A stretch of 64,000 nt of DNA from the NCBI GenBank assembly GCA_019635755.1, contig JAHBYW010000008.1, forward strand, positions 62,001-126,000. The letters run 5' to 3'. A model generated the notes under the pieces. That model was not told the origin of the DNA. It saw only the letters and a program-made list of their open reading frames with translations, and made no database searches. This DNA is from Rhizobiaceae bacterium (GTDB taxonomy: Bacteria > Pseudomonadota > Alphaproteobacteria > Rhizobiales > Rhizobiaceae). Of this stretch, positions 1-64,000 are shown piece by piece (position 1 is the stretch's first letter; each line of letters starts with the position of its first letter). A program made the position numbers and the translations under genes.

Positions 1-144
1 CGGCAGATGGTGCCTGTCGAGCACGTTGCGTTCGCCGACCTCCCGCCGCCAGTCGACATTGGAAGCGACGAGATCGGTGTGCCCGACCACCACGATCGAA
101 TCCGCGTGGATGTCACGCGCCATCTTTGCAAAATCGGTCATCAT
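1..144 (-). CDS. Partial N-terminus of a probable membrane-dipeptidase-like (peptidase M19) protein
   Basis: Only the first 48 codons are present; the gene runs off the left edge. Two adjacent ATG codons (144 and 141) follow a GGAGAGGG Shine-Dalgarno. Residues around 20-21 read GHTD, an H-x-D pair like the first metal ligands of M19 renal-dipeptidase-type zinc hydrolases. It is followed by an ERNVLDRHHLP segment resembling the region after the ligand pair in that family. The gene is divergent from the MmgE/PrpD gene and shares an intergenic region with palindromic TTGACAT repeats, so co-regulation is likely. The family call rests on a short fragment and could be another amidohydrolase. Confidence 0.5.
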   Translation of the reverse strand, partial: MMTDFAKMARDIHADSIVVVGHTDLVASNVDWRREVGERNVLDRHHLP

Positions 145-197
145 CCCTCTCCGGCCGGAGACAGGTTTCCCACCGCGCGACGAATTGGTCAACTAGC

Positions 198-235
198 TTG
201 ACATAATGTCAAATCGCTTGACATATTCGACATGT
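198..235. promoter_or_regulatory. Palindromic operator with direct repeat in a divergent promoter region
   Basis: TTGACATAATGTCAA (198-212) is a 15-base palindrome with 7-base arms. A second half-match, TTGACATATTCGACATG, starts at 218, so the TTGACAT elements are 20 bp apart, about two helical turns. The site lies between the partial - gene and the + MmgE/PrpD gene. A possible sigma-70 pair overlaps it: TTGACA at 198-203 and ACATAT at 221-226, spacing 17. This looks like a repressor site of GntR or similar type; no such regulator gene is visible nearby. Confidence 0.5.
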
Positions 236-411
236 GAATGACCGGACGGGCGGTCGTTCGTCGCGGCGACCGCGACCGCATCCGCACTCGCGGCGGAGGC
301 AGACTAGGCAAAAGGGGGCCCGCAGGGGAGTCGGATGTCCGGCATCGGCATTGTCCCACAGACGGAGACGCGGGCAGCGCGCTGCTCCGCCTGCGCCGGA
401 GCCAGCGCCTG

Positions 412-1803
412 ATGCGCGCGGCGGCGGCACCACGCAGCGACCTGCGCGTGGACGACCCCGTCGCGGTCCTGGCGGACTTCGCCGCACGGCTCTCCTGGGA
501 CGATCTGCCGGGCGAGGTTCGCCGGCATGCCGCCGACATGCTTCTCGATACGCTGGGCGTGATGATCTGGGGCGCCCAGGACACCTTCCTGGGGGCTTTC
601 AGGCAGAAGGTCCTGCGCGGCGAACGCGGTTCGGTCACGATCTACGGCACCGCCGACAGGGCCGACCCGGCAACGGCCGCGCTCTTCAATGCGGCCACCA
701 CCACCGTCACCCAGATCGACGAAGGCCACCGTCGCGCCCTCGGCCATCCCGGCATCCACATCATCCCCGCCGCCCTTGCGATCGCTGAACGCGAAGAAAT
801 GTCGGGGCGCGATCTCGTCACCGCCATCGTCGCGGCCTACGAGGTCGCCGTGCGGATCGGACGGTCGATGCGGCCGCTGAAGCCCGGCATCCACGCGCAT
901 GGCCACTGGGCCGTTGTCGCGGCGGCGGTCGCCGGCGCCAAGCTGCTCGGCGGCGACGCGCAGATGCTGGCGGAAACGATCGAATCAGCCGCGACGCTGA
1001 CGCTTCGGCCGACGACGCGAACCGTGAACGAGGGAGCCACGGCGCATCACCTCGGCGTGGGGCTGGGAACTCAGAACGCGGTGCAGGTCGCGTATGCGGC
1101 CGCCGCTGGGATGACCGGATCGCCCGGCACCCTCACCGGATATCTCGGACCGGACTCCGCGGTCGAGTTCCGCCCCGGATTGCTGGTCGAGGGGCTCACG
1201 GGCGACGCCATGCGCTTCGAGATCCTCGACAGCTACTTCAAGTTCCTGCCGATGTGCGCGCATGCGCTCACCACGATCGAAGCGGTCGACGCATTGCGCG
1301 GCCGGGTACCGTCGGCAGACGCCGTGCGGTCCGTCCGGGTCAGGACGTACGGCCTTGCGGCAGAGCTCAGCAACCCGCGGCCGCCAGCCAGGCTCGCGGC
1401 CAAGTTCTCCATTCCCTTCGGGGTGGCCGCGCGCCTGATCTCGGACGATCGCAGGCTGTCGTCCCTTCACGATCGCGACCTCGGTGATCCGGCGCTGATC
1501 GATCTGATGGCGCGCGTCGATGTCGCCGCGGATCCGGATCTGGACCGGCTCTATCCCAATGCCCGGCCCTCGATCGTCGAAGTGGAACTGGCAGACGGCA
1601 CGCGTCTCAGCGAACGCCGGGACATGCCGAAAGGCGACGCGGCCAACCCGGCGACCGCCGACGAGCTTTTCGCCAAGTTTCTCGAACTGGCGTCGCCTGC
1701 GCTCGGCCAGCGACAGGCGGACGAACTGGGAAGAATGGCGCTGGCGATCGCCGACGTCGACAGCGTGGCCGACCTCGCCTGGGCCGGCGCCAAGCACATC
1801 TAG
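412..1803 (+). CDS. MmgE/PrpD family protein
   Basis: A 463-residue protein of the MmgE/PrpD family (2-methylcitrate dehydratase, aconitate decarboxylase and related epimerases or lyases), close to the usual length. Typical family segments are visible: an N-terminal helical part with DTLGV near residue 47, the HAHGHWAVVAAAVAGAKLLG segment, and a C-terminal alpha/beta part with KFSIPFGVA. I chose ATG 412 because the open frame further upstream, back to 238, is arginine-rich and non-protein-like, and GGAG lies 11 bases before 412. The next gene starts 11 bases after the stop, so it heads an operon. Substrate unknown; the neighbours do not include methylcitrate synthase, so propionate metabolism is unlikely. 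Confidence 0.85.
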   Translation: MRAAAAPRSDLRVDDPVAVLADFAARLSWDDLPGEVRRHAADMLLDTLGVMIWGAQDTFLGAFRQKVLRGERGSVTIYGTADRADPATAALFNAATTTVTQIDEGHRRALGHPGIHIIPAALAIAEREEMSGRDLVTAIVAAYEVAVRIGRSMRPLKPGIHAHGHWAVVAAAVAGAKLLGGDAQMLAETIESAATLTLRPTTRTVNEGATAHHLGVGLGTQNAVQVAYAAAAGMTGSPGTLTGYLGPDSAVEFRPGLLVEGLTGDAMRFEILDSYFKFLPMCAHALTTIEAVDALRGRVPSADAVRSVRVRTYGLAAELSNPRPPARLAAKFSIPFGVAARLISDDRRLSSLHDRDLGDPALIDLMARVDVAADPDLDRLYPNARPSIVEVELADGTRLSERRDMPKGDAANPATADELFAKFLELASPALGQRQADELGRMALAIADVDSVADLAWAGAKHI

Positions 1804-1814
1804 AGGAACGAACC

Positions 1815-2783
1815 TTGAGCCACGTACAGCAACTTTCCCCGGAAGACGCCAAGCGGGCCGCCATCGAGCAGATGCGCCCTGGGACGGAGCGCGATTTCGT
1901 CGGCTACGGCCGCGACGTGCCGAAGGTGCGCTGGCCGAACGGCGCGCGTCTCGCCCTGAACCTCGTCGTCAATTACGAGGAAGGCTCCGAATACAACATC
2001 CCCGACGGCGACGGGCGCAACGAGGGTATCGGCGAGATCGGCTACACGATGCGGCCGGACGTGCGCGACCTCAGCACAGAATCGATCCACGAGTATGGCA
2101 GCCGCGCCGGCATCTGGCGGCTGATGCGCCTTTTCAGGCAGCAGGACATCAAGGTCACGTTCTTCGCCTGCGCCGTCGCGCTGGAGCGCAATCCCGACGT
2201 GGCGCGCGCGATGATCGAGGACGGACACGAGCCGTGCTCGCACGGCTGGCGCTGGGACGAGCCCTGGAACATGAGCCGCGAGGAGGAGCGCGACCGCATC
2301 CGCCGCTGCATCGCCTCGTTCGAGAAGACCTGCGGCCAGCGGCCGCTCGGCTGGTACACGCGCTACGGCCCCGGCATCTACACCCGCGAGATGATCGTCG
2401 AGGAGGGTGGTTTCGTCTACGACGCCAACGCCTACAACGACGACCTGCCCTATTTCGTCAACGTCGGCGAGAAGCGGCACCTCGTCGTTCCCTACACCCA
2501 CACCTACAATGACGGGCGCTTCGTTCTGAACCCGGGCTATTCGAGCCCCTGGGACTATTTCGAGAACTGTCGGCGCGGCATCCAGTATCTCTGGGAGGAG
2601 GGCGCCACCCATCCGCGGATGATGTCGATCGGACTGCATCCGCGCTGGGTCGGTCAGGCTGGCCGCGCCAGCGCGCTGAAGGAGATCATCGAGTATGCCA
2701 AGGGCCTCGGCGACGTCTGGTTCGCGCGCCGCATCGACATAGCCAACTGGTGGCTGCAGCACCACGAGAGCTTCGAGCGCTAG
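1815..2783 (+). CDS. Polysaccharide deacetylase family protein (PuuE/allantoinase type)
   Basis: A 322-residue NodB-fold hydrolase. The metal/active-site region reads NYEEGSE (residues 53-59) and HGWRWDEP (143-150). This is the pattern of the PuuE-type cofactor-independent allantoinase branch rather than chitin or peptidoglycan deacetylases, and there is no signal peptide, so it is cytosolic. It starts with TTG at 1815 behind GAGGA. The stop codon is followed immediately by the transporter ATPase start, so the two are translationally linked. It probably hydrolyses a cyclic or N-acyl amide taken up by that transporter; true allantoinase activity is uncertain because no other purine genes are nearby. 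Confidence 0.82.
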   Translation: MSHVQQLSPEDAKRAAIEQMRPGTERDFVGYGRDVPKVRWPNGARLALNLVVNYEEGSEYNIPDGDGRNEGIGEIGYTMRPDVRDLSTESIHEYGSRAGIWRLMRLFRQQDIKVTFFACAVALERNPDVARAMIEDGHEPCSHGWRWDEPWNMSREEERDRIRRCIASFEKTCGQRPLGWYTRYGPGIYTREMIVEEGGFVYDANAYNDDLPYFVNVGEKRHLVVPYTHTYNDGRFVLNPGYSSPWDYFENCRRGIQYLWEEGATHPRMMSIGLHPRWVGQAGRASALKEIIEYAKGLGDVWFARRIDIANWWLQHHESFER

Positions 2784-3584
2784 ATGATCGTTTCGCTGGA
2801 AAACGTCTTCAAGTCGTTCCAGGTGCCGGGCGGCGCACCGCTGCCCGTGCTGGACAACTTCTCCTGCGAGATCGCGGAGCGGGAGTTCCTCTGCATCGTC
2901 GGGCCGAGCGGATGCGGGAAGTCGACGCTTCTCACCATGCTGGGCGGGCTTGAGAAGCCGACGGGCGGCGTCATCCGGTTCAGCGGAGAGCGGTCGTCAT
3001 CAGGCCCGCTCACGACCATCGTGTGGCAGGACTACGCGCTGATCCCCTGGCGCTCGGTCATCGACAACGTGTCGTTCGGGCTCGAGATCATGGGTGTGCC
3101 GAAGCATCAGCGCAAGGCTGAAGCGATGCGCCATCTCAAGCTCATGGGCATCGAGGGCTTCGACCAGCACTATCCGCATCAGCTTTCCGGCGGCATGCGC
3201 CAGCGTGTCGGCATCGCGCGCGCGCTCACCAACAATCCCGAAATCCTGCTGATGGACGAGCCGTTCGGCGCCGTCGACGCGCAGACGCGCATGGTGCTCC
3301 AGGACGAGCTGACGGCGCTGTGGATGCGCGACCGCAAGACCGTGCTGTTCATCACGCACAGCATCGAGGAGGCGTTGCTGCTGGGCGACAGGGTCATCGT
3401 GCTCAGCCCGCGGCCCGCCCGCATCCTGGAGGAGATCACGGTTCCGTTCCCGCGCCCGCGGTCAGTCGACATCGAACGCGACCCGCGCTTCACGGAGCTG
3501 CGGCTCCACATCTGGGACCTGCTCAAAGGCGGCGTCGAAAAGGCGAGGATCGAGCCGGAGGCGACCAGTGCTGGCACCCACTGA
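2784..3584 (+). CDS. ABC transporter ATP-binding protein, nitrate/sulfonate/taurine type
   Basis: The 266-residue ATPase of a NitT/TauT-type importer (SsuB/TauB/ThiZ family). It has Walker A GPSGCGKS at 40-47, a Q-loop in WQDYALIPW near 81-89, signature LSGGMRQR at 134-141, and Walker B plus D-loop ending in DEPFGAVD at 158-165. The ATG directly abuts the upstream TAG, and the permease start overlaps its last 17 bases, as in one polycistronic message. It would energise uptake of the compound used by this operon. The specific substrate cannot be read from the ATPase. Confidence 0.9.
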   Translation: MIVSLENVFKSFQVPGGAPLPVLDNFSCEIAEREFLCIVGPSGCGKSTLLTMLGGLEKPTGGVIRFSGERSSSGPLTTIVWQDYALIPWRSVIDNVSFGLEIMGVPKHQRKAEAMRHLKLMGIEGFDQHYPHQLSGGMRQRVGIARALTNNPEILLMDEPFGAVDAQTRMVLQDELTALWMRDRKTVLFITHSIEEALLLGDRVIVLSPRPARILEEITVPFPRPRSVDIERDPRFTELRLHIWDLLKGGVEKARIEPEATSAGTH

Positions 3585-4428
3585 TCCAAAGGCCGGCGAC
3601 AAGGTGGTCGCCGAGATCCGCGCGCCGCAGACGCTCCAGCGCGGGCCGAACGTCGTGGAGCGCGCTCTGCGGTCCCCCGTCGGCTTCCTGTTCCCCGCCA
3701 TCGCCGTCATCGTGCTGTGGGAACTCGGCGGGACGTTCGGCTTCATCGACCGCATCTTCTTCCCGCAGCCGAGCCGCATCTTCCGCGCACTGGAGCGGCT
3801 CGCCGCGGAGGGCGTGATCCTCGAGAACCTGTCGATCACGCTCCGACGCGTCGCCGCCGGTTTCGTCATCGGCACGATCCCGGCGGTGCTGGTCGGGCTG
3901 ATGCTCGCCCGCGTCAAATGGGCGTCGCTGATCATCGATCCGCTGATCTCGCTCACCTATCCGATCCCGCACATCGCCACGCTGCCGCTGCTGCTCGTCA
4001 TCTTCGGCCTCGGCTCGCCGCCGATCATCGCGCTGTCGTCGATCGTCTGCTTCTACCCGGCCGTCGTGAACACCGCGGCGGGCGTCCGCCAGGTGGACGA
4101 GCGGCTGGTGCAGATGGCGCGCAACATGGGTGCTTCGAGCCGCCAGCTGCTGTGGAAGATCATCATCCCCGCCGCACTGCCGACGATGTTCGCGGGACTG
4201 AGGCTCGGCCTCGGCCTGGCGCTCCTCGGCGGCATCGCCGGCGAGTTCGTCGCCGCGTCGGAAGGCATCGGCGCGCAGACCTGGCTCTACTGGCAGGTCT
4301 ACAAGATCGAGGACATGTACGCCACGCTCGTCGTGATCATCGCCACCGGCTTCACGATGACCAACGTCATGCTCTTCCTCGAACGCCGCTTCTTCAGCTG
4401 GTCCAAGGCGACCCAGAAGCAGCTGTGA
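3568..4428 (+). CDS. ABC transporter permease, nitrate/sulfonate/taurine type
   Basis: A 286-residue permease of the SsuC/TauC family with a hydrophobic segment after about residue 30 (FLFPAIAVIVLWELGG) and several further membrane spans. The cytoplasmic coupling loop near residue 190 reads MARNMGASSRQLLWKIIIPAALP, the EAA-type motif that contacts the ATPase. The start is GTG 3568, inside the ATPase gene. The binding-protein gene follows 31 bases later. Together with genes 2784 and 4460 it forms a complete importer. Confidence 0.9.
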   Translation: MLAPTDPKAGDKVVAEIRAPQTLQRGPNVVERALRSPVGFLFPAIAVIVLWELGGTFGFIDRIFFPQPSRIFRALERLAAEGVILENLSITLRRVAAGFVIGTIPAVLVGLMLARVKWASLIIDPLISLTYPIPHIATLPLLLVIFGLGSPPIIALSSIVCFYPAVVNTAAGVRQVDERLVQMARNMGASSRQLLWKIIIPAALPTMFAGLRLGLGLALLGGIAGEFVAASEGIGAQTWLYWQVYKIEDMYATLVVIIATGFTMTNVMLFLERRFFSWSKATQKQL

Positions 4429-4459
4429 TCAACGTGAACGGTCAACGGGAGAACTAGTC

Positions 4460-5506
4460 ATGAAGCATTATGCGAGGTCGGCCTTCGCGGCCATCGGACT
4501 GCTTGCCGGCGTCACCGTCGCTGCCGCGCAGGAACCGACGACGGTGAGGATGACTTATGTGAACATCGTTGCCATGGCGCCGCTCTACGCCGCCGAGGAA
4601 GAGGGGTTCTTCGCCAAGCACGGCATCAAGAACGAGCTGACTGTGGCCCCCAATCCGTACAACATCCTGCCGGCCCAGTCGCAGGGCGAGGTCGACGTCA
4701 ACATCGTCGGCACGTCTGCGGCCTATTTCAACGCCCACAATCAGGGCCTGAAGATCCGCGTCGTGTCGGACCGCATGCAGTATCGCTGCTCGTCGGACAA
4801 CATCCTGCTGGCGCGCGCGGCAGCCTATGACGAGGGCCTGAACGACACCGCCGGCCTGAAGGGCCGCAAGGTCGCGATCATCTCCCGCGGCTCGGGCACG
4901 GAATACTGGCTCAGCCTGATCCTGGCGAAGCACGGGCTGACCATCAACGACGTGCAGATCGTCACGCTGTCCTATCCCGACGTCGTCAACGCGCTGAAGA
5001 CCGGCGCCATCGACGCCGGCTTCGTCACCCAGCCGCTTGCGGCGACCGCGATCCTCGACGGCACTGCCAAGCGCCTCATCGCCATGCATGAACTGCTGCC
5101 CGGCGAGCAGCTCGGCAAGCTGATCATGTCGCAGGAGTTCATCGAGCGCGACGGTGGCAAGCACGCCGCGGCGTGGCTGGCTGGCTGGATCGAAGGCGTA
5201 CGCTTCGCTCAGGATCCGGCGAACAAGGACCGCATGATCGAGCTGGTCACCAAGTGGACCAAGGCAGACGGCGCCCTGATCGCCAAGATGTACGGCACCG
5301 ACCAGTGGCCCTATGCCGACCCGAACGGCGACCTCGACACCGAGTTCGTCGCCAAGGACGGCCAGTGGATGCTCGACCAGAAGCTGATCGAGCGCCTGCC
5401 GACGCCGGAGGAGTATTACGACACGCGTCCGCTCAAGGCGGCGCAGGAGATCGTCGGCCGCGTTGAAGTCAACCGCGACTGCAGCACGATCCCGGTGTTC
5501 CAGTAA
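4460..5506 (+). CDS. ABC transporter substrate-binding protein (NMT1/THI5-like, NitT/TauT type)
   Basis: A 348-residue periplasmic binding protein with a Sec signal peptide (basic start, hydrophobic stretch, VAAAQ cleavage region near residue 23). The mature start, TTVRMTYVNIVAMAPLYAAEEEGFF, and the later GEVDVNIVGTSAAYF are typical of the NMT1/SsuA-like family, which binds sulfonates, nitrate, pyrimidine precursors and other small anions. ATG 4460 follows GGGAGAA. It is the third transporter gene of this operon. The ligand is unknown but probably feeds the deacetylase, aldolase and dehydrogenase encoded around it. Confidence 0.9.
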   Translation: MKHYARSAFAAIGLLAGVTVAAAQEPTTVRMTYVNIVAMAPLYAAEEEGFFAKHGIKNELTVAPNPYNILPAQSQGEVDVNIVGTSAAYFNAHNQGLKIRVVSDRMQYRCSSDNILLARAAAYDEGLNDTAGLKGRKVAIISRGSGTEYWLSLILAKHGLTINDVQIVTLSYPDVVNALKTGAIDAGFVTQPLAATAILDGTAKRLIAMHELLPGEQLGKLIMSQEFIERDGGKHAAAWLAGWIEGVRFAQDPANKDRMIELVTKWTKADGALIAKMYGTDQWPYADPNGDLDTEFVAKDGQWMLDQKLIERLPTPEEYYDTRPLKAAQEIVGRVEVNRDCSTIPVFQ

Positions 5507-5528
5507 GCCTCTCGAAGCGGAGCCCGCC

Positions 5529-6344
5529 ATGTATCCGGAAAAGAGCAAGACCAAAGAAAAGCTGCGGAAGGGCGAGGTGGCGTTCGGCAGCCTGACGCTG
5601 GTTCCGGAGCCATCGCTGGTGGAGATCGTCGGCCTCGCCGGCTACGACTTCATGGTGATCGACACCGAACACGCGGCCGCTGACGGGCAGAAGGTGACCA
5701 ACATGATCCGCGCCGGACAGGCGGCGCGGATCACCCCCTTCGTGCGCATCCGGCACGTCGAGGAAAAGCAGATCCTCTGGGTGCTCGACAGCGGCGCCGA
5801 GGGGATCATGATCCCCATGCTGGAAAGCGCGGAGACGGCGCGCCAGGCCTACCGCCTGACGCGCTACCCGCCCGACGGCGACCGGACGCTCTGCTCGGCC
5901 ACCCGCACGGCCGGCCACGGCGTCTACCGCAACGACTTCCGGCCGTTCCTGGAAGGCGTCAACTCCGAGATGATGATCCTCGGCCTGGTCGAGACCCCTG
6001 AGGCGGCCGGCCGGATCAAGGAGATCGTCGCGGAGAAGGAAGGCGTCGACGTTATCTTCGCCGGCCGCGCCGACCTCTCGATCAAGATGGGCGTCGGCTA
6101 CAACCCCGCGCATCCGAAGGTGATCGACATCACCAAGCGCATCCTCTCCTCGACCATCGAGGGTGGCAAGGTCGCGGGCGTGCTCGCCTACGATCTGGAG
6201 GACGCGCAGAACTGGATGGACTTCGGCTGCCGCTTCATCATCTATTCGCAGCCGGAGATTCTGCTGTCGGCGCACTACCGCGATACGCTGGGCAAGTTGC
6301 GCCAACACGCGGGCGGGCTGCGCAAGGGCAAGCGGGCCGCCTGA
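5529..6344 (+). CDS. HpcH/HpaI aldolase/citrate lyase family protein
   Basis: A 271-residue class II (metal-dependent) aldolase of the HpcH/HpaI type, which cleaves 4-hydroxy-2-oxo acids to pyruvate plus an aldehyde. Visible family elements are the DTEHAAAD segment near residue 45, an LVETPEAA segment carrying the metal-ligand glutamate, and GRADLSIKMG with the ligand aspartate. ATG 5529 is preceded by GGAG and lies 22 bases after the binding-protein stop, so it belongs to the same operon. It suggests that the imported compound is converted to a hydroxy-oxo acid before C-C cleavage. Confidence 0.87.
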   Translation: MYPEKSKTKEKLRKGEVAFGSLTLVPEPSLVEIVGLAGYDFMVIDTEHAAADGQKVTNMIRAGQAARITPFVRIRHVEEKQILWVLDSGAEGIMIPMLESAETARQAYRLTRYPPDGDRTLCSATRTAGHGVYRNDFRPFLEGVNSEMMILGLVETPEAAGRIKEIVAEKEGVDVIFAGRADLSIKMGVGYNPAHPKVIDITKRILSSTIEGGKVAGVLAYDLEDAQNWMDFGCRFIIYSQPEILLSAHYRDTLGKLRQHAGGLRKGKRAA

Positions 6345-6410
6345 CCGGGCGATCCGCTCGGCGAGCGACGAGGCGGGCGGCGCCTGGCCGCCCCTACCGC
6401 GAGGTTTCTG

Positions 6411-7169
6411 ATGGACCTGCAGCTTTCGGGACGCGTGGCGCTGGTGACGGGCGCCGGCGTGGGGATCGGCCGCGGCATCGCAGAGATGCTGGCGGACGAA
6501 GGGGTCCGCCTCGCCATCCTTGCCCGCCGGCAGCCGATGCTGGAGGCGGTTGCCGACGCGATCGAGGCGCGGGGCCACAAGCGGCCGCTGGTCGTCGCGC
6601 AGGACATCACCGGCGACGGCGCCGCCGCCATCATCCGCGACCGCGTGCTGGAGCGTTTCGGCCGGCTCGACGTCCTGGTCAACAATGCCGGCGGGTCCCG
6701 CCCGACCGCCGGTCTCGGCACGCCCGAGGAATGGGACGCCGGCATGCGGCTGAATTTCGGCGCCGGCCGCGATCTGGCGCACGCCTTCCTGCCGACGATG
6801 CAGGCCGCACGCTTCGGCCGTATCATCAATCTGACCGGAACCGACGAACCTCTCGTGCTGAACGCGGCCATCCCGCCCAACGGAGCCGTGCAGATGTGGT
6901 CCAAGGCGCTGTCCCGTTTCGTCGGCCCGGACGGCATCACGGTGAACTGCATCGCGCCGGGCAAGGTCCATTCCGAACAGATCGACCACCGCAACATGCC
7001 GTCCCGCGAGGTGCAGGAGGCATGGGTCCGGGAGAACTGCCCTGTGGGCTATATCGGCGAGCCGGGCGACGTGGCGTTCGTCGTTGCGATGCTGGCATCG
7101 CCGCTGGGCCGGTATGTGACCGGCCAGGTGATCCATGTCGATGGCGGCGCTCGGCGGGTCGCGACCTGA
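6411..7169 (+). CDS. SDR family oxidoreductase with an atypical active site
   Basis: A 252-residue short-chain dehydrogenase/reductase. The Rossmann motif TGAGVGIG (13-20) and NNAG (91-94) are normal, and the C-terminal VTGQVIHVDGG matches the family. The catalytic region is not: where YxxxK is expected, the sequence is QMWSK (161-165), so lysine 165 is kept but the tyrosine is glutamine. The serine region reads NLTG (140-143) instead of NISS. It lies 66 bases after the aldolase gene and probably belongs to the same pathway. It may use a different proton donor or not be a dehydrogenase. Confidence 0.88.
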   Translation: MDLQLSGRVALVTGAGVGIGRGIAEMLADEGVRLAILARRQPMLEAVADAIEARGHKRPLVVAQDITGDGAAAIIRDRVLERFGRLDVLVNNAGGSRPTAGLGTPEEWDAGMRLNFGAGRDLAHAFLPTMQAARFGRIINLTGTDEPLVLNAAIPPNGAVQMWSKALSRFVGPDGITVNCIAPGKVHSEQIDHRNMPSREVQEAWVRENCPVGYIGEPGDVAFVVAMLASPLGRYVTGQVIHVDGGARRVAT

Positions 7170-7253
7170 TCCTGACGTTTTATCTGATGAAACGAGATTG
7201 CACTGCCTGAACGCGCGACCGCATCGGGCAAGCACGTAAGTTGACGGCGAGGC

Positions 7254-7961
7254 ATGTGGCTTGATCTTGGCTCAATAGGCCAAATCAGCCGCAGGGCGCA
7301 CCGCTGGATGAACAGACGAGTAGCTGCAGTCGAACTTTCGGCCGACGCCGGGCGCGTGTCAGCGTCGCGCGGCGGTCGCCGTTCGGCTTCCGTCAAGGAT
7401 TTGCCCGAGGTCCGGATCGGCGCGTATCTGAAACACGCGCGGCTGGCGAAGCGCCTACGGCTCAAGGAACTGGCGGCGGAAGTCGGCTGTACCGAAAGCT
7501 TCCTGTCAAAGGTCGAGAACAACAAGGTTCGCCCGTCGCTGTCGGTGCTGCACCGGCTGGTCGTGGTGCTCGACATCGATATTGCCGCGCTCTTCGATCC
7601 CGAACAGATCGACGCGGGCCCCGTGTCGGTGACGCGTGCGGGCGAACGGCCGGTCGTCAAGCCGCGGGCGCACGCCGGGTCCGGTTTGGTGCTGGAGAGG
7701 ATCGTGTCTGCGTCGCCTCTGATCGAGGCCAGCGTCTATACGATCGATCCGGGCTGCTCCGGCGAGAATTCCGCCCGCCGCGAAGGCGAGGAGGTGGGCT
7801 ATGTGCTGCAGGGCGAGATGGAATTGACGGTCGAGGGGCGGAGCTACCGGCTCGGCAAGGGAGACACCTTCTTCTTCCGGTCGACGCACCCCCATGCATA
7901 CCGGAACAGCGGCACCGCGAATCTGAGCGTCCTTTGGATCAACACGCCGCCGTCGATCTGA
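7254..7961 (+). CDS. XRE-family regulator with C-terminal cupin sensor domain
   Basis: A 235-residue regulator. The helix-turn-helix lies at about 57-110 (LRLKELAAEVGCTESFLSKVENNKVRPSLSVL region, shown in part), and a cupin_2 domain occupies the last ~75 residues (SGENSARREGEEVGYVLQGE). These XRE-cupin proteins sense a small catabolite and usually control the neighbouring catabolic genes. The start is uncertain: ATG 7254 has a GGCGAGG very close to it, while ATG 7308 would remove 18 basic residues. It sits between the aldolase/SDR genes and the enolase-superfamily gene, so it is the likely local regulator of this block. Confidence 0.87.
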   Translation: MWLDLGSIGQISRRAHRWMNRRVAAVELSADAGRVSASRGGRRSASVKDLPEVRIGAYLKHARLAKRLRLKELAAEVGCTESFLSKVENNKVRPSLSVLHRLVVVLDIDIAALFDPEQIDAGPVSVTRAGERPVVKPRAHAGSGLVLERIVSASPLIEASVYTIDPGCSGENSARREGEEVGYVLQGEMELTVEGRSYRLGKGDTFFFRSTHPHAYRNSGTANLSVLWINTPPSI

Positions 7962-7990
7962 CGGCGGCGTTGCCCCTATGGCGTTCTGGA

Positions 7991-8092
7991 GCAAGGTGGA
8001 ATCACCTTGCGTCGCACAAATGCGGCCAGATCAGTGAGGTGGACATGATCTGTCCCGAAAACCGCTGCGCACGTTTTGTGATCATGGTCTAG
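7991..8092. repeat. Dispersed rhizobial-type intergenic repeat, copy 1
   Basis: This stretch fills the gap between the XRE-cupin gene and the enolase-superfamily gene. It begins with a perfect hairpin, GCAAGGTG-gaat-CACCTTGC (7991-8010), and ends in GATCATGGTCTAG. A related sequence lies at 23889-23990 with the same order of elements (GGAATC..CCT..GTCGC..AAATG.., then ..GATCATGG.CTAG). The hairpin may also act as a transcription terminator for the regulator gene. Confidence 0.5.
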
Positions 8093-8122
8093 ACTGGCCT
8101 CCTTCGGCGAGGAGGCCTGGGC

Positions 8123-9229
8123 GTGCGCATTCGGCGGATCGAGACCTTCGCGACGCAGTTCATCGGCTTCGTTCGCATCACCAACGAGCAGGGCCGCACG
8201 GGCTGGGGACAGGTGTCCACCTACAATTCCGACATCACGTCGACCGTGCTGCACCGGCAGGTGGCGCCCTGGGTGCTGGATGTCGAGTTCGAGGATATCG
8301 ATGCGCTGACCGACAAGGTGATCGAGCGTGAGCATAAGTTCCCCGGCTCCTACATGAAGCGGGCGCTGGGCGGCCTCGACACGGCGATCTGGGATTTGCG
8401 CGGCAAGATCGCCGGCAAGCCGGTGACGTCGCTGATCGGCGGCTCGCCGGGCAAGCTGCGCGCCTACGCGTCCTCGATGAAACGCGACATCACGCCGGAG
8501 CAGGAAGCGGAGCGGTTCCGGAAACTGCAGGCCGAGCAGGGGTTCGACGCGTTCAAGTTCCGCGTCGCCGCCGAATACGGCCACGACGTCGACGAATGGC
8601 CGGGCCGCACCGAGGCGATCGTGCCGGCGATCCGCAAGGCGCTCGGCGACGCCGCGGCGCTTTTGGTCGACGCCAATTCAGGCTTCTCGCCGAAGCGCGC
8701 CATCGAGGTGGGCCGGCTGCTGAAAGACAATCGCGTCGAGCATTTCGAGGAGCCGTGTCTCTACTGGGAACTGGAGCAGACCAGGGAAGTCGCCGACGCG
8801 CTCGACGGCATCGACGTCACCGGCGGCGAGCAGGACTGCGAAATCCCGACATGGCGGCACATGATCGACATGCGGGCCGTCGACATCGTCCAGCCGGATA
8901 TCCTCTATCTCGGCGGCATCAGCCGCACGCTCCGCGTCTGCACCATGGCGCACGCTGCCGGCCTGCCGATCACCCCGCATGCGGCGAACTGGGGGCTGGT
9001 GACGCTCTTCACCATGCACCTGCTGCGCGCCATTCCGGGCGCGGGGAAATATCTGGAGTTTTCGATCGAAGGCCCGGACTATTATCCGTGGCAATACGGC
9101 CTGTTCCGCAAGTTCCCGTACGATGTCGTGGGCGGGCAGGTGACCGTGTCGGACGAGCCGGGCTGGGGCATCGAAGTCGAGCCGGAATGGCTGGCGAAGT
9201 CGCAGTATGCGGTGAGCGAGAAGAATTAG
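8123..9229 (+). CDS. Mandelate racemase/muconate lactonizing enzyme family protein
   Basis: A 368-residue enolase-superfamily enzyme, probably a sugar-acid-type dehydratase, epimerase or cycloisomerase. Expected elements are visible: FKFRV (catalytic strand-2 K-x-R region), metal ligands in DANSGF, FEEPC and GGEQDCE, and HAANWG supplying the C-terminal catalytic histidine. GTG 8123 follows GGAGG with 7-base spacing, so the start is clear. The cupin gene follows 12 bases downstream. The reaction would be metal-dependent abstraction of a proton alpha to a carboxylate; the substrate is unknown. Confidence 0.9.
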   Translation: MRIRRIETFATQFIGFVRITNEQGRTGWGQVSTYNSDITSTVLHRQVAPWVLDVEFEDIDALTDKVIEREHKFPGSYMKRALGGLDTAIWDLRGKIAGKPVTSLIGGSPGKLRAYASSMKRDITPEQEAERFRKLQAEQGFDAFKFRVAAEYGHDVDEWPGRTEAIVPAIRKALGDAAALLVDANSGFSPKRAIEVGRLLKDNRVEHFEEPCLYWELEQTREVADALDGIDVTGGEQDCEIPTWRHMIDMRAVDIVQPDILYLGGISRTLRVCTMAHAAGLPITPHAANWGLVTLFTMHLLRAIPGAGKYLEFSIEGPDYYPWQYGLFRKFPYDVVGGQVTVSDEPGWGIEVEPEWLAKSQYAVSEKN

Positions 9230-9241
9230 CCGGAGCGTCGC

Positions 9242-9736
9242 ATGAACCCGATCCTCAACCTGGACGACATAGCCGCGTTCGACGATGTCGAGGACAATGG
9301 CATCTACATGTCGAAGCGCGCGTTCGTCGGCAACAAGATCGGCGCGCGCGACCTCGGCTACAATCTGACGATCCTGCCGCCCGGCAAGGTGCAGTGCCCG
9401 TTCCACAATCACCACGGCGAGGAGGAGATGTTCCTGATCCTCGACGGCGAGGGCGAACTGCGCTTCGGCGACAAGCGCTATCCAATCCGCAGGCATGACG
9501 TGATCGCCTGCCCGACCGGCGGGCCGGAGGTGGCGCACCAGATCATCAACACCGGCACGACCGACCTGCGCTATCTCGCGCTGTCGACGCTGCGTGATAT
9601 CGATGTCTGCGAATATCCGGACTCCGGCAAGGTCGGCGTGACGGCCGGCCGCGACGGTGCCGTCACGCTGCACAAGCGGTTCCGCGGCGAAAACACCGTC
9701 GACTACTACGACCGCGAGCGGACGACGCTGCCTTAG
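9242..9736 (+). CDS. Cupin domain-containing protein
   Basis: A 164-residue single-domain cupin. Motif 1 is HNHHGEEEMFLILDGEGE (H-x-H-x-x-x-E metal ligands) and motif 2 includes PEVAHQIINTG with the fourth histidine. Such proteins act as isomerases, lactone-sugar epimerases or oxygenases. It is coupled to the enolase-superfamily gene (12-base gap) and ends 4 bases into the convergent P-loop gene, so it closes the catabolic block. Confidence 0.88.
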   Translation: MNPILNLDDIAAFDDVEDNGIYMSKRAFVGNKIGARDLGYNLTILPPGKVQCPFHNHHGEEEMFLILDGEGELRFGDKRYPIRRHDVIACPTGGPEVAHQIINTGTTDLRYLALSTLRDIDVCEYPDSGKVGVTAGRDGAVTLHKRFRGENTVDYYDRERTTLP

Positions 9737-10287
9737 GCGCAGTCCCGCCCGGCCCTCGGGGCGGTACCTGTACACCGTGAGAGAATGTCGTCGACAACGG
9801 ACGCGACCGGCCCGGTCGCGTCGATGACGACCGCGTCTTCCGGAATGTCTTCCCGCGTGGCGTGCAGCCGCGCGATCAGAGCGCGCTCAGCCGGGTGCCC
9901 GCCAAACTCGTCGTCCGGCCGGCGGGCGAGGCGTCCCTGAAGCGTGCCGAGATCGATCTCCAGAACGAAGACCTCGTCGAACAGATCGATGAAGTGCTGC
10001 GAATTCCTGGACGCGCCGCAGAAGAACGACATCGGCGCGGTTCGATCCGCGACCAGGGAGCGGACCGTGTCCACCGGCCAGATCCAGTGCGCGTTTATCC
10101 ACGCGACGGCATCCGCCTCGTCGGCGAACGCAGGGCGGTCGAGAGGCGCACCGTTTAGCGGGTCGCCGAGATAGGCCAAGGCGCGGTCGCCGTGGATGAC
10201 GTGATGGCCACGCCGCTCCAGCTCTTCGGCCACCGCCGTCTTGCCGGTGCCCGAGACGCCCTCGATCAGGTAGTTCCGGACGCCCAT
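9733..10287 (-). CDS. P-loop ATPase/kinase-like protein
   Basis: A 184-residue protein with Walker A GVSGTGKT at about 10-17 near the N-terminus, followed by a small-molecule-kinase-like layout (HVIHGDRALAYLGDP, later FDEVFVLEIDLGTLQGRL). It resembles AAA_17/AAA_33-type nucleotide or metabolite kinases, and I cannot name the substrate. It begins 6 bases after the xsc stop on the same strand, so it is co-transcribed with xsc. In several bacteria the gene after xsc is pta (phosphotransacetylase); this protein is not Pta. Confidence 0.75.
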   Translation of the reverse strand: MGVRNYLIEGVSGTGKTAVAEELERRGHHVIHGDRALAYLGDPLNGAPLDRPAFADEADAVAWINAHWIWPVDTVRSLVADRTAPMSFFCGASRNSQHFIDLFDEVFVLEIDLGTLQGRLARRPDDEFGGHPAERALIARLHATREDIPEDAVVIDATGPVASVVDDILSRCTGTAPRAGRDCA

Positions 10288-10293
10288 CGGTAC

Positions 10294-12072
10294 CTAGTTC
10301 AGCACCTGCGCCTTCATGTCAGCGCGGTCGATGCCGGCGACGACCGTCGGACGCTTCATCGCGTCGCGCCGGAACGGCTCGCCGAGCTCCTGGTTCAGCA
10401 CCACCTCGATGAAGGTCGTGACCTTGTCCTTCATCTGTGCGTCGATCGCCTTGCCCAGTTCCTCGGTCAGCGCCTGCATCGTGCGCACCTGTACGCCCTT
10501 CACGCCGCAGGCCTGCGCGATCTTCGCATACTCCACGTCGAGCGAGAGTTCGGTGCCGACGAAATTGTCGTCGTACCAGAGCGTCGTGTTCCGCTTCTCC
10601 GCGCCCCACTGGTAGTTGCGGAAGATAACCATCGTGATCGCCGGCCACGGATCGCGACCGACGGCCGTCATCTCGTTCATAGAGATGCCGAAGGCGCCGT
10701 CGCCGGCGAACCCGACCACGGGCACGTCCGGGCAGCCGATCTTGGCGCCCACGATCGCGGGAAAGCCGTAGCCGCAGGGACCGAACAGGCCGGGCGCCAG
10801 GTATTTCCGGCCCTGTTCGAAGCTCGGATAGGCATTGCCGATGGCGCAGTTGTTGCCGATGTCGGAGGAGATGATCGCCTCCTTCGGCAGCGCCTGCTGG
10901 ATCGCGCGCCAGGCCATGCGCGGGCTCATCCGGTCGGGCTGGCGCTTGCGGGCGCGCTCGTTCCACGTCGTCCCCGGATCGTCGTCCTCGTGATCCATGG
11001 ACGAGAGCTGCTGCAGCCACGCCGAGCGTGTCTGGTGGATCGTCGCCTCGCGCTCCTGGCGGCCGAAGTCGCCGGCGTTCGGCTCCAGCTTCTCCAACAG
11101 CTGCTCGGCCACGCGGCGGGAATCTCCCTGGATCGCCACGGTCACCTTCTTGGTCAGGCCGATGCGGTCGGCATTGATGTCGACCTGGATGATCTTGGCC
11201 TGCTTGGGCCAGTAGTCGATGCCGTAGCCCGGCAGCGTCGAGAACGGATTGAGGCGGGTGCCGAGCGCCAGCACCACGTCGGCCTTGGCGATCAGTTCCA
11301 TCGCCGCCTTGGAGCCGTTGTAGCCGAGCGGCCCGACGGCCAGCGGGTGGCTGCCCGGAAAGGCGTCGTTGTGCTGGTAGCCGCAGCAGACCGGGGCGGA
11401 CAGCTTTTCGGCCAGTTTGCGGGACGCGTCGATCGCGTTGCCCAGCACGACGCCGGCGCCGTTCAGGATCACCGGGAACCTGGCGTCCGACAGAAGCGCA
11501 GCGGCCCGCGCGATCGCGTCGCCGCCGCCGGCCGGCCGCTCGAGGCGGATGCGTTGCGGCAGGTCGATGTCGATGACCTGCGTCCAGAAGTCCCGCGGCA
11601 CGTTGATCTGCGCCGGCGCCGAGCCGCGCCAAGCCTTCTCGATGACGCGGTTCAGGACTTCGGCGATGCGCGATGGATCGCGCACCTCTTCCTGGTAGCA
11701 GACGATGTCCTTGAACAGCGCCATCTGCTCGATCTCCTGGAACCCGCCCTGGCCGATCGTCTTGTTGGCCGCCTGCGGCGTGACAAGCAGAAGGGGCGAG
11801 TGGTTCCAGTAGGCGGTCTTCACCGGGGTGACGAAGTTGGTGATGCCCGGACCGTTCTGGGCGATCGCCATCGACATCTTGCCGGTGGCGCGGGTGAAGC
11901 CGTCGGCCATCATGCCGGCATTGCACTCGTGCGCGCAGTCCCAGAAGGTGATTCCGGCCTTTGGAAACAGGTCCGAGATCGGCATCATGGCCGAACCGAT
12001 GATGCCGAACGCATTGTCGATGCCGTGCATCTGGAGGACCTTCACGAAGGCCTCTTCGGTGGTCATCTTCAT
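10294..12072 (-). CDS. xsc: Sulfoacetaldehyde acetyltransferase
   Basis: A 592-residue thiamine-diphosphate enzyme. It converts sulfoacetaldehyde plus phosphate to acetyl phosphate and sulfite, the desulfonation step of taurine, isethionate and related C2 sulfonates. The start MKMTTEEAFVKVLQ, the segments FGIIGSAMMPISDLFPKAG and WDCAHE, and the C-terminal SSDIGNNCAIGNAYPSF and GLFGPCGYGFP are highly characteristic of Xsc. The TPP-binding GDGAFGISMNE is present. ATG 12072 follows AGGGAG. It is divergent from a polyamine-type ABC transporter and upstream of a P-loop gene. No taurine dehydrogenase, Tpa or pta lies in the window. Confidence 0.94.
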   Translation of the reverse strand: MKMTTEEAFVKVLQMHGIDNAFGIIGSAMMPISDLFPKAGITFWDCAHECNAGMMADGFTRATGKMSMAIAQNGPGITNFVTPVKTAYWNHSPLLLVTPQAANKTIGQGGFQEIEQMALFKDIVCYQEEVRDPSRIAEVLNRVIEKAWRGSAPAQINVPRDFWTQVIDIDLPQRIRLERPAGGGDAIARAAALLSDARFPVILNGAGVVLGNAIDASRKLAEKLSAPVCCGYQHNDAFPGSHPLAVGPLGYNGSKAAMELIAKADVVLALGTRLNPFSTLPGYGIDYWPKQAKIIQVDINADRIGLTKKVTVAIQGDSRRVAEQLLEKLEPNAGDFGRQEREATIHQTRSAWLQQLSSMDHEDDDPGTTWNERARKRQPDRMSPRMAWRAIQQALPKEAIISSDIGNNCAIGNAYPSFEQGRKYLAPGLFGPCGYGFPAIVGAKIGCPDVPVVGFAGDGAFGISMNEMTAVGRDPWPAITMVIFRNYQWGAEKRNTTLWYDDNFVGTELSLDVEYAKIAQACGVKGVQVRTMQALTEELGKAIDAQMKDKVTTFIEVVLNQELGEPFRRDAMKRPTVVAGIDRADMKAQVLN

Positions 12073-12486
12073 CGTCCGATCGCTCCCTGCGCGCCGTCCC
12101 CGCGGCTCTCCGGTGGCGGAAGCTATGGCCTCCGAGGCGCCCTGACCAGATGTTTCTGGGCAGGGGCGGCGGCTGTTTGATGGGCCAGCGATAGCAGGCA
12201 GCCGGGCCTGCCGCGGCCGCTGCCGGGCGGGCCGCGGCGCCTTTGAGGCTGGCGATTGACTTTCTCGCGTCTCTGCCATTCTCTTGCGGAAGGCAGCGCG
12301 GTGGGAACAGCCCGTGTCCCAGGCTGCCGGAAGAGGCTCATTGGCGACCCGCGCGACAAGCGTACCGACGTCAGCCCACAAGAAACTGTCACAACACGAA
12401 TGCCTCGGGGGACTACGCTTTCGGCGGGCCGGTCGGACGAACTCGAACCTGGACCGAATCTCGACATCAGTATGGGAGACGTGAAC
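12073..12486. promoter_or_regulatory. Divergent intergenic region, xsc / polyamine-type transporter
   Basis: About 410 bases without a supported gene. It must hold promoters for xsc (-) and the transporter operon (+). A TTGACT at 12256-12261 is a possible -35 for the + side, but I see no convincing -10 at the right spacing. Open frames reading through it are not protein-like. I found no clear operator. Confidence 0.35.
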
Positions 12487-13614
12487 GTGAAACGCATCAT
12501 TGCACCTGTCAGCCGCCGTACCTTCCTGAAGACGACGGCAGCCGGCGTCGGCGTGCTCGCCGCTCCGGCGATCATCTCGCACAAGGCGCTGGCTTCTTCC
12601 GGCGAAGTGAACTTCACCGGCTGGGCCGGCTATCCGAAGCTTGCGGAAGTCGTCTTCCCGGCTTTCGAGAAGGCGACCGGCATCAAGGTGAACTTCACCG
12701 AACTGCCAGACCAGGACGCCATGTTCGCGCAGGCGAAGGTCGCGGCGGAAGCCGGCGGCATCGACGTGATCGAGCCGACCATCGACCGCTGGGGCGGCTG
12801 GAACGCCAACGGCCTGCTGCAGCCGCTCGACGAGTCGAAGCTGGCGATGGACAACTACCTGCCTGGCCTGGCCGACGGTTCCGCCGGCGAGCGCTCGCGC
12901 GCGGACGGCAAGCTCTTCTACGTCCCGTCCAACTGGGGCACCGAGGCTCTGGTCGCCAACGAAGCCGACGCCAAGCTCTCTTCGCCGCCGTCGCTCGGCG
13001 ACCTGTTCAACCCGGACAACCAGGTCGTGGTGCGCCCGCACTCGACGCTCGCCGCCATGGGCCGCTACCTCGACGCGCAGGGCAAGCTGCCCCGCCCGTG
13101 GATCGACGGCTACACGGACATGGGCGCCATGGTCCAGCTGTGGGACATCGCGCTGGCCGAGGCGATCAAGGCCAAGGGCAATGTGGTGCAGTGGTGGTCG
13201 GGCGAGAACGAGGCCAATGCCGGCTTCACGGCCAATGGCGCGACGCTCGGCCTGAACTGGGATTCGACCGGCTACAACCTGCGCAATGACGGCTACAAGT
13301 ACATCGCTCCGGTCGAAGGCGCCTTCGCCTGGCACCAGGGCTTCGTGCTGATGAAGAACGCCAAGAACATCGACCAGGCGCACGAGTTCATCAAGTTCGT
13401 GTCGACGGCCGAAGGCGCGGCGGGATGGGCAACCGCCTTCTCGTCGAACCCGGTGGGCAAGGGCGCGGCCGAACTGATGGATCCGGACGTTTCGGCCTAC
13501 TACAACGGCACCTTCAACGACGAGGCGCTGTCCAAGCTGTGGTGGTGGCCGGAGCAGACCGCCGAGTTCATCTCCAAGCGCGGTGAATACGCCGACAAGT
13601 ACAAGGCCGCCTGA
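12487..13614 (+). CDS. ABC transporter substrate-binding protein, spermidine/putrescine (PotD) type, Tat-exported
   Basis: A 375-residue periplasmic binding protein. It has a twin-arginine signal (SRRTFLK near residue 9, then a hydrophobic stretch and SHKALAS). The mature part (VNFTGWAGYPKLAEVVFPAFEKATGIKV region, PSNWGTEALV) is of the SBP_bac_8/PotD type, which binds polyamines and other cations. I chose GTG 12487 because GGGAGA sits 7 bases upstream; ATG 12472 would place that Shine-Dalgarno inside the gene. It heads a four-gene transporter operon opposite xsc, so the ligand might be an aminosulfonate rather than a true polyamine. Confidence 0.88.
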   Translation: MKRIIAPVSRRTFLKTTAAGVGVLAAPAIISHKALASSGEVNFTGWAGYPKLAEVVFPAFEKATGIKVNFTELPDQDAMFAQAKVAAEAGGIDVIEPTIDRWGGWNANGLLQPLDESKLAMDNYLPGLADGSAGERSRADGKLFYVPSNWGTEALVANEADAKLSSPPSLGDLFNPDNQVVVRPHSTLAAMGRYLDAQGKLPRPWIDGYTDMGAMVQLWDIALAEAIKAKGNVVQWWSGENEANAGFTANGATLGLNWDSTGYNLRNDGYKYIAPVEGAFAWHQGFVLMKNAKNIDQAHEFIKFVSTAEGAAGWATAFSSNPVGKGAAELMDPDVSAYYNGTFNDEALSKLWWWPEQTAEFISKRGEYADKYKAA

Positions 13615-13632
13615 CGGCGACGGAAAATGGAA

Positions 13633-13666
13633 ACCGCCGGATTCGCGACCGAATCCGGCGGTCTTT
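13633..13666 (+). terminator. Intercistronic hairpin after the binding-protein gene
   Basis: ACCGCCGGATTCG (13633-13645), loop CGAC, and CGAATCCGGCGGT (13650-13662) form a perfect 13-bp stem followed by CTTTC. It lies 18 bases past the binding-protein stop and about 85 bases before the ATPase start. It probably works as a partial terminator or 3' stabiliser, giving more binding protein than membrane components. Confidence 0.65.
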
Positions 13667-13751
13667 CATGTTGCACTGCGGAACGCTTCCGCGTTAGCCT
13701 TCAACCATAAGAACGGCGGCCAGGGGCCCGCGCGCAGAGGGGTACGCGCCG

Positions 13752-14831
13752 ATGAGCGCGGGTGTTGAGCTCGACGATGTGAGCTGTGACTTCGGCAAGT
13801 TCCGTGCCGTCGACCACGTCAACGTATCCATAAAGCCTGGAGAATTCTTCTCCTTCCTCGGCCCGTCCGGTTGCGGCAAGACGACCATCCTGCGGATGAT
13901 CTCGGGCTTCACCGATCCGTCGGAAGGCGTCATCCGGATCGGCGGCAAGGACGTGCGGGGCCAGCGGCCGAACCAGCGCCCGACCGCGCTGATCTTCCAG
14001 AACCTGGCGCTCTTCCCGCTGATGCCCGTCTGGGAGAACATCGCCTTCGGGCTCGAGGTGCAGGGTGTAGACAAGGCGACCCGGCGCGCCAGGGCGGACG
14101 AGTTGCTGCGCCTCGTCGACCTGCCGGGCGCGGGCGACAAGATGGTCAGCCAGCTGTCCGGCGGCCAGAAGCAGCGCGTCGCGATCGCCCGCGCGCTCGC
14201 CGTCGAACCGCAGGTCATGCTGCTGGACGAGCCGCTGTCGGCGCTGGACCTGAAGCTCCGGCAGCACATGCGGGCGGAACTGCGCGCCATCCAGAAGCGG
14301 ACCGGCGTCACCTTCATCTACATCACGCACGACCAGGGCGAGGCGCTCGCCATGTCCGACCGTGTCGGTGTGATGAGCCAGGGCCGGCTGCAGCAGGTCG
14401 CCGATCCGCGCGAGATTTACAACAATCCCGTCAACGGTTTCGTCGCCAGCTTCGTTGGCGAGATGAACATCCTGAGGGGCGACGTGGAGCAGGTGGCCGA
14501 CGGGCTGGCGGGCTTCTCGACGCCGCACGGTCGGTTCCGTGCGCGGCTTTCGCCCTCCGCGACCGGCGGCGCGGTGAAGCTCTACATCCGGCCGGAGCAC
14601 ATGTCGCTCGCTCCCGACGGGGGCGGAGAGAACGCCGTGCCGGTGACCGTCGGCGACATCGCCTTCGAAGGCAATTTCATCACCGTTTCGGCGACGTCGG
14701 AAGGTGGACAGCATTTCACCGCCGAGGTCCGCAACGACGGCATCACCCGGCTGCCGGAGCGGGGCGCCAGGCTGTTCATGCGGTTCGAGCCGCAGCGCGC
14801 AGTGATCCTGCCGGACGAGACGCGGGTGTAG
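13752..14831 (+). CDS. ABC transporter ATP-binding protein, PotA type
   Basis: A 359-residue ATPase. It has Walker A GPSGCGKT at 37-44, a Q-loop in LIFQNLALFPLMPVWEN, signature LSGGQKQR, Walker B/D-loop DEPLSALDLKLR and H-loop ITHDQGEA. A C-terminal TOBE-type regulatory domain follows (residues ~270-359, IRPEHMSLAPDG). This layout is typical of polyamine, iron and thiamine importers. GAGGGG lies upstream of ATG 13752. The permease gene begins two bases after the stop. Confidence 0.92.
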   Translation: MSAGVELDDVSCDFGKFRAVDHVNVSIKPGEFFSFLGPSGCGKTTILRMISGFTDPSEGVIRIGGKDVRGQRPNQRPTALIFQNLALFPLMPVWENIAFGLEVQGVDKATRRARADELLRLVDLPGAGDKMVSQLSGGQKQRVAIARALAVEPQVMLLDEPLSALDLKLRQHMRAELRAIQKRTGVTFIYITHDQGEALAMSDRVGVMSQGRLQQVADPREIYNNPVNGFVASFVGEMNILRGDVEQVADGLAGFSTPHGRFRARLSPSATGGAVKLYIRPEHMSLAPDGGGENAVPVTVGDIAFEGNFITVSATSEGGQHFTAEVRNDGITRLPERGARLFMRFEPQRAVILPDETRV

Positions 14832-14833
14832 CG

Positions 14834-15769
14834 ATGCAGGACATGCTGCGCCGCTACGGCGGCACGCTGACCGGGGCCTTCTTCCTGCTCACCGCCTTCT
14901 GGCTGCTGGCCCTCATCATCCTGCCCAACATCACGCTGTTCGAATCTTCGTTCAGGCTCTACCTGCCCGTCACCGAGATCGGCGGTCCGCGCGACGTCTA
15001 CACGCTCGCCAACTATCAGAAGTTCATCAACAATCCCGTCGACACGACGATCTTCGGCATGACTTTCCAGATGCCGATCCACATGAAGACGTTCTTCAAC
15101 ACCGTCCTCTTCTCCGCGGTCGTCACGCTGATCACCTTTGTCGTCGCGTACCCGCTGGCGTACTACCTGGCCAAGGTCGTCTCGCCGGCGTCGCTGCCGA
15201 CGCTCATCCTGCTGCTGTTCATTCCGCTCTGGGTGTCGGAAGCGCTCCGCGCATTCGCCTGGTACATCATCCTCACCTTCAACGGACCGCTCAACTCGCT
15301 GCTCGTCGCGATCGGCCTGCTGGAGAAGCCGATCCGCTGGCAGAACGGTGTCTTCACGCCCTACGACGCGATCGTCATCGGCCTCGTCTACACCTACGTG
15401 CTCTTCATGCTGTTCCCGATCTACGGGTCGATCCAGTCGCTCGACCGCAACCAGATCGAGGCCTCCGAAGATCTCGGCGCGAAGTGGTGGCAGACGCATT
15501 TGCGCGTGATCCTGCCGCACGCCAAGCCCGGGATCGCATCGGGCAGCGTCATGGTGTTCATGCTCTCGGCGGGCTCCCTGCTGGTGCCCACCGTGCTGCC
15601 ATCCACCTCGTCCAACTGGTTCACGCAGACGATCCAGGTGCTGATGCTGGAAAGCCAGGACTGGAACTCGGGCGCGGCCTATTCCTTCCTCTACATCCTC
15701 CTCTGTTCGGTCGTCGTGGCGCTCGTCATGTGGCTGTTCAAGGTCAAGCTAAGCGACATCGCGAAGTAG
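14834..15769 (+). CDS. ABC transporter permease, PotB type
   Basis: A 311-residue inner-membrane permease. A first membrane span at about 10-35 (GAFFLLTAFWLLALIILPNI) is followed by a periplasmic segment, then several further spans. The EAA coupling loop is recognisable as EASEDLGAKWWQTHLRVILPHAKPG. It pairs with the second permease, whose gene starts 8 bases after its stop. Confidence 0.9.
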   Translation: MQDMLRRYGGTLTGAFFLLTAFWLLALIILPNITLFESSFRLYLPVTEIGGPRDVYTLANYQKFINNPVDTTIFGMTFQMPIHMKTFFNTVLFSAVVTLITFVVAYPLAYYLAKVVSPASLPTLILLLFIPLWVSEALRAFAWYIILTFNGPLNSLLVAIGLLEKPIRWQNGVFTPYDAIVIGLVYTYVLFMLFPIYGSIQSLDRNQIEASEDLGAKWWQTHLRVILPHAKPGIASGSVMVFMLSAGSLLVPTVLPSTSSNWFTQTIQVLMLESQDWNSGAAYSFLYILLCSVVVALVMWLFKVKLSDIAK

Positions 15770-15777
15770 GGGGCCGC

Positions 15778-16650
15778 ATGACCAGATCGCGCAACCTGCT
15801 CGGCCACGTCTACTTCGGCGCGTTCCTGTTCTACATGTTCGTGCCGCTGGCGATCATGGGCGGGGCCGCGTTCAACGACAACCGGCTGCCGTCGATCTAT
15901 CCCTGGAAGGGCTGGACCGACCGCTGGTTCATCGAGCTGTTCCGCGATCAGGTTTTGTGGAACTCGGCGATCAACACGATCTGGGTGGCGCTCGCCGTGG
16001 TGGTCCTCGCCGTTCCGCTCGGTACGGCCGGCGCGATCCTGATCAACTCGATCTCCGGCCGCGTGCGCGGCGTGCTCTACGGCCTGATGGTCGCGCCGAT
16101 CCTCATGCCCGGCGCGGTGATCGGCATCTCGACGCTGCTTTTCTGGAACCAGGCCAGCGTGCCGCCCGGCCTGCACCTCTCCGTCATGGGGCAGGTCAGC
16201 TACATCGCCGCGTTCGTCATGCTGCTGGTGCTTGCCCGCCTGCAGAGTTTCGACCCGGCGCTCGAGGAGGCCGCGCTGGACCTCGGCGCCAGCCACGGAC
16301 AGGTGCTGCGCCGCATCCTGATGCCGCACCTCTACCCGGCTCTGGGTGCCGGCGCGGCCATCGCCTTCTTCCAGTCGATCGAGAACTTCAACGTGACGCT
16401 GTTCACGCGCGGAACGTCGAACACGCTGACCGTCTACGTCTTCTCCAAGGTACGAAGCGGCATTACCCCGACGATCAATGCGCTGGCGCTGATCCTCATC
16501 GCCTTCACCATCGTCTGCGCCGTCGCCTACGAGATCGCGCGCCGGCGCGCGGCGCGGCGGGAGCTTCTGCGGGGAGCCGACGATGGCGAGGCGTCCACCC
16601 CGGCGGTGTCGCTGGCGTCCGCGCCGGTCGCGGCCGGGCAGGGCGCCTGA
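15778..16650 (+). CDS. ABC transporter permease, PotC type
   Basis: A 290-residue second permease of the polyamine-type importer, with about six membrane spans (first at 12-32, FGAFLFYMFVPLAIMGGAAF). The coupling loop reads LEEAALDLGASHGQVLRRILMPHLYP. ATG 15778 follows GGGGG. It is the last gene of the operon and is convergent with the acyl-CoA synthetase gene. The 90-base gap contains imperfect inverted repeats but no clear T-tract terminator. Confidence 0.9.
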   Translation: MTRSRNLLGHVYFGAFLFYMFVPLAIMGGAAFNDNRLPSIYPWKGWTDRWFIELFRDQVLWNSAINTIWVALAVVVLAVPLGTAGAILINSISGRVRGVLYGLMVAPILMPGAVIGISTLLFWNQASVPPGLHLSVMGQVSYIAAFVMLLVLARLQSFDPALEEAALDLGASHGQVLRRILMPHLYPALGAGAAIAFFQSIENFNVTLFTRGTSNTLTVYVFSKVRSGITPTINALALILIAFTIVCAVAYEIARRRAARRELLRGADDGEASTPAVSLASAPVAAGQGA

Positions 16651-16740
16651 GGGGTACCTGGTTGCGCAGCCAGCTTTGCGGCGCAGCGCACGCCGTTGGG
16701 CGCGTTCGGCCCTGACGGGCCCCCGCGGCCCGAAAACGCG

Positions 16741-18477
16741 CTACGCGGTTTTCGCCACGACCAGCTGCAACTCGTCGATCATCGCATCGCGCATCAGGAA
16801 TTTCTGCGGCTTGCCGGTCACGGTCATCGGCAGGCTCTCCTTGAACCGGACATAGCGGGGCACCTTGTAGTGCGCGATCTGGTCCTTGCAGAAGGCCCTG
16901 ATCTCCTCCTCGGTGACCTCCACGCCGGCCTGCGGCACCACCCAGGCGCAAATCTCCTCGCCATAGCGTGTGTCCGGCACGCCGAACACCTGCACCTCGC
17001 GCACCTTCGGGTGCCGGTAGAGGAACTCCTCGACCTCGCGCGGATAGACGTTCTCGCCGCCGCGGATCACCATGTCCTTCACACGCCCGACGATGTTGCA
17101 ATAGCCGTCGGCGTCGATGGTGGCGAGGTCGCCCGTGTGCATCCAGCCGTCCGCGTCGATCGCCTCGGCCGTCTTCTCGGGATCGCCCCAATAGCCTTGC
17201 ATCACGGAATAGCCGCGCGTGCAGAGTTCGCCGCGCTCGCCTGGCTTCAGCGTCGCACCGTCGTCGCCGACGATCTTCACCTCCACATGCGGATGGATGC
17301 GGCCGACGGTCGAGACGCGACGGTCGAGCGGGTCGTCCACCGCGCTCTGGAACGACACGGGGCTCGTCTCCGTCATGCCGTAGGCGATTGTCACCTCGCG
17401 CATGTTCATCTTGGCATTGACGCGCTTCATCACCTCGATCGGGCAGGGCGCGCCGGCCATGATGCCGGTGCGAAGCGCCGACAGATCGAACTTCGCGAAC
17501 TCCGGGTGGTCGAGGATCGCCACGAACATCGTCGGCACGCCGTAGAGCGCGGTGCACTTCTCCTGCTCGACGGCCCTCAGTGTCGCGACCGGGTCGAACC
17601 CCTCGCCGGGAAACACCATCGTCGCGCCCTTGGAGACGCTGCCGAGCGAGCCCATCACCATGCCGAAGCAATGGTAGAACGGCACGGGGATGCAGAGGCG
17701 GTCGTCGGCCGAGAAGTTCATCGCCGCGGTGACGAAGTTGCCGTTGTTGACGATGTTCGAATGGGTCAGCGTCGCCCCTTTCGGCGCGCCCGTGGTGCCC
17801 GAGGTGAACTGGATGTTGATCGCGTCCTCGGGCTTGAGCGTGGCGGTGATCGCGTCCAGCGCCGACTTGCCGACAGTCGCCCCCCGCGCGGATATGTCGG
17901 CGAAGTTGAACATGCCGGGCGTCCTGTCGTCGCCCATGCGGATGATCGTCGTCAGCGCCGGCAACTTCGCTGCCTTGAGCCTGCCGGGTTCGGCCGCCGC
18001 CAGTTCGGGCGCCAGCGCCTGCAGCATGCCCAGATAGTCGGAGGTCTTGAACCTCGCCGCGGTCACCAGCGCGACGCACCCGACCTTGTTCAGTGCGTAT
18101 TCCAGCTCGTAGACCCGGTAGGCGGGATTGATGTTGACGAGGATGAGGCCGAGCCGCGCGGTCGCGTACTGGGTGACCAGCCATTCCCAGCGGTTGGGCG
18201 ACCAGATGCCGACGCGATCACCCTTGCGCAGGCCCAGCGTGTGGAGCCCGCCGGCGAAGGCGTCCACCTCCCGCGCAAGCTCGGTCCAGGAAAAGCGCTG
18301 ATCCTGTTCCGGAAAGACCGCCGCGTCGCGGTCGCCCTGCGCGGCGACGGCCGAAGCCAGCAATTGCGGAATGGTCATGGTGAGAAGCGGTTGCGAGCGC
18401 TCGCCGCTGACATGTGCCAGCCCGCCGATCGGCGTCCGGCTGCTGTCCGTTCCGCTCGATGATCCTGCGACGTTCAT
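16741..18477 (-). CDS. AMP-binding acyl-CoA synthetase (FadD-like)
   Basis: A 578-residue ANL-superfamily ligase. It activates a carboxylate to acyl-AMP and then acyl-CoA. The P-loop is canonical ([18 protein letters not shown]), the middle motif is [11 protein letters not shown], and the C-terminal hinge and lysine region read [16 protein letters not shown] and [20 protein letters not shown] lies upstream of ATG 18477. The gene is 35 bases downstream of the serine hydrolase and is probably the last gene of the sugar-transporter operon. Hydrolase plus CoA ligase suggests that an ester or acyl conjugate is imported, split and the acid activated. Confidence 0.92.
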
Positions 18478-18512
18478 GACAAGCCTCCTCCGCCTGTTCT
18501 GAACCTATGGCG

Positions 18513-19697
18513 TCATGTCCGGGCGATGCACTCTTCCAGGCGCTCGAGCAGGTAGCGCGAGCGCGCATCTTCCGGGTCCACGCGCATCTGGTTCATCGTA
18601 TAGGAAAAGCCCATGCCATGCGACGGCCATGCGCCATGGATGGAGCCGCCGGCACCCGAGTGGCCGAAAGCGTCGGGCAGGCGGCCGAAGCGGCGCTGCG
18701 GCGTCTGGATCGCCCACATCACGCCATAGGCCATCAGCTCGAGGATGTACGGGTCGAGGAAGCGCGACAGCTCGCTGCGGCCGAGCGCGATCGTCTCGGG
18801 TTTCAGCACGCGCACGTCGTCGATTTCGCCGCCCATCGCCATGCAGGAATAATAGCGTGCGATCGAGCGCGCGTTCGTGATGGCGCCCGCCCCGCCGATT
18901 TCGGCGGCGTGGTAAGCGCGCGAATTCCACGCGAGTTCGCCTTCGACGGGGAAAAGCGGCGGATTGCCCCAGACCGATTTCAGCACCCTGTCCGACTTCT
19001 GCCATTCGGTCTGGCCGGCGTCCCACGGACCGAAGCCCGGACCGATCTCCAGCGTCCCGACACGATGCTCCTCGTTCTCGGGCAGGCCGATCCATGTTTC
19101 CAGGCCGAGCGGTGCGGCAAACTCCTCGGCGAAGAAGCGACCGAGCGTGCGGCCGTCGATGCGCCGCAGCACGGCGCCGGCCAGCCAGCCGATGGTGAGC
19201 GCATGGTAGCAGTGGAAGGCGTTGGGGTCCGATGCCAGCGGCTGGGCGGCCAGCAGCCGTTCCATCTTCTCATGGTCGGGAATGTCGGCCGGCGTCAGCG
19301 TCTCGAAGATACCGGGCAGGCCGGCGCGATGCGACAGGAGATGGCGCATCAGCACCCGGTCCTTGCCGTTCTGGGCGAATTCCGGCCAGTAGCGGCTGAC
19401 GGGTGCATGAAGATCGAGCCGGCCCTGCTCGATCAGCTTCAGCATGCAGGCGGCGACGAGGCCCTTGGTGCAGGAAAACACCACCTGCAGCGTGTCCTCC
19501 TGCCACGGCCTGCCGGGCGCGGCCATGCCGCCCCAGATGTCGACGACCGTCTTGCCGTTGTGGACCGCCGCGAAGGCCGCGCCGACATCCTGGCGGTCCG
19601 TGAAGTTGCGCTCGAACTCGGCCGCCACGGCCTCGAAGCCCGGTGCGACGTAGCCCTCGGCCGTCACGGCCCTCGATGTCCAGTTCTTCTCCGTCAT
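18513..19697 (-). CDS. Serine hydrolase, class C beta-lactamase/EstB fold
   Basis: A 394-residue penicillin-binding-fold hydrolase. The nucleophile motif is SCTK (S-x-x-K, about residue 88, in QVVFSCTKGLVAA), and the second-motif tyrosine is in CYHALTIGWLAG, typical of EstB-like esterases. There is no signal peptide, so it is probably cytosolic. It begins only 4 bases after the ABC ATPase stop, so it belongs to the transporter operon and may act on the imported compound. Esterase or amidase activity is more likely than beta-lactam hydrolysis. Confidence 0.88.
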   Translation of the reverse strand: MTEKNWTSRAVTAEGYVAPGFEAVAAEFERNFTDRQDVGAAFAAVHNGKTVVDIWGGMAAPGRPWQEDTLQVVFSCTKGLVAACMLKLIEQGRLDLHAPVSRYWPEFAQNGKDRVLMRHLLSHRAGLPGIFETLTPADIPDHEKMERLLAAQPLASDPNAFHCYHALTIGWLAGAVLRRIDGRTLGRFFAEEFAAPLGLETWIGLPENEEHRVGTLEIGPGFGPWDAGQTEWQKSDRVLKSVWGNPPLFPVEGELAWNSRAYHAAEIGGAGAITNARSIARYYSCMAMGGEIDDVRVLKPETIALGRSELSRFLDPYILELMAYGVMWAIQTPQRRFGRLPDAFGHSGAGGSIHGAWPSHGMGFSYTMNQMRVDPEDARSRYLLERLEECIART

Positions 19698-19701
19698 GCC
19701 G

Positions 19702-20475
19702 TCAGTCGCCGTGGGTCGCCGCCTCGAATTGCTCGCCGCCCGCCATCAGGTTCAGCACCTCTTCGCGGGTCTTCTCGCCGCGCAGGAAGCGCGACGCCGC
19801 GCGTCCCTGAATCAGCACGGTGAAACGGTCGCCGACGGTCAGCGCGTGTGTCGCGTTGTGGGTGATGAAGACAAGCGCGATGCCCTCGGCGCGCGCCTTC
19901 TTGATCAGGTCGATGACGATCTTGGATTCCTTGACGCCCAGCGCCGCAGTCGGCTCGTCGAGAATCAGGATCTTGGCGCCGAAATAGAGCGCGCGGGCGA
20001 TCGCCAGCGCCTGTCGCTCGCCGCCCGACATGGTTCCGACCAGCTGGTCGGCATCGACGACGCGGCGGATGCCCATGGCGCGGATCTGCTCCAGTGCGAT
20101 CCGGTTGGCGTTGGCATGGTCCAGCCGGCGGAACGGGCCCCAGCCCCTGGTCAGTTCGTTGCCGAGGAAGAAGTTGCGCGACACCGAGATCAGCGGGATC
20201 GTGCCGACGTCCTGGTGCACGGTGCCGATGCCGTAGGTCTGCGCGTCGCGGGGGGAGCGGAAGGCGACGGCTTCGCCGTTGAATCGGATCGTGCCGCGGG
20301 TCGGCTGCTCGACGCCCGACAGGATCTTGATCAGCGTCGACTTGCCTGCGCCGTTGTCGCCCAGCAGGCAGTGGACTTCGCCCGGGAAGACCTCGAAGCT
20401 GACATTGTCCAGGGCGCGGTTGTTGCCGAAGACCCGGGAGACGCCGTCGAGGCTGATGATCGGGACCACGCTCAT
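19702..20475 (-). CDS. Sugar ABC transporter ATP-binding protein (single-domain, FrcA type)
   Basis: A 257-residue ATPase. It has Walker A GDNGAGKS, Q-loop GTVHQDVGTIPL, signature MSGGERQ, Walker B LILDEPTAALG and H-loop FITHN. Unlike RbsA or AraG it has a single nucleotide-binding domain, as in the fructose transporter FrcA. ATG 20475 overlaps the permease stop by 4 bases (ATGA). It energises the importer encoded by the two upstream genes. Confidence 0.9.
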   Translation of the reverse strand: MSVVPIISLDGVSRVFGNNRALDNVSFEVFPGEVHCLLGDNGAGKSTLIKILSGVEQPTRGTIRFNGEAVAFRSPRDAQTYGIGTVHQDVGTIPLISVSRNFFLGNELTRGWGPFRRLDHANANRIALEQIRAMGIRRVVDADQLVGTMSGGERQALAIARALYFGAKILILDEPTAALGVKESKIVIDLIKKARAEGIALVFITHNATHALTVGDRFTVLIQGRAASRFLRGEKTREEVLNLMAGGEQFEAATHGD

Positions 20476-21506
20476 GACGTCTTCTTGCCCCGGTTGAGGG
20501 CCCTCTGCCGGATCAGATTGTTGGTCAGCACGGCGACGACCAGGAGCGAGCCGATGAACGTCTGCAGCCAGTCCGTCGGCCAGCCGGTGTAGAACAGGCC
20601 GAGGCTGACGATGCCGTAGATGAAGGTGCCGAGGACGATGCCGATCACCGAGCCGAAGCCGCCGGTCAGCAGCACGCCGCCGATGACGGCGGCGATGGCC
20701 GTCTGGAAGACATAGCCCTGGCCCTGGGCGGCGTTGCCCTGGTTGTACATCACCGCCGACATGATGCCGACGAAGGCGGCGCTGACCGCCGTCCAGATGA
20801 AGAGGATCAGCTTCACGCGGTTGACCGGAACGCCGGCGCGCCGCGCCGCGTCCTGGTTGCCGCCGGTGGCGAGGATCCAGTTGCCGAGCCGCGTCTGGCG
20901 CATGACCCAGGCGGCGATCAGGATCGCCAGCAGGTACCACAGGACGGAGATGTTGAAGAAGTACCACTTGGTCGAGAGCAGCGGTTCGGCCCAGCCGGCG
21001 TCTTTGATCGAGACGTTGCTCGAGCCCGAGATGAGGCGTGAGACGCCGAGCGACGTGCCGGCGAGGATGAAGTTGGAGGCCAGCGTCACGATGAAGCTGG
21101 GCAGCTTGGTGCGGCTGACCAGGAAGGCGTTGAAGCAGCCGACGACGACGCCGAGCGACAGCGCCATCAGGATCGTGTAGGCGACGGGGATGCCGTAGAA
21201 GCCGGTGCCCAGCGCCACCGTGATCGCCGCGGCGCCGACCACGGAGCCGGTCGACAGGTCGAACTCGCCGGCAATCATCAGCAGACCGATCGGGATCGCG
21301 ATGATGCCGAGCTCCGCCGCGGTGTTGAGCCAGCCCGCAGTTCCGGCGACCGTTGTGAAACCGCCGGCGCCGCCGACGATGGCGAAGAAGATCCAGATGA
21401 CGATCGCCGCCGCCAGCGGGCCGATCCAGCTGATGCGGAGCAGCCTTTCGACCGGGCTGATCGTCGGCGCGCTTGGCGATTGAAGAGTTTGTTCCATGAC
21501 GGCCAT
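20472..21506 (-). CDS. Sugar ABC transporter permease (FrcC/RbsC type)
   Basis: A 344-residue permease of the ribose/fructose type with eight or more hydrophobic spans (IGPLAAAIVIWIFFAIVGG near the start; IAIPIGLLMIAGEFDLSTGS is the characteristic family segment). The start could be ATG 21506 or 21497; both have GGG-rich upstream sequence. It overlaps the ATPase gene by 4 bases and lies downstream of the binding-protein gene on the same strand. Confidence 0.9.
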   Translation of the reverse strand: MAVMEQTLQSPSAPTISPVERLLRISWIGPLAAAIVIWIFFAIVGGAGGFTTVAGTAGWLNTAAELGIIAIPIGLLMIAGEFDLSTGSVVGAAAITVALGTGFYGIPVAYTILMALSLGVVVGCFNAFLVSRTKLPSFIVTLASNFILAGTSLGVSRLISGSSNVSIKDAGWAEPLLSTKWYFFNISVLWYLLAILIAAWVMRQTRLGNWILATGGNQDAARRAGVPVNRVKLILFIWTAVSAAFVGIMSAVMYNQGNAAQGQGYVFQTAIAAVIGGVLLTGGFGSVIGIVLGTFIYGIVSLGLFYTGWPTDWLQTFIGSLLVVAVLTNNLIRQRALNRGKKTS

Positions 21507-21620
21507 GTGCCCGAACCCGATGGTCAATCAGAAACCGAAACGGCCGAGGCCGCAAGCTTCGACCGGTAAAGCGGCGACGCCGGCCGCACGGTGCGGCCGG
21601 CGTCGCTCAGCGCGCTGCGG

Positions 21621-22625
21621 TCAGTTCGCGCCTCGGGAGCCCGGGATGGCCTTGTTCACCGCGAGCACGGCGGCGGCGTTTTCCTGGGTCACCATGTAGG
21701 GGCCGACCCAGGTCACGCCGGACGGCGCCATCTGGTACTTGTTGTAGAGGTAGGGGATGAGCACGCCGTAGTAGCCCTGCAGGAAGGGCTGCTGGTCCGA
21801 CGCGAAGCTCATCTCGCCGGCCTCGATCGCTTCCAGCACGGTGTTGCCGAGGTCCATCGTGCCGAGGTCGACGGTGCGGCCGGTGGAGCGCACCTGCTTG
21901 ATCGATTCCAGCGCGTCGACCGCGACCGCGACGCCCAGCGTCACAACGCCGTCGATCGTCTGGTCCTGCATGAGGAGGGCACTCACGGCCGCCTGGACCT
22001 TCTGGCTGTTGCCGATGTCTTCCGACGCCAGCGTCACCATCTTGGCCTGGCCGCCGCCTTCGGTGATGGCCTCGATGTAGCCCTTGCAGCGCAGTTCGAG
22101 CACCGGGTTGGCCGCGATCTGGTTGATGCAGAGCCCGTTCTTGACGCCCTTCGCGGCCGCGACTTTGCCGCCCTGGTAGCCCATCTGGTAGCTGTCTTCG
22201 CCGATGAAGCCGATCGCGCCGAGTTCGCTGAACTTGTCGCCGCCCGAATTGATGATGATGATCGGGATGCCGGCGTCGGCCGCCTGCTTGATCAGCGGTT
22301 CGGTCGGGTCGGGGAAGAAGTTGCCGACCGCGATCGCCGCCGGCTTCACGGCGATGGCCGCCTCGAACATCTTCGTATAGACGGCGACGATGTCGTTGAA
22401 GTCGGCGGGCGCCTTCCACTCGCCCTCGACGCCCAGGTCGGCGACGGCCTGGTTGAAGCCCTGCTGCACGGCGCCCCAGAACGGGTCGGAGCTCGGCCCG
22501 CCCAGCATGATGATCTTGCCGTTGTCCTGCGCGGACGCGGGAACGGCAGCGCCCGCCATCAGCGACGCTGCCACCACGACCGCCGCGGCAGTCCTCCTGA
22601 CGATCCTCGAAGTGATGTTCCTCAC
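21621..22625 (-). CDS. Sugar ABC transporter substrate-binding protein
   Basis: A 334-residue periplasmic binding protein of the ribose/LacI-like type (Peripla_BP_4). It has a Sec signal peptide (RRTAAAVVVAASLMAGAAV, then ASAQD). The mature part has GPSSDPFWGAVQQGF near the start, and IGNSQKVQAAVSALLMQDQ and DLGNTVLEAIEAGEM later. GTG 22625 is chosen because GGGAGGA lies 7 bases upstream. It is the first gene of the operon and lies across an operator-bearing gap from a LacI-type regulator. Confidence 0.9.
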   Translation of the reverse strand: MRNITSRIVRRTAAAVVVAASLMAGAAVPASAQDNGKIIMLGGPSSDPFWGAVQQGFNQAVADLGVEGEWKAPADFNDIVAVYTKMFEAAIAVKPAAIAVGNFFPDPTEPLIKQAADAGIPIIIINSGGDKFSELGAIGFIGEDSYQMGYQGGKVAAAKGVKNGLCINQIAANPVLELRCKGYIEAITEGGGQAKMVTLASEDIGNSQKVQAAVSALLMQDQTIDGVVTLGVAVAVDALESIKQVRSTGRTVDLGTMDLGNTVLEAIEAGEMSFASDQQPFLQGYYGVLIPYLYNKYQMAPSGVTWVGPYMVTQENAAAVLAVNKAIPGSRGAN

Positions 22626-22665
22626 GCGACTTCCTCCCTTGCTGCGAGCCAGACGCAACGCGTCA

Positions 22666-22679
22666 TCGAAACGTTTCGA
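22666..22679. promoter_or_regulatory. LacI-family operator O1
   Basis: TCGAAACGTTTCGA is a perfect 14-base palindrome with a central CG, the standard form of LacI/GalR-family operators. It lies 41 bases upstream of the binding-protein start and is the likely target of the divergent regulator. Confidence 0.7.
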
Positions 22680-22742
22680 CAACCTGCCAAAAAAAAGGAG
22701 CCGATAAGCGGACGTCCCTTTGTTTGCGAAGGTTCTTCCCTG

Positions 22743-22756
22743 TCGAACCGTTTCGT
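22743..22756. promoter_or_regulatory. LacI-family operator O2
   Basis: TCGAACCGTTTCGT matches O1 at 12 of 14 positions and lies 77 bp from it centre to centre, 39 bases before the regulator start. Two such sites suggest autoregulation and possible DNA looping. Confidence 0.6.
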
Positions 22757-22794
22757 ATATTGTCACGCATGGGAGCGAGGCGCAACGGTTCTTT

Positions 22795-23877
22795 ATGGCC
22801 ACCATCCGGGATGTCGCGAAGCGGGCGAACGTTGCCGTCTCGACGGTATCGGCCGTCATCAACCAGTCGGCGCCGGTCAGCCAGGCGGTCGTGGCTCGCG
22901 TGGAGGCTGCCGTCCGCGAGATGGGCTACACGCCGAACGTCGCGGCGCGAAACCTGCGCCGCGGGGACTCGCGGCTGATCGGGCTGGTCGTGCCGGACAT
23001 TTCCAATCCGTACTTCTCCACCATCGCCCGCATCGTCGAGGCGCGCAGCCTGGCGGCCGGCTACATGGCCTTCGTCTACAATTCGGACGAGGATCCGCGC
23101 CGCGAGGAGGAGATCCTGCGGATGATGCAGATGCAGCGCATCGCGGGCCTCATCCTGACGCCGGCAGCATCGAGCGCCGAGCATGGGCGCCGGCTGGCGC
23201 GCCACCTTAAGGTGCCGACCATCCTGCTCGACCGTCACGTCGAGGATGTCGACTACGAGGCCGTGCTTCTCGACAACCGGCAGGCGGCCCGGCTGGCGGC
23301 CGACTATCTGCTGCGCCTCGGCCATCGCCGCATCGCCATCATCGCCGGGCGCGAGGGCGTCTCGTCGGCGGAGGAGCGGCTCGAAGGCTGCCGCGATGCG
23401 TTCGCCAAGCACGGCGTGCCGCTCGACCCGAAGCTGATGCTGCGCGGCGACTATGACCAGACGCGCGCGATGACCGCGACGCAGCGGCTGATGAGCGGCG
23501 CCGAACGGGTGACCGCTGTGCTGGCCTTCAACAATGTGATGACCATCGGCATCCTGCGCGGCCTGCACAGCCTCGGCCTGTCCTGCCCCGGCGACGTGTC
23601 GATCATCGGCATCGACGATTTCGACTGGGCCGAAGCGGTCCAGCCGCGGCTGACCGTGGTCGCCCAGCCCGTCGCGGCTATGGCCGAGCGCGCGATCGGC
23701 CGCCTCCTGGCGAGGCTCGGCGGCGAAGAGCCGTCGCCCGGCGAATGGCACGTCTTCGAACCGGTCCTGGTCGCCCGCGATTCCTGCATCAAGTTCGATG
23801 GACCAGGCCCGACGCCGCCAATTGCCGCGCCGAAGGAGCGCACGCCGGTCAGCAGGCGGAAGCGCGCTGGCGCCTAG
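22795..23877 (+). CDS. LacI-family transcriptional regulator
   Basis: A 360-residue repressor. The N-terminal helix-turn-helix is canonical (ATIRDVAKRANVAVSTVSAV, then YTPNVAARNLRR), followed by a periplasmic-binding-protein-like effector domain (LIGLVVPDISNPYFS, VPTILLDRHVED, VSIIGIDDFDWAEAVQPRLT). I chose ATG 22795 because the family starts at this point; residues upstream are not conserved-looking. It is divergent from the sugar transporter operon and probably represses it and itself through the two palindromes in the gap. Confidence 0.92.
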   Translation: MATIRDVAKRANVAVSTVSAVINQSAPVSQAVVARVEAAVREMGYTPNVAARNLRRGDSRLIGLVVPDISNPYFSTIARIVEARSLAAGYMAFVYNSDEDPRREEEILRMMQMQRIAGLILTPAASSAEHGRRLARHLKVPTILLDRHVEDVDYEAVLLDNRQAARLAADYLLRLGHRRIAIIAGREGVSSAEERLEGCRDAFAKHGVPLDPKLMLRGDYDQTRAMTATQRLMSGAERVTAVLAFNNVMTIGILRGLHSLGLSCPGDVSIIGIDDFDWAEAVQPRLTVVAQPVAAMAERAIGRLLARLGGEEPSPGEWHVFEPVLVARDSCIKFDGPGPTPPIAAPKERTPVSRRKRAGA

Positions 23878-23888
23878 CGCATACCGCC

Positions 23889-23990
23889 GCAGGGCGGAAT
23901 CGCCTCGGGTCGCGAAAATGCTGCTGAAACAACCGGCTAGGCCACAGTCCCGCACGAGGACGGCTCCGCACGGTCCCCAGATCATGGACT
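23889..23990. repeat. Dispersed rhizobial-type intergenic repeat, copy 2
   Basis: It fills the gap between the LacI-type gene and the cyclophilin gene. GGCGGAATCGCCTCGGGTCGCGAAAATGCTG parallels, with scattered changes, the segment at 7996-8026 of copy 1, and both copies end in GATCATGG.CTAG. The hairpin at its start is imperfect here. Confidence 0.45.
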
Positions 23991-24528
23991 AGCGGATGCG
24001 CTCCGCGCGGATGAGCGGAACCGGGTTCGCAACGAGTTGCGACGGTTCGGCGCGAGCCAGGATCGCCCGCACCACGTCCATCCCAGCTTCCACGCGGCCG
24101 AAGGCGGCGAAGCCCAGCCCGTCGGGCTGACGGCGGCCGCCGAAATCCAGTTCCGGCTGGTCGCCGACGCAGATGAAGAAGCCCGAACCGGCCGAACCCG
24201 GAGCAAAGCGGGCCATCGACAGCGTGCCGTCGTGATGGCCGAGGCCGGTCACGCTTGTCGGCTCGTGCGGGATGCAGGGCAGGGGCCCCGCATAGCGCTT
24301 GTTCTGGAACGGCAGACCGAACTGGACGACCTCGATCTTCGCCGGCGTGTCGTCCGACTGGTTGTCCCTGCTGACGATCCGGTAGAACGACGTTCCGTCC
24401 AGATGCCGGCCGTCGACATAGGACATGAAGTTGCCGGCGGTGATGGGCGCGCGGTGAATGTCGGCGCTCACCTCGATGAGGCCCAGCGGTGTCACGAGAG
24501 CGGCGCGCGGCAGGCCCTGGCTGGTCAT
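23989..24528 (-). CDS. Peptidyl-prolyl cis-trans isomerase, cyclophilin type
   Basis: A 179-residue cyclophilin. The core is visible as VTPLGLIEVSADIHRAPITAGNF, FYRIV, DGTLSMAR and SGFFICVGDQPELDFGG. No signal peptide is present, so it is cytosolic. ATG 24528 gives a normal-length domain; the Shine-Dalgarno is weak. It lies 61 bases downstream of the M24 peptidase gene on the same strand and may be co-transcribed with it, a pairing that fits proline-directed peptide handling. Confidence 0.88.
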   Translation of the reverse strand: MTSQGLPRAALVTPLGLIEVSADIHRAPITAGNFMSYVDGRHLDGTSFYRIVSRDNQSDDTPAKIEVVQFGLPFQNKRYAGPLPCIPHEPTSVTGLGHHDGTLSMARFAPGSAGSGFFICVGDQPELDFGGRRQPDGLGFAAFGRVEAGMDVVRAILARAEPSQLVANPVPLIRAERIR

Positions 24529-24589
24529 GGAATGGTCCGAAGCACGATGCGCGATCACCTTTGGCCGGCAGCAGGGAAGCCGTCGCCGT

Positions 24590-25690
24590 TCAGCCTCTTG
24601 CCCGGAAGGCATCCCGCGGGAGCGAGGAGAGGATTTCCGCGCGGTCCCGGCGCAGGATCACGATGTCCTCCAGCCGGATGCCGAAGCGGCCGGGCAGGTA
24701 TATGCCGGGTTCGATGGAGAACACCATGCCCTCGGCGAGCACCGTTTCCGACGACGCGGTGATGTAGGGCGGCTCGTGGATGTCGATGCCGAGGCCGTGA
24801 CCGGTCCGGTGCACGAAGAACTCCCCGTAGCCGGCCGCCGCGATGACCTCGCGTGCCGCGCGGTCCACATCCTTCGCGCGGGCGCCCGGCCGGGCCGCGG
24901 CGAGCGCGGCCTGCACCGCGCGCTCCACGATGGCGTGGACCTCGGCGTAGCCCGCCGGCGGTTCGCCGATGATCGCCATGCGCGTCATGTCGCTCGGATA
25001 GCCGTCCAGGCGGCCGCCGATGTCCATGACGACGGCGTCTCCGGCCTTCAGCACCCTCCCGCCGGTGGCATGATGCGGGTGGGCGCCGTTCTCGCTGGCA
25101 CCGATGATGGTGAATTCGGCCCGACCGCCTCTTTCCGTGAAGTATGTACGCACGACGTCGGCGACCTCGGTCTCGGTCATGCCGGTCCTCAGTGCCGCCC
25201 AGGCGGCCTGCATCGCCGCGTCGTTGAGCTGCGCGGAGGCCTTGAGCTTCCGGTACTCGCCGTCGTCCTTGCTGGCGCGCAGGACGCCGACCGTGTCGTC
25301 GGTGAAGGCGCGGGCCAGCGTCGGCAAGGCGTCGAGCAGCAGCAGCGCGAAGTCGGTGCGCATGGTCTCGTCCAGCACCACGCGTCCCGATGGCGTCGGG
25401 AACACCGCGCGGAGCGCGTCGGCAAGCGCGGCGTCTGGGCCGTCGGCGTCGGCCCAGACGAACATCGGCATGTCGGTCGCCAGCTTCGACGCCTCGGCGT
25501 TCAGGGCGGGCATCAGCAGGGCGGCATTGTCCTGTGCCACGAGAAGCAGTGCGGGACGCTCGTCGGGATGGGGATGGAAGCCGGCCAGCCATTGCATGTG
25601 TGAGCCGGGCCCGAGGGCCACGAGGCCGGTGCCGGTCGCGCGCATCTTTTCGCGCAGGCGGGTCATGCGGTCGGCGAGGATGTCGGTCAT
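24590..25690 (-). CDS. M24 family metallopeptidase (Xaa-Pro peptidase-like)
   Basis: A 366-residue pita-bread-fold aminopeptidase. The five metal ligands are visible in order: D in VVMDIGG, D in YPSDMTR, H in RTGHGLGIDIHE, E in SIEPG and E in RLED. The N-terminal creatinase-like domain occupies about residues 1-130. It probably cleaves Xaa-Pro dipeptides or a related amide. It sits just upstream of the cyclophilin gene and downstream of a peptide-type binding-protein operon separated by a hairpin repeat. Confidence 0.92.
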   Translation of the reverse strand: MTDILADRMTRLREKMRATGTGLVALGPGSHMQWLAGFHPHPDERPALLLVAQDNAALLMPALNAEASKLATDMPMFVWADADGPDAALADALRAVFPTPSGRVVLDETMRTDFALLLLDALPTLARAFTDDTVGVLRASKDDGEYRKLKASAQLNDAAMQAAWAALRTGMTETEVADVVRTYFTERGGRAEFTIIGASENGAHPHHATGGRVLKAGDAVVMDIGGRLDGYPSDMTRMAIIGEPPAGYAEVHAIVERAVQAALAAARPGARAKDVDRAAREVIAAAGYGEFFVHRTGHGLGIDIHEPPYITASSETVLAEGMVFSIEPGIYLPGRFGIRLEDIVILRRDRAEILSSLPRDAFRARG

Positions 25691-25707
25691 GGGCGGTCTC
25701 TGACATA

Positions 25708-25794
25708 CACGCCGTCATCCTCGGACTTGTCCCGGGGATCTAGGGCATTGATGGGTTGGCAGATCCTCGGGACAAGCCCGAGGATGACGGCGTG
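25708..25794. repeat. Long inverted repeat (rhizobial intergenic hairpin element)
   Basis: Two 34-base arms (25708-25741 and 25761-25794) are inverted copies differing at 2 positions, separated by about 19 bases. The core GTCATCCTCGG..TTGTCCC is typical of short intergenic hairpin elements in Mesorhizobium-like genomes. It lies between the M24 peptidase start and the end of the peptide binding-protein operon. Confidence 0.7.
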
Positions 25795-25804
25795 CGGTGA
25801 CGCA

Positions 25805-25830
25805 CGGCGGGCCGCCAGGGCGGCCCGCCG
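25805..25830 (-). terminator. GC-rich hairpin after the peptide binding-protein gene
   Basis: CGGCGGGCCGCC, AG, GGCGGCCCGCCG form a perfect 12-bp stem 15 bases past the stop of the binding-protein gene. No T-run follows on the minus strand, so it may be a Rho-assisted terminator or a 3' end stabiliser. Confidence 0.5.
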
Positions 25831-25845
25831 CAAAGGATCAGGCGA

Positions 25846-27441
25846 TCAGCTTTTCTTCTCGACCAGCCGGTAGAAGACGAAATCGGAGGTCGCGCCGTTG
25901 ACGAAGCCCGATACGTTCGGCCCCATCGCCACCTGCTTCACGGCCTGGAACATGATGACGAAGGGCGCCTTCGCCTGGATCTTCTTCTGGAGGTCGATGT
26001 ACATCGTGTTGCGCTTCTCCGCATCCGGCTCGGCGAGCGCTGCCATCGTCTCCTTGTTCAGCTCCTCCGGCACCGCCCAGGCGTTGCGCCACGTGGTCGT
26101 CGACGCATATTTGTCGTCGGAGTTGTCCGCATTGTAGGCGAAGGCCTTGGCGTTCGAATGCGGGTCCATGAAGTCCGGGCCCCAGTAGAGCAGCATCGCC
26201 TCATGCGTGCGGGCGCGGTACTTGGTGATCACCTGCGCGCCGGTGCCGGGCAGGATCTCGAAGTTGATGCCGGCCTGCGCGAAGGACGACTGCAGCGACT
26301 GCGCGATGTCCGTGAAGGGCGCGGAGTTGATCACGTCGAGCGTGACCGTGATCGGCAGCTTCACGCCGGCATCGGCGAGGATCTTCTTCGCCTTCTCCAC
26401 GTCGTAGGTGAACGGCGTGTCGGTCAGGGCGCCCGGGAAGCCGGCCGGCCAGAACGCCTGGTGGATCTGCATCTGGCCCTTCAGGAACGTGTCCGTCATG
26501 CCCTTGTAGTCGACGAGATAGCGCGCGGCATCCCACACGGCCTCGTTGGTCAGCGCCTCGACCTTCTGGTTGAACGAGAACCAGTGGACCGCCGCCTGCG
26601 GATAGGTCTCGATCTTGATCGTGCCCTTGGTTTCGAGGCCGGCCACCTGGTCCGGCGTCAGGTTCTTCGCCATGTCGGCATCGCCCGATTCGAGCAGAAG
26701 CTGCTGCGTCGCGGCTTCCGCCACATGGCGGATGATGACCGACTTCATCTTCGGTGCGCCGCCGAAATAGTCGGGATTGGCGTCGAGGGTCAGCATCTCG
26801 CCAGGCCGATAGGCCCGCAGCGAGAACGGACCCGTGCCTGCGGAGTTGGCGTTGAGCCAGGCATTGCCGAGGTCGCCGTCGGTCTCGTGCTGCATGACGG
26901 TCGCTTCGTCGACGACGGACGCCGGGCGTGCGGCCAGCACGTTCAGAACATAGTTCGGCGAGAAGTCGCCGACATATTTGATCGTCACGGAACCGTCGCC
27001 GAGCGTCACCATCTGCTCGATGTTCTCGACCGTCCAGCCGAGGCCGGCGAGGATGAAGGCGGGCGCCTTGTTGAGAACCAGAACCCGCTTCCACGAGAAC
27101 AGCACGTCCTGCGGCCGCACCGGGTTGCCCGAGGTGAACTTCACGCCCTCGCGGAGCTTGAAGGTGATCGACTTGTTGGCCGCGTCGATCGTCCATTCGG
27201 TCGCCAGGCCGGCCGCAAGCGTCTCCGTGTCGGCGGCGTCGTACTGCACGAGGCGGTCGTAGGCGTTGGTCACGTATTCGCCCGACGAGAACTCGTAGGC
27301 CTGCGCCGGGTCGATGGCGACGATGTCGTCGATGTTCTGCGCGACGACGAGGACGTCTGCGGGCGTCGCCGCCCAGGCGCCGGCGAGCGGCACCGCCGTC
27401 GTCAGCATCGCGGCCACGAGGGCCTTCTTCAGGATATTCAT
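25846..27441 (-). CDS. ABC transporter substrate-binding protein, family 5 (peptide/nickel type)
   Basis: A 531-residue periplasmic protein of the DppA/OppA family. It has a Sec signal peptide (ILKKALVAAMLTTAVPLAG, then AWAAT), and the mature part contains the family segments DPAQAYEFSSGEYVTNAYDRLV (in part) and FKLREGVKFTSGNPV. ATG 27441 follows AAGGGAG and overlaps the stop of the regulator gene by 4 bases. The matching permeases and ATPases are on the opposite strand at 28226-31847, so the regulon is divergently organised. The ligand may be a peptide, opine or other small molecule. Confidence 0.92.
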   Translation of the reverse strand: MNILKKALVAAMLTTAVPLAGAWAATPADVLVVAQNIDDIVAIDPAQAYEFSSGEYVTNAYDRLVQYDAADTETLAAGLATEWTIDAANKSITFKLREGVKFTSGNPVRPQDVLFSWKRVLVLNKAPAFILAGLGWTVENIEQMVTLGDGSVTIKYVGDFSPNYVLNVLAARPASVVDEATVMQHETDGDLGNAWLNANSAGTGPFSLRAYRPGEMLTLDANPDYFGGAPKMKSVIIRHVAEAATQQLLLESGDADMAKNLTPDQVAGLETKGTIKIETYPQAAVHWFSFNQKVEALTNEAVWDAARYLVDYKGMTDTFLKGQMQIHQAFWPAGFPGALTDTPFTYDVEKAKKILADAGVKLPITVTLDVINSAPFTDIAQSLQSSFAQAGINFEILPGTGAQVITKYRARTHEAMLLYWGPDFMDPHSNAKAFAYNADNSDDKYASTTTWRNAWAVPEELNKETMAALAEPDAEKRNTMYIDLQKKIQAKAPFVIMFQAVKQVAMGPNVSGFVNGATSDFVFYRLVEKKS

Positions 27442-28109
27442 CGTCTGGTGCTCCCTTCTGAGGTGGAATGATGAGGTCCGGCGGCGCTGATGGCCGACGG
27501 GGATTTGCCTTGCGCGGCCGGCTGCTCGCCCTCCTGCCGCGGGCGCAGGATGGACATCGTGCCCGTCCACAGCAGGCGGGCCGGCCCGTCGCTCTCGTTC
27601 GCCCAGCTGTGGTCGCTGGAGCCTCTGAAGTGCAGGCTGTCGCCGGCCTTGAGGCGGATCGCCTCGCCGTCGACCGTTTGCACGATCTCGCCGTCGAGGA
27701 CGAAGAGCAGTTCGTCGCCCTCGTGGTGCACCATCTCAGACCGATGGCCCGGAGGCACCGTCATGATGAAGCAGGACAGCCCCCGGCCAGGGAATTCGGT
27801 GTGCAGCCGCTCGTAGATCATCGAGGATCCGGGAAGCGAGAAGGACAGCCGCGAGCCGGCGCGCGTGACGCCATCGCCTGCCGACGGCGTGGCGATGAAA
27901 TAGTCGACGTCGACGCCGAGGCCGCGCGCGATGCCGGCCAGCGCGCCGAGCGACGGCGTCGCCTGGTCGCGCTCGACCTGGCTCAGGAAGCCGACCGAAA
28001 GGCCGGCCGCGTCGCCCAGCGCCTGAAGGGTCATGTGGAGCTGCCGCCGTCGCGCCCGGATGAGCGCGCCGACCCGCGGCTGGGAGGAAATAGCCTGAGG
28101 TGCGTTCAC
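27438..28109 (-). CDS. XRE-family regulator with cupin domain
   Basis: A 223-residue regulator. The N-terminal helix-turn-helix includes ALGDAAGLSVGFLSQVERDQ and TPSLGALAGIARGLGV; the cupin domain starts near residue 115 (PPGHRSEMVHHEGDELLFVLDGE). GTG 28109 is preceded by GGAG at 10 bases; an upstream ATG at 28148 without a Shine-Dalgarno is possible. It is translationally coupled (ATGA) to the binding-protein gene and divergent from the transporter genes, so it very likely controls both in response to the imported ligand or its product. Confidence 0.87.
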   Translation of the reverse strand: MNAPQAISSQPRVGALIRARRRQLHMTLQALGDAAGLSVGFLSQVERDQATPSLGALAGIARGLGVDVDYFIATPSAGDGVTRAGSRLSFSLPGSSMIYERLHTEFPGRGLSCFIMTVPPGHRSEMVHHEGDELLFVLDGEIVQTVDGEAIRLKAGDSLHFRGSSDHSWANESDGPARLLWTGTMSILRPRQEGEQPAAQGKSPSAISAAGPHHSTSEGSTRR

Positions 28110-28130
28110 CCGGCGGCAGCTCCATCTAAA

Positions 28131-28151
28131 TTTTTTCGATGTAAGCAAAAA
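28131..28151. promoter_or_regulatory. Candidate operator in the divergent peptide-transporter promoter
   Basis: TTTTTTCGATGTAAGCAAAAA is an AT-rich imperfect inverted repeat in otherwise GC-rich DNA. It sits between the XRE-cupin gene and the permease gene. A TATGCT (28156-28161) could be a -10 element for the + genes. Binding by the adjacent regulator is an inference. Confidence 0.3.
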
Positions 28152-28225
28152 CTTTTATGCTATCCAAGTCCCAATTTGATGGTCCACAACGAATCCTGTC
28201 AGGATCCGGTACGCGCGAGGGGACT

Positions 28226-29299
28226 TTGGCGATAGAGCCGGCAGTCGAGCCGCGGACGGCCCGCCGAGGATCGCGCTCGCGGCGGGGGCAGAAGCTGGCG
28301 GCGTCGGCCGGCGCCTTCGTCTTGACGACGGCGCTGACCTTCCTCGGCCTCCTGGCGATCACCTTCTTCATCGGCCGGGTCATACCGATCGACCCGGTGC
28401 TCGCTGTCGTGGGCGACCGCGCGCCGCAGGACGTCTATCTGCGCGTCCGCTCGGAGATGGGGCTCGACCGGCCGCTGGTGGTGCAGTTCGCGTCCTATGT
28501 CGGCGACGTGCTGACCGGCAACCTCGGCATGTCCGTGTCGACCCAGCGCCCGGTGCTGGAGGATCTGAGCCGCGTCTTCCCCGCCACGCTGGAGATGGCG
28601 ACCCTCGGCATCCTCATCGGCGTCGCGCTCGGCGTGCCGATGGGCGTGTGGGCCGCCAGCCGCCAGGGCAGCATCCTCGACCAGATCATCCGCGTCATCG
28701 GCCTGCTGGGCTATTCCGTGCCGGCGTTCTGGCTGGGGCTGCTGGGGCTGCTCGTGTTCTACGCGAAGCTTAGATGGGTTGGCGGCCCCGGCCGCGTCGA
28801 CATCTTCTACGACGGGCTGGTGCCGCCGGTCACCGGGCTCATCCTCGTCGACAGCCTGATCGCCCGCGACACCGACGTGTTCTGGAACGCGGTCAGCCAC
28901 ATCGTGCTGCCGGCCTCCATCCTCGGCTTCTTCAGCCTCGCCTACATCGCCCGCATGACGCGGTCCTTCATGCTCGACCAGCTGGGGCAGGAATATGTGA
29001 CGACGGCCCGCGTCAAGGGCGTGCCGGAGCGCGACGTCATCTGGCGCCACGCGTTCCGGCCGATCCGCGTGCCGCTGATTACCGTCATCGGCCTCTCCTA
29101 TGCCGGCCTGCTGGAGGGCTCGGTGATGGTGGAGACGGTGTTCTCCTGGCCGGGCATCGGCAACTACCTGACCGGCGCCCTGCTCAACGCCGACATGAAC
29201 GCGGTGCTCGGCGCCACGCTGGTCGTCGGGGCGGTGTTCATCGCCATCAACAAGGTGTCTGACGTACTCTACCGCGTCCTCGATCCAAGGGCGAGGTGA
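28226..29299 (+). CDS. ABC transporter permease, DppB type
   Basis: A 357-residue permease. A basic N-terminal tail of about 35 residues precedes the first span (GAFVLTTALTFLGLLAITFF). Family segments MGLDRPLVVQFASYVGDVLTG and the coupling region ARVKGVPERDVIWRHAFRP are clear. The start is probably TTG 28226 behind GAGGGG; an ATG at 28157 is in frame but lacks a Shine-Dalgarno. The second permease gene follows 63 bases later. Confidence 0.88.
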   Translation: MAIEPAVEPRTARRGSRSRRGQKLAASAGAFVLTTALTFLGLLAITFFIGRVIPIDPVLAVVGDRAPQDVYLRVRSEMGLDRPLVVQFASYVGDVLTGNLGMSVSTQRPVLEDLSRVFPATLEMATLGILIGVALGVPMGVWAASRQGSILDQIIRVIGLLGYSVPAFWLGLLGLLVFYAKLRWVGGPGRVDIFYDGLVPPVTGLILVDSLIARDTDVFWNAVSHIVLPASILGFFSLAYIARMTRSFMLDQLGQEYVTTARVKGVPERDVIWRHAFRPIRVPLITVIGLSYAGLLEGSVMVETVFSWPGIGNYLTGALLNADMNAVLGATLVVGAVFIAINKVSDVLYRVLDPRAR

Positions 29300-29362
29300 G
29301 GTGATGGTGTCGCGCGAGATGATGACCATCGGTCGCCTCCCACTCTTCGGGGAATACCGCCA

Positions 29363-30271
29363 ATGACGACCACCACCCGCGACTGGCTCCTCTCCGAGAC
29401 GCCCGCCTCGCGCATGCAGGCGCGGCTCGGCCGCTCCTATCGCGTGTTCCGGGCCCTGCTGCGCAACCCGTTGGCGGTCGTCGGCGCGCTGATCGTCATC
29501 GCCCTGGTGGTGCTGGCGCTGTTTGCGCCGCTTTTCGCCACGCACTCGCCCTATGCCGGGGAGCTGACCGACCGGCTGAAGCCGCCCAGCGACGCCTTCT
29601 GGCTGGGCACCGACGAACTCGGACGGGACATCTGGTCGCGCATCGTCTATGGCGCGCGCATCACGCTGGCGATCGTCGTCCTTGTCGCCGCGATCGCCGC
29701 GCCGATCGGCATGGTCGTCGGCGCGGTGTCGGGCTATCTCGGCGGCTGGGCCGACCGCATCCTGATGGGCATCACGGACATCTTCTTGTCGATGCCGAAG
29801 CTGATCCTGGCGCTCGCCTTCGTCGCCGCGCTCGGTCCCGGCATCGAGAACGCCGTCATCGCCATCGCGATCACGTCCTGGCCGGCCTATGCCCGCATCG
29901 CGCGCGCCGAGACGCTGACCATCCGAAACGCGGAGTTCATCTCCGCGGTGCGGCTGCAGGGCGCGTCGGCGATGCGGGTGATCGTGCGCCACATCCTGCC
30001 GCTCTGCACGTCGTCGGTGATCGTGCGCGTGACGCTCGACATGGCCGGCATCATCCTCACGGCCGCGGGGCTGGGCTTCCTCGGGCTCGGCGCGCAGCCG
30101 CCGCTGCCCGAATGGGGCGCCATGATCAGCCGGGGCCGGTCGTTCATCCTCGATCAATGGTGGGTCGCGACGATGCCCGGCTTCGCCATCGTCATCGTCA
30201 GCCTCGGCTTCTGCTTCCTGGGTGACGGCCTGCGCGACGTGCTCGATCCGAAAAGCGGCAACCGTCAATGA
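29363..30271 (+). CDS. ABC transporter permease, DppC type
   Basis: A 302-residue second permease of the peptide-type importer. It has the family N-terminal segment, then FWLGTDELGRDIWSRIVYGARI, and the coupling loop VRLQGASAMRVIVRHILPLC. About six membrane spans are visible. ATG 29363 follows GGGGAA. The first ATPase gene overlaps its end by 4 bases (ATGA). Confidence 0.92.
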   Translation: MTTTTRDWLLSETPASRMQARLGRSYRVFRALLRNPLAVVGALIVIALVVLALFAPLFATHSPYAGELTDRLKPPSDAFWLGTDELGRDIWSRIVYGARITLAIVVLVAAIAAPIGMVVGAVSGYLGGWADRILMGITDIFLSMPKLILALAFVAALGPGIENAVIAIAITSWPAYARIARAETLTIRNAEFISAVRLQGASAMRVIVRHILPLCTSSVIVRVTLDMAGIILTAAGLGFLGLGAQPPLPEWGAMISRGRSFILDQWWVATMPGFAIVIVSLGFCFLGDGLRDVLDPKSGNRQ

Positions 30272-31106
30272 GCGAGCCGCTGCTGGATGTCGCAAACCTG
30301 CGGGTCCGCTTTCCCTCGCCGGGCGGACCGGTCGAGGTGGTGCGCGGCGTCTCCTTCACGCTCGGCCGGGAGCGGCTCGGCATCGTCGGCGAAAGCGGAT
30401 CGGGGAAGTCGCTGACCGGGCGGTCGATCCTGCGGCTGATCCGCCCGCCGGGGATCGTCACGGCGGACCGGCTGCGCTTTTCCGACATCGACCTGCTCCG
30501 GGCCGGCGAGTGGCAGATGCGCCGGATACGCGGCGCCCGCATCTCCATGGTCATGCAGGATCCGAAATTCTCGCTCAACCCGGTCATGACGGTCGGCGAG
30601 CAGATCGGCGAAGCGCTAGCCGTGCACAAGCGGCTGCCGCGGGGCCAGATGCGCCGTCGCGTCCTCGACATGCTGGAAGCCGTTCAGATCCGTGATCCGG
30701 AACGCGTCTTCGGCCTCTATCCGCACGAGGTTTCCGGCGGCATGGGTCAGCGCGTGATGATCGCCATGATGCTCATTCCCGAACCGGCCATCCTGATCGC
30801 CGACGAGCCGACATCGGCGCTCGACGTGTCGGTGCAGGGCGAGGTGCTGAAGCTGATGAACGACCTCATCACCCGCAAGGGCATGGGGCTGATCTTCATC
30901 AGCCACGACCTGCACCTCGTCTCGCAGTTCTGCGATCGGATCCTCGTGATGTATCGCGGGCGGATCGTCGAGGAGTGCGCGGCGGGCGAACTCGACCGTG
31001 CGTCGCACCCCTACACGCGCGGCCTGATCGCCGCCGTCCCGCGGATCGACGAGACTCGGGAGGAACTGCCGGTCCTCGACCGCGGCGCGTGGGAGGAGGC
31101 TGGCGC

Positions 31107-31110
<4 letters not shown>
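30268..31110 (+). CDS. ABC transporter ATP-binding protein, DppD type
   Basis: A 280-residue ATPase. It has Walker A GESGSGKS, Q-loop MVMQDPKFSLNP, signature VSGGMGQR, Walker B ending DEPTSALDVSVQ and H-loop FISHD. The C-terminal part is short: it ends soon after HPYTRGLIAAVP, so the usual oligopeptide/iron-sulfur extension is reduced. It is coupled by ATGA overlaps to both neighbours. Confidence 0.92.
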
Positions 31111-31847
<737 letters not shown>

Positions 31848-31874
31848 CGTGCAGGCCGACCCCGAGACCGGGTG

Positions 31875-32051
31875 TCAGGCTGGATCCCGCTCCACGCGCT
31901 GCCGCGCATCGACATCGCCCTCGTCTTCCGTCAGGCCGAACGGCGTCTTCGGCCTGTCACCCCGGTCGCTGCTGTCGAGAGGCGACTGCGGCTTCTCGCC
32001 GGGGCGCTCCACCGGCTTGCGGGCACCGGTCTCCCTGCGGTTGTCGTTCAT
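31875..32051 (-). CDS. Small hydrophilic hypothetical protein (58 aa)
   Basis: ATG 32051 follows AAGGAG with a 5-base spacer, a strong start. The product is 58 residues, highly charged and rich in D, R, E and P (NDNRRETGARKPVERPGEK), with no membrane segment, and is probably disordered. It is on the same strand as the downstream-oriented small-gene and stress-gene group. I do not recognise a family. Confidence 0.55.
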   Translation of the reverse strand: MNDNRRETGARKPVERPGEKPQSPLDSSDRGDRPKTPFGLTEDEGDVDARQRVERDPA

Positions 32052-32176
32052 TGAAACTCCTTGCCCCGCGAAGTCGGGCACTGACGGGTCCGCATTGGGG
32101 TGGCATGGCTACGGGCAGGTCGAAGCAACGGACGTGAGAGAGGCGGCATGGGGATGCCGCCCCTCTCTGGGGATGA

Positions 32177-33052
32177 CTACCAGGCGCGGTACCAGCCCAC
32201 GACATCGGTGCGCTGGTCGCGATGCTTGCCGCCGAGCGTGGCGGCAAAATAGGCCGCTGCACCAGCGACGAAGAGCGACGCTGCGGCGAGGAACGCCGCG
32301 ATCAGCGTCGCCTTGCGTGCTCGCTCGGCCGCGGCGAGCGCCTGGGCCTGCGCGGCCTGCGCTTCGCTCCACAACGCGTTGACCCGTTCCTGGGCGGCGG
32401 CTTCGTCGATGCCCGTGGACGTCGAGATCAACTGCGCCAGATACGCCCGGTCGCCGTCGGCCAGCGCGCCGTCATCCAGCGAGGTGGTCAGCACGCGGCC
32501 GATTTCGGCCCGGCCGTCCGCGGCGATGGGGCGTTCGCCGAGCGACGAGCCGCGCAGGAAGCGGTCGAGCGCGCCGTCATAGAGCGCCATGTCGGCGTCC
32601 GGGTTCGAGGCGGCGCCTGCCGCGACCGTGCTGGCGGAGACGGTGGCAACCGCGCCCGTGCCGGCTGCTCCGGTGAACGCAAGCAGACCGCTGATGACGA
32701 CCGCCACGGCCCAGACCAGCAGTCCGTGCGAACCGTCGCGGACGTCGGATTCCGATTCCGTCGCGTCGTAGTGCCGGCGCCGGAGCCGGCCCGCGAGATA
32801 ACCGCCGGCGAACAGGCTGCCGACCTGGACCCAGATCAGCCACAGGCCCGTCGCCACGGCCAACGCCGTGAACGAGGTCCAGTGGCCCTCGTCGAAATCG
32901 ACCATGCTGAGGCCGAGCGCGGAGCCGAAGACGAGCAGCACGGCGGAGATCGCCGATGCCAGGAAGGCGCCGGCGAAGATCGCCGGCCAGTCGACGTAGG
33001 AGCGGGTGTCGCTGTCCGCAGCGACGGGAGCGACCATGGACTGGGTTTCCAT
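32177..33052 (-). CDS. Hypothetical membrane protein
   Basis: 291 residues with hydrophobic segments at about 25-50 (IFAGAFLASAISAVLLVFGSA), 62-90, 110-150 and near the C-terminus (LIAAFLAAASLFVAGAAAYFAA). Between them lies a soluble segment of roughly 100 residues rich in D, A and E, including an alanine/glutamine/glutamate-rich helix (AQAAQAQALAAAERAR). It starts with DWPAIFAGA, a pattern seen in rhizobial envelope proteins of unknown role. Its GAGGAG Shine-Dalgarno overlaps the stop of the 24-residue gene just upstream, so the two are coupled. Confidence 0.7.
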   Translation of the reverse strand: METQSMVAPVAADSDTRSYVDWPAIFAGAFLASAISAVLLVFGSALGLSMVDFDEGHWTSFTALAVATGLWLIWVQVGSLFAGGYLAGRLRRRHYDATESESDVRDGSHGLLVWAVAVVISGLLAFTGAAGTGAVATVSASTVAAGAASNPDADMALYDGALDRFLRGSSLGERPIAADGRAEIGRVLTTSLDDGALADGDRAYLAQLISTSTGIDEAAAQERVNALWSEAQAAQAQALAAAERARKATLIAAFLAAASLFVAGAAAYFAATLGGKHRDQRTDVVGWYRAW

Positions 33053-33062
33053 CTGGCGCTCC

Positions 33063-33137
33063 TCAGTTCAGGCCGAGAAGGGACAGGATGAAGAGCACAA
33101 CGACGACAAGGCCGACGAGGTAGATGATACCGTGCAT
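33063..33137 (-). CDS. 24-residue membrane microprotein
   Basis: ATG 33137 follows GGGAGG with 8-base spacing. The 24-residue product is almost wholly hydrophobic (IIYLVGLVVVVLFILSLLGL) with one asparagine at the end, a single transmembrane helix. Its stop overlaps the Shine-Dalgarno of the downstream membrane-protein gene, which starts 10 bases later. Very short hydrophobic proteins of this kind recur in rhizobia next to stress genes; the function is unknown. Confidence 0.6.
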   Translation of the reverse strand: MHGIIYLVGLVVVVLFILSLLGLN

Positions 33138-33204
33138 GGAAATGCCTCCCGGGTTGGAATGTGCGTTAACTTGCGACGGCGACGGATGTTCCGGCTCGCC
33201 GCCG

Positions 33205-33417
33205 CTATTGTCTGTCGAGACGGGCTGCGTCCGTCGCGACCATGATCGCTTCCTCGATGGTGGCGCCGAGGTCGCGCTCGATCTGCGCGCGAGAGAAGCC
33301 GGCGGCGCGCGCGTGGGCTTCGCACTGGGACGCCAGTTCCGACACGACCATGGCGTTGTCGAAGTCCAGATTGTCGCGAAGCCACGCCGTCATGAAGGCC
33401 TGTACCGCCGCCTCCAT
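33205..33417 (-). CDS. Small hypothetical protein (70 aa, DUF768-like)
   Basis: A 70-residue, mostly helical, acidic protein without membrane segments (WLRDNLDFDNAMVVSELASQ, then AAGFSRAQIERDLG and TIEEAIMVATDAARL). The pattern resembles the small DUF768-type proteins common in Mesorhizobium, but that match is from memory of the family style. AGGTG lies before ATG 33417. It sits in the stress-type gene group. Confidence 0.6.
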   Translation of the reverse strand: MEAAVQAFMTAWLRDNLDFDNAMVVSELASQCEAHARAAGFSRAQIERDLGATIEEAIMVATDAARLDRQ

Positions 33418-33468
33418 GCGTCACCTATGGATGTCGGCGGTCAAGCGGCTGGCGCCCCGCCGGCCGGC

Positions 33469-33990
33469 TCAGGCCGCCTCCTGCATGGCGCGCTCATTGG
33501 CGCCGCCTTCGCCCAGACCGGACAGCGCCTCGTCGGTCGCTTCCTCTTCCGCGAGGGTTTCCTTGAGCAGGGCCGCCGCATCGTCCATGCCCAGCTGCTC
33601 GGCCCAGCTCACCAGCGTGCCGTAGCGCGCGATCTCGTAGTGCTCGACCGCCTGCGCGGCGGCGATGAGCCCGGCGTCGATGGCTGCCATGCCCTTGTAT
33701 TCCTCCATGATTTCCGTGCCTTCCTCGAGGATGCCGTCGATGGCGGGGCAGGTCTTCCCGCGCGCCGGCTTGTCGAGGAGCTGAAACACTTCCTCCAGCC
33801 GCTCGACCTGCGTTTCGGTCTCGGCCAGATGCTTCTCGAAGGCCGCGCCGACGTCATTGGACGACGACGCCTTGGCCATCTTGGGGAGTGCCTTGAGGAT
33901 CTTCTTCTCGGCGTAATAGATGTCCTTGATCCCGTCGAGGAACAGATCGTTAAGGCCCTTCTCGGACTTGGATTTCGGCTGCTTCGCCAT
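33469..33990 (-). CDS. Ferritin-like DUF892/YciF family stress protein
   Basis: A 173-residue helical-bundle protein. The start LNDLFLDGIKDIYYAEKKILKALPKM and the later HYEIARYGTLVSWAEQLG are typical of DUF892 (YciF), a ferritin-like family with carboxylate/histidine metal sites linked to osmotic and general stress. AGGAG lies 7 bases before ATG 33990. Its neighbours are other small hypothetical genes on the same strand. Confidence 0.9.
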   Translation of the reverse strand: MAKQPKSKSEKGLNDLFLDGIKDIYYAEKKILKALPKMAKASSSNDVGAAFEKHLAETETQVERLEEVFQLLDKPARGKTCPAIDGILEEGTEIMEEYKGMAAIDAGLIAAAQAVEHYEIARYGTLVSWAEQLGMDDAAALLKETLAEEEATDEALSGLGEGGANERAMQEAA

Positions 33991-34166
33991 GGGTTTCTCC
34001 TGGGGTGCTTGACGTCCGGTTTTTCGGTGGGAAGTCCCGCCGCCCAAACGCCGCCGGACAAACGGCGTTCCGCCCCCGGCCCATGCCGACGACAATTTCG
34101 CCGCCGCGGCGCATCATTTGATAATCGGCCGTGCCCTGCGGTGGCGGGCGGCCTCAGGGCGGCAAC

Positions 34167-34382
34167 TCAAAGGCGAGCGATCGACACGGTGACGGCGACC
34201 CGAACCCGCGGGACGTCGCTCTCGATGATGAGGACCGCGAGTTCCGGGATCGCAGCCGGCGTCTCCTTGGCGATATCCAGCAGCGCGAGCCGCGCGCTCT
34301 CGATCGCAGCGTCCAGGTCGTCGAACTCCACCGTCTCAACCGGCGCGTTCGACTCGTCGCTGAAGATGATGCCGAACCTCAT
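34167..34382 (-). CDS. Small hypothetical protein (71 aa, DUF6894-like)
   Basis: A 71-residue protein of alternating strands and one helix (ETVEFDDLDAAIESARLALL, then VLIIESDVPRVRVAVTVSI). The layout resembles the small DUF6894-type proteins of rhizobia. No signal or membrane segment is visible. It is divergent from the Crp/Fnr-type regulator across a 112-base gap. Confidence 0.55.
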   Translation of the reverse strand: MRFGIIFSDESNAPVETVEFDDLDAAIESARLALLDIAKETPAAIPELAVLIIESDVPRVRVAVTVSIARL

Positions 34383-34456
34383 CGGCAGCTAATCCGCCAG
34401 GCTGCCAGCCAGTTCCGGAGAGAAGCCGCCAATGCAACGGAATAGTCCGCCCGGAA

Positions 34457-34470
34457 TTAACATATGTGAA
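34457..34470. promoter_or_regulatory. Candidate palindromic site upstream of the Crp/Fnr-type regulator
   Basis: TTAACATATGTGAA is a near-palindrome around ACATATGT, 25 bases before the regulator start and 75 bases before the divergent small gene. It could serve autoregulation; the exact consensus of this regulator class is unknown to me. Confidence 0.3.
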
Positions 34471-34494
34471 CGCCCCGATCCGGGGATCGTGTAG

Positions 34495-35280
34495 ATGCCC
34501 GATTTGCGAACGATCCCTCCGGCTCCAGGCGTTGGTTCGTCCGGAGTGCAAATGGCAGCTATTTCCCCACAGGCGGTCTTCATAGAAAAACTGGCGGCCA
34601 TCTTCCCGCTCGGAGCGGCCGAGCGGACTGCGCTGGAAAACGTTCCGGTCAAGGTCGTGGAGTTGCGCCGCGGCCAGGACGTCGTCCGTCAGGGCGACCG
34701 GCCTACGCGCTGCTGCATCCTCTTCGAGGGTTTCGCCTGCTGGTCGAAGGTGACCAAGGAAGCCAACCGGCAGATCCTGGGCATCCATATCCCCGGCGAC
34801 CTGCCCGATCTCCACAGCCTCCATCTCAGCTTCATGGACAGCACGTTGACGGCAATGACGACGTGTTCGGTCGGCTATGTGAAGCATGAGGTGGTGCGCG
34901 ATCTCTGCGACCGCTACCCTGGCATCGCCCGCGCGCTCTGGCGCAGTACGCTGGTCGACGGCGCGATCTTCCGCGAGTGGGTGGCCAATATCGGCGGGCG
35001 GCAGGCCTATCAGCGCATCGGCCACCTGCTGTGCGAGATCTTCGTGCGTCTTAGCGCCGTCGGCCGCGTCGTGGATGGCCGGTGTCGGTTGCCGTTCACC
35101 CAGAGCGAACTCGCCGAGGCCGCCGGCCTGTCGATCGTGCACGTCAACCGGACGCTGCAGGAATGGCGGAAGCAGGGGCTCATCGAGTTGCTGTCTGGCC
35201 AACTCACCATTCCCGACCTCGCGGCGGCATGCGAGGCGGCGGACTTCGACCCCTCCTACCTTCATTTCAAGGACGGGTGA
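34495..35280 (+). CDS. Crp/Fnr-family transcriptional regulator
   Basis: 261 residues: an N-terminal cyclic-nucleotide-binding-like domain (LENVPVKVVELRRGQDVVRQGDRPTRCC region) and a C-terminal winged helix with RLPFTQSELAEAAGLSIVHVNRTL as the helix-turn-helix. The Fnr cysteine cluster is absent, so it is not an oxygen sensor of that type. The start may be ATG 34495 or 34552. It is adjacent to small and DUF892 genes and may regulate a stress response. Confidence 0.9.
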   Translation: MPDLRTIPPAPGVGSSGVQMAAISPQAVFIEKLAAIFPLGAAERTALENVPVKVVELRRGQDVVRQGDRPTRCCILFEGFACWSKVTKEANRQILGIHIPGDLPDLHSLHLSFMDSTLTAMTTCSVGYVKHEVVRDLCDRYPGIARALWRSTLVDGAIFREWVANIGGRQAYQRIGHLLCEIFVRLSAVGRVVDGRCRLPFTQSELAEAAGLSIVHVNRTLQEWRKQGLIELLSGQLTIPDLAAACEAADFDPSYLHFKDG

Positions 35281-35308
35281 GGGCGCCACGAGGCGTCCCT
35301 TCGGTCGC

Positions 35309-36196
35309 CTACGCCGCGGGCCTCGCACCGCCCAGCCCGGACACGAGCGTCTGCACCAGCGCAATGGCGCCGGAGATCGGCCGGAACTGGCCGGTCGCGG
35401 CGTTGTCGACGAAGAAGGCAAGTCGCGAATGCCGGGCCAGCGGGCTCTGCGGCGAATCGGTGATCGCCAGCACCGGCTTGCCGCTGAGATGGCAGTCGAC
35501 CACGACGTCGACCACCGGCTCCGAATACGGAGGGAAGGCGATCGCCACCAGCAACTCGTCTCGTCGCATGTTGGCCACCTGCTGGGCCGCCATGCCGCCG
35601 CCGAAGTCCAGCAGGCTGCAGCGCCGTTCCGAGCGCGACAGCCCGTAGGCGAAGTAGGTCGCGATAGCGCGAGAGCGGCGCAGGCCGGCGATGTAGACAT
35701 GGCTGGCAGCGTCCAGCATGGCGACCGCGGCGGCGAGGTCCGCGGTGGCGGTCGACATGCGCAGTTCCTCGAGCGAGGCCTCGGATGCCGCGATGGACGC
35801 CGCGAGCGTCGCGGCGAGGTCGGCTTCGGGCCTTTCCCCCTGCCGTTCGTAGACCTGCTCGCGCATGTCCGCCGCGCCCTCGATCAGCCGGAGGCGGAAG
35901 ATTCGCTGGATGTCGGAGAAGCCGGGATAGCCGAACTCCTTGGCGAAGCGGATGAGGGTCGACGGCTGGACGCCGAGTTCCCCCGCGATCGTCGCGATGG
36001 TCGACAGGGCGAAGCTGTTCGGCTGCTCCAGCGCGGAGCGAGCGATGCGCTGCAAATGGGGCGAAAGGCCCTCGAACCGGGCGCGGATGCGCGACCGAAG
36101 CGCCTCGAACGTCTCGGCCGCCTCGGTCTGGTCGGTCATGCCAGGATGTCTTTCGGTCAAGGCCTGCTCCGCCCGCTGAAGGGCCTCGTCATTCAC
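35309..36196 (-). CDS. MurR/RpiR-family transcriptional regulator
   Basis: About 295 residues: an N-terminal HTH_6 domain (SALEQPNSFALSTIATIAGE, VQPSTLIRFAKEFGYPGFSD) and a C-terminal SIS sugar-phosphate-binding domain (HVYIAGLRRSRAIATYFAYGL, VLAITDSPQSPLARHS). The start is uncertain: GTG 36196, ATG 36139 and TTG 36226 are in frame and none has a strong Shine-Dalgarno. It is divergent from the ten-gene transporter/dehydratase operon, with a palindromic operator in the gap. RpiR proteins sense phosphorylated or free sugars, fitting a sugar-acid pathway. Confidence 0.9.
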   Translation of the reverse strand: MNDEALQRAEQALTERHPGMTDQTEAAETFEALRSRIRARFEGLSPHLQRIARSALEQPNSFALSTIATIAGELGVQPSTLIRFAKEFGYPGFSDIQRIFRLRLIEGAADMREQVYERQGERPEADLAATLAASIAASEASLEELRMSTATADLAAAVAMLDAASHVYIAGLRRSRAIATYFAYGLSRSERRCSLLDFGGGMAAQQVANMRRDELLVAIAFPPYSEPVVDVVVDCHLSGKPVLAITDSPQSPLARHSRLAFFVDNAATGQFRPISGAIALVQTLVSGLGGARPAA

Positions 36197-36231
36197 AGCG
36201 ATTGCTGAAAGAAAGGCCGTTGACAAGGATA

Positions 36232-36247
36232 GAATGAAAATTCATTC
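36232..36247. promoter_or_regulatory. RpiR-type operator
   Basis: GAATGAA-AA-TTCATTC is a palindrome with perfect 7-base arms. It lies 35-50 bases upstream of the RpiR-type gene and 75 bases before the binding-protein gene. A further CATTC half-site (TGCATTCAATCC) occurs at about 36260. Long A/T palindromes of this shape are typical for RpiR regulators. Confidence 0.65.
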
Positions 36248-36321
36248 TTCGTGAACATGCATTCAATCCACGGGCGGGAGGTGCCCGCGGTGCGAGCATC
36301 CGGACGTCAAGGGAGGAAGGA

Positions 36322-37617
36322 ATGTCTCAGGGCAAGTTCACGCGTCGCACGCTGCTGGGTGGCGCGGCGGCAGGCAGTGCATTGACGGTCTTCGCGGGCC
36401 CATGGAAGCACAACCGCGTCTGGGCGCAGGCGTCCGACAAGCCGATCCGCATCGGTCTGACGTCGGATGCGAGCGGACAATACGCCAATTCCGGCGCGAG
36501 CGATCGCCGCGGCATGATGATGGCGATCGACGAGGCCAACGAGCGCGGTGGCGTGCTGGGCCGGAAGATCCAGTGGGTTCACATCGACACCGAGACGGTG
36601 CCGGCGACCGGCAGCCGCGTGGCCGAGCGCATGATCACGCGCGAGGAATGCGGTTTCCTCATCGGCGCGGTCCATTCCGGCGTCGCCAACGCCATCAGCC
36701 AGGTCGCGCAGAAATACGGCGTAATCTACCTGAATACCAACTCGTCCTCGCCCACGGAAGCCGGCCAGAACTGCCACCGCACCAAATTCGTGTGGGACGG
36801 CAACGGCACCAACTTCGCCAAGGCCGCCGTCAAGAATGCCATCGACACCTACGGCAAGAACTGGATGCTGCTGACCAACGACTATGTCTGGGGTCACGAC
36901 ACCGCCAAGGCGACCAAGGCGCTGCTGGCGCAGTATGGCGGCGAGGTGATGGAGGAGATCCTGATCCCGCAGGGCACGCGCGATTTCTCGTCCGCGCTGC
37001 TGCGCGTGCAGCAGCAGAAGCCGGCGGTCGTGTCGGCGGCGATCGGTGGCGACGACCAGAAGGCGTTCCGCCAGCAGGTCGCGCAGCTCGGCATGGGCGC
37101 CAATCCCGCATGGATCAACAGCCAGCAGGACTGGCCGGACGTCTACGGCCTTCCGATCGACAATCTGTTCGGCGTGTTCGGCACCACCTGGTACTACAAG
37201 CTCGACCTTCCGGGCGTCGCCGACTTCGTCAAGACGTATCAGGAGCGCTATCCCGACACGCAGATGCGGGTTCCGGGCAACGTCTTCTACAACGGCTACA
37301 TGTCGACACGGGAACTGCTTTCGGCCGTCGAGCGCGCCGGCAGCACGAACAACATCGCCGTCATCAAGGCTCTCGAAGGCCACAAGATGCCGGCCGCCGA
37401 CCGCATGCAGCATCACGACGCGTGGATCGACCCTGCGACGCATCAGGTGCAGCAGACGATCTATCTGGCGACCGCGAATTCCAAGTGGACCGAGGCCGAC
37501 AAGGACGGTCTGTTCGAGATCGTCACCAACACGGCTCCCGACGCGGTGCTGGACACGGCCGCTCCCGAGGCCTGCAAGCTCGAGAGCTACGAGGACACGC
37601 CGAGCTTCGACGCCTGA
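36322..37617 (+). CDS. Branched-chain-amino-acid-type ABC transporter substrate-binding protein, Tat-exported
   Basis: A 431-residue periplasmic binding protein of the LivK/Peripla_BP_6 type. It has a twin-arginine signal (FTRRTLLGGAAAGSALT) and mature segments IRIGLTSDASGQYANSGASD and GFLIGAVHSGVANAISQ. ATG 36322 follows GGGAGGAAGG. It is the first gene of an operon reaching the aldehyde dehydrogenase, so its ligand is probably a sugar, sugar acid or polyol derivative, not a branched-chain amino acid. A stable hairpin follows its stop. Confidence 0.9.
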   Translation: MSQGKFTRRTLLGGAAAGSALTVFAGPWKHNRVWAQASDKPIRIGLTSDASGQYANSGASDRRGMMMAIDEANERGGVLGRKIQWVHIDTETVPATGSRVAERMITREECGFLIGAVHSGVANAISQVAQKYGVIYLNTNSSSPTEAGQNCHRTKFVWDGNGTNFAKAAVKNAIDTYGKNWMLLTNDYVWGHDTAKATKALLAQYGGEVMEEILIPQGTRDFSSALLRVQQQKPAVVSAAIGGDDQKAFRQQVAQLGMGANPAWINSQQDWPDVYGLPIDNLFGVFGTTWYYKLDLPGVADFVKTYQERYPDTQMRVPGNVFYNGYMSTRELLSAVERAGSTNNIAVIKALEGHKMPAADRMQHHDAWIDPATHQVQQTIYLATANSKWTEADKDGLFEIVTNTAPDAVLDTAAPEACKLESYEDTPSFDA

Positions 37618-37638
37618 TCCGGCACGCTGTACAGTCAG

Positions 37639-37666
37639 GGTCGTGGCCGGTCCGCCGGCCACGACC
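37639..37666 (+). terminator. Intercistronic hairpin after the Liv-type binding-protein gene
   Basis: GGTCGTGGCCGG (37639-37650), loop TCCG and CCGGCCACGACC (37655-37666) form a perfect 12-bp stem without a following T-run. It lies between the binding-protein stop and the first permease start, and probably protects the upstream message or reduces read-through, favouring binding-protein excess. Confidence 0.55.
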
Positions 37667-37692
37667 GTCCGTTGCCTCAAGTCAGTGCTGAC

Positions 37693-38613
37693 ATGACCGA
37701 CATCCTGCCGCATCTGCTGAACGGCCTGACGCTTGGCCTTCTCTTCGCGCTGATCGCGCTGGGCTTCACCCTCATCGTCGGCGTCATGGAAGTCATCAAC
37801 CTTGCGCATGGCTCCCTGTTCGCGCTCGGTGCCTATTTCGCGCTGACAGTGCTGGGCGCCGGCTGGTTCGGCGATACGGCGTTCGGCGCCTGGTGGCTGA
37901 GCCTCGCAATCGAGACCCGCTATGTCGCCGCGCTGCTCATCGGCCCGCTGCTGGCAGCGCTGGCCGGCATGGCGCTGGAGCTGTGCCTCAGGCCGACCTA
38001 CGGCAAGGCGCCTCTCTACGGGCTGCTGCTGACCTTCGGCGCGGCGCTGGTCATCGAGGAGATCATCCGGCTGGGCTGGGGCACGGGCGAGCAGAACCTG
38101 CAGGTCCCGGCCGCCATCAACGGGCCGATCCTCGTCGCCGGCTTCATCTACTCCAAGTACAAGTTCTTCGCCGCCGGCTTCAGCCTCGTCGCCATCGTCG
38201 CTGTGTGGCTGTTCCTCGAGCGCACGCCCTACGGCGCGATCATCAAGGCAGGCGCGCACGACAGCGAGATGGTGCGGGCCCTCGGCTACGACCTCTCGAA
38301 GCTGCGGCTGCTGGTCTTCGGCTTCGGCGCGGCGCTGGCGGGTCTGGCGGGCATCATCATGGTGCCGATCTGGGGCCTGCGCCCGCATGTCGGCATCGAC
38401 GTCGTCATCCCGGCCTTTCTCATCATCGTCATCGGCGGCATCGGCAGCTTCTGGGGCGCGGTCGTGGCGGCTCTTCTCGTCGGCCTGGCCGTCGGCATCA
38501 CCGGCGCCTATGCGGGCGCCTGGGCGACGATGTCGATGTACATCCTGCTGATCGTCGTGGTCGGGTTCCGCAGCCGCGGCCTGTTCGGCCGCAAGAGCGC
38601 GCTGGAGAACTGA
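37693..38613 (+). CDS. Liv-type ABC transporter permease (LivH family)
   Basis: A 306-residue permease. The N-terminus LLNGLTLGLLFALIALGFTLIVGVM and the following NLAHGSLFALGAY are diagnostic of LivH. About eight membrane spans follow, and the C-terminal LIIVIGGIGSFWGAVVAALLVG is typical. ATG 37693 is chosen over TTG 37672, which would add seven polar residues. The LivM-type gene starts two bases after its stop. Confidence 0.92.
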   Translation: MTDILPHLLNGLTLGLLFALIALGFTLIVGVMEVINLAHGSLFALGAYFALTVLGAGWFGDTAFGAWWLSLAIETRYVAALLIGPLLAALAGMALELCLRPTYGKAPLYGLLLTFGAALVIEEIIRLGWGTGEQNLQVPAAINGPILVAGFIYSKYKFFAAGFSLVAIVAVWLFLERTPYGAIIKAGAHDSEMVRALGYDLSKLRLLVFGFGAALAGLAGIIMVPIWGLRPHVGIDVVIPAFLIIVIGGIGSFWGAVVAALLVGLAVGITGAYAGAWATMSMYILLIVVVGFRSRGLFGRKSALEN

Positions 38614-38615
38614 CG

Positions 38616-39638
38616 GTGATCTCGCTCGCCGACATCCCCTCGCGTTCGCCGGTTCAAGCCTACGGCCCGGTAGCGCTGCTGGCGCTGGCGCTCGCGACCG
38701 CGCCCTGGTGGCTGCCGGCGATCGGGCTCTACCAGTATCTCGGCGTCGAGGTCGCCATCTGGATGATCTTCGCGCTCGGCTTCAACCTGCTGTTCGGTTA
38801 TGCCGGGCTGCACTCGTTCGGCCATGGCGCCTATCTCGGGATCGGGGCCTACGCCTTCGGCCTGTTCCAGCAGAACGTCGCGCTGAGCCTGTGGGGCGGA
38901 TTGGGCGCCGCCATCCTCGCAGCCGGCTTCGCGGGGGCGATCGTCGGGGTGTTCGTCTCGCACCGACGCGGCATCTACTATGCCCTGCTCACCATCGCCT
39001 TTGGCCAGGTCTTCTGGTTCTCGTCGATGAAGCTCTATGGCATCACCGGCGGCGAGGACGGGCTCCTTGGCATTCCGCGCCCGCCGCTTACCTTCTTCGG
39101 CCTCGAGTTCGACCTGCGCTCGAACGTCGCGCTGTTCTACCTCTCTGCCATCTTCCTGCTGCTCACGGTGCTTATCCTGTGGCGGCTGGTGAACTCGCCC
39201 TTCGGCCGCGTGCTCCAGGCAATTCGCCAGAACGAAACCCGGGCACGCTTCGCCGGCTACGAAGTCTGGCGGTTCAAATGGGCCGCCTTCGTGATTTCTG
39301 CGATGTTCGCGGGCCTTGCCGGCGGGCTGTTCTCGATGGCGCAGCAGAGCGCCTATCCGGACGTCATGAGCCTCCACCAGTCCGGCCTGATCGTGATGAT
39401 GGTGCTGGTCGGCGGTGGTCTCGTCAGCTTCTGGGGCCCGGTGCTCGGCGTCATCCTCTATTTCGTCGCCCGCGACGTGCTCGGCGGCCTCACCGAAACC
39501 TGGCTGCTCTGGTACGGCCTGATGTTCATGGCGATGGTCATGCTGCGCCCCGAGGGGGTGGCCGGCATGCTGCATCTCGGCTGGAAGCGGCTGCGCGGCG
39601 GTGAGAAACCGGCGGTACTCGCCGCGGAGAAGGCCTGA
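38616..39638 (+). CDS. Liv-type ABC transporter permease (LivM family)
   Basis: A 340-residue second permease. LGFNLLFGYAGLHSFGHGAYLGIGAYAFG is the family core (partly shown), and IRQNETRARFAGYEVWRFKWAAFVIS contains the coupling region. GTG 38616 lies two bases after the LivH-type stop and the ATPase ATG overlaps its stop by one base, so translation is tightly coupled. Confidence 0.92.
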   Translation: MISLADIPSRSPVQAYGPVALLALALATAPWWLPAIGLYQYLGVEVAIWMIFALGFNLLFGYAGLHSFGHGAYLGIGAYAFGLFQQNVALSLWGGLGAAILAAGFAGAIVGVFVSHRRGIYYALLTIAFGQVFWFSSMKLYGITGGEDGLLGIPRPPLTFFGLEFDLRSNVALFYLSAIFLLLTVLILWRLVNSPFGRVLQAIRQNETRARFAGYEVWRFKWAAFVISAMFAGLAGGLFSMAQQSAYPDVMSLHQSGLIVMMVLVGGGLVSFWGPVLGVILYFVARDVLGGLTETWLLWYGLMFMAMVMLRPEGVAGMLHLGWKRLRGGEKPAVLAAEKA

Positions 39639-40387
39639 TGGCGTTCTTCGAGGCCCGCAACCTGCACAAGCGCTTCGGCTCCCGCGTCGTGCTGGAGAAC
39701 GTCTCGCTGTCCTTCGAGCAGGGACAGGTCAGCGGCATCATGGGGCCGAACGGCGCCGGCAAGACCACCTGCTTCCATGTGCTGACCGGGCTGCACAAGC
39801 CCGACCGCGGCGAGATCGAACTGCAAGGCGTGTCCATCGCCGGCCTGCCGCCGCAGCGCATCGCGCGGATGGGCGTGTCGCGCTCGTTCCAGATCATGAA
39901 CCTGTTCGACGACAGCGTCGTCATCGAGAACGTGATGCTGGCGCTGCCCGAGTTCCGTGCGCGGCGGCTGAACGTCTTCGGCGGGGTCTTCGACGACAAG
40001 GCGCTCGTCGAGGCGGCGACCGACATCCTTGACCAGGTCGGGCTCGCCGCCCGCGCCTGGGAGAAGGCGACGTCGCTCTCCTACGGCGAGCGGCGCGCGC
40101 TGGAGATCGGCGTGGCGCTGGCGGCGCGGCCGAAGATCCTGTTCCTCGACGAGCCGACATCCGGCCTCGGTACCGAGGCGACGCGACGGCTCGCATCGCT
40201 GATCCGCCAGCTGCGCGAGCGCTACACCATCGTGATGATCGAGCACGACATGCGCTTCCTGTTCGACCTCGCGGACCGGATCTCGGTCATCCACTGGGGT
40301 CAGGTGATCGCCGAGGGAACGCCGGCCGAGCTCCAGGCGAACAAATGGGTCCGCCGCTCCGCGCTGGGGGAGGCCACTCTTGCTTGA
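39638..40387 (+). CDS. Liv-type ABC transporter ATP-binding protein (LivG family)
   Basis: A 249-residue ATPase. It has Walker A GPNGAGKT (36-43), Q-loop SFQIMN near 85, signature LSYGE at 147-151, Walker B ending LFLDEPTSGL near 168-177 and H-loop IEHDM. It is a complete, normal Liv ATPase; the downstream genes supply a second normal one and a third degenerate one. Confidence 0.92.
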   Translation: MAFFEARNLHKRFGSRVVLENVSLSFEQGQVSGIMGPNGAGKTTCFHVLTGLHKPDRGEIELQGVSIAGLPPQRIARMGVSRSFQIMNLFDDSVVIENVMLALPEFRARRLNVFGGVFDDKALVEAATDILDQVGLAARAWEKATSLSYGERRALEIGVALAARPKILFLDEPTSGLGTEATRRLASLIRQLRERYTIVMIEHDMRFLFDLADRISVIHWGQVIAEGTPAELQANKWVRRSALGEATLA

Positions 40388-41075
40388 GGTCCGCAACGTC
40401 GAGGCCTTCTACGGCGAGACACAGGCGCTGTTCGGTGCCTCGCTTCATGTCGGTCAGGCCGAGGTCGTGGCGCTGCTCGGGCCGAATGGCGCCGGCAAGA
40501 CCACGACGATCCGCTCGATCCTCGGCCTGACGCGCGCCCGTGCCGGCCGCATAGACTTCGACGGCGCCGACGTCACCACGCTGCCGACGCACCGCATCTC
40601 GGCCATGGGTATCAGCTGGGTGCCGGACGACCGCCGCGTGTTTCCGACGCTGACGGTGGCGCGCAATCTCCAGATCGCCCGGCGGCGCACCAAGTTCCGC
40701 GAATGGAAGCTGGCCGAGATGTTCGGCATCTTCTCGGCGCTGGAGCATCTGATGCCAAGGGAGTGCGAGAACCTGTCGGGCGGCGAAATGCAGATGGTGG
40801 CGATCTCCCGCGCCCTGCTCGCCTCGCCCGGCCTCGTGCTGTTCGACGAGCCGAGCCAGGGCCTCGCCCCGCGCATCGTGCAGGACGTGATGAAGACGGT
40901 CCGCCTGCTCAAGGCCGAGGGCATAGCGTCGCTGATCGTCGAGCAGAATGCGCTTGCCGCGCTGGAGGTCTCCGACCGCGTCTACGTCATGGACCACGGC
41001 CGCGTCGTCCACGAAGGACCGGCGCGCGATCTCCTCGACAACCCGGCGCGCCGCCGCGAACTGCTCGGGGTGTAG
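40380..41075 (+). CDS. Liv-type ABC transporter ATP-binding protein (LivF family)
   Basis: A 231-residue ATPase starting at TTG 40380 behind GGGGGAGG, overlapping the LivG-type gene by 8 bases. It has Walker A GPNGAGKT, signature LSGGEMQM, Walker B LVLFDEPSQGLAP and H-loop VEQNA, as usual for LivF. Together with LivG it would form the working ATPase heterodimer. Confidence 0.92.
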   Translation: MLEVRNVEAFYGETQALFGASLHVGQAEVVALLGPNGAGKTTTIRSILGLTRARAGRIDFDGADVTTLPTHRISAMGISWVPDDRRVFPTLTVARNLQIARRRTKFREWKLAEMFGIFSALEHLMPRECENLSGGEMQMVAISRALLASPGLVLFDEPSQGLAPRIVQDVMKTVRLLKAEGIASLIVEQNALAALEVSDRVYVMDHGRVVHEGPARDLLDNPARRRELLGV

Positions 41076-41078
41076 ACC

Positions 41079-41702
41079 ATGGCGCCGATGCTCGAAGTCG
41101 ACGGTCTCACCAAGGTTTACAAGCGCGGTTGGCCGGCCGCGAAAGAGACCTTCCGCCTCGAAGCCGACTTCCGGATCGAGGAGCCCGGCATCGTCGGCAT
41201 GATGGGGCCGAACGGCTCGGGCAAGACCACGCTGTTCGAGCTGATCACGGGCTCCAACACGCCGACGGCGGGCCGCGTGCTGGTGCGGGGCCGCGACATC
41301 CACGGGGTGCGCACCGACGAGCGCGACCGGCTGGCGATCCACTACCACCAGTCCTACCAGGTCCGACACTTTCGCTCGCTCTACCCCAACGCGCTGCTCG
41401 AACGCGCCGGCAGCGACTATCCGCTGGTGCATCTTTTCGACGAGCCGCAGTTCAACACGCAGGACGGCTATATCGGCTTCATGCTCGACTTCTTCCGCCG
41501 GCTGCGCGGCGAGGGCCGGCTGGTGTTCCTGTGCGTGCATCCCAACGAGCGCTTTCACCTCGAAATCCTCGAGGAGATCTGCGAGCGCTTCATCTTCGTG
41601 CAGAAGGGCACGGTGACGCCGATCGCGGACTTCGCCGGCCTCGTCGCGCACGAACCGTGCCGCGCCTATCTGGGCGACCTCCTCGCGGAGCGCGCCGCAT
41701 GA
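41079..41702 (+). CDS. Degenerate ABC ATPase lacking the signature motif and helical subdomain
   Basis: 207 residues. Walker A is intact (GPNGSGKT, 43-50), a Q-loop-like YHQSYQ lies at 89-94, Walker B is LVHLFDEP (116-123) and an H-loop-like histidine is in FLCVHPNE (150-157). The Q-loop to Walker B distance is about 25 residues, against about 85 in the LivG-type protein of this operon. No LSGGQ-like signature exists, so the helical subdomain is deleted. The frame is intact and couples to both neighbours (3-base gap; 4-base overlap), so it looks functional rather than decayed. It may bind ATP and play a regulatory role. Confidence 0.8.
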   Translation: MAPMLEVDGLTKVYKRGWPAAKETFRLEADFRIEEPGIVGMMGPNGSGKTTLFELITGSNTPTAGRVLVRGRDIHGVRTDERDRLAIHYHQSYQVRHFRSLYPNALLERAGSDYPLVHLFDEPQFNTQDGYIGFMLDFFRRLRGEGRLVFLCVHPNERFHLEILEEICERFIFVQKGTVTPIADFAGLVAHEPCRAYLGDLLAERAA

Positions 41703-42730
41703 GCCGCGCCGTCTCATCCGTTCATCACGGAGACCGGCCGCTCCGGGTCGCGCTGGTCGGCGCCGGCATGATCAGCCTCCACCACCTGCGCGCCTGGCGC
41801 AATGCCGGAGTGCCGGTCGTGGCCGTGTGCGACATCGATCGCGCGAAAGCGGAGGCCCGCGCCGCCGAGTTCGGCATCGACCGCGTCTACGACGATCCGG
41901 TGACGCTTTTCGCGGATGGCGGCTTCGAGGTCGTGGACATCGCCGCGTCGGTCGCCGCGCATGCGCCGGTGACGCGGCTGGCGGCCGACCACGGCGTCCA
42001 TGTCATGCTGCAGAAGCCGATGACCGAGACCGTCGCCGAAGCAGAAGCGCTGGTCGATTGTGTCGGCACCCGCGTGCGCTTCATGGTGCACGAGAACTAC
42101 CGCTTCCGACCGCACTACATGACCGTCCGCCGCTGGATCGCCGAGGGCCGCATCGGTAGGCCCCGGCATGCTGCGATCTCGTGCCGTGGGTCGGGGCTCA
42201 CCGCGCGCGAAGGCACGGTGCCGTTCCTGATCGAGCGCCAGCCCTATCTGAGCGGGTTCCGGCGGAACCTCGTCTTCGAGACGATGATCCACCATCTCGA
42301 CTTGCTGCGCTGCCTGTGCGGCCCGCTGAAGGTCGTGGCGGCGCGGCTGAACCGGCTGGCCGACGGGCTGCCGGGAGAAGATACGGCCGCGATCCTGCTC
42401 GAAGGCGAGAACGGCTTCATCGCCACCGCCGACGGGTCGATCTGCGCGCCGGGATATCCGCCGCTTCACGGCGACCGGCTTGAGATCATCGGCACCAAAG
42501 CGACCGTCGTCATGGACTACAACCGCGTCTTCCTCGTCGGCGCGGAGGGCGACGCTGAAGAGGTCGACCTGCTCGGCCGCTACCAGGAATGCTTCGACGC
42601 GATCATGGCGGCGTTCGTCGCCGGCCTGCGCGACGGCGCGCCGTTCGAGACGGATCGCCTCGACAACCTCGAAACGCTGCGCCTGATGGAATCCGTCTAT
42701 CGCGCCGCCGGCGTGGAGTTTTCTGCATGA
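41699..42730 (+). CDS. Gfo/Idh/MocA family oxidoreductase
   Basis: A 343-residue NAD(P)-dependent dehydrogenase. The Rossmann motif is RVALVGAGMISLHHLRAWR, the catalytic lysine is in MLQKPMTET (QKP in place of the common EKP), and ETMIHHLDLLRCL carries the conserved active-site histidine pair. Members oxidise inositol, sugars and sugar acids. It overlaps the degenerate ATPase gene by 4 bases and the SDR gene by 4 bases. Confidence 0.9.
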   Translation: MSRAVSSVHHGDRPLRVALVGAGMISLHHLRAWRNAGVPVVAVCDIDRAKAEARAAEFGIDRVYDDPVTLFADGGFEVVDIAASVAAHAPVTRLAADHGVHVMLQKPMTETVAEAEALVDCVGTRVRFMVHENYRFRPHYMTVRRWIAEGRIGRPRHAAISCRGSGLTAREGTVPFLIERQPYLSGFRRNLVFETMIHHLDLLRCLCGPLKVVAARLNRLADGLPGEDTAAILLEGENGFIATADGSICAPGYPPLHGDRLEIIGTKATVVMDYNRVFLVGAEGDAEEVDLLGRYQECFDAIMAAFVAGLRDGAPFETDRLDNLETLRLMESVYRAAGVEFSA

Positions 42731-43548
42731 ACCGGCCCGAGCCGAGCCTCACCCCCGCCATCGACCCGTCCGCGATGGACAGGCTGTTCGACATCTCGGG
42801 GATGCGCGTGTTCATCCCAGGCGGCTACGGCGCCATCGGCGAGGCGACGGCGCTGGCCATGGCCCGGCGTGGAGCCAAGGTGGCGTTGGCCGGACGCAAC
42901 GCCGACCGGGCGGAGGCACTGGCCGGGCGCATCGTGTCGGCCGGCGGCAGTTGCGTCGGTTTCGAACTCGATGCCCGGTCGCCGAAACAGATCGCGGCGG
43001 CGACCCAGAAGGCGGCCGATGCGCTGGGCGGCATCGACGTGCTGGTGAACTGCGTCGGCATCCAGCGCGAGCAGGCGCTGCTGGACGTCACCGAGGAGAC
43101 CTTCGACGAGGTCTACGAGACCAATCTGAAATCGGCGATGTTCCTGGCTCAGGCGGTGGCCAGGCAGCAGATCGCGCAAGGCGGCGGCGGCCGGCAGATC
43201 CACCTGCTGTCGGTGCGCTCGCAGCTGGCGCTGCGCGGCCGCGGCTACTCGGCCTACTGCGCCACCAAGGGCGGGCTGGCGATGCTGGTCAAGCAGCACG
43301 CCATGGAACTCGCGCCGCACAACATCACCGTCAACGGCGTCGCGCCGACCTTCATCCGCTCCGAGCGCATCCGCCACCATCTGGAGCGCGATGGCTTCCG
43401 CGACTTCATCCTCGAGCGCAATCCGCTCGGGCGCATCGGCGACCCGCTGGAAGTGGTGGGACAGATCATCGCCTTCGCCGCGCCGGCGGGCAGCTACATG
43501 ACGGGTCAGATCGTCTATATCGATGGCGGAGTCACCGCCAGCCAATGA
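42727..43548 (+). CDS. SDR family oxidoreductase
   Basis: A 273-residue short-chain dehydrogenase. The nucleotide-binding motif is the variant PGGYGAIGEA, with NCVG in place of NNAG. The catalytic serine is in LLSVRS, and tyrosine/lysine are in YCATKGG. The C-terminal MTGQIVYIDGGVTASQ is typical of FabG-like and sugar-oxidising SDRs. It probably oxidises or reduces a polyol or sugar acid in the pathway encoded by this operon. Confidence 0.92.
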   Translation: MNRPEPSLTPAIDPSAMDRLFDISGMRVFIPGGYGAIGEATALAMARRGAKVALAGRNADRAEALAGRIVSAGGSCVGFELDARSPKQIAAATQKAADALGGIDVLVNCVGIQREQALLDVTEETFDEVYETNLKSAMFLAQAVARQQIAQGGGGRQIHLLSVRSQLALRGRGYSAYCATKGGLAMLVKQHAMELAPHNITVNGVAPTFIRSERIRHHLERDGFRDFILERNPLGRIGDPLEVVGQIIAFAAPAGSYMTGQIVYIDGGVTASQ

Positions 43549-43555
43549 GACGATC

Positions 43556-45280
43556 ATGACGAAGAGACCGCTGCGCAGCGCGCGCTGGTTCGATGCCGAC
43601 GATCTGCGCGGCTTCGGCCACCGATCCCGGCTGATGCAGATGGGCTACGGCCTGGAGGACTGGAACGGCCGGCCCGTCATTGCCATCGTCAACACCTGGT
43701 CCGACATCAACCCCTGCCACGCGCACTTCAAGTCGCGGGTGGAGGACGTGAAGCGCGGGATCCTGCAGGCCGGCGGTTTTCCGCTGGAGCTGCCAGCGAT
43801 CTCGCTCTCGGAAAACTTCGTCAAGCCGACGACCATGCTCTACCGCAACCTCCTGGCGATGGAGACGGAGGAGCTGCTGCGCTCCCATCCGGTCGACGGC
43901 GCGGTGCTGATGGGTGGCTGCGACAAGACCACGCCCGGCCTCGTGCTCGGTGCCATCAGCATGGACATTCCGGCGATCTTCATGCCGGCCGGTCCGATGC
44001 TGCGGGGAAACCTGCGTGGCGAGGCCTTGGGGTCCGGGTCCGACGCCTGGAAATACTGGGATGACCGCCGGGCCGGAAAGATCGGCGCGGCCGAATGGCA
44101 GGCGGTTGAGGCCGGCATCGCGCGCTCCTACGGCCACTGCATGACGATGGGTACCGCCAGCACCATGACGGCCATCGCGGAAGCCATGGGCATGACGCTG
44201 CCCGGCGCATCGTCCATCCCCGCCGCCGATTCCGGCCACATCCGCATGGCAAGCGCCTGCGGCCGGCGCATCGTAGAGATGATCGGCGAGGATCTAAAAC
44301 CCTCCGCCATCCTCTCTCGCGCCGCTTTCGAGAACGCCATCGTCGTGGCGATGGCAATGGGCTGCTCGACCAATGCGGTGATCCACCTGATCGCCATGGC
44401 CCGCCGCGCGGGCCACGATGTGGGGCTGCCGGACTTCGAGACGGCGAGCCGCAAGGTGCCAGTTCTGGCCAATGTGCGCCCCTCCGGCGAGCGTTACCTC
44501 ATGGAGGATTTCTTCTATGCCGGCGGCATCCTGGCCCTGATGGAGCGGCTGTCGGCCCTGCTTGACCGCGCGCCGCTGACGGTGACCGGCCGGCCCATCG
44601 GCGAAGGTTTCGCCGGCGCGCCCTGCTGGAACGAAGACGTGATCCGGCCGCTTGACAGGCCGGTGTCCTCCGAGCCGGCGATGGCGGTGCTGTATGGCAA
44701 TCTCGCGCCGGACGGCTGCGTGATGAAGCCGTCCGCCGCCGCGCCGCATCTGTTGGACCATTCCGGGCCGGCACTGGTGTTTGACAGCTACGCCGAGCTG
44801 AAGGCGCGCATCGACGACGAGGGGCTGGACGTCACCGCCGACACCGTACTCATCATGCGTGGGGCCGGGCCGCAGGGCGGGCCGGGCATGCCCGAATGGG
44901 GCATGCTGCCGATCCCGAAGAAGCTGCTGCGCGCCGGCGTGCGCGACATGCTGCGCATCTCCGATGCCCGCATGAGCGGCACCAGCTACGGCGCCTGCGT
45001 GCTCCACGTCTCGCCCGAGGCGCATGTCGGCGGGCCGCTGGCGCTGGTCCGCACCGGCGACGTCATCACGGTCGACGTCGCTGCCCGACGCATCGACATG
45101 CAGGTGGACGAGGCCGAACTCGCTGCCCGCCGCGCCACCCTGCCGACGCCCGAACCCCGGTTCGAGCGCGGCTATGGCTGGATGTTCGCGCGCCACATCA
45201 AGCAGGCGCACGAGGGCTGCGACTTCGATTTCCTCGAAACCGGCTTCGGCCCTTCGCCGGGCGAGCCGGCCATTTTGTGA
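43556..45280 (+). CDS. IlvD/Edd family dehydratase (L-arabinonate-dehydratase-like)
   Basis: A 574-residue iron-sulfur dehydratase that removes water from an aldonic acid to give a 2-keto-3-deoxy acid. Cysteines consistent with a [2Fe-2S] cluster are at 54 (INPCHAH), 122 (GGCDKTT) and 195 (GHCMTMGTAST). Spacing and surrounding sequence match the L-arabinonate dehydratase branch rather than biosynthetic IlvD. ATG 43556 lies 8 bases after the SDR stop. With the SDR, Gfo/Idh and aldehyde dehydrogenase it fits a non-phosphorylative sugar pathway. Confidence 0.92.
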   Translation: MTKRPLRSARWFDADDLRGFGHRSRLMQMGYGLEDWNGRPVIAIVNTWSDINPCHAHFKSRVEDVKRGILQAGGFPLELPAISLSENFVKPTTMLYRNLLAMETEELLRSHPVDGAVLMGGCDKTTPGLVLGAISMDIPAIFMPAGPMLRGNLRGEALGSGSDAWKYWDDRRAGKIGAAEWQAVEAGIARSYGHCMTMGTASTMTAIAEAMGMTLPGASSIPAADSGHIRMASACGRRIVEMIGEDLKPSAILSRAAFENAIVVAMAMGCSTNAVIHLIAMARRAGHDVGLPDFETASRKVPVLANVRPSGERYLMEDFFYAGGILALMERLSALLDRAPLTVTGRPIGEGFAGAPCWNEDVIRPLDRPVSSEPAMAVLYGNLAPDGCVMKPSAAAPHLLDHSGPALVFDSYAELKARIDDEGLDVTADTVLIMRGAGPQGGPGMPEWGMLPIPKKLLRAGVRDMLRISDARMSGTSYGACVLHVSPEAHVGGPLALVRTGDVITVDVAARRIDMQVDEAELAARRATLPTPEPRFERGYGWMFARHIKQAHEGCDFDFLETGFGPSPGEPAIL

Positions 45281-45291
45281 TGGAGCGTGAC

Positions 45292-46731
45292 ATGAGCGGC
45301 ATCGAGCCCGGCCTGCTGATCGGCGGAGAGTTCAGGAGCTCGACCGGGAGTCCGCGCGCCGAGGTGATCAATCCTTGCACCGAGGAGGTGCTGTGGACGG
45401 CGCCTGCGGCAGGAGCGGCGGAGGTGGCCGAGGCGCTGGCGCATGCGCGCGCGGCGTTGCGAAGCTGGTCGGCCGTGCACGGCTGGGAGCGCGGCAAGGT
45501 GCTGCGCGGCATCGCCCGCGCAATGGAGCGGCGCAAGGGCGAGATCGCGCGTGCCCTGTCGCTCGAGATCGGACGGCCGCTGTCGCAGTCCGAAGGAGAG
45601 GTCAACATCGCCATCGAGCAGTTCGACTGGTTCGCGGGCGAGGCCGAACGTCTGTTCGGGGAGACGATCCCGTCGCGGCAGGGCGGCCGTCTGCAGGCGG
45701 TGCCCGAGCCGGTCGGCATCGTTGCCGCCTTCACCGCCTGGAATTTTCCGGTCAACCTGATCGCGCGCAAGATCGCGCCGGCGCTGGCTGCCGGCTGCCC
45801 GATCATCTGTCGGCCGTCCGAGCAGACGCCGCTGACCTCGACCCTGATCGCGCTCGCCTGCGTCGAAGGTGGCGCGCCGGCCGGCGTGGTGCAGATGCTG
45901 CACGGCCGCGCCGACATCGTGACGCCGCTGCTGATGGAGGCGGAAGAGGTCCGCAAGATATCGCTGACCGGCTCCACCCGCGTCGGCAAGATGCTGCTGG
46001 CGCAGGCCGCACAGACGGTCAAGCGCGCCTCGATGGAGCTCGGGGGGCATGCGCCCGTCGTGGTCTGCGAGGATTCCGACGTGGACGCTGCCGCCGCGCA
46101 ATGCGCGGCCTTCAAGTACCGCAATGCCGGGCAGGTCTGCATCGCGCCGAACCGCTTCTATGTGCATGAGGCGGTGGCCGAGCGCTTCGCCGAAGGCATG
46201 GTTTCCGCCGCGAAGGCACTGGTGCTGGGCGACAGCCAGGACGCGTCGACGACGATGGGGCCGCTGACGCTGGCCTCGCAGCGCGACCGCGTCGAGGCGC
46301 TGTGCGCGGAGACCGTCGCGGATGGCGCGCGCTGCCTGACGGGCGGCCGACGGCCGGCGAGCCGCAACAAGGGCTACTTCTTCGAGCCGACGGTGCTGGC
46401 CGACGTTCCCGACGGTTCGCGCATCATGCGCGAGGAGCCGTTCGGGCCGCTGGCGCCGATCGCCACGTTTCGCGACCTGGACGACGCCATCGAGCGTGCC
46501 AACTCGACGCCGTACGGCCTCGCCGCCTATGCCTTCACGCGCAGCCAGAAGAAGGCCGACGCGCTGAGCCGGGGCCTGCGGTCCGGAATGGTCGGCATCA
46601 ACACGTTCATGATCGCGCATGCCGAGGCGCCGTTCGGCGGCGTCAACCACTCCGGGATGGGTCGCGAGGGCGGCAGGCAGGCGATCCACGACTACCTGAA
46701 CGTCAAGATGACCCATTTCGTGGCCGCATAG
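45292..46731 (+). CDS. Aldehyde dehydrogenase family protein
   Basis: A 479-residue NAD(P)-dependent aldehyde dehydrogenase. The catalytic cysteine is in NAGQVCIAPNRF, the general-base glutamate in MELGGHAPVV, and TAWNFPVNLIARKIAPALAAGC is the family core. ATG 45292 has GGAG at 6 bases; ATG 45280 overlaps the dehydratase stop and would add four residues. It is of the semialdehyde-dehydrogenase type and could oxidise alpha-ketoglutarate semialdehyde or a similar product at the end of the sugar-acid pathway. It is the last gene of the operon. Confidence 0.92.
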   Translation: MSGIEPGLLIGGEFRSSTGSPRAEVINPCTEEVLWTAPAAGAAEVAEALAHARAALRSWSAVHGWERGKVLRGIARAMERRKGEIARALSLEIGRPLSQSEGEVNIAIEQFDWFAGEAERLFGETIPSRQGGRLQAVPEPVGIVAAFTAWNFPVNLIARKIAPALAAGCPIICRPSEQTPLTSTLIALACVEGGAPAGVVQMLHGRADIVTPLLMEAEEVRKISLTGSTRVGKMLLAQAAQTVKRASMELGGHAPVVVCEDSDVDAAAAQCAAFKYRNAGQVCIAPNRFYVHEAVAERFAEGMVSAAKALVLGDSQDASTTMGPLTLASQRDRVEALCAETVADGARCLTGGRRPASRNKGYFFEPTVLADVPDGSRIMREEPFGPLAPIATFRDLDDAIERANSTPYGLAAYAFTRSQKKADALSRGLRSGMVGINTFMIAHAEAPFGGVNHSGMGREGGRQAIHDYLNVKMTHFVAA

Positions 46732-46967
46732 CCCTCGTTCCGAATCTCGGCGGAAACGCGGGATTCCCCTGACTCGGGGCATAGGACCGGGTGAAGCTGA
46801 CGCGCATCGCCCGTTCGAGCGTCTCGCTGACCAGGCTCACCGCGATGTCGGCGCGGCCTTCGGCCCGCCGGAGGTGCCCTCGGTGTCGAACCTGGAACCG
46901 TCGTTCACGGGGGCTGAGACGCCGGGAAGGCGGAACAATCAGCCCTGGGCACCGGGACGAACGCGCA
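46732..46967. other. Convergent gap, possible remnant coding sequence
   Basis: 236 bases between the aldehyde dehydrogenase (+) and the CoA-transferase B gene (-). On the minus strand one frame reads ADIAVSLVSETLERAMRV and onward for about 40 residues before 46740, which is protein-like. It has no start codon with a Shine-Dalgarno and no recognisable family. It may be a decayed gene end or chance. No T-tract terminator is visible. Confidence 0.2.
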
Positions 46968-47621
46968 CTAGCCCTTGCCGCGGATCGTCGCCCCGGTCAT
47001 GTCCTGAAGCTCGTCGATGCCGAGACCCGGAACCGCTTCGACCAGCTCGAAACCCGACACGGAAACGTCGAACACGGCGACGTTGGTGTAAACGCGGCTG
47101 ACGCAGGCAAGGCCGGTCAGCGGATAGGTGCAGCGCTCGACGAGCTTTGGCTCGCCGCTCTTCGTCGTCTGGTCCGTCATGATCCAGAGCCGCTGCGCGC
47201 CGGCGCACAGGTCCATCGCACCGCCGACGGCGGGTGGCATGGCGTCGTCCAGTGTCGCCCAGTTGGCCAGGTCTCCGTTCTCGGCGACCTGGAACGCGCC
47301 CAGCACGCAAAGGTCGATATGTCCGCCCCGGATCATGCCGAAGCTGTCAGCGTGATGGACGATCGCGCCGCCGGTGACCAGGGTCACATACTGCTTGCCC
47401 GCGTTCACAAGCCAAGGATTGACGGCATCTGGCTTCGGCTGGGGCCCCATGCCGACAATGCCGTTCTCCGAGTGTATGATCACATCCTTGCCGGCCGGAA
47501 TGTGGTCGGAGACCAACGTCGGCATGCCGATGCCGAGATTGACGTACCAGCCCTCCGGAATGTCGCGCGCCACGCGCGCCGCCATCTCTGTTCGCGACAG
47601 GGGTTTCCAGCTCTGGCCCAT
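46968..47621 (-). CDS. CoA-transferase subunit B (3-oxoacid type)
   Basis: A 217-residue beta subunit of a family I CoA transferase. The catalytic glutamate is in HSENGIVGMGP, and GWYVNLGIGMPTLV and the GGAMDLCAGA segment are family signatures. It pairs with the A subunit 9 bases upstream. The enzyme would move CoA between succinyl-CoA or acetyl-CoA and a carboxylic acid such as a 3-oxoacid, which fits the surrounding acyl-CoA pathway. Confidence 0.92.
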   Translation of the reverse strand: MGQSWKPLSRTEMAARVARDIPEGWYVNLGIGMPTLVSDHIPAGKDVIIHSENGIVGMGPQPKPDAVNPWLVNAGKQYVTLVTGGAIVHHADSFGMIRGGHIDLCVLGAFQVAENGDLANWATLDDAMPPAVGGAMDLCAGAQRLWIMTDQTTKSGEPKLVERCTYPLTGLACVSRVYTNVAVFDVSVSGFELVEAVPGLGIDELQDMTGATIRGKG

Positions 47622-47630
47622 GGATGGTTC

Positions 47631-48305
47631 CTACTTCGGGTCGCCGTACGGGATGTGCACGACCCGGTTCACGAAGATGCTGGGGGTCGCGATCGCATTC
47701 GGTTCGAGGCTGCCGAGGTCCACCTTGTGCTGGACCTGCGCGATCGTCAGCTTGGCGGCAGTGGCCATGACCGGATTGAAGTTCCGGCCGGCTTCCTTGT
47801 AGGTCAGATTGCCCCAGCGGTCGCCTTGCCAGGCTTCGATCAGCGCGACGTCGGCGTGCAGGGCGCGCTCGAAAACATAGTGGCGCCCCTCGAACTCGCA
47901 GGTCTCCTTGCCCTCGGCGAGCTTCGTTCCATAGGCGGTCGCCGTGTAGAATCCGGCCACGCCCGCGCCGCCCGCGCGGATGCGCTCCGCCAGCGTTCCC
48001 TGCGGCACGAGTTCAAGTTCGATCTCGCCCTTCTTGTAGAGTTCGTCGAAGACCACGGGATCGGCGGTGCGGGGAAAGGAGCAGACGACCTTGCGCACCC
48101 GGCGCAGCTCGAGAAGGCGCGCCAGGCCCGCGCGGCCGATGCCCGCATTGTTGGCGACGATGGTCAGTCCGGTCGCGCCCTGTTCGATGAGGGCGTCGAT
48201 GAGGTGGACGGGTTGACCAACCCCGAAGCCGCCGATCATCACCGTCGATCCGTCGCGAACGTCCGCAACGGCTTCGGTCACTGACGACACAAACTTGTCG
48301 ATCAT
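47631..48305 (-). CDS. CoA-transferase subunit A (3-oxoacid type)
   Basis: A 224-residue alpha subunit. The CoA-binding glycine motif is STVMIGGFGVGQPVHLIDAL (part of the start), with ELVPQGTLAERIRAGGAGV and GDRWGNLTYKEAGRNFNP later, as in PcaI/ScoA/AtoD-type proteins. It starts at ATG 48305 and is followed by subunit B. The 138-base gap to the enoyl-CoA hydratase upstream suggests that it may have its own promoter within the - operon. Confidence 0.92.
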   Translation of the reverse strand: MIDKFVSSVTEAVADVRDGSTVMIGGFGVGQPVHLIDALIEQGATGLTIVANNAGIGRAGLARLLELRRVRKVVCSFPRTADPVVFDELYKKGEIELELVPQGTLAERIRAGGAGVAGFYTATAYGTKLAEGKETCEFEGRHYVFERALHADVALIEAWQGDRWGNLTYKEAGRNFNPVMATAAKLTIAQVQHKVDLGSLEPNAIATPSIFVNRVVHIPYGDPK

Positions 48306-48443
48306 CGACGCATGCTCCTCTTGGACCGCCTTCTAGTCGAAGCAGTCTAGCCGCGCAACAAAAACCCGAAGAAACCACGGGAAAATTGTCAGGCGGGACA
48401 TCGTGCTGCGAGCTCCCTGCGCCCGTCACCCCGGTGTCGGGGA

Positions 48444-49232
48444 TCAGCGATCGAGGAAGCGTGGCTTGCGATGTTCCAGGAAGGCGCTCACGCCTTCGCC
48501 GCTGTCCTTGCTGGCAACCAACTCGGCCGACAGCGCCTGGGCATCGAGATAGGCTTCCATCCAGGTGCGGCCTTCGAGGCCGACAGATGCGATTTTGCGG
48601 GCGCGGATGGAGGGCAAGCTTTTCGACGCAATCTGCGTTGCGATGTCGAGCGCCTTCGCAAGCACGTCCTGGCGGGGCACGACGTAGTTGAAGAACCCGG
48701 TCGGTTCGAGCTCGCGCGCCGTGAACTTGCGTCCCGTGAAAAGGATCTCCCGGACCTTCGCTTCCGGCAGCTTCAGCCAGGAGAAGAGACCAGCGCCACC
48801 GCCGACCAGGCCGTAGTCGATCTCAGGGCAGGCGAACCGGGCGTCCTCCGCGGCAACCCGCATGTCGCAAAGGCCGGCAAGCACCATTCCGATGCCGATC
48901 GCCGCGCCGTTGATCGCTGCGATCACCGGTCGGTCGAGGCGATAGAAGGCTGGGACCTGCTCATTGATGAAGCGGTAGCGTTCCTTGCGTTTGGCGGTGT
49001 CCATGCCGACGAAATCGTTGAGATCGGCGCCGCCGCACCACGCTCTGGAGTTGTCAGGAGCGGTCAGGACGACAACGCGAACACCGCTGTCCGCTTCGAG
49101 AAGGCCGACAAGGCGGCCGATATCTTCGTAAACCGACAACGAGACCGCATTGACCGGTGGCCGGTAGAACGTGACGACGGCAATGCCGTTGTCGGCGACA
49201 TCGACTTCGAAAGAACCCACAGTCATTGCCAT
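48444..49232 (-). CDS. Enoyl-CoA hydratase/isomerase family protein
   Basis: A 262-residue crotonase-fold protein. The oxyanion-hole segments are SRAWCGGADLNDF and NGAAIGIGMVLAGLCDMRVA. At the usual hydratase glutamates the sequence reads ARFACPEIDYGLVGGGAG, where one glutamate (E in PEID) is kept and the second is not obvious. It may be a hydratase, isomerase or hydrolase. It lies in the - operon with the CoA transferase, TetR regulator, SDR and MaoC-type genes. Confidence 0.9.
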   Translation of the reverse strand: MAMTVGSFEVDVADNGIAVVTFYRPPVNAVSLSVYEDIGRLVGLLEADSGVRVVVLTAPDNSRAWCGGADLNDFVGMDTAKRKERYRFINEQVPAFYRLDRPVIAAINGAAIGIGMVLAGLCDMRVAAEDARFACPEIDYGLVGGGAGLFSWLKLPEAKVREILFTGRKFTARELEPTGFFNYVVPRQDVLAKALDIATQIASKSLPSIRARKIASVGLEGRTWMEAYLDAQALSAELVASKDSGEGVSAFLEHRKPRFLDR

Positions 49233-49309
49233 GGTGATGGTCCCATGTCGGCTGCCCCGAAGCGGCGACGTACCCTGGTGTTCGGGCCCATCGCCGGGCG
49301 GGGTGTCTT

Positions 49310-50062
49310 TCAGCCGTCGGCCTTGCGTCGACGCGAGCCCGGCTTGGTGTCACCGTCCGGCTCGAACCCGAGCAGCGCGTTCATCGTACGGTCGACAATC
49401 GACACGATCGCCTTCATCAGGTCGCGCGGCTTGCGGTACAGCAGCCAGGTGATGATCACCTGGTTGACGCTGCCGTTGAGGATTGCGGCGGTCTCATAGG
49501 GGTCTGAACCGGCAGGCCACTCGCCCCGCATTTCGCCCTGCCTGATCAGATAGATGATCACGCGCACATAGTCGTTGATCGAATGCCGCACCGCCGTCTC
49601 GCTGACCAGCACACTCGGCCAGATCTCGAGATAAAGCGTCCGTGCCCACTCCGGATTTCGCCGTGCGAAGTCCGCCGCGAGCCACAGATAGGTCCTCAGC
49701 CGTTCGCGCGAGGTGTGCTTGTCCGCAACGGCTTCGCCATACTCCGTGTAGAAACGGGCGAGATGTGCCGTGGGAACGGCGTAGGCCAGGTTCTCCTTGC
49801 TGGGAAAATACTCGTAGATCGAGGAGACCGGCATGCCGGCCTCGGAAGCGATGTCGCCGATTCGTGCTCGGGAAATGCCGTCTCTGGCGAAAACCCGAAG
49901 CGCGGCGCGCAGGATCTCCTGCTCCCGTCGCTTGCTCCGGTCCTGCTTTCGCTCCCCCGTATCAGCCGTCCAGCGCTCGATCACGGCAGCGAGAAATTCG
50001 TTCCAGCCGTCATTCGACTCTGGTCCAGTACGGTCAGCGGCAGACTTGTCCAGCATGGTCAT
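49310..50062 (-). CDS. TetR-family transcriptional regulator
   Basis: 250 residues. The DNA-binding domain is preceded by about 45 extra residues, then REQEILRAALRVFARDGISR and ASEAGMPVSSIYEYFPSKENLAYA form the TetR helix-turn-helix. The ligand domain resembles that of FadR/PsrA-type acyl-CoA sensors in position, not clearly in sequence. It is inside the - operon of the acyl-CoA island and is the best candidate regulator of the divergent 51769-52201 promoter region. Confidence 0.9.
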   Translation of the reverse strand: MTMLDKSAADRTGPESNDGWNEFLAAVIERWTADTGERKQDRSKRREQEILRAALRVFARDGISRARIGDIASEAGMPVSSIYEYFPSKENLAYAVPTAHLARFYTEYGEAVADKHTSRERLRTYLWLAADFARRNPEWARTLYLEIWPSVLVSETAVRHSINDYVRVIIYLIRQGEMRGEWPAGSDPYETAAILNGSVNQVIITWLLYRKPRDLMKAIVSIVDRTMNALLGFEPDGDTKPGSRRRKADG

Positions 50063-50127
50063 CCCATTTGCCGCCCGAACCGGCTATCCGGCAGCGTTCC
50101 CGACATGATAAAACGCGGAAGGCCTCG

Positions 50128-50874
50128 TCAATACCTTCCTCCCGTGACGTGCAATACTTCCCCGCTTATGTACGACGCGCGCTCCGAGGCGAGGAACGCG
50201 ACGGTGTCCGCGACCTCTTCCACCGTTCCCAGGCGCTGGAGCGGGGTCGTCTTCGCCGCATTCTCGCGCACGGACTGATAATGGGGCAGCGCCTGGATCG
50301 CGGGCGTGTCCACGACGCCCGGCGCCACCGCATTGACCGTGATGCCGAACTTGCCGTTTTCCATCGCCAGGGCGCGTGTGAAGCCGAGCAACCCCGCCTT
50401 CGCCGCCGAGTAGTTGGCCTGCCCGGCGTTGCCGAGGTGGGCGCGCGACGACATGTTGATGATGCGACCCCACTTGCGTTCCATCATCGCGGGCAGCGCG
50501 GCCTTGGTACAGAAGTAGGCCCCCTTGAGGATCACGTCCACGACGCTGTCCCAGTCCGATTCGGCCATCTTGCCGATTCGCATGTCGCGCTGGAACCCTG
50601 CGTTGTTGACCAGGATATCAGCGCTTCCGAAGGCGGAGATCGTGGCGGCGACCATCGCCTCGACGGAGGCTGCATCGACGACATCGGCGGCCACGGCAAT
50701 CGCATCGATCCCGTCGGCCGTCAGTTCCTTCGTCTTGGATTCAGCTCTTTCGAGTGCGATGTCCGCGACGGTCACCCTGACGCCTTCCAGCCCAAGTCGG
50801 CGCGCGACCGCCGCGCCGATGCCGCCGGCGGCGCCGGTGATGATGGCAGAGCGTCCCTTTAGTCCGAGGTCCAT
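50128..50874 (-). CDS. SDR family oxidoreductase (FabG/3-hydroxyacyl-CoA dehydrogenase-like)
   Basis: A 248-residue classical SDR. It has TGAAGGIG, NNAG, INMSS with the catalytic serine, YSAAK with tyrosine and lysine, and C-terminal ISGEVLHVTGGRY. All catalytic residues are present, unlike the SDR at 6411-7169. It probably oxidises a 3-hydroxyacyl-CoA produced by the MaoC-type hydratase encoded 24 bases upstream. Confidence 0.92.
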   Translation of the reverse strand: MDLGLKGRSAIITGAAGGIGAAVARRLGLEGVRVTVADIALERAESKTKELTADGIDAIAVAADVVDAASVEAMVAATISAFGSADILVNNAGFQRDMRIGKMAESDWDSVVDVILKGAYFCTKAALPAMMERKWGRIINMSSRAHLGNAGQANYSAAKAGLLGFTRALAMENGKFGITVNAVAPGVVDTPAIQALPHYQSVRENAAKTTPLQRLGTVEEVADTVAFLASERASYISGEVLHVTGGRY

Positions 50875-50898
50875 GATGTCCCGCTTCTTCAGCTGCGC

Positions 50899-51768
50899 TC
50901 AGGCGTCGTCGTATTTTGCGTGGCCGTTGCGCATTGCCGCCACGCCGCGTTCGACCACATAGGCCTCGATTGCTGCGCTGCCGACGTCCGTCCGCCAGAT
51001 GCGTGTCTCGAGCGTCTCGCCGGGATATACGGGACTTGTGAACCGCACATCGAAGCGCCGCAGTCGTTGCGGGTCGTTCCCGCAGAGTGACTTCAGCACC
51101 GCGCGTCCAACGACGCCGAAACTGCAAAGACCATGCAGGATCGGACGCTCGAAGCCGGCGGATTTGGCGACTGCGGGATCTGCGTGCAGGGGGTTCGTGT
51201 CCCCGGAAAGCCGGTATATCAGCGCCTGGTCGACACTCGTCGGAAGAGAAATGACCTCGTCAGGGGGGCGATCGGGAACGGAGGGCGGCGGAGGAGGCGG
51301 GGCCGCCTTGCCGCCGAAGCCGCCGTCGGCCCTCAGCAGATTGACCTGTCGCACAGTTGCGAGCAGCGTCCCGCTCGCCGTGTCGAACACGCGGCGCGAT
51401 ATATGCATCAGCGCGCCCTTGTCGGGGCCGCGATCGTAGATCTCTTCGATGGTCATCTTGCCGATGACGCGACCCTCGACCGGCAGCGGGGCGTGAAGCT
51501 CGATCGACTGCTCGACATGGAGAAGCTTCTGCCAGGTAATGCCGAATTTGGGGTCGCGCGACCAGAAACCCGGATATGCCAGCACCACGGCCATCGTCGG
51601 CAGCGTTTTCAGGCCGTCTTCGTAGACGAATGCGAGGTCGTCGGCATCCCTTCCGGCGGTTGCTCCCGCGCCTACGCCCAAGGCGTAGAGCATCGTGTCC
51701 CTGGTCGTGAAGGCGTGGTCGATCTCGATGGGCGGGAGGCCGGTCAGGTAACTGTAGTCCAGTGCCAT
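50899..51768 (-). CDS. MaoC/FAS1-like dehydratase (2-enoyl-CoA hydratase 2 type)
   Basis: A 289-residue double hot-dog hydratase. The hydratase-2 motif is in the C-terminal half: YRLSGDTNPLHADPAVAKSA, with catalytic D and H, followed by ILHGLCSFG. The N-terminal half is a degenerate hot-dog domain. ATG 51768 gives the usual start (LDYSYLTGLPPIE); 15 codons upstream are not conserved-looking. It would hydrate an enoyl-CoA to the (R)-3-hydroxyacyl-CoA and is the first gene of the - operon. Confidence 0.9.
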   Translation of the reverse strand: MALDYSYLTGLPPIEIDHAFTTRDTMLYALGVGAGATAGRDADDLAFVYEDGLKTLPTMAVVLAYPGFWSRDPKFGITWQKLLHVEQSIELHAPLPVEGRVIGKMTIEEIYDRGPDKGALMHISRRVFDTASGTLLATVRQVNLLRADGGFGGKAAPPPPPPSVPDRPPDEVISLPTSVDQALIYRLSGDTNPLHADPAVAKSAGFERPILHGLCSFGVVGRAVLKSLCGNDPQRLRRFDVRFTSPVYPGETLETRIWRTDVGSAAIEAYVVERGVAAMRNGHAKYDDA

Positions 51769-52201
51769 GCCTTGCCGCCGATTCCAATGAAAGGCCGGAT
51801 ATCGCCAGCTCACGCAAGCGAACCCGAAGTGAATTCGGATAAGTTGATGTAATGCGCTCCCGACGGGCGGTCAATCCCGATCTTTATCGCTGACGCCTGC
51901 GGGCTGCTTCTGCCATTGCATGCCGTGCCCAAACGATTGAATCCAGAGAGCAATATCTGGAGAAGGCTGACCGAGGAGGGCGACTGCCTCGCGCGTGCGT
52001 CCTGCAGGTCAAAGTCCCTGTCCACATCGCTCAGCCGCGCCCCGAACAAAAACCGATAAATCGTCGACTTCTTGCTTGACAGGGGGTGGTGGCTCGTCTC
52101 AATACAAGACCCAGGACGCACGTCACGACGACGTTCCCGCGTCTCGGCGTCGCTGAGAGACGGGGCGGTCGCCAAAGACTAACCTTGCTAGGGGTTGGAG
52201 C
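51769..52201. promoter_or_regulatory. Divergent control region of the acyl-CoA island
   Basis: 433 bases with no supported gene, locally more AT-rich than the flanks. It separates the MaoC-type gene (-) from the first thiolase-like gene (+). TTGACA at 52076-52081 with CAATAC at 52100-52105 (18-base spacing) is a plausible promoter for the + operon. GGGGTTGGAG lies just before ATG 52202. I see no clean long palindrome to assign to the TetR protein. Confidence 0.45.
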
Positions 52202-53320
52202 ATGCCGGCAAATCGGGTTGCAGTTATCTCTTCGACTCAAACTGAGTTGCGCGGAAACTGGAGCGGGGCGCAGCACATCGACCTGATCGCCGCAGTGGTC
52301 ACGGATGTCTTCAAGGGCACGGGGCTGACGCTCGACGACGTCGATTTCGTGTTCGATTCCGGCAGCGACGTGCTCGACGGCCGCTCGATCTCGAACTGCG
52401 GTTTCCTGGGCGCGATGGGTGCGCACCACAAGGAAGAATCCCGGATCGAGGAAGACGGGCTGTGGGCGGCGCTCTACGGCGTCACCAAGATCGCCTCCGG
52501 CGCCGCAAATGTGGGCCTGATCATCGCCTACTCCAAGCCGTCCGAATCCGACCCGAACGCCTTCTACAAGTCTCAGGTCGAACCGTTCTATCAGCGCCCG
52601 GTGGGCTTCGATCATCGCGCCGCGAGCGGCATCCAGGCGCAGCGTTACCTTGCCGACCACGGCGTGTCGGAGAAGCAGCTGGCGGGGTTGGTGTCGAACC
52701 GTTGGGCGTCCGCATCCGCCGGTCGCCGCGTCCCCCTCGACGCCGTTCCCGACGAACGCGAGGTGCTGGCGTCGCCGAGCGTCGCCCGTCCGCTAACCCA
52801 ACTGATGATGTCGCGTCCGACGGACGGCGCTGTGGCGATCCTGATCGCGTCCGAAGACATTGCGCGACGCACCGCCAAGACGCCCGTCTGGATCACCGGC
52901 ATGGGCATGTCCGGCGACAGGCACTCTTTCGCCACCCGCAAGGCGGGCACGCTTGAAGCGTGTGAGGCGGCGGCGACGTCGGCATTCAAGCAAGCCGGAT
53001 GGTCCAAGCCCACGCCGGCCGTCGCCGAGACCAGCGCGTCTTCGGCCGTGACCGAACTGATGGTGCTCGAAGCGATCGGACTCGCCAGGCCGGGCAAGGG
53101 GCTCGATCTGACCGGCGACGGCAAGATCGCGGTGAACAAGTCCGGCGGTTCGCTGCCGGCCGATCCCATCATGGCGACGGGCCTTGTGCGCCTCGCGGAA
53201 GCGTCGCGGCAACTGGTCTATCCCGCCGAGTACGGATTGAAGTCGCCGACTACGGCGATCGCGCACGGCGCGGGTGGTGTCGGCATGCAGACGCACTGCG
53301 TCTTCACTCTGGAGGTTTGA
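52202..53320 (+). CDS. Thiolase-fold protein without the nucleophilic cysteine (Ltp2/SCP2-thiolase-like), chain 1
   Basis: 372 residues of the SCP2-thiolase family. The fold is clear (RVAVISSTQTELRG start, GANVG-like IASGAANVGLIIAYSK at about 97-112, NKSGG at 312-316). Aligning the segment before IASG with the usual CASG shows EEDG at 83-86, so the cysteine is glutamate. The usual GHP near the C-terminus reads ADP (320-322), and the second cysteine position is also changed. It cannot act as a classical thiolase alone. It heads the + operon and pairs with chain 2, whose gene starts 5 bases after its stop. Confidence 0.88.
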   Translation: MPANRVAVISSTQTELRGNWSGAQHIDLIAAVVTDVFKGTGLTLDDVDFVFDSGSDVLDGRSISNCGFLGAMGAHHKEESRIEEDGLWAALYGVTKIASGAANVGLIIAYSKPSESDPNAFYKSQVEPFYQRPVGFDHRAASGIQAQRYLADHGVSEKQLAGLVSNRWASASAGRRVPLDAVPDEREVLASPSVARPLTQLMMSRPTDGAVAILIASEDIARRTAKTPVWITGMGMSGDRHSFATRKAGTLEACEAAATSAFKQAGWSKPTPAVAETSASSAVTELMVLEAIGLARPGKGLDLTGDGKIAVNKSGGSLPADPIMATGLVRLAEASRQLVYPAEYGLKSPTTAIAHGAGGVGMQTHCVFTLEV

Positions 53321-53325
53321 TCGTC

Positions 53326-54477
53326 ATGGGTCGTCATGTCGGTATTGTTGGCGTCGGTCAGACCAATCATTCGCGTCGCCGCACGGACGTCAGCCAGGCA
53401 GGGCTCGTGCGCGAGGCCGTGGATCGGGCTCTCGCGGATGCCAAGCTCACCATCGAGGACATCGACTCGGTCGTCGTGGCGACCGGGCCCGTGCTGTTCG
53501 CCGCCGTCAACCAGCCGGAGAAGTGGGTCGTCGACGCGATCGGCGCCTCGCTGAAGCCGGTCGTGCGCATCACATCCGGCGGCGGCACCGGACTGGCCGG
53601 CGCTCTTGCCGGCTACTACCAGGTCTCCAGCGGCTTCGCCGATCGGGTGCTTGTGGTGGCCTACGACAAGCTGTCGGAAGGTGCCCTGCAGTACTCGATC
53701 TCGACTCTGTACGATCCCTTCTGGGGCCGCGAGTTCGCCGTCGGCATCATGGGATTCTCGGCCGCCTACTGGCGCGCGCGAATGGATGTGCTCGGTCACA
53801 CCGAAGAAGCTGCGGCAATGGTTGCGGTCAAGAACCGCAAGAATTCCATGAACAATCCCTACGCTCACGTGAAGAAGGAGGTGACGGTCGAGGACGTCAT
53901 GAACTCCAAGCCGCTCGCCTGGCCGATCAAGACGCTGGACGTTCCGCCGATCTCGGACGGTGCCGCCGCGATCGTTCTGTCCACCGAAAAACTCGCCGCC
54001 AAGTCCACCGACCGCCCGGCCTGGATTCATGGAATGGGCTATTTCTGCGAGGCCGACAACGCGCCGGAGCGATCGCTTCTCGTATCCGAGCCGCTGGCCA
54101 TCGCTGCGCGCCGTGTCTATCGCGCCGCGGGCATCACCAATCCGCGGCGGCAGTTCGATGTGGTCGAGGTGCAGGAACCCTATACCTGCTTCGAGCTCAG
54201 CTATTATGAGAGCCTCGGCCTTTGCGCGCCGGGCGAAGCGGCCGAGCTGATCGAGTCCGGCGCAACGCAGATGACCGGCGACATTCCCGTCAATCCATCC
54301 GGCGGCTGTGCCGGAGCCAATCCGATCGGTGCGGCGGCGCTGATCAGGCTGATCGAGGCGGCTTCGCAGGTCATGGGCAAGGCCGGCGACATGCAGGTTC
54401 CCGGCGCAAAACTGGCGCTGGCCCAGGCCGGTGGCGGCTGGGCCAATCTTCGCGGCGTCGCCGTGGTCGGCGCCTGA
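53326..54477 (+). CDS. Thiolase-fold protein without the nucleophilic cysteine, chain 2
   Basis: 383 residues of the SCP2-thiolase/Ltp2-like family. It has HVGIVGVGQTNHSRR at the start, ASGxxDxV-type VSSGFADRVLVVAYDKLSEG at 100-119 and NPSGGCAGANPIGAA at 323-337. The position of the nucleophilic cysteine is glycine (GGTG at 86-89), the GHP histidine is asparagine (ANP, 331-333) and the C-terminal cysteine is lost (ALAQAGGG). Such cysteine-free members include the steroid aldolase Ltp2, which works with a DUF35 partner. GGAGG lies 10 bases before ATG 53326. Confidence 0.88.
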   Translation: MGRHVGIVGVGQTNHSRRRTDVSQAGLVREAVDRALADAKLTIEDIDSVVVATGPVLFAAVNQPEKWVVDAIGASLKPVVRITSGGGTGLAGALAGYYQVSSGFADRVLVVAYDKLSEGALQYSISTLYDPFWGREFAVGIMGFSAAYWRARMDVLGHTEEAAAMVAVKNRKNSMNNPYAHVKKEVTVEDVMNSKPLAWPIKTLDVPPISDGAAAIVLSTEKLAAKSTDRPAWIHGMGYFCEADNAPERSLLVSEPLAIAARRVYRAAGITNPRRQFDVVEVQEPYTCFELSYYESLGLCAPGEAAELIESGATQMTGDIPVNPSGGCAGANPIGAAALIRLIEAASQVMGKAGDMQVPGAKLALAQAGGGWANLRGVAVVGA

Positions 54478-54488
54478 GGGAGGAAGAG

Positions 54489-55436
54489 ATGCTTTCCATT
54501 CCGGACACCTACCCGATCGACCTGAAGCCGTTCCCGAGCGACCTGTCGATGCCATACACGCTGACCCCCGGGCGGGCGGCGGGAATCTTTCTCGCCGAGA
54601 TCGGCAACAAGCGCATCGTCGGCTCCAGGTTCCGGGACGGCGGCACGGTGGCTGTGCCGGCTCAGGACTTCTGCCCGAAGACCGGCGACAGCGAGTTCGA
54701 TCTCGTCGAAGCGCCTTCGACCGGCACGCTGAACGCCTTCACAGAGACCGAAGCGGGGATCATCGGACTGATCCGCATCGATGGGTCCGACTTCGATTTT
54801 CCCCATCAGATCGTCGACGCTGGCTATGACGATCTGACGGTCGGCGACCGGGTCGAGGCAGTATGGGGCGAAGGTGCCGGCGAAAGCATCCTCGGCATCA
54901 AAGGCTTCAAGCCATCGCCGAAGGCCCCGGTCGGGTCGATCAAGCCACTGGAGAACCCCGCCAAGCAGGTCGAGGTTGTCCCCTACAGGATGGACCTCCA
55001 CTACGAACATGCCTTCGGCCCGTATTACGGCAGGCTGTTCGACGAGATCAAGACCAACCGGCGCATCATGGGCGTGCGCACGTCGAACGGCGAGGGCGCG
55101 CTCCTGCCGCCCCGCGAACTGGATGACATCACCCACAAGAAGACCGGGACCTGGGTCGAGGTGAAGCAGACGGGCACCGTCCGAGCCTGCTCCGTCATCC
55201 ACCTGCAGTTCATCGGCCAGAAGCAGCCGCCGCCCTATATCTACGCCGAGATCATTCTCGATGGTGCGCTGACCCGCTTGATCCACAACATCTCCGGCAT
55301 CGACATGAGCCGCGCGAAGGAACTGGTGAAACCCGGTACGCGCGTGCGTGCTGTGTGGCGCGACGGCGAGCCGACGGGATCGCTGGCAGATATCTCGCAC
55401 TTCGAAGTGATCGGCGGCGAGGACGAGCGCAGCTGA
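54489..55436 (+). CDS. Tandem DUF35/OB-fold protein lacking zinc ligands
   Basis: 315 residues made of two successive DUF35 units, about 20-150 and 165-310. In unit 2, GRLFDEIKTNRRIMGVRTSNG, LLPPREL and the VEVKQTGTVRACSVIHLQF strand follow the DUF35 pattern, but the C-x-x-C pairs of the zinc ribbon are replaced (VRTSNG, ELDDITH). Unit 1 keeps one cysteine (QDFCPKTG). DUF35 proteins normally bind acyl-CoA and partner thiolases or aldolases. Coupling to both thiolase-like genes suggests a three-component complex. GGAGGAAG precedes ATG 54489. Confidence 0.82.
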   Translation: MLSIPDTYPIDLKPFPSDLSMPYTLTPGRAAGIFLAEIGNKRIVGSRFRDGGTVAVPAQDFCPKTGDSEFDLVEAPSTGTLNAFTETEAGIIGLIRIDGSDFDFPHQIVDAGYDDLTVGDRVEAVWGEGAGESILGIKGFKPSPKAPVGSIKPLENPAKQVEVVPYRMDLHYEHAFGPYYGRLFDEIKTNRRIMGVRTSNGEGALLPPRELDDITHKKTGTWVEVKQTGTVRACSVIHLQFIGQKQPPPYIYAEIILDGALTRLIHNISGIDMSRAKELVKPGTRVRAVWRDGEPTGSLADISHFEVIGGEDERS

Positions 55437-55468
55437 CGACAGGTCGACGGGGGGGAGGAGCCGCGATC

Positions 55469-56293
55469 GTGTTCGAAATCCATACGCTTCGGCTTGGCGA
55501 ACTGCTCATCCCGCATGCGGGAGGGCTGCTTCGCGATCCGATTCACGCGTGGCTGGTGACCGACGGCAAGGTTCGCATCCTTGTCGACAGCGGCATGCCG
55601 GACGCTGCTGAGGTGAAGGCGAGGCTGAAGATCGACGGGACAGGCGGCGGGCAAGAATCGCTGCGCTCGGCGCTGGCCGAGGTCGGCACGACGCCGGATG
55701 CGATTGACTTCGTGGTGCCGACGCATCTGCATTTCGACCACGCCTGGAACCTCGACCTGTTTCCCAACGCCTGCGTCGTCATCCAGCGCGACGAGGTCTT
55801 CCATGCCATCGACCCTGCCCCGACGCAGCGGATCTACTACTTCAAGGAAACAGTGATCGCCTTTCTCCAGCGCAAGCGGCCATCGCAGTTCAGGCTTGTC
55901 GATGGCGATGTCGATCTGACCGACGGCATCAGCCTGATAAGGGCTCCGGGACATACGCCCGGCATGCAGGTCGTCGTTGTCACCACCGCGAAGGGCAAGG
56001 CGGCGCTGGTCTCCGATCTTGGCGACCACTACCGCTCGTGGTTCCCCGCGGACCCGCGCGCCACGCATACGCCGATGCGCTTCCTTGCCGACGGCTTCCT
56101 GCCGGGCGCGATCCGAAGCGAGAGCGAGCGGACCTACGTCGAGAGCATGGCCAGGGTGAAGGCGGCCTCCGACATCGTCGTGCCCGCACACGATTTCCGG
56201 ATACCGAGGCACATGCCGCGCGACTGGTTCTCCGGCCCGTCCTCGATCGATGACGACCTGACGCACATGTCTCCACCGAAGGCCGCCGGGTAG
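55469..56293 (+). CDS. MBL-fold metallo-hydrolase
   Basis: A 274-residue metallo-beta-lactamase-fold hydrolase. The zinc motif is THLHFDHAWN (H-x-H-x-D-H), with GHTPGMQ and VSDLGDHY supplying further ligands and PAHD near the C-terminus. It resembles lactonase and glyoxalase II-like branches. GTG 55469 follows GGGGGAGGAG. In this operon it may hydrolyse a lactone or a CoA thioester intermediate. Confidence 0.88.
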   Translation: MFEIHTLRLGELLIPHAGGLLRDPIHAWLVTDGKVRILVDSGMPDAAEVKARLKIDGTGGGQESLRSALAEVGTTPDAIDFVVPTHLHFDHAWNLDLFPNACVVIQRDEVFHAIDPAPTQRIYYFKETVIAFLQRKRPSQFRLVDGDVDLTDGISLIRAPGHTPGMQVVVVTTAKGKAALVSDLGDHYRSWFPADPRATHTPMRFLADGFLPGAIRSESERTYVESMARVKAASDIVVPAHDFRIPRHMPRDWFSGPSSIDDDLTHMSPPKAAG

Positions 56294-56297
56294 CGTC

Positions 56298-57839
56298 GTG
56301 GCAAACCTCGCTGATCATCTCTTCCGGCAGGCCCGCGAACGGGGTGTGAAGCGCGCGCTTGTCTTCGAGGGCGAGGAATACACATTCGGCGAGATCGCCG
56401 ACCGCGTGAGGCGCATCGCCGGCGGTCTTTCCGCGGCCGGTGTCGCGGTCGGAAGCCGCGTCGGCCTGATGATGCATTCGCGGCCCGAATTCATCTTCTT
56501 CCAGCAGGCGATCTTCGCGCTGGGCGCCGTGGTTTCGCCTCTCAATATCTTCTACCGACGCGGCGAACTCGCGCATGCGGTGTCGAGCTGCGACCTGCAG
56601 TTCCTGATCATCGCTGAAGAGTTTGTCGACCGGTTGCCTGCAGCCGGTACGCCCGGCATGGAGACGCTGAAGCGCGTTTTCGTTCTCGGCGCGGGCGCTC
56701 CATACGCCGACGATCGCCTGGTGTCCGCCGAGGATCTGCAGTCGACCGGAGTGCCGATCGATGCGTCGGTCCAGATTCCGGACTCCTCCGTCGGCATGAT
56801 GCTGAACACCAGCGCCACGACCGGCAAGGCGAAGGGCGTCATGCTGTCGCTCACCAACATCGGCTTCAACTACGACACGACGCCAGAATGGCTGGGACTG
56901 GACGAGAAGACGGTGACGCTCTGCGCGCTGCCGCTCTACAACACGTTCGGCCTCAATCAGTGCATCAACGCGCTCATGGTCACGGGCGGATCGATGGTGC
57001 TGATGCAGCGCTTCGATCCCGAGCAGTGCATCCGGCTGATCGAGCAATACCGCTGCACATTCTTTCCGGGTGTGCCGACGATGCTCCAGAAGCTGTTCGA
57101 CCATCCCGAAGCACGCAACCACGATCTCAGCTCCATCGCGCGGATCATGACGGGCGCCGCGCCAGTGCCGGCGGCGCTGCTCGAGCGCATCTACGCTTTC
57201 ATGGGCCGCGACACGGTGGTGATGACCGGCTACGGCCTCACCGAAGGCACTGCAATCGCCACGCTCGAGCACATCGAGCTTGACGACCAAGGCAAGGTGA
57301 AGCGGCCGAAATCGATCGGCCGGATCCTGCCTGGCGTCCAACTGAGGATGATCAAGGAAGACGGCAGCGACGCCGCGCCCGGAGAAGTCGGTGAGATCTG
57401 CCTGCGTGGCGCGAACGTCATGCTCGGCTACTACAAAATGCCGGACGACACGGCGGCGGCGCTCGCCGGCGGTTGGCTCCATACCGGCGACCTCGGCATG
57501 TTCGATGCCGACGGCCACGGATACATCGTCGACCGCAAGAAGGATGTCATCATCCGCGGTGGGCAGAACATCTATCCGGCCGACATCGAGGAAGTCATCT
57601 ACCATGTGCCCGGCGTCAGCGAGGTCGCAGTCATCGGTGCGCCCGACGATGCTCTGGGCGAGGTTCCGGTCGCCTATGTGGCGGTGAAAGCCGGCGCTAC
57701 CGTTTCCGCCGAAACGCTGATCGCCCGATGCAAGCAAGAGTTGGCCTATTTCAAGGTGCCTGCGGCAATTCACTTTCTCCCGGAATTGCCGAAGGGACCG
57801 ACCGGAAAGATCCTCAGGCGCGGGCTGCGATCGCAATGA
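56298..57839 (+). CDS. AMP-binding acyl-CoA synthetase with a variant P-loop
   Basis: A 513-residue ANL ligase starting at GTG 56298, 4 bases after the MBL stop. The C-terminal half is normal (TGYGLTEGTAIA, GWLHTGDLGMFD, DRKKDVIIRGGQNIYP, PTGKILRR with the catalytic lysine). The P-loop reads TSATTGKAKG (171-180) instead of TSGTTGxPKG, with alanine at two usually fixed places. It probably activates the carboxylic acid that enters the pathway, or a later free acid. Confidence 0.9.
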   Translation: MANLADHLFRQARERGVKRALVFEGEEYTFGEIADRVRRIAGGLSAAGVAVGSRVGLMMHSRPEFIFFQQAIFALGAVVSPLNIFYRRGELAHAVSSCDLQFLIIAEEFVDRLPAAGTPGMETLKRVFVLGAGAPYADDRLVSAEDLQSTGVPIDASVQIPDSSVGMMLNTSATTGKAKGVMLSLTNIGFNYDTTPEWLGLDEKTVTLCALPLYNTFGLNQCINALMVTGGSMVLMQRFDPEQCIRLIEQYRCTFFPGVPTMLQKLFDHPEARNHDLSSIARIMTGAAPVPAALLERIYAFMGRDTVVMTGYGLTEGTAIATLEHIELDDQGKVKRPKSIGRILPGVQLRMIKEDGSDAAPGEVGEICLRGANVMLGYYKMPDDTAAALAGGWLHTGDLGMFDADGHGYIVDRKKDVIIRGGQNIYPADIEEVIYHVPGVSEVAVIGAPDDALGEVPVAYVAVKAGATVSAETLIARCKQELAYFKVPAAIHFLPELPKGPTGKILRRGLRSQ

Positions 57840-57893
57840 TCCCAACCCCCTGCGCGATCTTTCCGGTCCCATCCATCGCAAGGAGCGAAACCC

Positions 57894-58679
57894 GTGGCGT
57901 TTGAAACCATCCTCTATGACGTCGCCGATGGCGTCGCGACGGTCACCTTCAACCGTCCGGAGGCCATGAACGCCACGAACGACCAGTTCTATCGGGAAAT
58001 GCAGGGCCTCATCCGCGACATCGCGGCCGATGACGGGGTCGGAGCGGTCATCATTACCGGCGCGGGGCGTGCCTTCTGCGCCGGCGCGGACGTCAAGTCG
58101 ATGAACCCCGACATGCCGCTGCTCGCACGCCGCGCGCGTCACCGCTGGATCCTCGCCGACATCCTGAGGCCGCTGGTGAATCTGGAAAAGCCGGTCATCG
58201 CCGCAGTGAACGGACATGCAGTCGGCGCCGGTTTCAACATCGCGCTCGCAGCAGACATTCTGATCGCCAGCGAGACCGCGATCTTCAGCCAGATCTTCAC
58301 GAAGATGGGCCTGGTCCCGGACCTCGGCGGCCTGCACCTGCTCACGCGCGTTGTCGGGCTCAACAAGGCGAAGGAGCTTTGCTTCACGGCAAAGAAGATC
58401 AACGCGCAGGAAGCGCTTTCGCTCGGCATCGCCAACCACGTGGTTGCCGCCGACAGGCTGATGGACGAGGCGCGCAAGCTGGCCGGTGAGATCGCCGCCG
58501 GCCCGCCGACCGCGCTGGCCATGATCAAGACGCTGCTCAACAAGTCGTCCAATGCGACGCTGGATCAGATGCTCGAATACGAGAGCTACGCCCAGACGCT
58601 TGCCTATACGACGCCCGAGCACAAGGAAGGCGTCGCCGCCTTCCGCGAGAAACGCGCGCCCAACTTCAGGAAGGCCTGA
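57894..58679 (+). CDS. Enoyl-CoA hydratase/isomerase family protein
   Basis: A 261-residue crotonase-fold protein. It has VTFNRPEAMNATNDQFYREM at the start, AGRAFCAGADVKSMN and NGHAVGAGFNIALAADILIA for the oxyanion hole, and IFSQIFTKMGLVPDLGG in the usual catalytic-loop position, where the common glutamates are not both present. GTG 57894 follows AAGGAG with 8-base spacing. It acts on an acyl-CoA produced by the dehydrogenases encoded next. Confidence 0.92.
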   Translation: MAFETILYDVADGVATVTFNRPEAMNATNDQFYREMQGLIRDIAADDGVGAVIITGAGRAFCAGADVKSMNPDMPLLARRARHRWILADILRPLVNLEKPVIAAVNGHAVGAGFNIALAADILIASETAIFSQIFTKMGLVPDLGGLHLLTRVVGLNKAKELCFTAKKINAQEALSLGIANHVVAADRLMDEARKLAGEIAAGPPTALAMIKTLLNKSSNATLDQMLEYESYAQTLAYTTPEHKEGVAAFREKRAPNFRKA

Positions 58680-58681
58680 CA

Positions 58682-59872
58682 ATGGACTTCACCTACAGCG
58701 CCGAGGATCTGGCGTTCCGCGACGAGCTTCGGACGTGGCTCGCGGCCAACCTGCCGGCTGGCTGGGGTGAAACGGTCTTCGAGCCCGAGGACGAGGACGA
58801 GAACGCCATGTTCCGCCTCGATTGGGAGCGCAAGCTCCACAAGGGTGGCTGGAACGGGATCGCGTGGCCGCAGAAGTATGGCGGCCGCGGCGCGAGCCTC
58901 GTCGAACAGGCGATCTTCGCGGAGGAGATGGCGCGGGCACGCGCGCCGGAAGGCCTCAACATCATCGGCCGCAACCTCGTCGCGACGACGCTCCTGCATC
59001 ACGGTTCGGAGGAACAGAGGCAGCGCTACCTGCCGAAGATCATTTCCGGCGAGGAAGTGTGGTGCCAGGGCTTCTCCGAACCGAACGCCGGTTCCGACCT
59101 CGCCTCGGTGCGCTGCCGCGCGATTCGCGAGGGAGACCATTTCGTCGTGAACGGCCAGAAGATCTGGACGAGCTTCGCCCAGTATGCCCAGTGGTGCATC
59201 CTGCTGGCGCGGACCGACTCCACCCTGCCCAAGCACCAGGGCATCTCGTTCCTTCTGGTCGACATGTCGACGCCCGGCGTCTCGATCCGCCCGCTAAGGC
59301 AGATATCGGGCGAGAGCGAGTTCAACGAAACCTTCTTCGACAACGTGAAGGTGCCCGTCGCCAACCTCGTTGGCGACCTGAACGGCGGCTGGAAGATCGC
59401 CATGACGACGCTCACCTACGAGCGGGGCCCCGAAGATGCGCTCGGCCGTCAGATCCGCTTCAAGCAGGAGTTGGACACGCTGATCGATACCGCAGCGACG
59501 CTGAAGCGCGGCGCGTCGCCGGCGATCGACGACCCGACAGTGCGCCAGAAACTCGCCAAGGCCGTGGTCGAAGTTGAGATCATGCGGCTTAACTGCCTGC
59601 GCGCCTTCTCCAAGGCTCTGAAGGGCAAGCCCCGCGGACCGGAAGCGTCGATGAACAAGCTCTACTGGAGCCATGTGACGCAGAACATGTACGAGGCCGC
59701 CCTGGAGACGCTGGGACCGCTGGCGCCGCTCGACGGCGGCGATCCGCTGTCGCCGGCCGATGGACGATTCCAGCTCAGCTTCCTCCGGTCCAAGGCCTTC
59801 ACGATTTATTCCGGATCGTCCGAGATCCAGCGCAACATCATCGCCGAGCGCCTGCTCGGCATGCCGAAGTAG
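58682..59872 (+). CDS. Acyl-CoA dehydrogenase, chain 1
   Basis: A 396-residue flavoprotein dehydrogenase. N-terminal FRDELRTWLAANLPAGW, middle GFSEPNAGSDLASVRCRA (substrate/FAD region) and C-terminal SKAFTIYSGSSEIQRNIIAERLLG are typical of the FadE17/FadE28-like branch. It starts 2 bases after the hydratase stop. The second, different acyl-CoA dehydrogenase follows 7 bases later, an arrangement characteristic of heteromeric enzymes in sterol and cyclic-acid degradation. Confidence 0.92.
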   Translation: MDFTYSAEDLAFRDELRTWLAANLPAGWGETVFEPEDEDENAMFRLDWERKLHKGGWNGIAWPQKYGGRGASLVEQAIFAEEMARARAPEGLNIIGRNLVATTLLHHGSEEQRQRYLPKIISGEEVWCQGFSEPNAGSDLASVRCRAIREGDHFVVNGQKIWTSFAQYAQWCILLARTDSTLPKHQGISFLLVDMSTPGVSIRPLRQISGESEFNETFFDNVKVPVANLVGDLNGGWKIAMTTLTYERGPEDALGRQIRFKQELDTLIDTAATLKRGASPAIDDPTVRQKLAKAVVEVEIMRLNCLRAFSKALKGKPRGPEASMNKLYWSHVTQNMYEAALETLGPLAPLDGGDPLSPADGRFQLSFLRSKAFTIYSGSSEIQRNIIAERLLGMPK

Positions 59873-59879
59873 GCCTCCG

Positions 59880-61019
59880 ATGGACTTCGACTTCAGCGAC
59901 GAACAGTACATGTTCCAGCAGGCCACGCGTGGCCTGCTTGACAAGAGCTATGGCCTCGACCGCGTGCGCGCGCTGCTGGAGGGCGATGGCCTTGACCGGG
60001 AGCTCTGGACGAGCCTGACCGAAAGCGGCGCGTTTGCCATGTTGGTTCCCGAGGAACATGGCGGCATGGGGCTGAGCTTCGTCGACCTTTCGCTTGTTCT
60101 GGAGGAGTACGGCCGTTCGCTTGTGCCCGCTCCCGTTGCTGAGACGATCGCCGCGACCGACGTCATCGTCCGCCACGGCACGGCGGAGCAGGAGGAGAGG
60201 TTGCTTCCGCCGATCGCCGAAGGCAGGCTGAAGATCGTCCCCGCCGTGGCGGAAGCCGAGGCCGGATACGATCCGGAGGATATCGGTGTGACGGCGGTTC
60301 CTTCCGGCAACGGCTGGAAGGTCAGCGGGCGCAAGGTCCTGGTCCCGCACGCGGCGACCGCGGATCTGATCCTGCTCGCGATTCGTTTCGGCGAAGAAGG
60401 TTCGCTCGGCCTGGCGCTGATCGAACCCGATCGCGCCGGCATATCGCTGCGCGAACACGCGACGCTCGACCCTTCGAGCCGGTTCCATCAGCTCGATCTC
60501 GATGGCGTGACGATCGTGCGCGACGATATCGTCGGCGGCGAGCCCAGCGCCGCATCGGTGACGCGCCTGCTCGACGCGTGCGGCGTGGTCGCGGCGACGA
60601 TGATGACCGGCATCTCGGGCAAGGTGCTTGACCAAGCGGTGGGCTACGCGAAGCAGCGCACGCAATTCGACAAGCCGATCGGCTCGTTCCAGGCGATCAA
60701 GCATCGCTGCGCCGACATGGCGGTCGCGATCGACGCCAGCCGCTCCGCCGCCTATTACGCCGCCTGGGCGCTCGCCGAGGACGCACCCGATCGGAGGCGC
60801 GCGGTTTCCATGGCGAAATCCTATTGCGGCGATACCTCGCGCTTTGTCTGCAACGAAGGCATCCAGCTGCACGGCGGCATCGGCTTCACCTGGGAGCTCG
60901 GACTGCATTTCTACCTGCGCCGGGCAAAGGTGCTCGAGTATTCATATGGGGACGCGGCCTATCATCGTGAGCGTCTGCTGGCGGACACGATCCAGCAGAT
61001 CGGGGCGGGACGAGGCTGA
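59880..61019 (+). CDS. Acyl-CoA dehydrogenase, chain 2
   Basis: A 379-residue dehydrogenase more divergent than chain 1. It has FDFSDEQYMFQQATRGLL at the start, RTQFDKPIGSFQAIKHRCADM and QLHGGIGFTWELGLHFYLRR near the C-terminus. The middle FAD-contact region is weakly conserved (VPAVAEAEAGYDPEDIG). It could be the non-catalytic or FAD-sharing subunit of an alpha2beta2 enzyme with chain 1. Its stop overlaps the alcohol dehydrogenase start (TGATG). Confidence 0.9.
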   Translation: MDFDFSDEQYMFQQATRGLLDKSYGLDRVRALLEGDGLDRELWTSLTESGAFAMLVPEEHGGMGLSFVDLSLVLEEYGRSLVPAPVAETIAATDVIVRHGTAEQEERLLPPIAEGRLKIVPAVAEAEAGYDPEDIGVTAVPSGNGWKVSGRKVLVPHAATADLILLAIRFGEEGSLGLALIEPDRAGISLREHATLDPSSRFHQLDLDGVTIVRDDIVGGEPSAASVTRLLDACGVVAATMMTGISGKVLDQAVGYAKQRTQFDKPIGSFQAIKHRCADMAVAIDASRSAAYYAAWALAEDAPDRRRAVSMAKSYCGDTSRFVCNEGIQLHGGIGFTWELGLHFYLRRAKVLEYSYGDAAYHRERLLADTIQQIGAGRG

Positions 61020-62059
61020 TGCGGGCGATCGTGCTTCCCGGGTTTGGCGGCCCGGGCGTCTTCTCCTGCGAGGAAGTCGAGCGGCCTCGGCCTGCTGCAG
61101 ACCAGATGCTGGTGAAGGTTGCTGCCTGCGGGGTCTGCGGACACGACCTGCTCAATCGCGCCGGACATTTCCCGCACACGAAGCTGCCGGCGGTGATGGG
61201 CCACGAGATCGCCGGCACGGTCATCGAGACCGGAACCCTGGTCACGCGCTTTAAGCCGGGCGACCGTGTGGCCGTCATCCAGCGCCTGCCCTGCGGGCTG
61301 TGTTCGCTCTGCCGCGCGGGACGCGAGAACCTGTGCGTTTCCGGACCGGGTTTCTACGGCGAGGAGGTCTCGGGAGGGTACGGAGAGTACGTCGTCGCGT
61401 CCGAGCGCAACGCGACCCTCGTTCCGGCGAGCATTCCGCTCAAGGTCGCCGCCGTGCTGAGCTGCGCCATCGGCACCGGCTTTCATGCCTTGCGGCGTGC
61501 CGCGCTTCAACTGAACGACGCGGTGGTGATCACCGGTGCCAGCGGTGGCGTGGGCATCCACACCGTCAAGCTGGCGAGACTGCTTGGCCTGCGCACGATC
61601 GCCATCTCCTCCTCGGAGTCAAAAGTCGAGCGGCTGCGCAGCGCCGGTGCGACCGACATCATCGTGTCGCCCGACATGAATTTTCATCAGAAGGTAAGGG
61701 CGATGACCGGGGGCGAGGGCGCCGACGCCGTCATCGAAATCGCCGGGAAGCCGACGTTCGGTTCCTCGGTGCGTTCGCTTCGCGCCGGCGGCAGGATGGT
61801 CATCGTTGGGAATGTCGATCCCGGCAGCGTCCCGCTCAACCCGGCCATGTCGATCCTCAAGGAGCTCGATTTCATCGGCAGCGCGCATGCGACGCTCGCC
61901 GACCTGAAGAAGGTGATCGATCTCGTCGCGCGTGGCGACATCGAGCCCGAGATCGCCGCTTTCCTGCCCATGGAGAAGGCGGCGGAGGCGCACGCCGCGA
62001 TGGAGGACCGCTCGACCTCGGGTCGCGTCGTGCTCACGTACCAGGGTAGCGACGGCTGA
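61019..62059 (+). CDS. Zinc-dependent alcohol dehydrogenase family protein
   Basis: A 346-residue MDR dehydrogenase. The catalytic zinc region is CGVCGHDLLNRAGHFP and MGHEIAGTV; the structural zinc cysteines are in LPCGLCSLCRAGRENLC; the nucleotide-binding motif is VITGASGGVGIHTVKLA. Both zinc sites look intact. It probably oxidises an alcohol or hydroxyacyl intermediate. It is coupled to both flanking genes by one-base overlaps. Confidence 0.92.
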   Translation: MRAIVLPGFGGPGVFSCEEVERPRPAADQMLVKVAACGVCGHDLLNRAGHFPHTKLPAVMGHEIAGTVIETGTLVTRFKPGDRVAVIQRLPCGLCSLCRAGRENLCVSGPGFYGEEVSGGYGEYVVASERNATLVPASIPLKVAAVLSCAIGTGFHALRRAALQLNDAVVITGASGGVGIHTVKLARLLGLRTIAISSSESKVERLRSAGATDIIVSPDMNFHQKVRAMTGGEGADAVIEIAGKPTFGSSVRSLRAGGRMVIVGNVDPGSVPLNPAMSILKELDFIGSAHATLADLKKVIDLVARGDIEPEIAAFLPMEKAAEAHAAMEDRSTSGRVVLTYQGSDG

Positions 62060-63012
62060 TGACGGGGCGCGCCTCGTCGAGGACTGAAGAGGTTGACGTC
62101 CGCGGCATCCGCTATTCGGTCCGCAAATGGGGATCGGACAGCGCAGCGCCGATCATCTTCCTGCACGGCACGCAGGATAGTTCGATTACCTTCCAGTTCA
62201 TGGTCGAACAGTTGCGCGGCGACTGGTGTGTCGTCGCGCCCGACTGGCGCGGGCATGGCCATTCCCAATGGTCGAACCAGGGATACTGGTTCCACGATTT
62301 CGTCGCCGACCTCGCTGTCCTTCTGGATATCCTGTTTCCCGGCCAGGCTCTTCCGTTTGTCGGCCACAGCATGGGCGGCAACATCGCAAGCGTCTACGCG
62401 GGTCTGGCTCCCGAACGCGTGGCGCGTTGCGTATCGCTGGATGGCTTCGGTCCCCTGACCAGCATGGTGCCCGCCAACATGCGTCAGGTGCTGACGCGGC
62501 TGCTGGCGTTGCCGAAACTGGCCCGCACCCATGCCAGCTATCCGGGCATCGATGCTGCGGCCGACCGGCTCATGAAGAAGAATCCGATATTGGCGCGCCA
62601 CCACGCGATGTTCCTGGCGGAGCACTCGACCGCGGATGATGGGAAGGGCGGCCGCCGCTGGATCTTCGACCCGTCCCATCAGATGTCGTTGCCAAGCCTG
62701 CATACGATGCAGGAATGGGCCGACGCATGGGCGGACATAACGGCGCCGGTCCTGTGGATCTGCTCCGAGGACAAGCGTCCCTTCGCGCCAACGGCCGTAC
62801 CCGGCGAACTGGACCGGCGAGCCGCGATGATGCCCCGGCTGAAGCGGGTGCTCATTCCCGGAACCGGCCACAACATCCATCACGATTCGCCGGCGCTCGC
62901 CGCGCGGCTTGCGGAACGGTTCATCGCCGATCCGGACGATCCCGTCTTCGACCGTCGCGTCATCCGCAAGGTGGCCGAGGTCGACGGGGCGGGCGGCGCT
63001 CCGAGCACCTGA
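62059..63012 (+). CDS. Alpha/beta hydrolase
   Basis: A 317-residue alpha/beta-fold hydrolase. It has the oxyanion-hole segment IIFLHGTQDS, nucleophile serine in VGHSMGGNIAS, probable acid in LWICSEDKRPF and the histidine in GTGHNIHHD. There is no signal peptide. It may hydrolyse a ring-cleaved beta-diketone, ester or thioester, and is the last enzyme of the + operon before the promoter at 63065. Confidence 0.9.
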   Translation: MTGRASSRTEEVDVRGIRYSVRKWGSDSAAPIIFLHGTQDSSITFQFMVEQLRGDWCVVAPDWRGHGHSQWSNQGYWFHDFVADLAVLLDILFPGQALPFVGHSMGGNIASVYAGLAPERVARCVSLDGFGPLTSMVPANMRQVLTRLLALPKLARTHASYPGIDAAADRLMKKNPILARHHAMFLAEHSTADDGKGGRRWIFDPSHQMSLPSLHTMQEWADAWADITAPVLWICSEDKRPFAPTAVPGELDRRAAMMPRLKRVLIPGTGHNIHHDSPALAARLAERFIADPDDPVFDRRVIRKVAEVDGAGGAPST

Positions 63013-63064
63013 CGAACCTGCGATCCCGAGGATCCGCGGTTTCCACATGGACATCGTCCAAGCG

Positions 63065-63092
63065 TTGACATCGGGACCAAAGATCATAAAAT
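63065..63092 (+). promoter_or_regulatory. Probable sigma-70 promoter for the Liv-type transporter
   Basis: TTGACA (63065-63070) and TAAAAT (63087-63092) with a 16-base spacer form a near-consensus promoter in an AT-rich patch. A CGAATATATTTCG inverted element follows at about 63095-63107 and could be an operator overlapping the start site. It separates the enzyme operon from the new transporter genes. Confidence 0.6.
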
Positions 63093-63148
63093 ACGAATAT
63101 ATTTCGGATTATGTGGAGCCCGGGAATGGCGCCGGAGGACGCCTGATC

Positions 63149-63184
63149 ATGACTTCACCGACCAGCCGGATGGCGGCCGACTGA
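63149..63184 (+). CDS. 11-codon leader peptide coupled to the permease gene
   Basis: ATG 63149 follows GGAGGA with 9-base spacing and encodes MTSPTSRMAAD. Its TGA overlaps the permease ATG by one base (TGATG). The permease itself lacks a good Shine-Dalgarno, so ribosomes may reach it by finishing this leader. It may be only a translational coupler with no function as a peptide. Confidence 0.4.
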   Translation: MTSPTSRMAAD

Positions 63185-64000
63185 TGCTTGCGCAACAGCT
63201 GGCCAATGGCCTCGTCCTCGGCAGCATCTACGCCTTGTCGGCGCTCGGCTTCACGCTGATCTTCGGCGCCGCGCGCGTGGTGAATTTTGCCTATGGCGAA
63301 CTGCTGATGCTGGGCGCCTTCTTCACGCTGACGGTCATGACCTATTCCGGCCTGCCCTTCTTCGTCGCGCTGCCGGTCGCGATGGTCGGTGTCGCGCTCC
63401 TGTCGGTCGTCCTGTTCCTGCTCACGCTGCGTCCGTTGCTCCGCGGCGCCTACACCTCGCTGCATGGCGAATTGCAGGTCATCCTCGTCACGCTGGGGCT
63501 TCTCTACATCCTGCGCGAGGCCGCGATCATCATTTGGGGCACCGCGCCCCGTCAGATGGACATGGGCGTCACCGGCATCCAGATGGTCGGCGATGTCGTC
63601 ATGACCAACCAGCGACTCGTGGTCATCGCGATCATGGCCATGCTGGTCGTCGGCCTCTACTGGCTTCTCTACCGCACGCGGATCGGCAAGGCCCTGCGCG
63701 CCATTGCCCAGAACCGCGAAGGCGCGCTGGCGATCGGCCTCAACACCGACCGCGTCATCGCCTTCGTCTTCGCCGTTTCCGGCGCGATGGCCTGCGCGGC
63801 CGGCAGCCTGCTGGGTACGCTCTACGCGGTCGAGCCTAACATGGGCGGTGCGCCGCTGCTCAAGGCGTTCGTCATCGTCATCTTCGGCGGACTGGGCAGC
63901 GTCCCCGGCGCGATCGTAGGCGGCCTGGCGATCGGTCTGATCGAGAATCTGGCGGGCGCCTACATCTCCTTCGCCTTCAAGGATGTCTTCACTTTCATCC
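63184..64000 (+). CDS. Liv-type ABC transporter permease (LivH family), partial
   Basis: 272 codons are present and the gene continues past the right edge. The N-terminus LANGLVLGSIYALSALGFTLIFGAARVVNFAYGELLMLG is the LivH signature in part; IAQNREGALAIGLNTDRVIAFVF holds the coupling loop and FVIVIFGGLGSVPGAIVGG is the conserved C-terminal region. It differs in sequence from the LivH-type gene at 37693. It probably begins the uptake system for the acid degraded by the preceding enzymes. Confidence 0.92.
   Translation, partial: MLAQQLANGLVLGSIYALSALGFTLIFGAARVVNFAYGELLMLGAFFTLTVMTYSGLPFFVALPVAMVGVALLSVVLFLLTLRPLLRGAYTSLHGELQVILVTLGLLYILREAAIIIWGTAPRQMDMGVTGIQMVGDVVMTNQRLVVIAIMAMLVVGLYWLLYRTRIGKALRAIAQNREGALAIGLNTDRVIAFVFAVSGAMACAAGSLLGTLYAVEPNMGGAPLLKAFVIVIFGGLGSVPGAIVGGLAIGLIENLAGAYISFAFKDVFTFI

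Follow-up and report, generated by a model that had tools for sequence, protein, structure and literature searches.

A Thiolase-Family Pair without Nucleophile Cysteines and a Tandem DUF35 Protein, Divergent Relatives of the Ltp3-Ltp4 Loci, in a Conserved Operon of a Rhizobiaceae Bacterium

Described thiolase-fold systems with DUF35 partners

A review assigns to Ltp3-Ltp4 the aldol cleavage of branched sterol side chains by a heteromeric enzyme, and the pair is cited as genetically characterised. The gene order on record is Rv3520c, Rv3521, ltp4 (Rv3522) and ltp3 (Rv3523). According to a report on M. neoaurum, formation of 4-HBC persisted after deletion of ltp3 or ltp4. Enzymology of Ltp3-Ltp4 was not found in the open-licence literature searched; a single paper there names both ltp4 and DUF35, and it ties DUF35 to other aldolases. 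Ltp2-ChsH2 and Sal-Shy carry out retro-aldol chemistry, and the Ltp2 and Sal complexes consist of a thiolase-fold homodimer flanked by two DUF35 domains.

Genes A, B and C and their active-site residues

The window, meaning the whole analysed stretch of 64,000 nucleotides, contains three same-strand genes, A, B and C, with intact reading frames. Chain A (52202..53320, forward strand, 372 residues) is a thiolase-fold protein of Ltp4/PRK07937 type, scoring 163.2 bits against PRK07937, below the NCBIfam cut-off of 419. Its predicted model (pLDDT 86, pTM 0.90) has 6et9 and 6esq as best structural matches (Z 48), which indicates the thiolase fold. In the alignment the nucleophile elbow is EEDG (residues 83-86; Glu83-x-Asp85-Gly) where thiolases have CxxG, the GHP position is ADP (residues 320-322) and the HDCF loop is SASS, with neither Cys nor His at the catalytic columns; the cysteines of the chain (66, 254 and 366) are all elsewhere.

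Chain B (53326..54477, forward strand, 383 residues) is a thiolase-family protein of Ltp3/PRK08313 type; the longest listed reading frame begins further upstream, at 52999. It passes the Thiolase_C_1 and Thiolase_N cut-offs, giving a thiolase fold by profile match, and reaches 366.3 bits against PRK08313, below the NCBIfam cut-off of 514. Alignment places GGTG (residues 86-89) in the nucleophile region, with Gly86 at the nucleophile column in place of CxxG, QEPY in place of HDCF and ANP (residues 331-333) in place of GHP. Four cysteines are present (241, 288, 300 and 328), two of them in other active-site loops, C288 in the HDCF loop and C328 in the NPSGG loop, both off the aligned nucleophile, HDCF-Cys and GHP-His columns. 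C288, C328 and QEPY are kept together in the window-type B chains, those of the window and of loci L024 and L112; among the 92 B rows both cysteines occur in the window and L024 only, L112 being outside these rows.

The nucleophile cysteine is missing from 86/86 A rows and 92/92 B rows and its loss is therefore not a matter of chance. The column is Glu in 83 of the 86 A rows (rows shorter than 280 residues were left out, so that L063, L096 and L099 have no A row) and Gly in 91 of the 92 B rows, with Cys in none; these counts exclude the control L017, the genome's own paralogue, which has both the nucleophile Cys and the GHP His. Tyr occupies the HDCF-His column of B in 88 of the 92 rows, and Gln283 is found there in the window, L024 and L112. 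The alignment thus bears out the motifs read in the first-pass annotation, EEDG and GGTG for CxxG, ADP and ANP for GHP. A cysteine was looked for in either active site and none lies on either nucleophile column. In a quick, long-branched tree, chain A makes up one side of a branch (SH-aLRT 90) and so does chain B (75), and the Ltp2, Sal-like and SCP2 rows form a set apart from both (99, starred). Since no cysteine was found on these columns and neither chain groups with the SCP2 thiolases, nor with Ltp2 or the Sal-like set, the non-thiolase reading stands.

Gene C (54489..55436, forward strand, 315 residues; the longest reading frame runs from 54222) comprises two fused DUF35 units, at about residues 16-150 and 168-310. 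It matches PF01796 twice, the second unit with 49.5 bits and the first with 24.8 (cut-off 27.1), and with 68.5 bits as a whole protein; in the predicted structure, the first unit can be superposed on DUF35 chains from 6ok1 (6ok1_D, Z 12.1) and 9myr (Z 12.0). Two DUF35 units with nearly all zinc-ribbon cysteines gone had been noted before, correctly: CxxC is absent from both units, the only cysteines are C62 and C234, and the ribbon regions retain one. Among the best 80 of 232 loci, CxxC is present in the C-half of 56 of the 59 fused loci (exceptions are L024, L060 and L081) and in the second gene of 14 of the 18 two-gene loci. Fused proteins were split at the midpoint, a crude division, for these halves as well as for the unit counts, HMM scores and tree.

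Motifs and BLAST averages show the first unit of the window resembling the actinobacterial second unit, a hint of swapped order with which its HMM scores agree (63.1 against 53.2 bits); those of the second unit disagree (78.5 for U2 against 73.0 for U1). In the DUF35 tree the first unit joins U2 (89/80, not starred), and AU tests reject neither order (swapped p 0.52, collinear p 0.52-0.67); constrained trees scored slightly above the free tree, so the search was not exhaustive. Four single DUF35 genes from other thiolase-pair loci form a group with the second unit (96/91, starred), and in L114 B is followed by two unfused DUF35 genes. On both grounds gene C of the window likely arose by an independent DUF35 fusion.

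Distribution of the loci and the surrounding operon

One genome per species was scanned and the best 80 of 232 confirmed loci were taken, so rare variants may have escaped. Within these 80, A adjoins B in 79 and a double DUF35 is present in 77, fused in 59 and as two genes in 18; the loci lacking either lie at contig ends. The wider count, including four plasmid-collection loci, is 63 fused and 18 split; L112 and L114 were identified later and are part of no count. Many actinobacteria carry the arrangement. The earlier suggestion that it would be a new architecture is thereby ruled out: by sequence comparison the arrangement is already known, and the changed active-site residues are what sets the window variant apart.

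Compared with the 80 loci minus L024, the window has 38-46% identity in B (79 rows) and 26-31% in A (76 rows). In 3655/3655 locus pairs the B chains resemble each other more closely than the A chains do; the pairs have a common phylogeny and do not count as independent. Among the best 80 of 232 loci, L024 alone has C placed behind B. The actinobacterial copies tested score over the PRK07937 and PRK08313 cut-offs, as in L043 from Pimelobacter simplex (A 568.6 against 419, B 714.7 against 514). There, A and B adjoin a TIGR03559 'F420_Rv3520c' gene, which fits the order Rv3520c-ltp4-ltp3 and gives the pair the context of Ltp4/Ltp3. L024, with 373.3 bits for B and 193.3 for A, is under both cut-offs.

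Orthologues were searched for in overlapping draws of genomes. Chain A had two weak matches besides its own in 397 genomes of the order (limit E 1e-25) and matches of 72% (G914) and 31% (G1078) in 385 genomes of the class; 191 relatives of G914 gave nothing beyond G914 at E 1e-40. Chain C had four single-unit matches besides its own in 201 relatives, and nothing besides its own in 398 genomes of the phylum at E 1e-20.

Gene order A-B-C is kept in L024 and L112, and so are most neighbours. On the forward strand, C adjoins a metallo-beta-lactamase-fold hydrolase (55469..56293), followed by an acyl-CoA ligase type protein that reaches none of the curated cut-offs (56298..57839), an enoyl-CoA hydratase/isomerase type protein (57894..58679) and two acyl-CoA dehydrogenase type proteins (58682..59872 and, with uncertain start codon, 59880..61019), all conserved in both loci, the last one in L024 up to the locus end. 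A zinc-type alcohol dehydrogenase/reductase (61019..62059) and an alpha/beta hydrolase (62059..63012), also forward, are conserved in L112. Divergent from A on the reverse strand is a TetR-family regulator (49310..50062, start uncertain), which in L024 and L112 is the immediate neighbour of A and is conserved there together with a second enoyl-CoA hydratase/isomerase type protein (48444..49232, reverse strand). B is the best conserved of the 10 genes shared with L024 (86%) and of the 12 shared with L112 (90%). Judged from sequence, the window pair and those of the two further genomes form an apparently rare, divergent sister of the Ltp3-Ltp4-type loci within one conserved CoA-catabolic operon. 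The first-pass view of A, B and C as a three-gene unit with non-thiolase active sites agrees with this, the closest published relatives, Ltp3 and Ltp4, being described as aldol lyases.

Among the best 80 loci, 54 have an acyl-CoA ligase-like gene nearby and 44 an enoyl-CoA hydratase-like one, with identities that mostly peak at 32-35%; for the two acyl-CoA dehydrogenases and the hydrolase, relatives were near 6, 5 and 1 of the loci. PRK07855 identified no Ltp2 in the window's genome, the best score of 131.9 bits being chain B itself (cut-off 469), so that no sterol side-chain context was observed; Ltp2 was present in 4/4 genomes picked from the 80 surveyed loci.

Proposed reaction, alternatives and comparison with known systems

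Our analysis gives a little better than an even chance that the three proteins assemble into a single heteromeric enzyme of Ltp3-Ltp4 type, with B as catalytic chain, for retro-aldol cleavage of a bulky beta-hydroxyacyl-CoA. We infer complex formation, reaction, division of labour and substrate as follows. A and B would pair as a thiolase-type pseudo-dimer and the DUF35 units of C would bridge this pair from both sides, as in Ltp2 and Sal, whose homodimers carry two separate DUF35 chains. The substrate would be supplied by the enoyl-CoA hydratase, the ligase and both acyl-CoA dehydrogenases encoded nearby. B would bind it and, with no acyl-enzyme at a nucleophile site where Cys is replaced by Gly, split the C-alpha/C-beta bond, releasing a carbonyl compound together with an acyl-CoA of reduced length. 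A would be a non-catalytic or acid-contributing partner that leaves space for substrates that are bulky or branched. In favour count the recurrent A-B pair with its double DUF35, the Ltp4/Ltp3 scores and context of L043, the review's aldol-lyase assignment, Gly for Cys across the B rows, the closer conservation of B and the build of the Ltp2 and Sal complexes. Against this assignment stand Gln283 for the base Tyr of Ltp2/Sal in the window, L024 and L112, both scores below the NCBIfam cut-offs, the genome's lack of Ltp2 and the persistence of 4-HBC formation in the M. neoaurum deletions. From its sequence, the window variant probably acts on a substrate other than that of Ltp3-Ltp4.

The same Gln, together with the conserved QEPY, C288 and C328 of the three window-type chains, would fit a different C-C/CoA enzyme (decarboxylase, hydratase or condensing) on the thiolase scaffold, using B Glu284/Tyr286/Cys288/Cys328 or A Glu83/Asp85 and not the Ltp2/Sal Tyr. 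The two cysteines being confined to the window and L024 among the B rows, the missing Ltp2 and the homologue TbSLP, for which PMC12329534 gives a malonyl-CoA decarboxylation of very low kcat, also favour this alternative; it is nevertheless unlikely, as the closest relatives whose role has been published are aldol lyases and B shares the nucleophile-column Gly with Ltp2. A composite active site unlike that of Ltp2/Sal, lacking the base Tyr and relying for acid-base catalysis on A Glu83/Asp85 and the B QEPY loop, in a zinc-free two-chain C-C lyase of a non-steroid bulky acyl-CoA, is a tentative and rather doubtful proposal for the window-type loci.

A true Ltp3-Ltp4 orthologue cleaving C24-branched sterol side chains is improbable. 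The three-part gene set, the kinship and the ligase-like and hydratase-like genes near many of the best 80 loci speak for it, but both curated cut-offs are missed, Tyr is changed to Gln, Ltp2 is absent here and present in all four genomes picked, and relatives of the acyl-CoA dehydrogenases and hydrolase are near few loci. A thiolase after all, with C288 or C328 as nucleophile, is very improbable: both are conserved in three orthologues in their active-site loops, but both lie off the known catalytic columns, each is missing from 90/92 B rows and the GHP and HDCF histidines are also gone. Degenerate or non-catalytic proteins such as lipid carriers, suggested by database names like 'lipid-transfer protein' and by the classical residues missing from both chains, are equally hard to accept given intact frames, kept gene order and a B that is 86-90% identical between genomes, above any other shared operon protein.

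For the favoured heteromeric aldol lyase, the survey yields testable statements: B would be catalytic, the Cys position of A is now a conserved Glu, and the two DUF35 units would have separate places in a single particle. To judge by the window-type variant, the machine seems to have been transferred to a different pathway, its acid-base residues changed and its zinc lost.

Like the Ltp3-Ltp4 loci (for example L043 from Pimelobacter simplex and L008 from Tsukamurella), the window has adjacent thiolase-family genes without the Cys, a double DUF35, and Gly in B and Glu in A at the nucleophile column. It differs in its order (A-B-C instead of C-A-B), in Gln283 for Tyr in B, in Ser or Gly for His at the HDCF column of A, in a second DUF35 unit without CxxC and in its operon partners. 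Ltp2-ChsH2, named earlier as a relative, does share the thiolase fold and DUF35 pairing but is more distant than Ltp3-Ltp4. Both Ltp2-ChsH2 (6ok1) and Sal-Shy (9myr) combine a thiolase fold, a non-thiolase active site and a DUF35 partner, and the printed 6ok1 sequence reads Gly at the nucleophile column as in B. Unlike the window pair, they are homodimers of one chain and carry YDHF/YDCY where A has SASS and B QEPY; the GHP His is replaced in them by Tyr or Gln, and their DUF35 contains zinc. The PhlABC/MucABC acyltransferases and the archaeal thiolase/HMG-CoA synthase complex (6esq/6et9) are also multi-component, with thiolase-superfamily and DUF35 chains. Each presumably holds two different thiolase-superfamily chains, partly judging from entry titles, and we take them to differ in having a nucleophile Cys; C88S appears in the title of a related entry. 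Their chemistry is, by entry title, acyl-transfer or condensing. From SCP2-type thiolases, finally, A and B differ in lacking both the nucleophile Cys and the GHP His.

Genes and folds of the set

Chain A (52202-53320), chain B (53326-54477) and gene C (54489-55436) are ORFs of the + strand separated by 5 and 11 bases. Rereading of these ORFs bore out the three genes and motifs of the first-pass annotation, with EEDG (A 83-86) and GGTG (B 86-89) in place of CxxG and ADP (A) and ANP (B) in place of GHP. The described loss of nearly all ribbon cysteines in C also holds: two cysteines remain and only C62 lies within the ribbon region. Pfam places Thiolase_C_1 on A and B, Thiolase_N on B, and OB_ChsH2_C (DUF35) on two stretches of C.

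The model of A, built from a 27-sequence alignment (pLDDT 86, pTM 0.90), predicts E83-D85 directly before helix 86-98, the expected place of the nucleophile elbow. Its top folds are archaeal acetoacetyl-CoA thiolase 6et9/6esq (Z 48), above the DUF35-partnered aldolases Sal (9myr, Z 41.3) and Ltp2 (6ok1, Z 39.4). The model of C comprises two confident domains of uncertain relative placement (pLDDT 86, pTM 0.50), the predicted first domain superposing on the DUF35 chains of 6ok1 and 9myr.

Distribution and kinship with Ltp3-Ltp4

Among NCBIfam models, A scores highest with PRK07937 (163.2 bits, cut-off 419) and B with PRK08313 (366.3 bits, cut-off 514); these models stand for Ltp4 and Ltp3, described as a sterol side-chain aldol lyase pair. 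In the plasmid collection, the three genes occur together in C-A-B order in records of Tsukamurella, Nonomuraea, Nocardia and Streptomyces clavuligerus. Scanning the B alignment against one genome per species confirmed 232 loci, and among the best 80 of these A adjoins B in 79, while C is fused in 59 and split into two neighbouring genes in 18. Exceptions are L063, L096 and L099 (lacking C, the last also lacking A), all at contig ends. Titles of these 80 loci are chiefly actinobacterial; the others include some Deltaproteobacteria/Myxococcales, a single Chloroflexi and a single Rhodospirillales MAG (L024). The 80-locus survey partly supports the earlier proposal: the three genes form a real, conserved unit, and the architecture is not new, since the kind is already known and the window carries an unusual variant. 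More distant thiolase pairs with DUF35 nearby were seen in L015, L011 and L012, and with a partial DUF35 match in L016; both nucleophile columns lack Cys in all four, so the pair type is wider than Ltp3-Ltp4.

Locus L043 is from Pimelobacter simplex, also known as Nocardioides simplex, and its A (568.6 bits) and B (714.7 bits) score above the respective PRK07937 and PRK08313 cut-offs; the A and B of L008 (Tsukamurella) and L009 do so too. The divergent upstream gene of L043 is F420_Rv3520c (TIGR03559, 481 bits, cut-off 335), a homologue of which is so placed in 15 of the best 80 loci, L043 included. In parts of PMC6429209, Rv3520c is an F420-dependent oxidoreductase, Rv3521 a conserved hypothetical and ltp4 Rv3522, ltp3 being Rv3523 elsewhere in its tables; the locus numbers are consecutive, hence the order Rv3520c-Rv3521-ltp4-ltp3. 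A section of PMC7807495 places ltp4 (KR76_14280) beside ltp3 (KR76_14285) in Nocardioides simplex. Context and family model would thus tie actinobacterial A and B to Ltp4 and Ltp3. Passages of PMC8708139, PMC7807495, PMC6593523 and PMC4761994 assign both an aldol lyase role on sterol side chains branched at C24, and one in PMC6678751 describes them as a heteromeric aldol-lyase cleaving C24-C25; these papers cite Wilbrink 2012. An excerpt of PMC10398937 reports that M. neoaurum still formed 4-HBC after ltp3 or ltp4 deletion.

A quick tree was built from 70 rows; it has several long branches, and its coarse split alone is to be trusted. In it one branch separates A from all other rows (SH-aLRT 90) and another does the same for B (only 75), and neither chain falls inside the 99* set holding Ltp2, Sal-like and SCP2 proteins.

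Active-site columns and DUF35 units

Column positions come from aligning 86 A and 93 B rows together; one of the B rows, L017, is a canonical-looking paralogue from the window's own genome and serves as control. The nucleophile column is Glu in 83 of 86 A rows (otherwise Pro, Asp and Ser), a register that hinges on an adjacent gap, and Gly in 91 of 92 non-control B rows; Cys is found in L017 alone. At the HDCF-His column A has His (78/86) and B has Tyr (88/92), Gln (3/92: window, L024, L016) or Phe (1/92). At the GHP-His column Asn prevails (91/92 B, 73/86 A). According to parts of PMC12329534, TcLtp2 relies on Tyr294 (of YDHF) and Tyr344, and CtSal on Tyr302 and Cys304; by hand count, the printed 6ok1 sequence has YDHF at the HDCF-His position and the AYIHG tyrosine at the GHP-His position. 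Taken with the column counts, most family B chains have Tyr at the position of the Ltp2 and Sal base, whereas window B has Gln283 there. QEPYTC and NPSGGC are conserved in B of the window, L024 and L112 (both loci with the window-type operon), and C288 and C328 are confined to the window and L024 among the 92 B rows. In A of the same three, EEDG is conserved and the HDCF column varies (S, S, G).

Within the best 80 loci, CxxC is present in 0/59 first and 56/59 second halves of fused C, and in 0/18 first and 14/18 second genes of two-gene loci. With CxxC absent from every one of these first units, a zinc-free first unit is probable across the family. Window-type C also lacks the usual second-unit CxxC site, and its sequence hints at a swapped unit order. 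The tandem proteins of L060 and L081 (Nocardia) likewise lack the second-unit CxxC, which suggests more than one loss. L114 (5430-7368), from the window's class, has a B 47% identical with Tyr present (YEPT). Behind it stand two unfused DUF35 genes, of which the first resembles the second unit of the window's C and the second its first unit, possibly a state before fusion.

Operon, probable substrate and proposed division of labour

L024 and L112 (a genome from the window's class) have in common with the window an ECH1-TetR pair that diverges from A-B-C-MBL-FadD-ECH2-ACD1-ACD2, and L112 additionally keeps ADH and an alpha/beta hydrolase. In the window, TetR and A are separated by MaoC and SDR genes; at E 1e-20 neither these nor the CoA transferase turned up in L024 (13 kb) or L112 (18 kb). 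Subunits A and B of a 3-oxoacid CoA-transferase occupy 46968-48305 (TIGR02429 and TIGR02428, over cut-off). Before them, a GFO/IDH/MocA gene, an SDR gene and a branched-chain-type ABC transporter (36322-41702), then L-arabinonate dehydratase (1006.9 bits, cut-off 882) and a semialdehyde-type dehydrogenase (43634-46731), look like a sugar-acid catabolic cluster.

Thiolase_C_1, present on both an Ltp2 and a Sal-like protein, is carried in the window's genome by A, B and L017 only, and no protein there reaches the PRK07855 (Ltp2) cut-off. Ltp2 was identified in 4/4 genomes hand-picked from the 80 loci (that of L100 matches 6ok1, E 2.6e-189). Since the window's genome shows none by that model, the substrate is probably no classical sterol side chain. 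Next to the L024 operon, positions 695-2874 encode a cupin protein and a periplasmic binding protein of the branched-chain type, a possible hint of an aromatic or branched acid as substrate.

No other shared operon gene is as conserved as B (86% to L024, 90% to L112; the others 56-73% and 52-83%), and the identity of B exceeds that of A in 3655/3655 pairs from 86 loci, pairs having one common history (means 68% and 56%). This higher conservation would suit B as the catalytic chain. A precedent from the neighbouring pathway step is ChsH1-ChsH2, which sections of PMC11321319 describe as a catalytic and a non-catalytic MaoC chain, the latter modified to accommodate steroid rings; a similar pairing is proposed for A-B. 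The same source has the Ltp2 protomers bridged by two DUF35 chains, and the double DUF35 beside the A-B pair may be an asymmetric counterpart of that layout.
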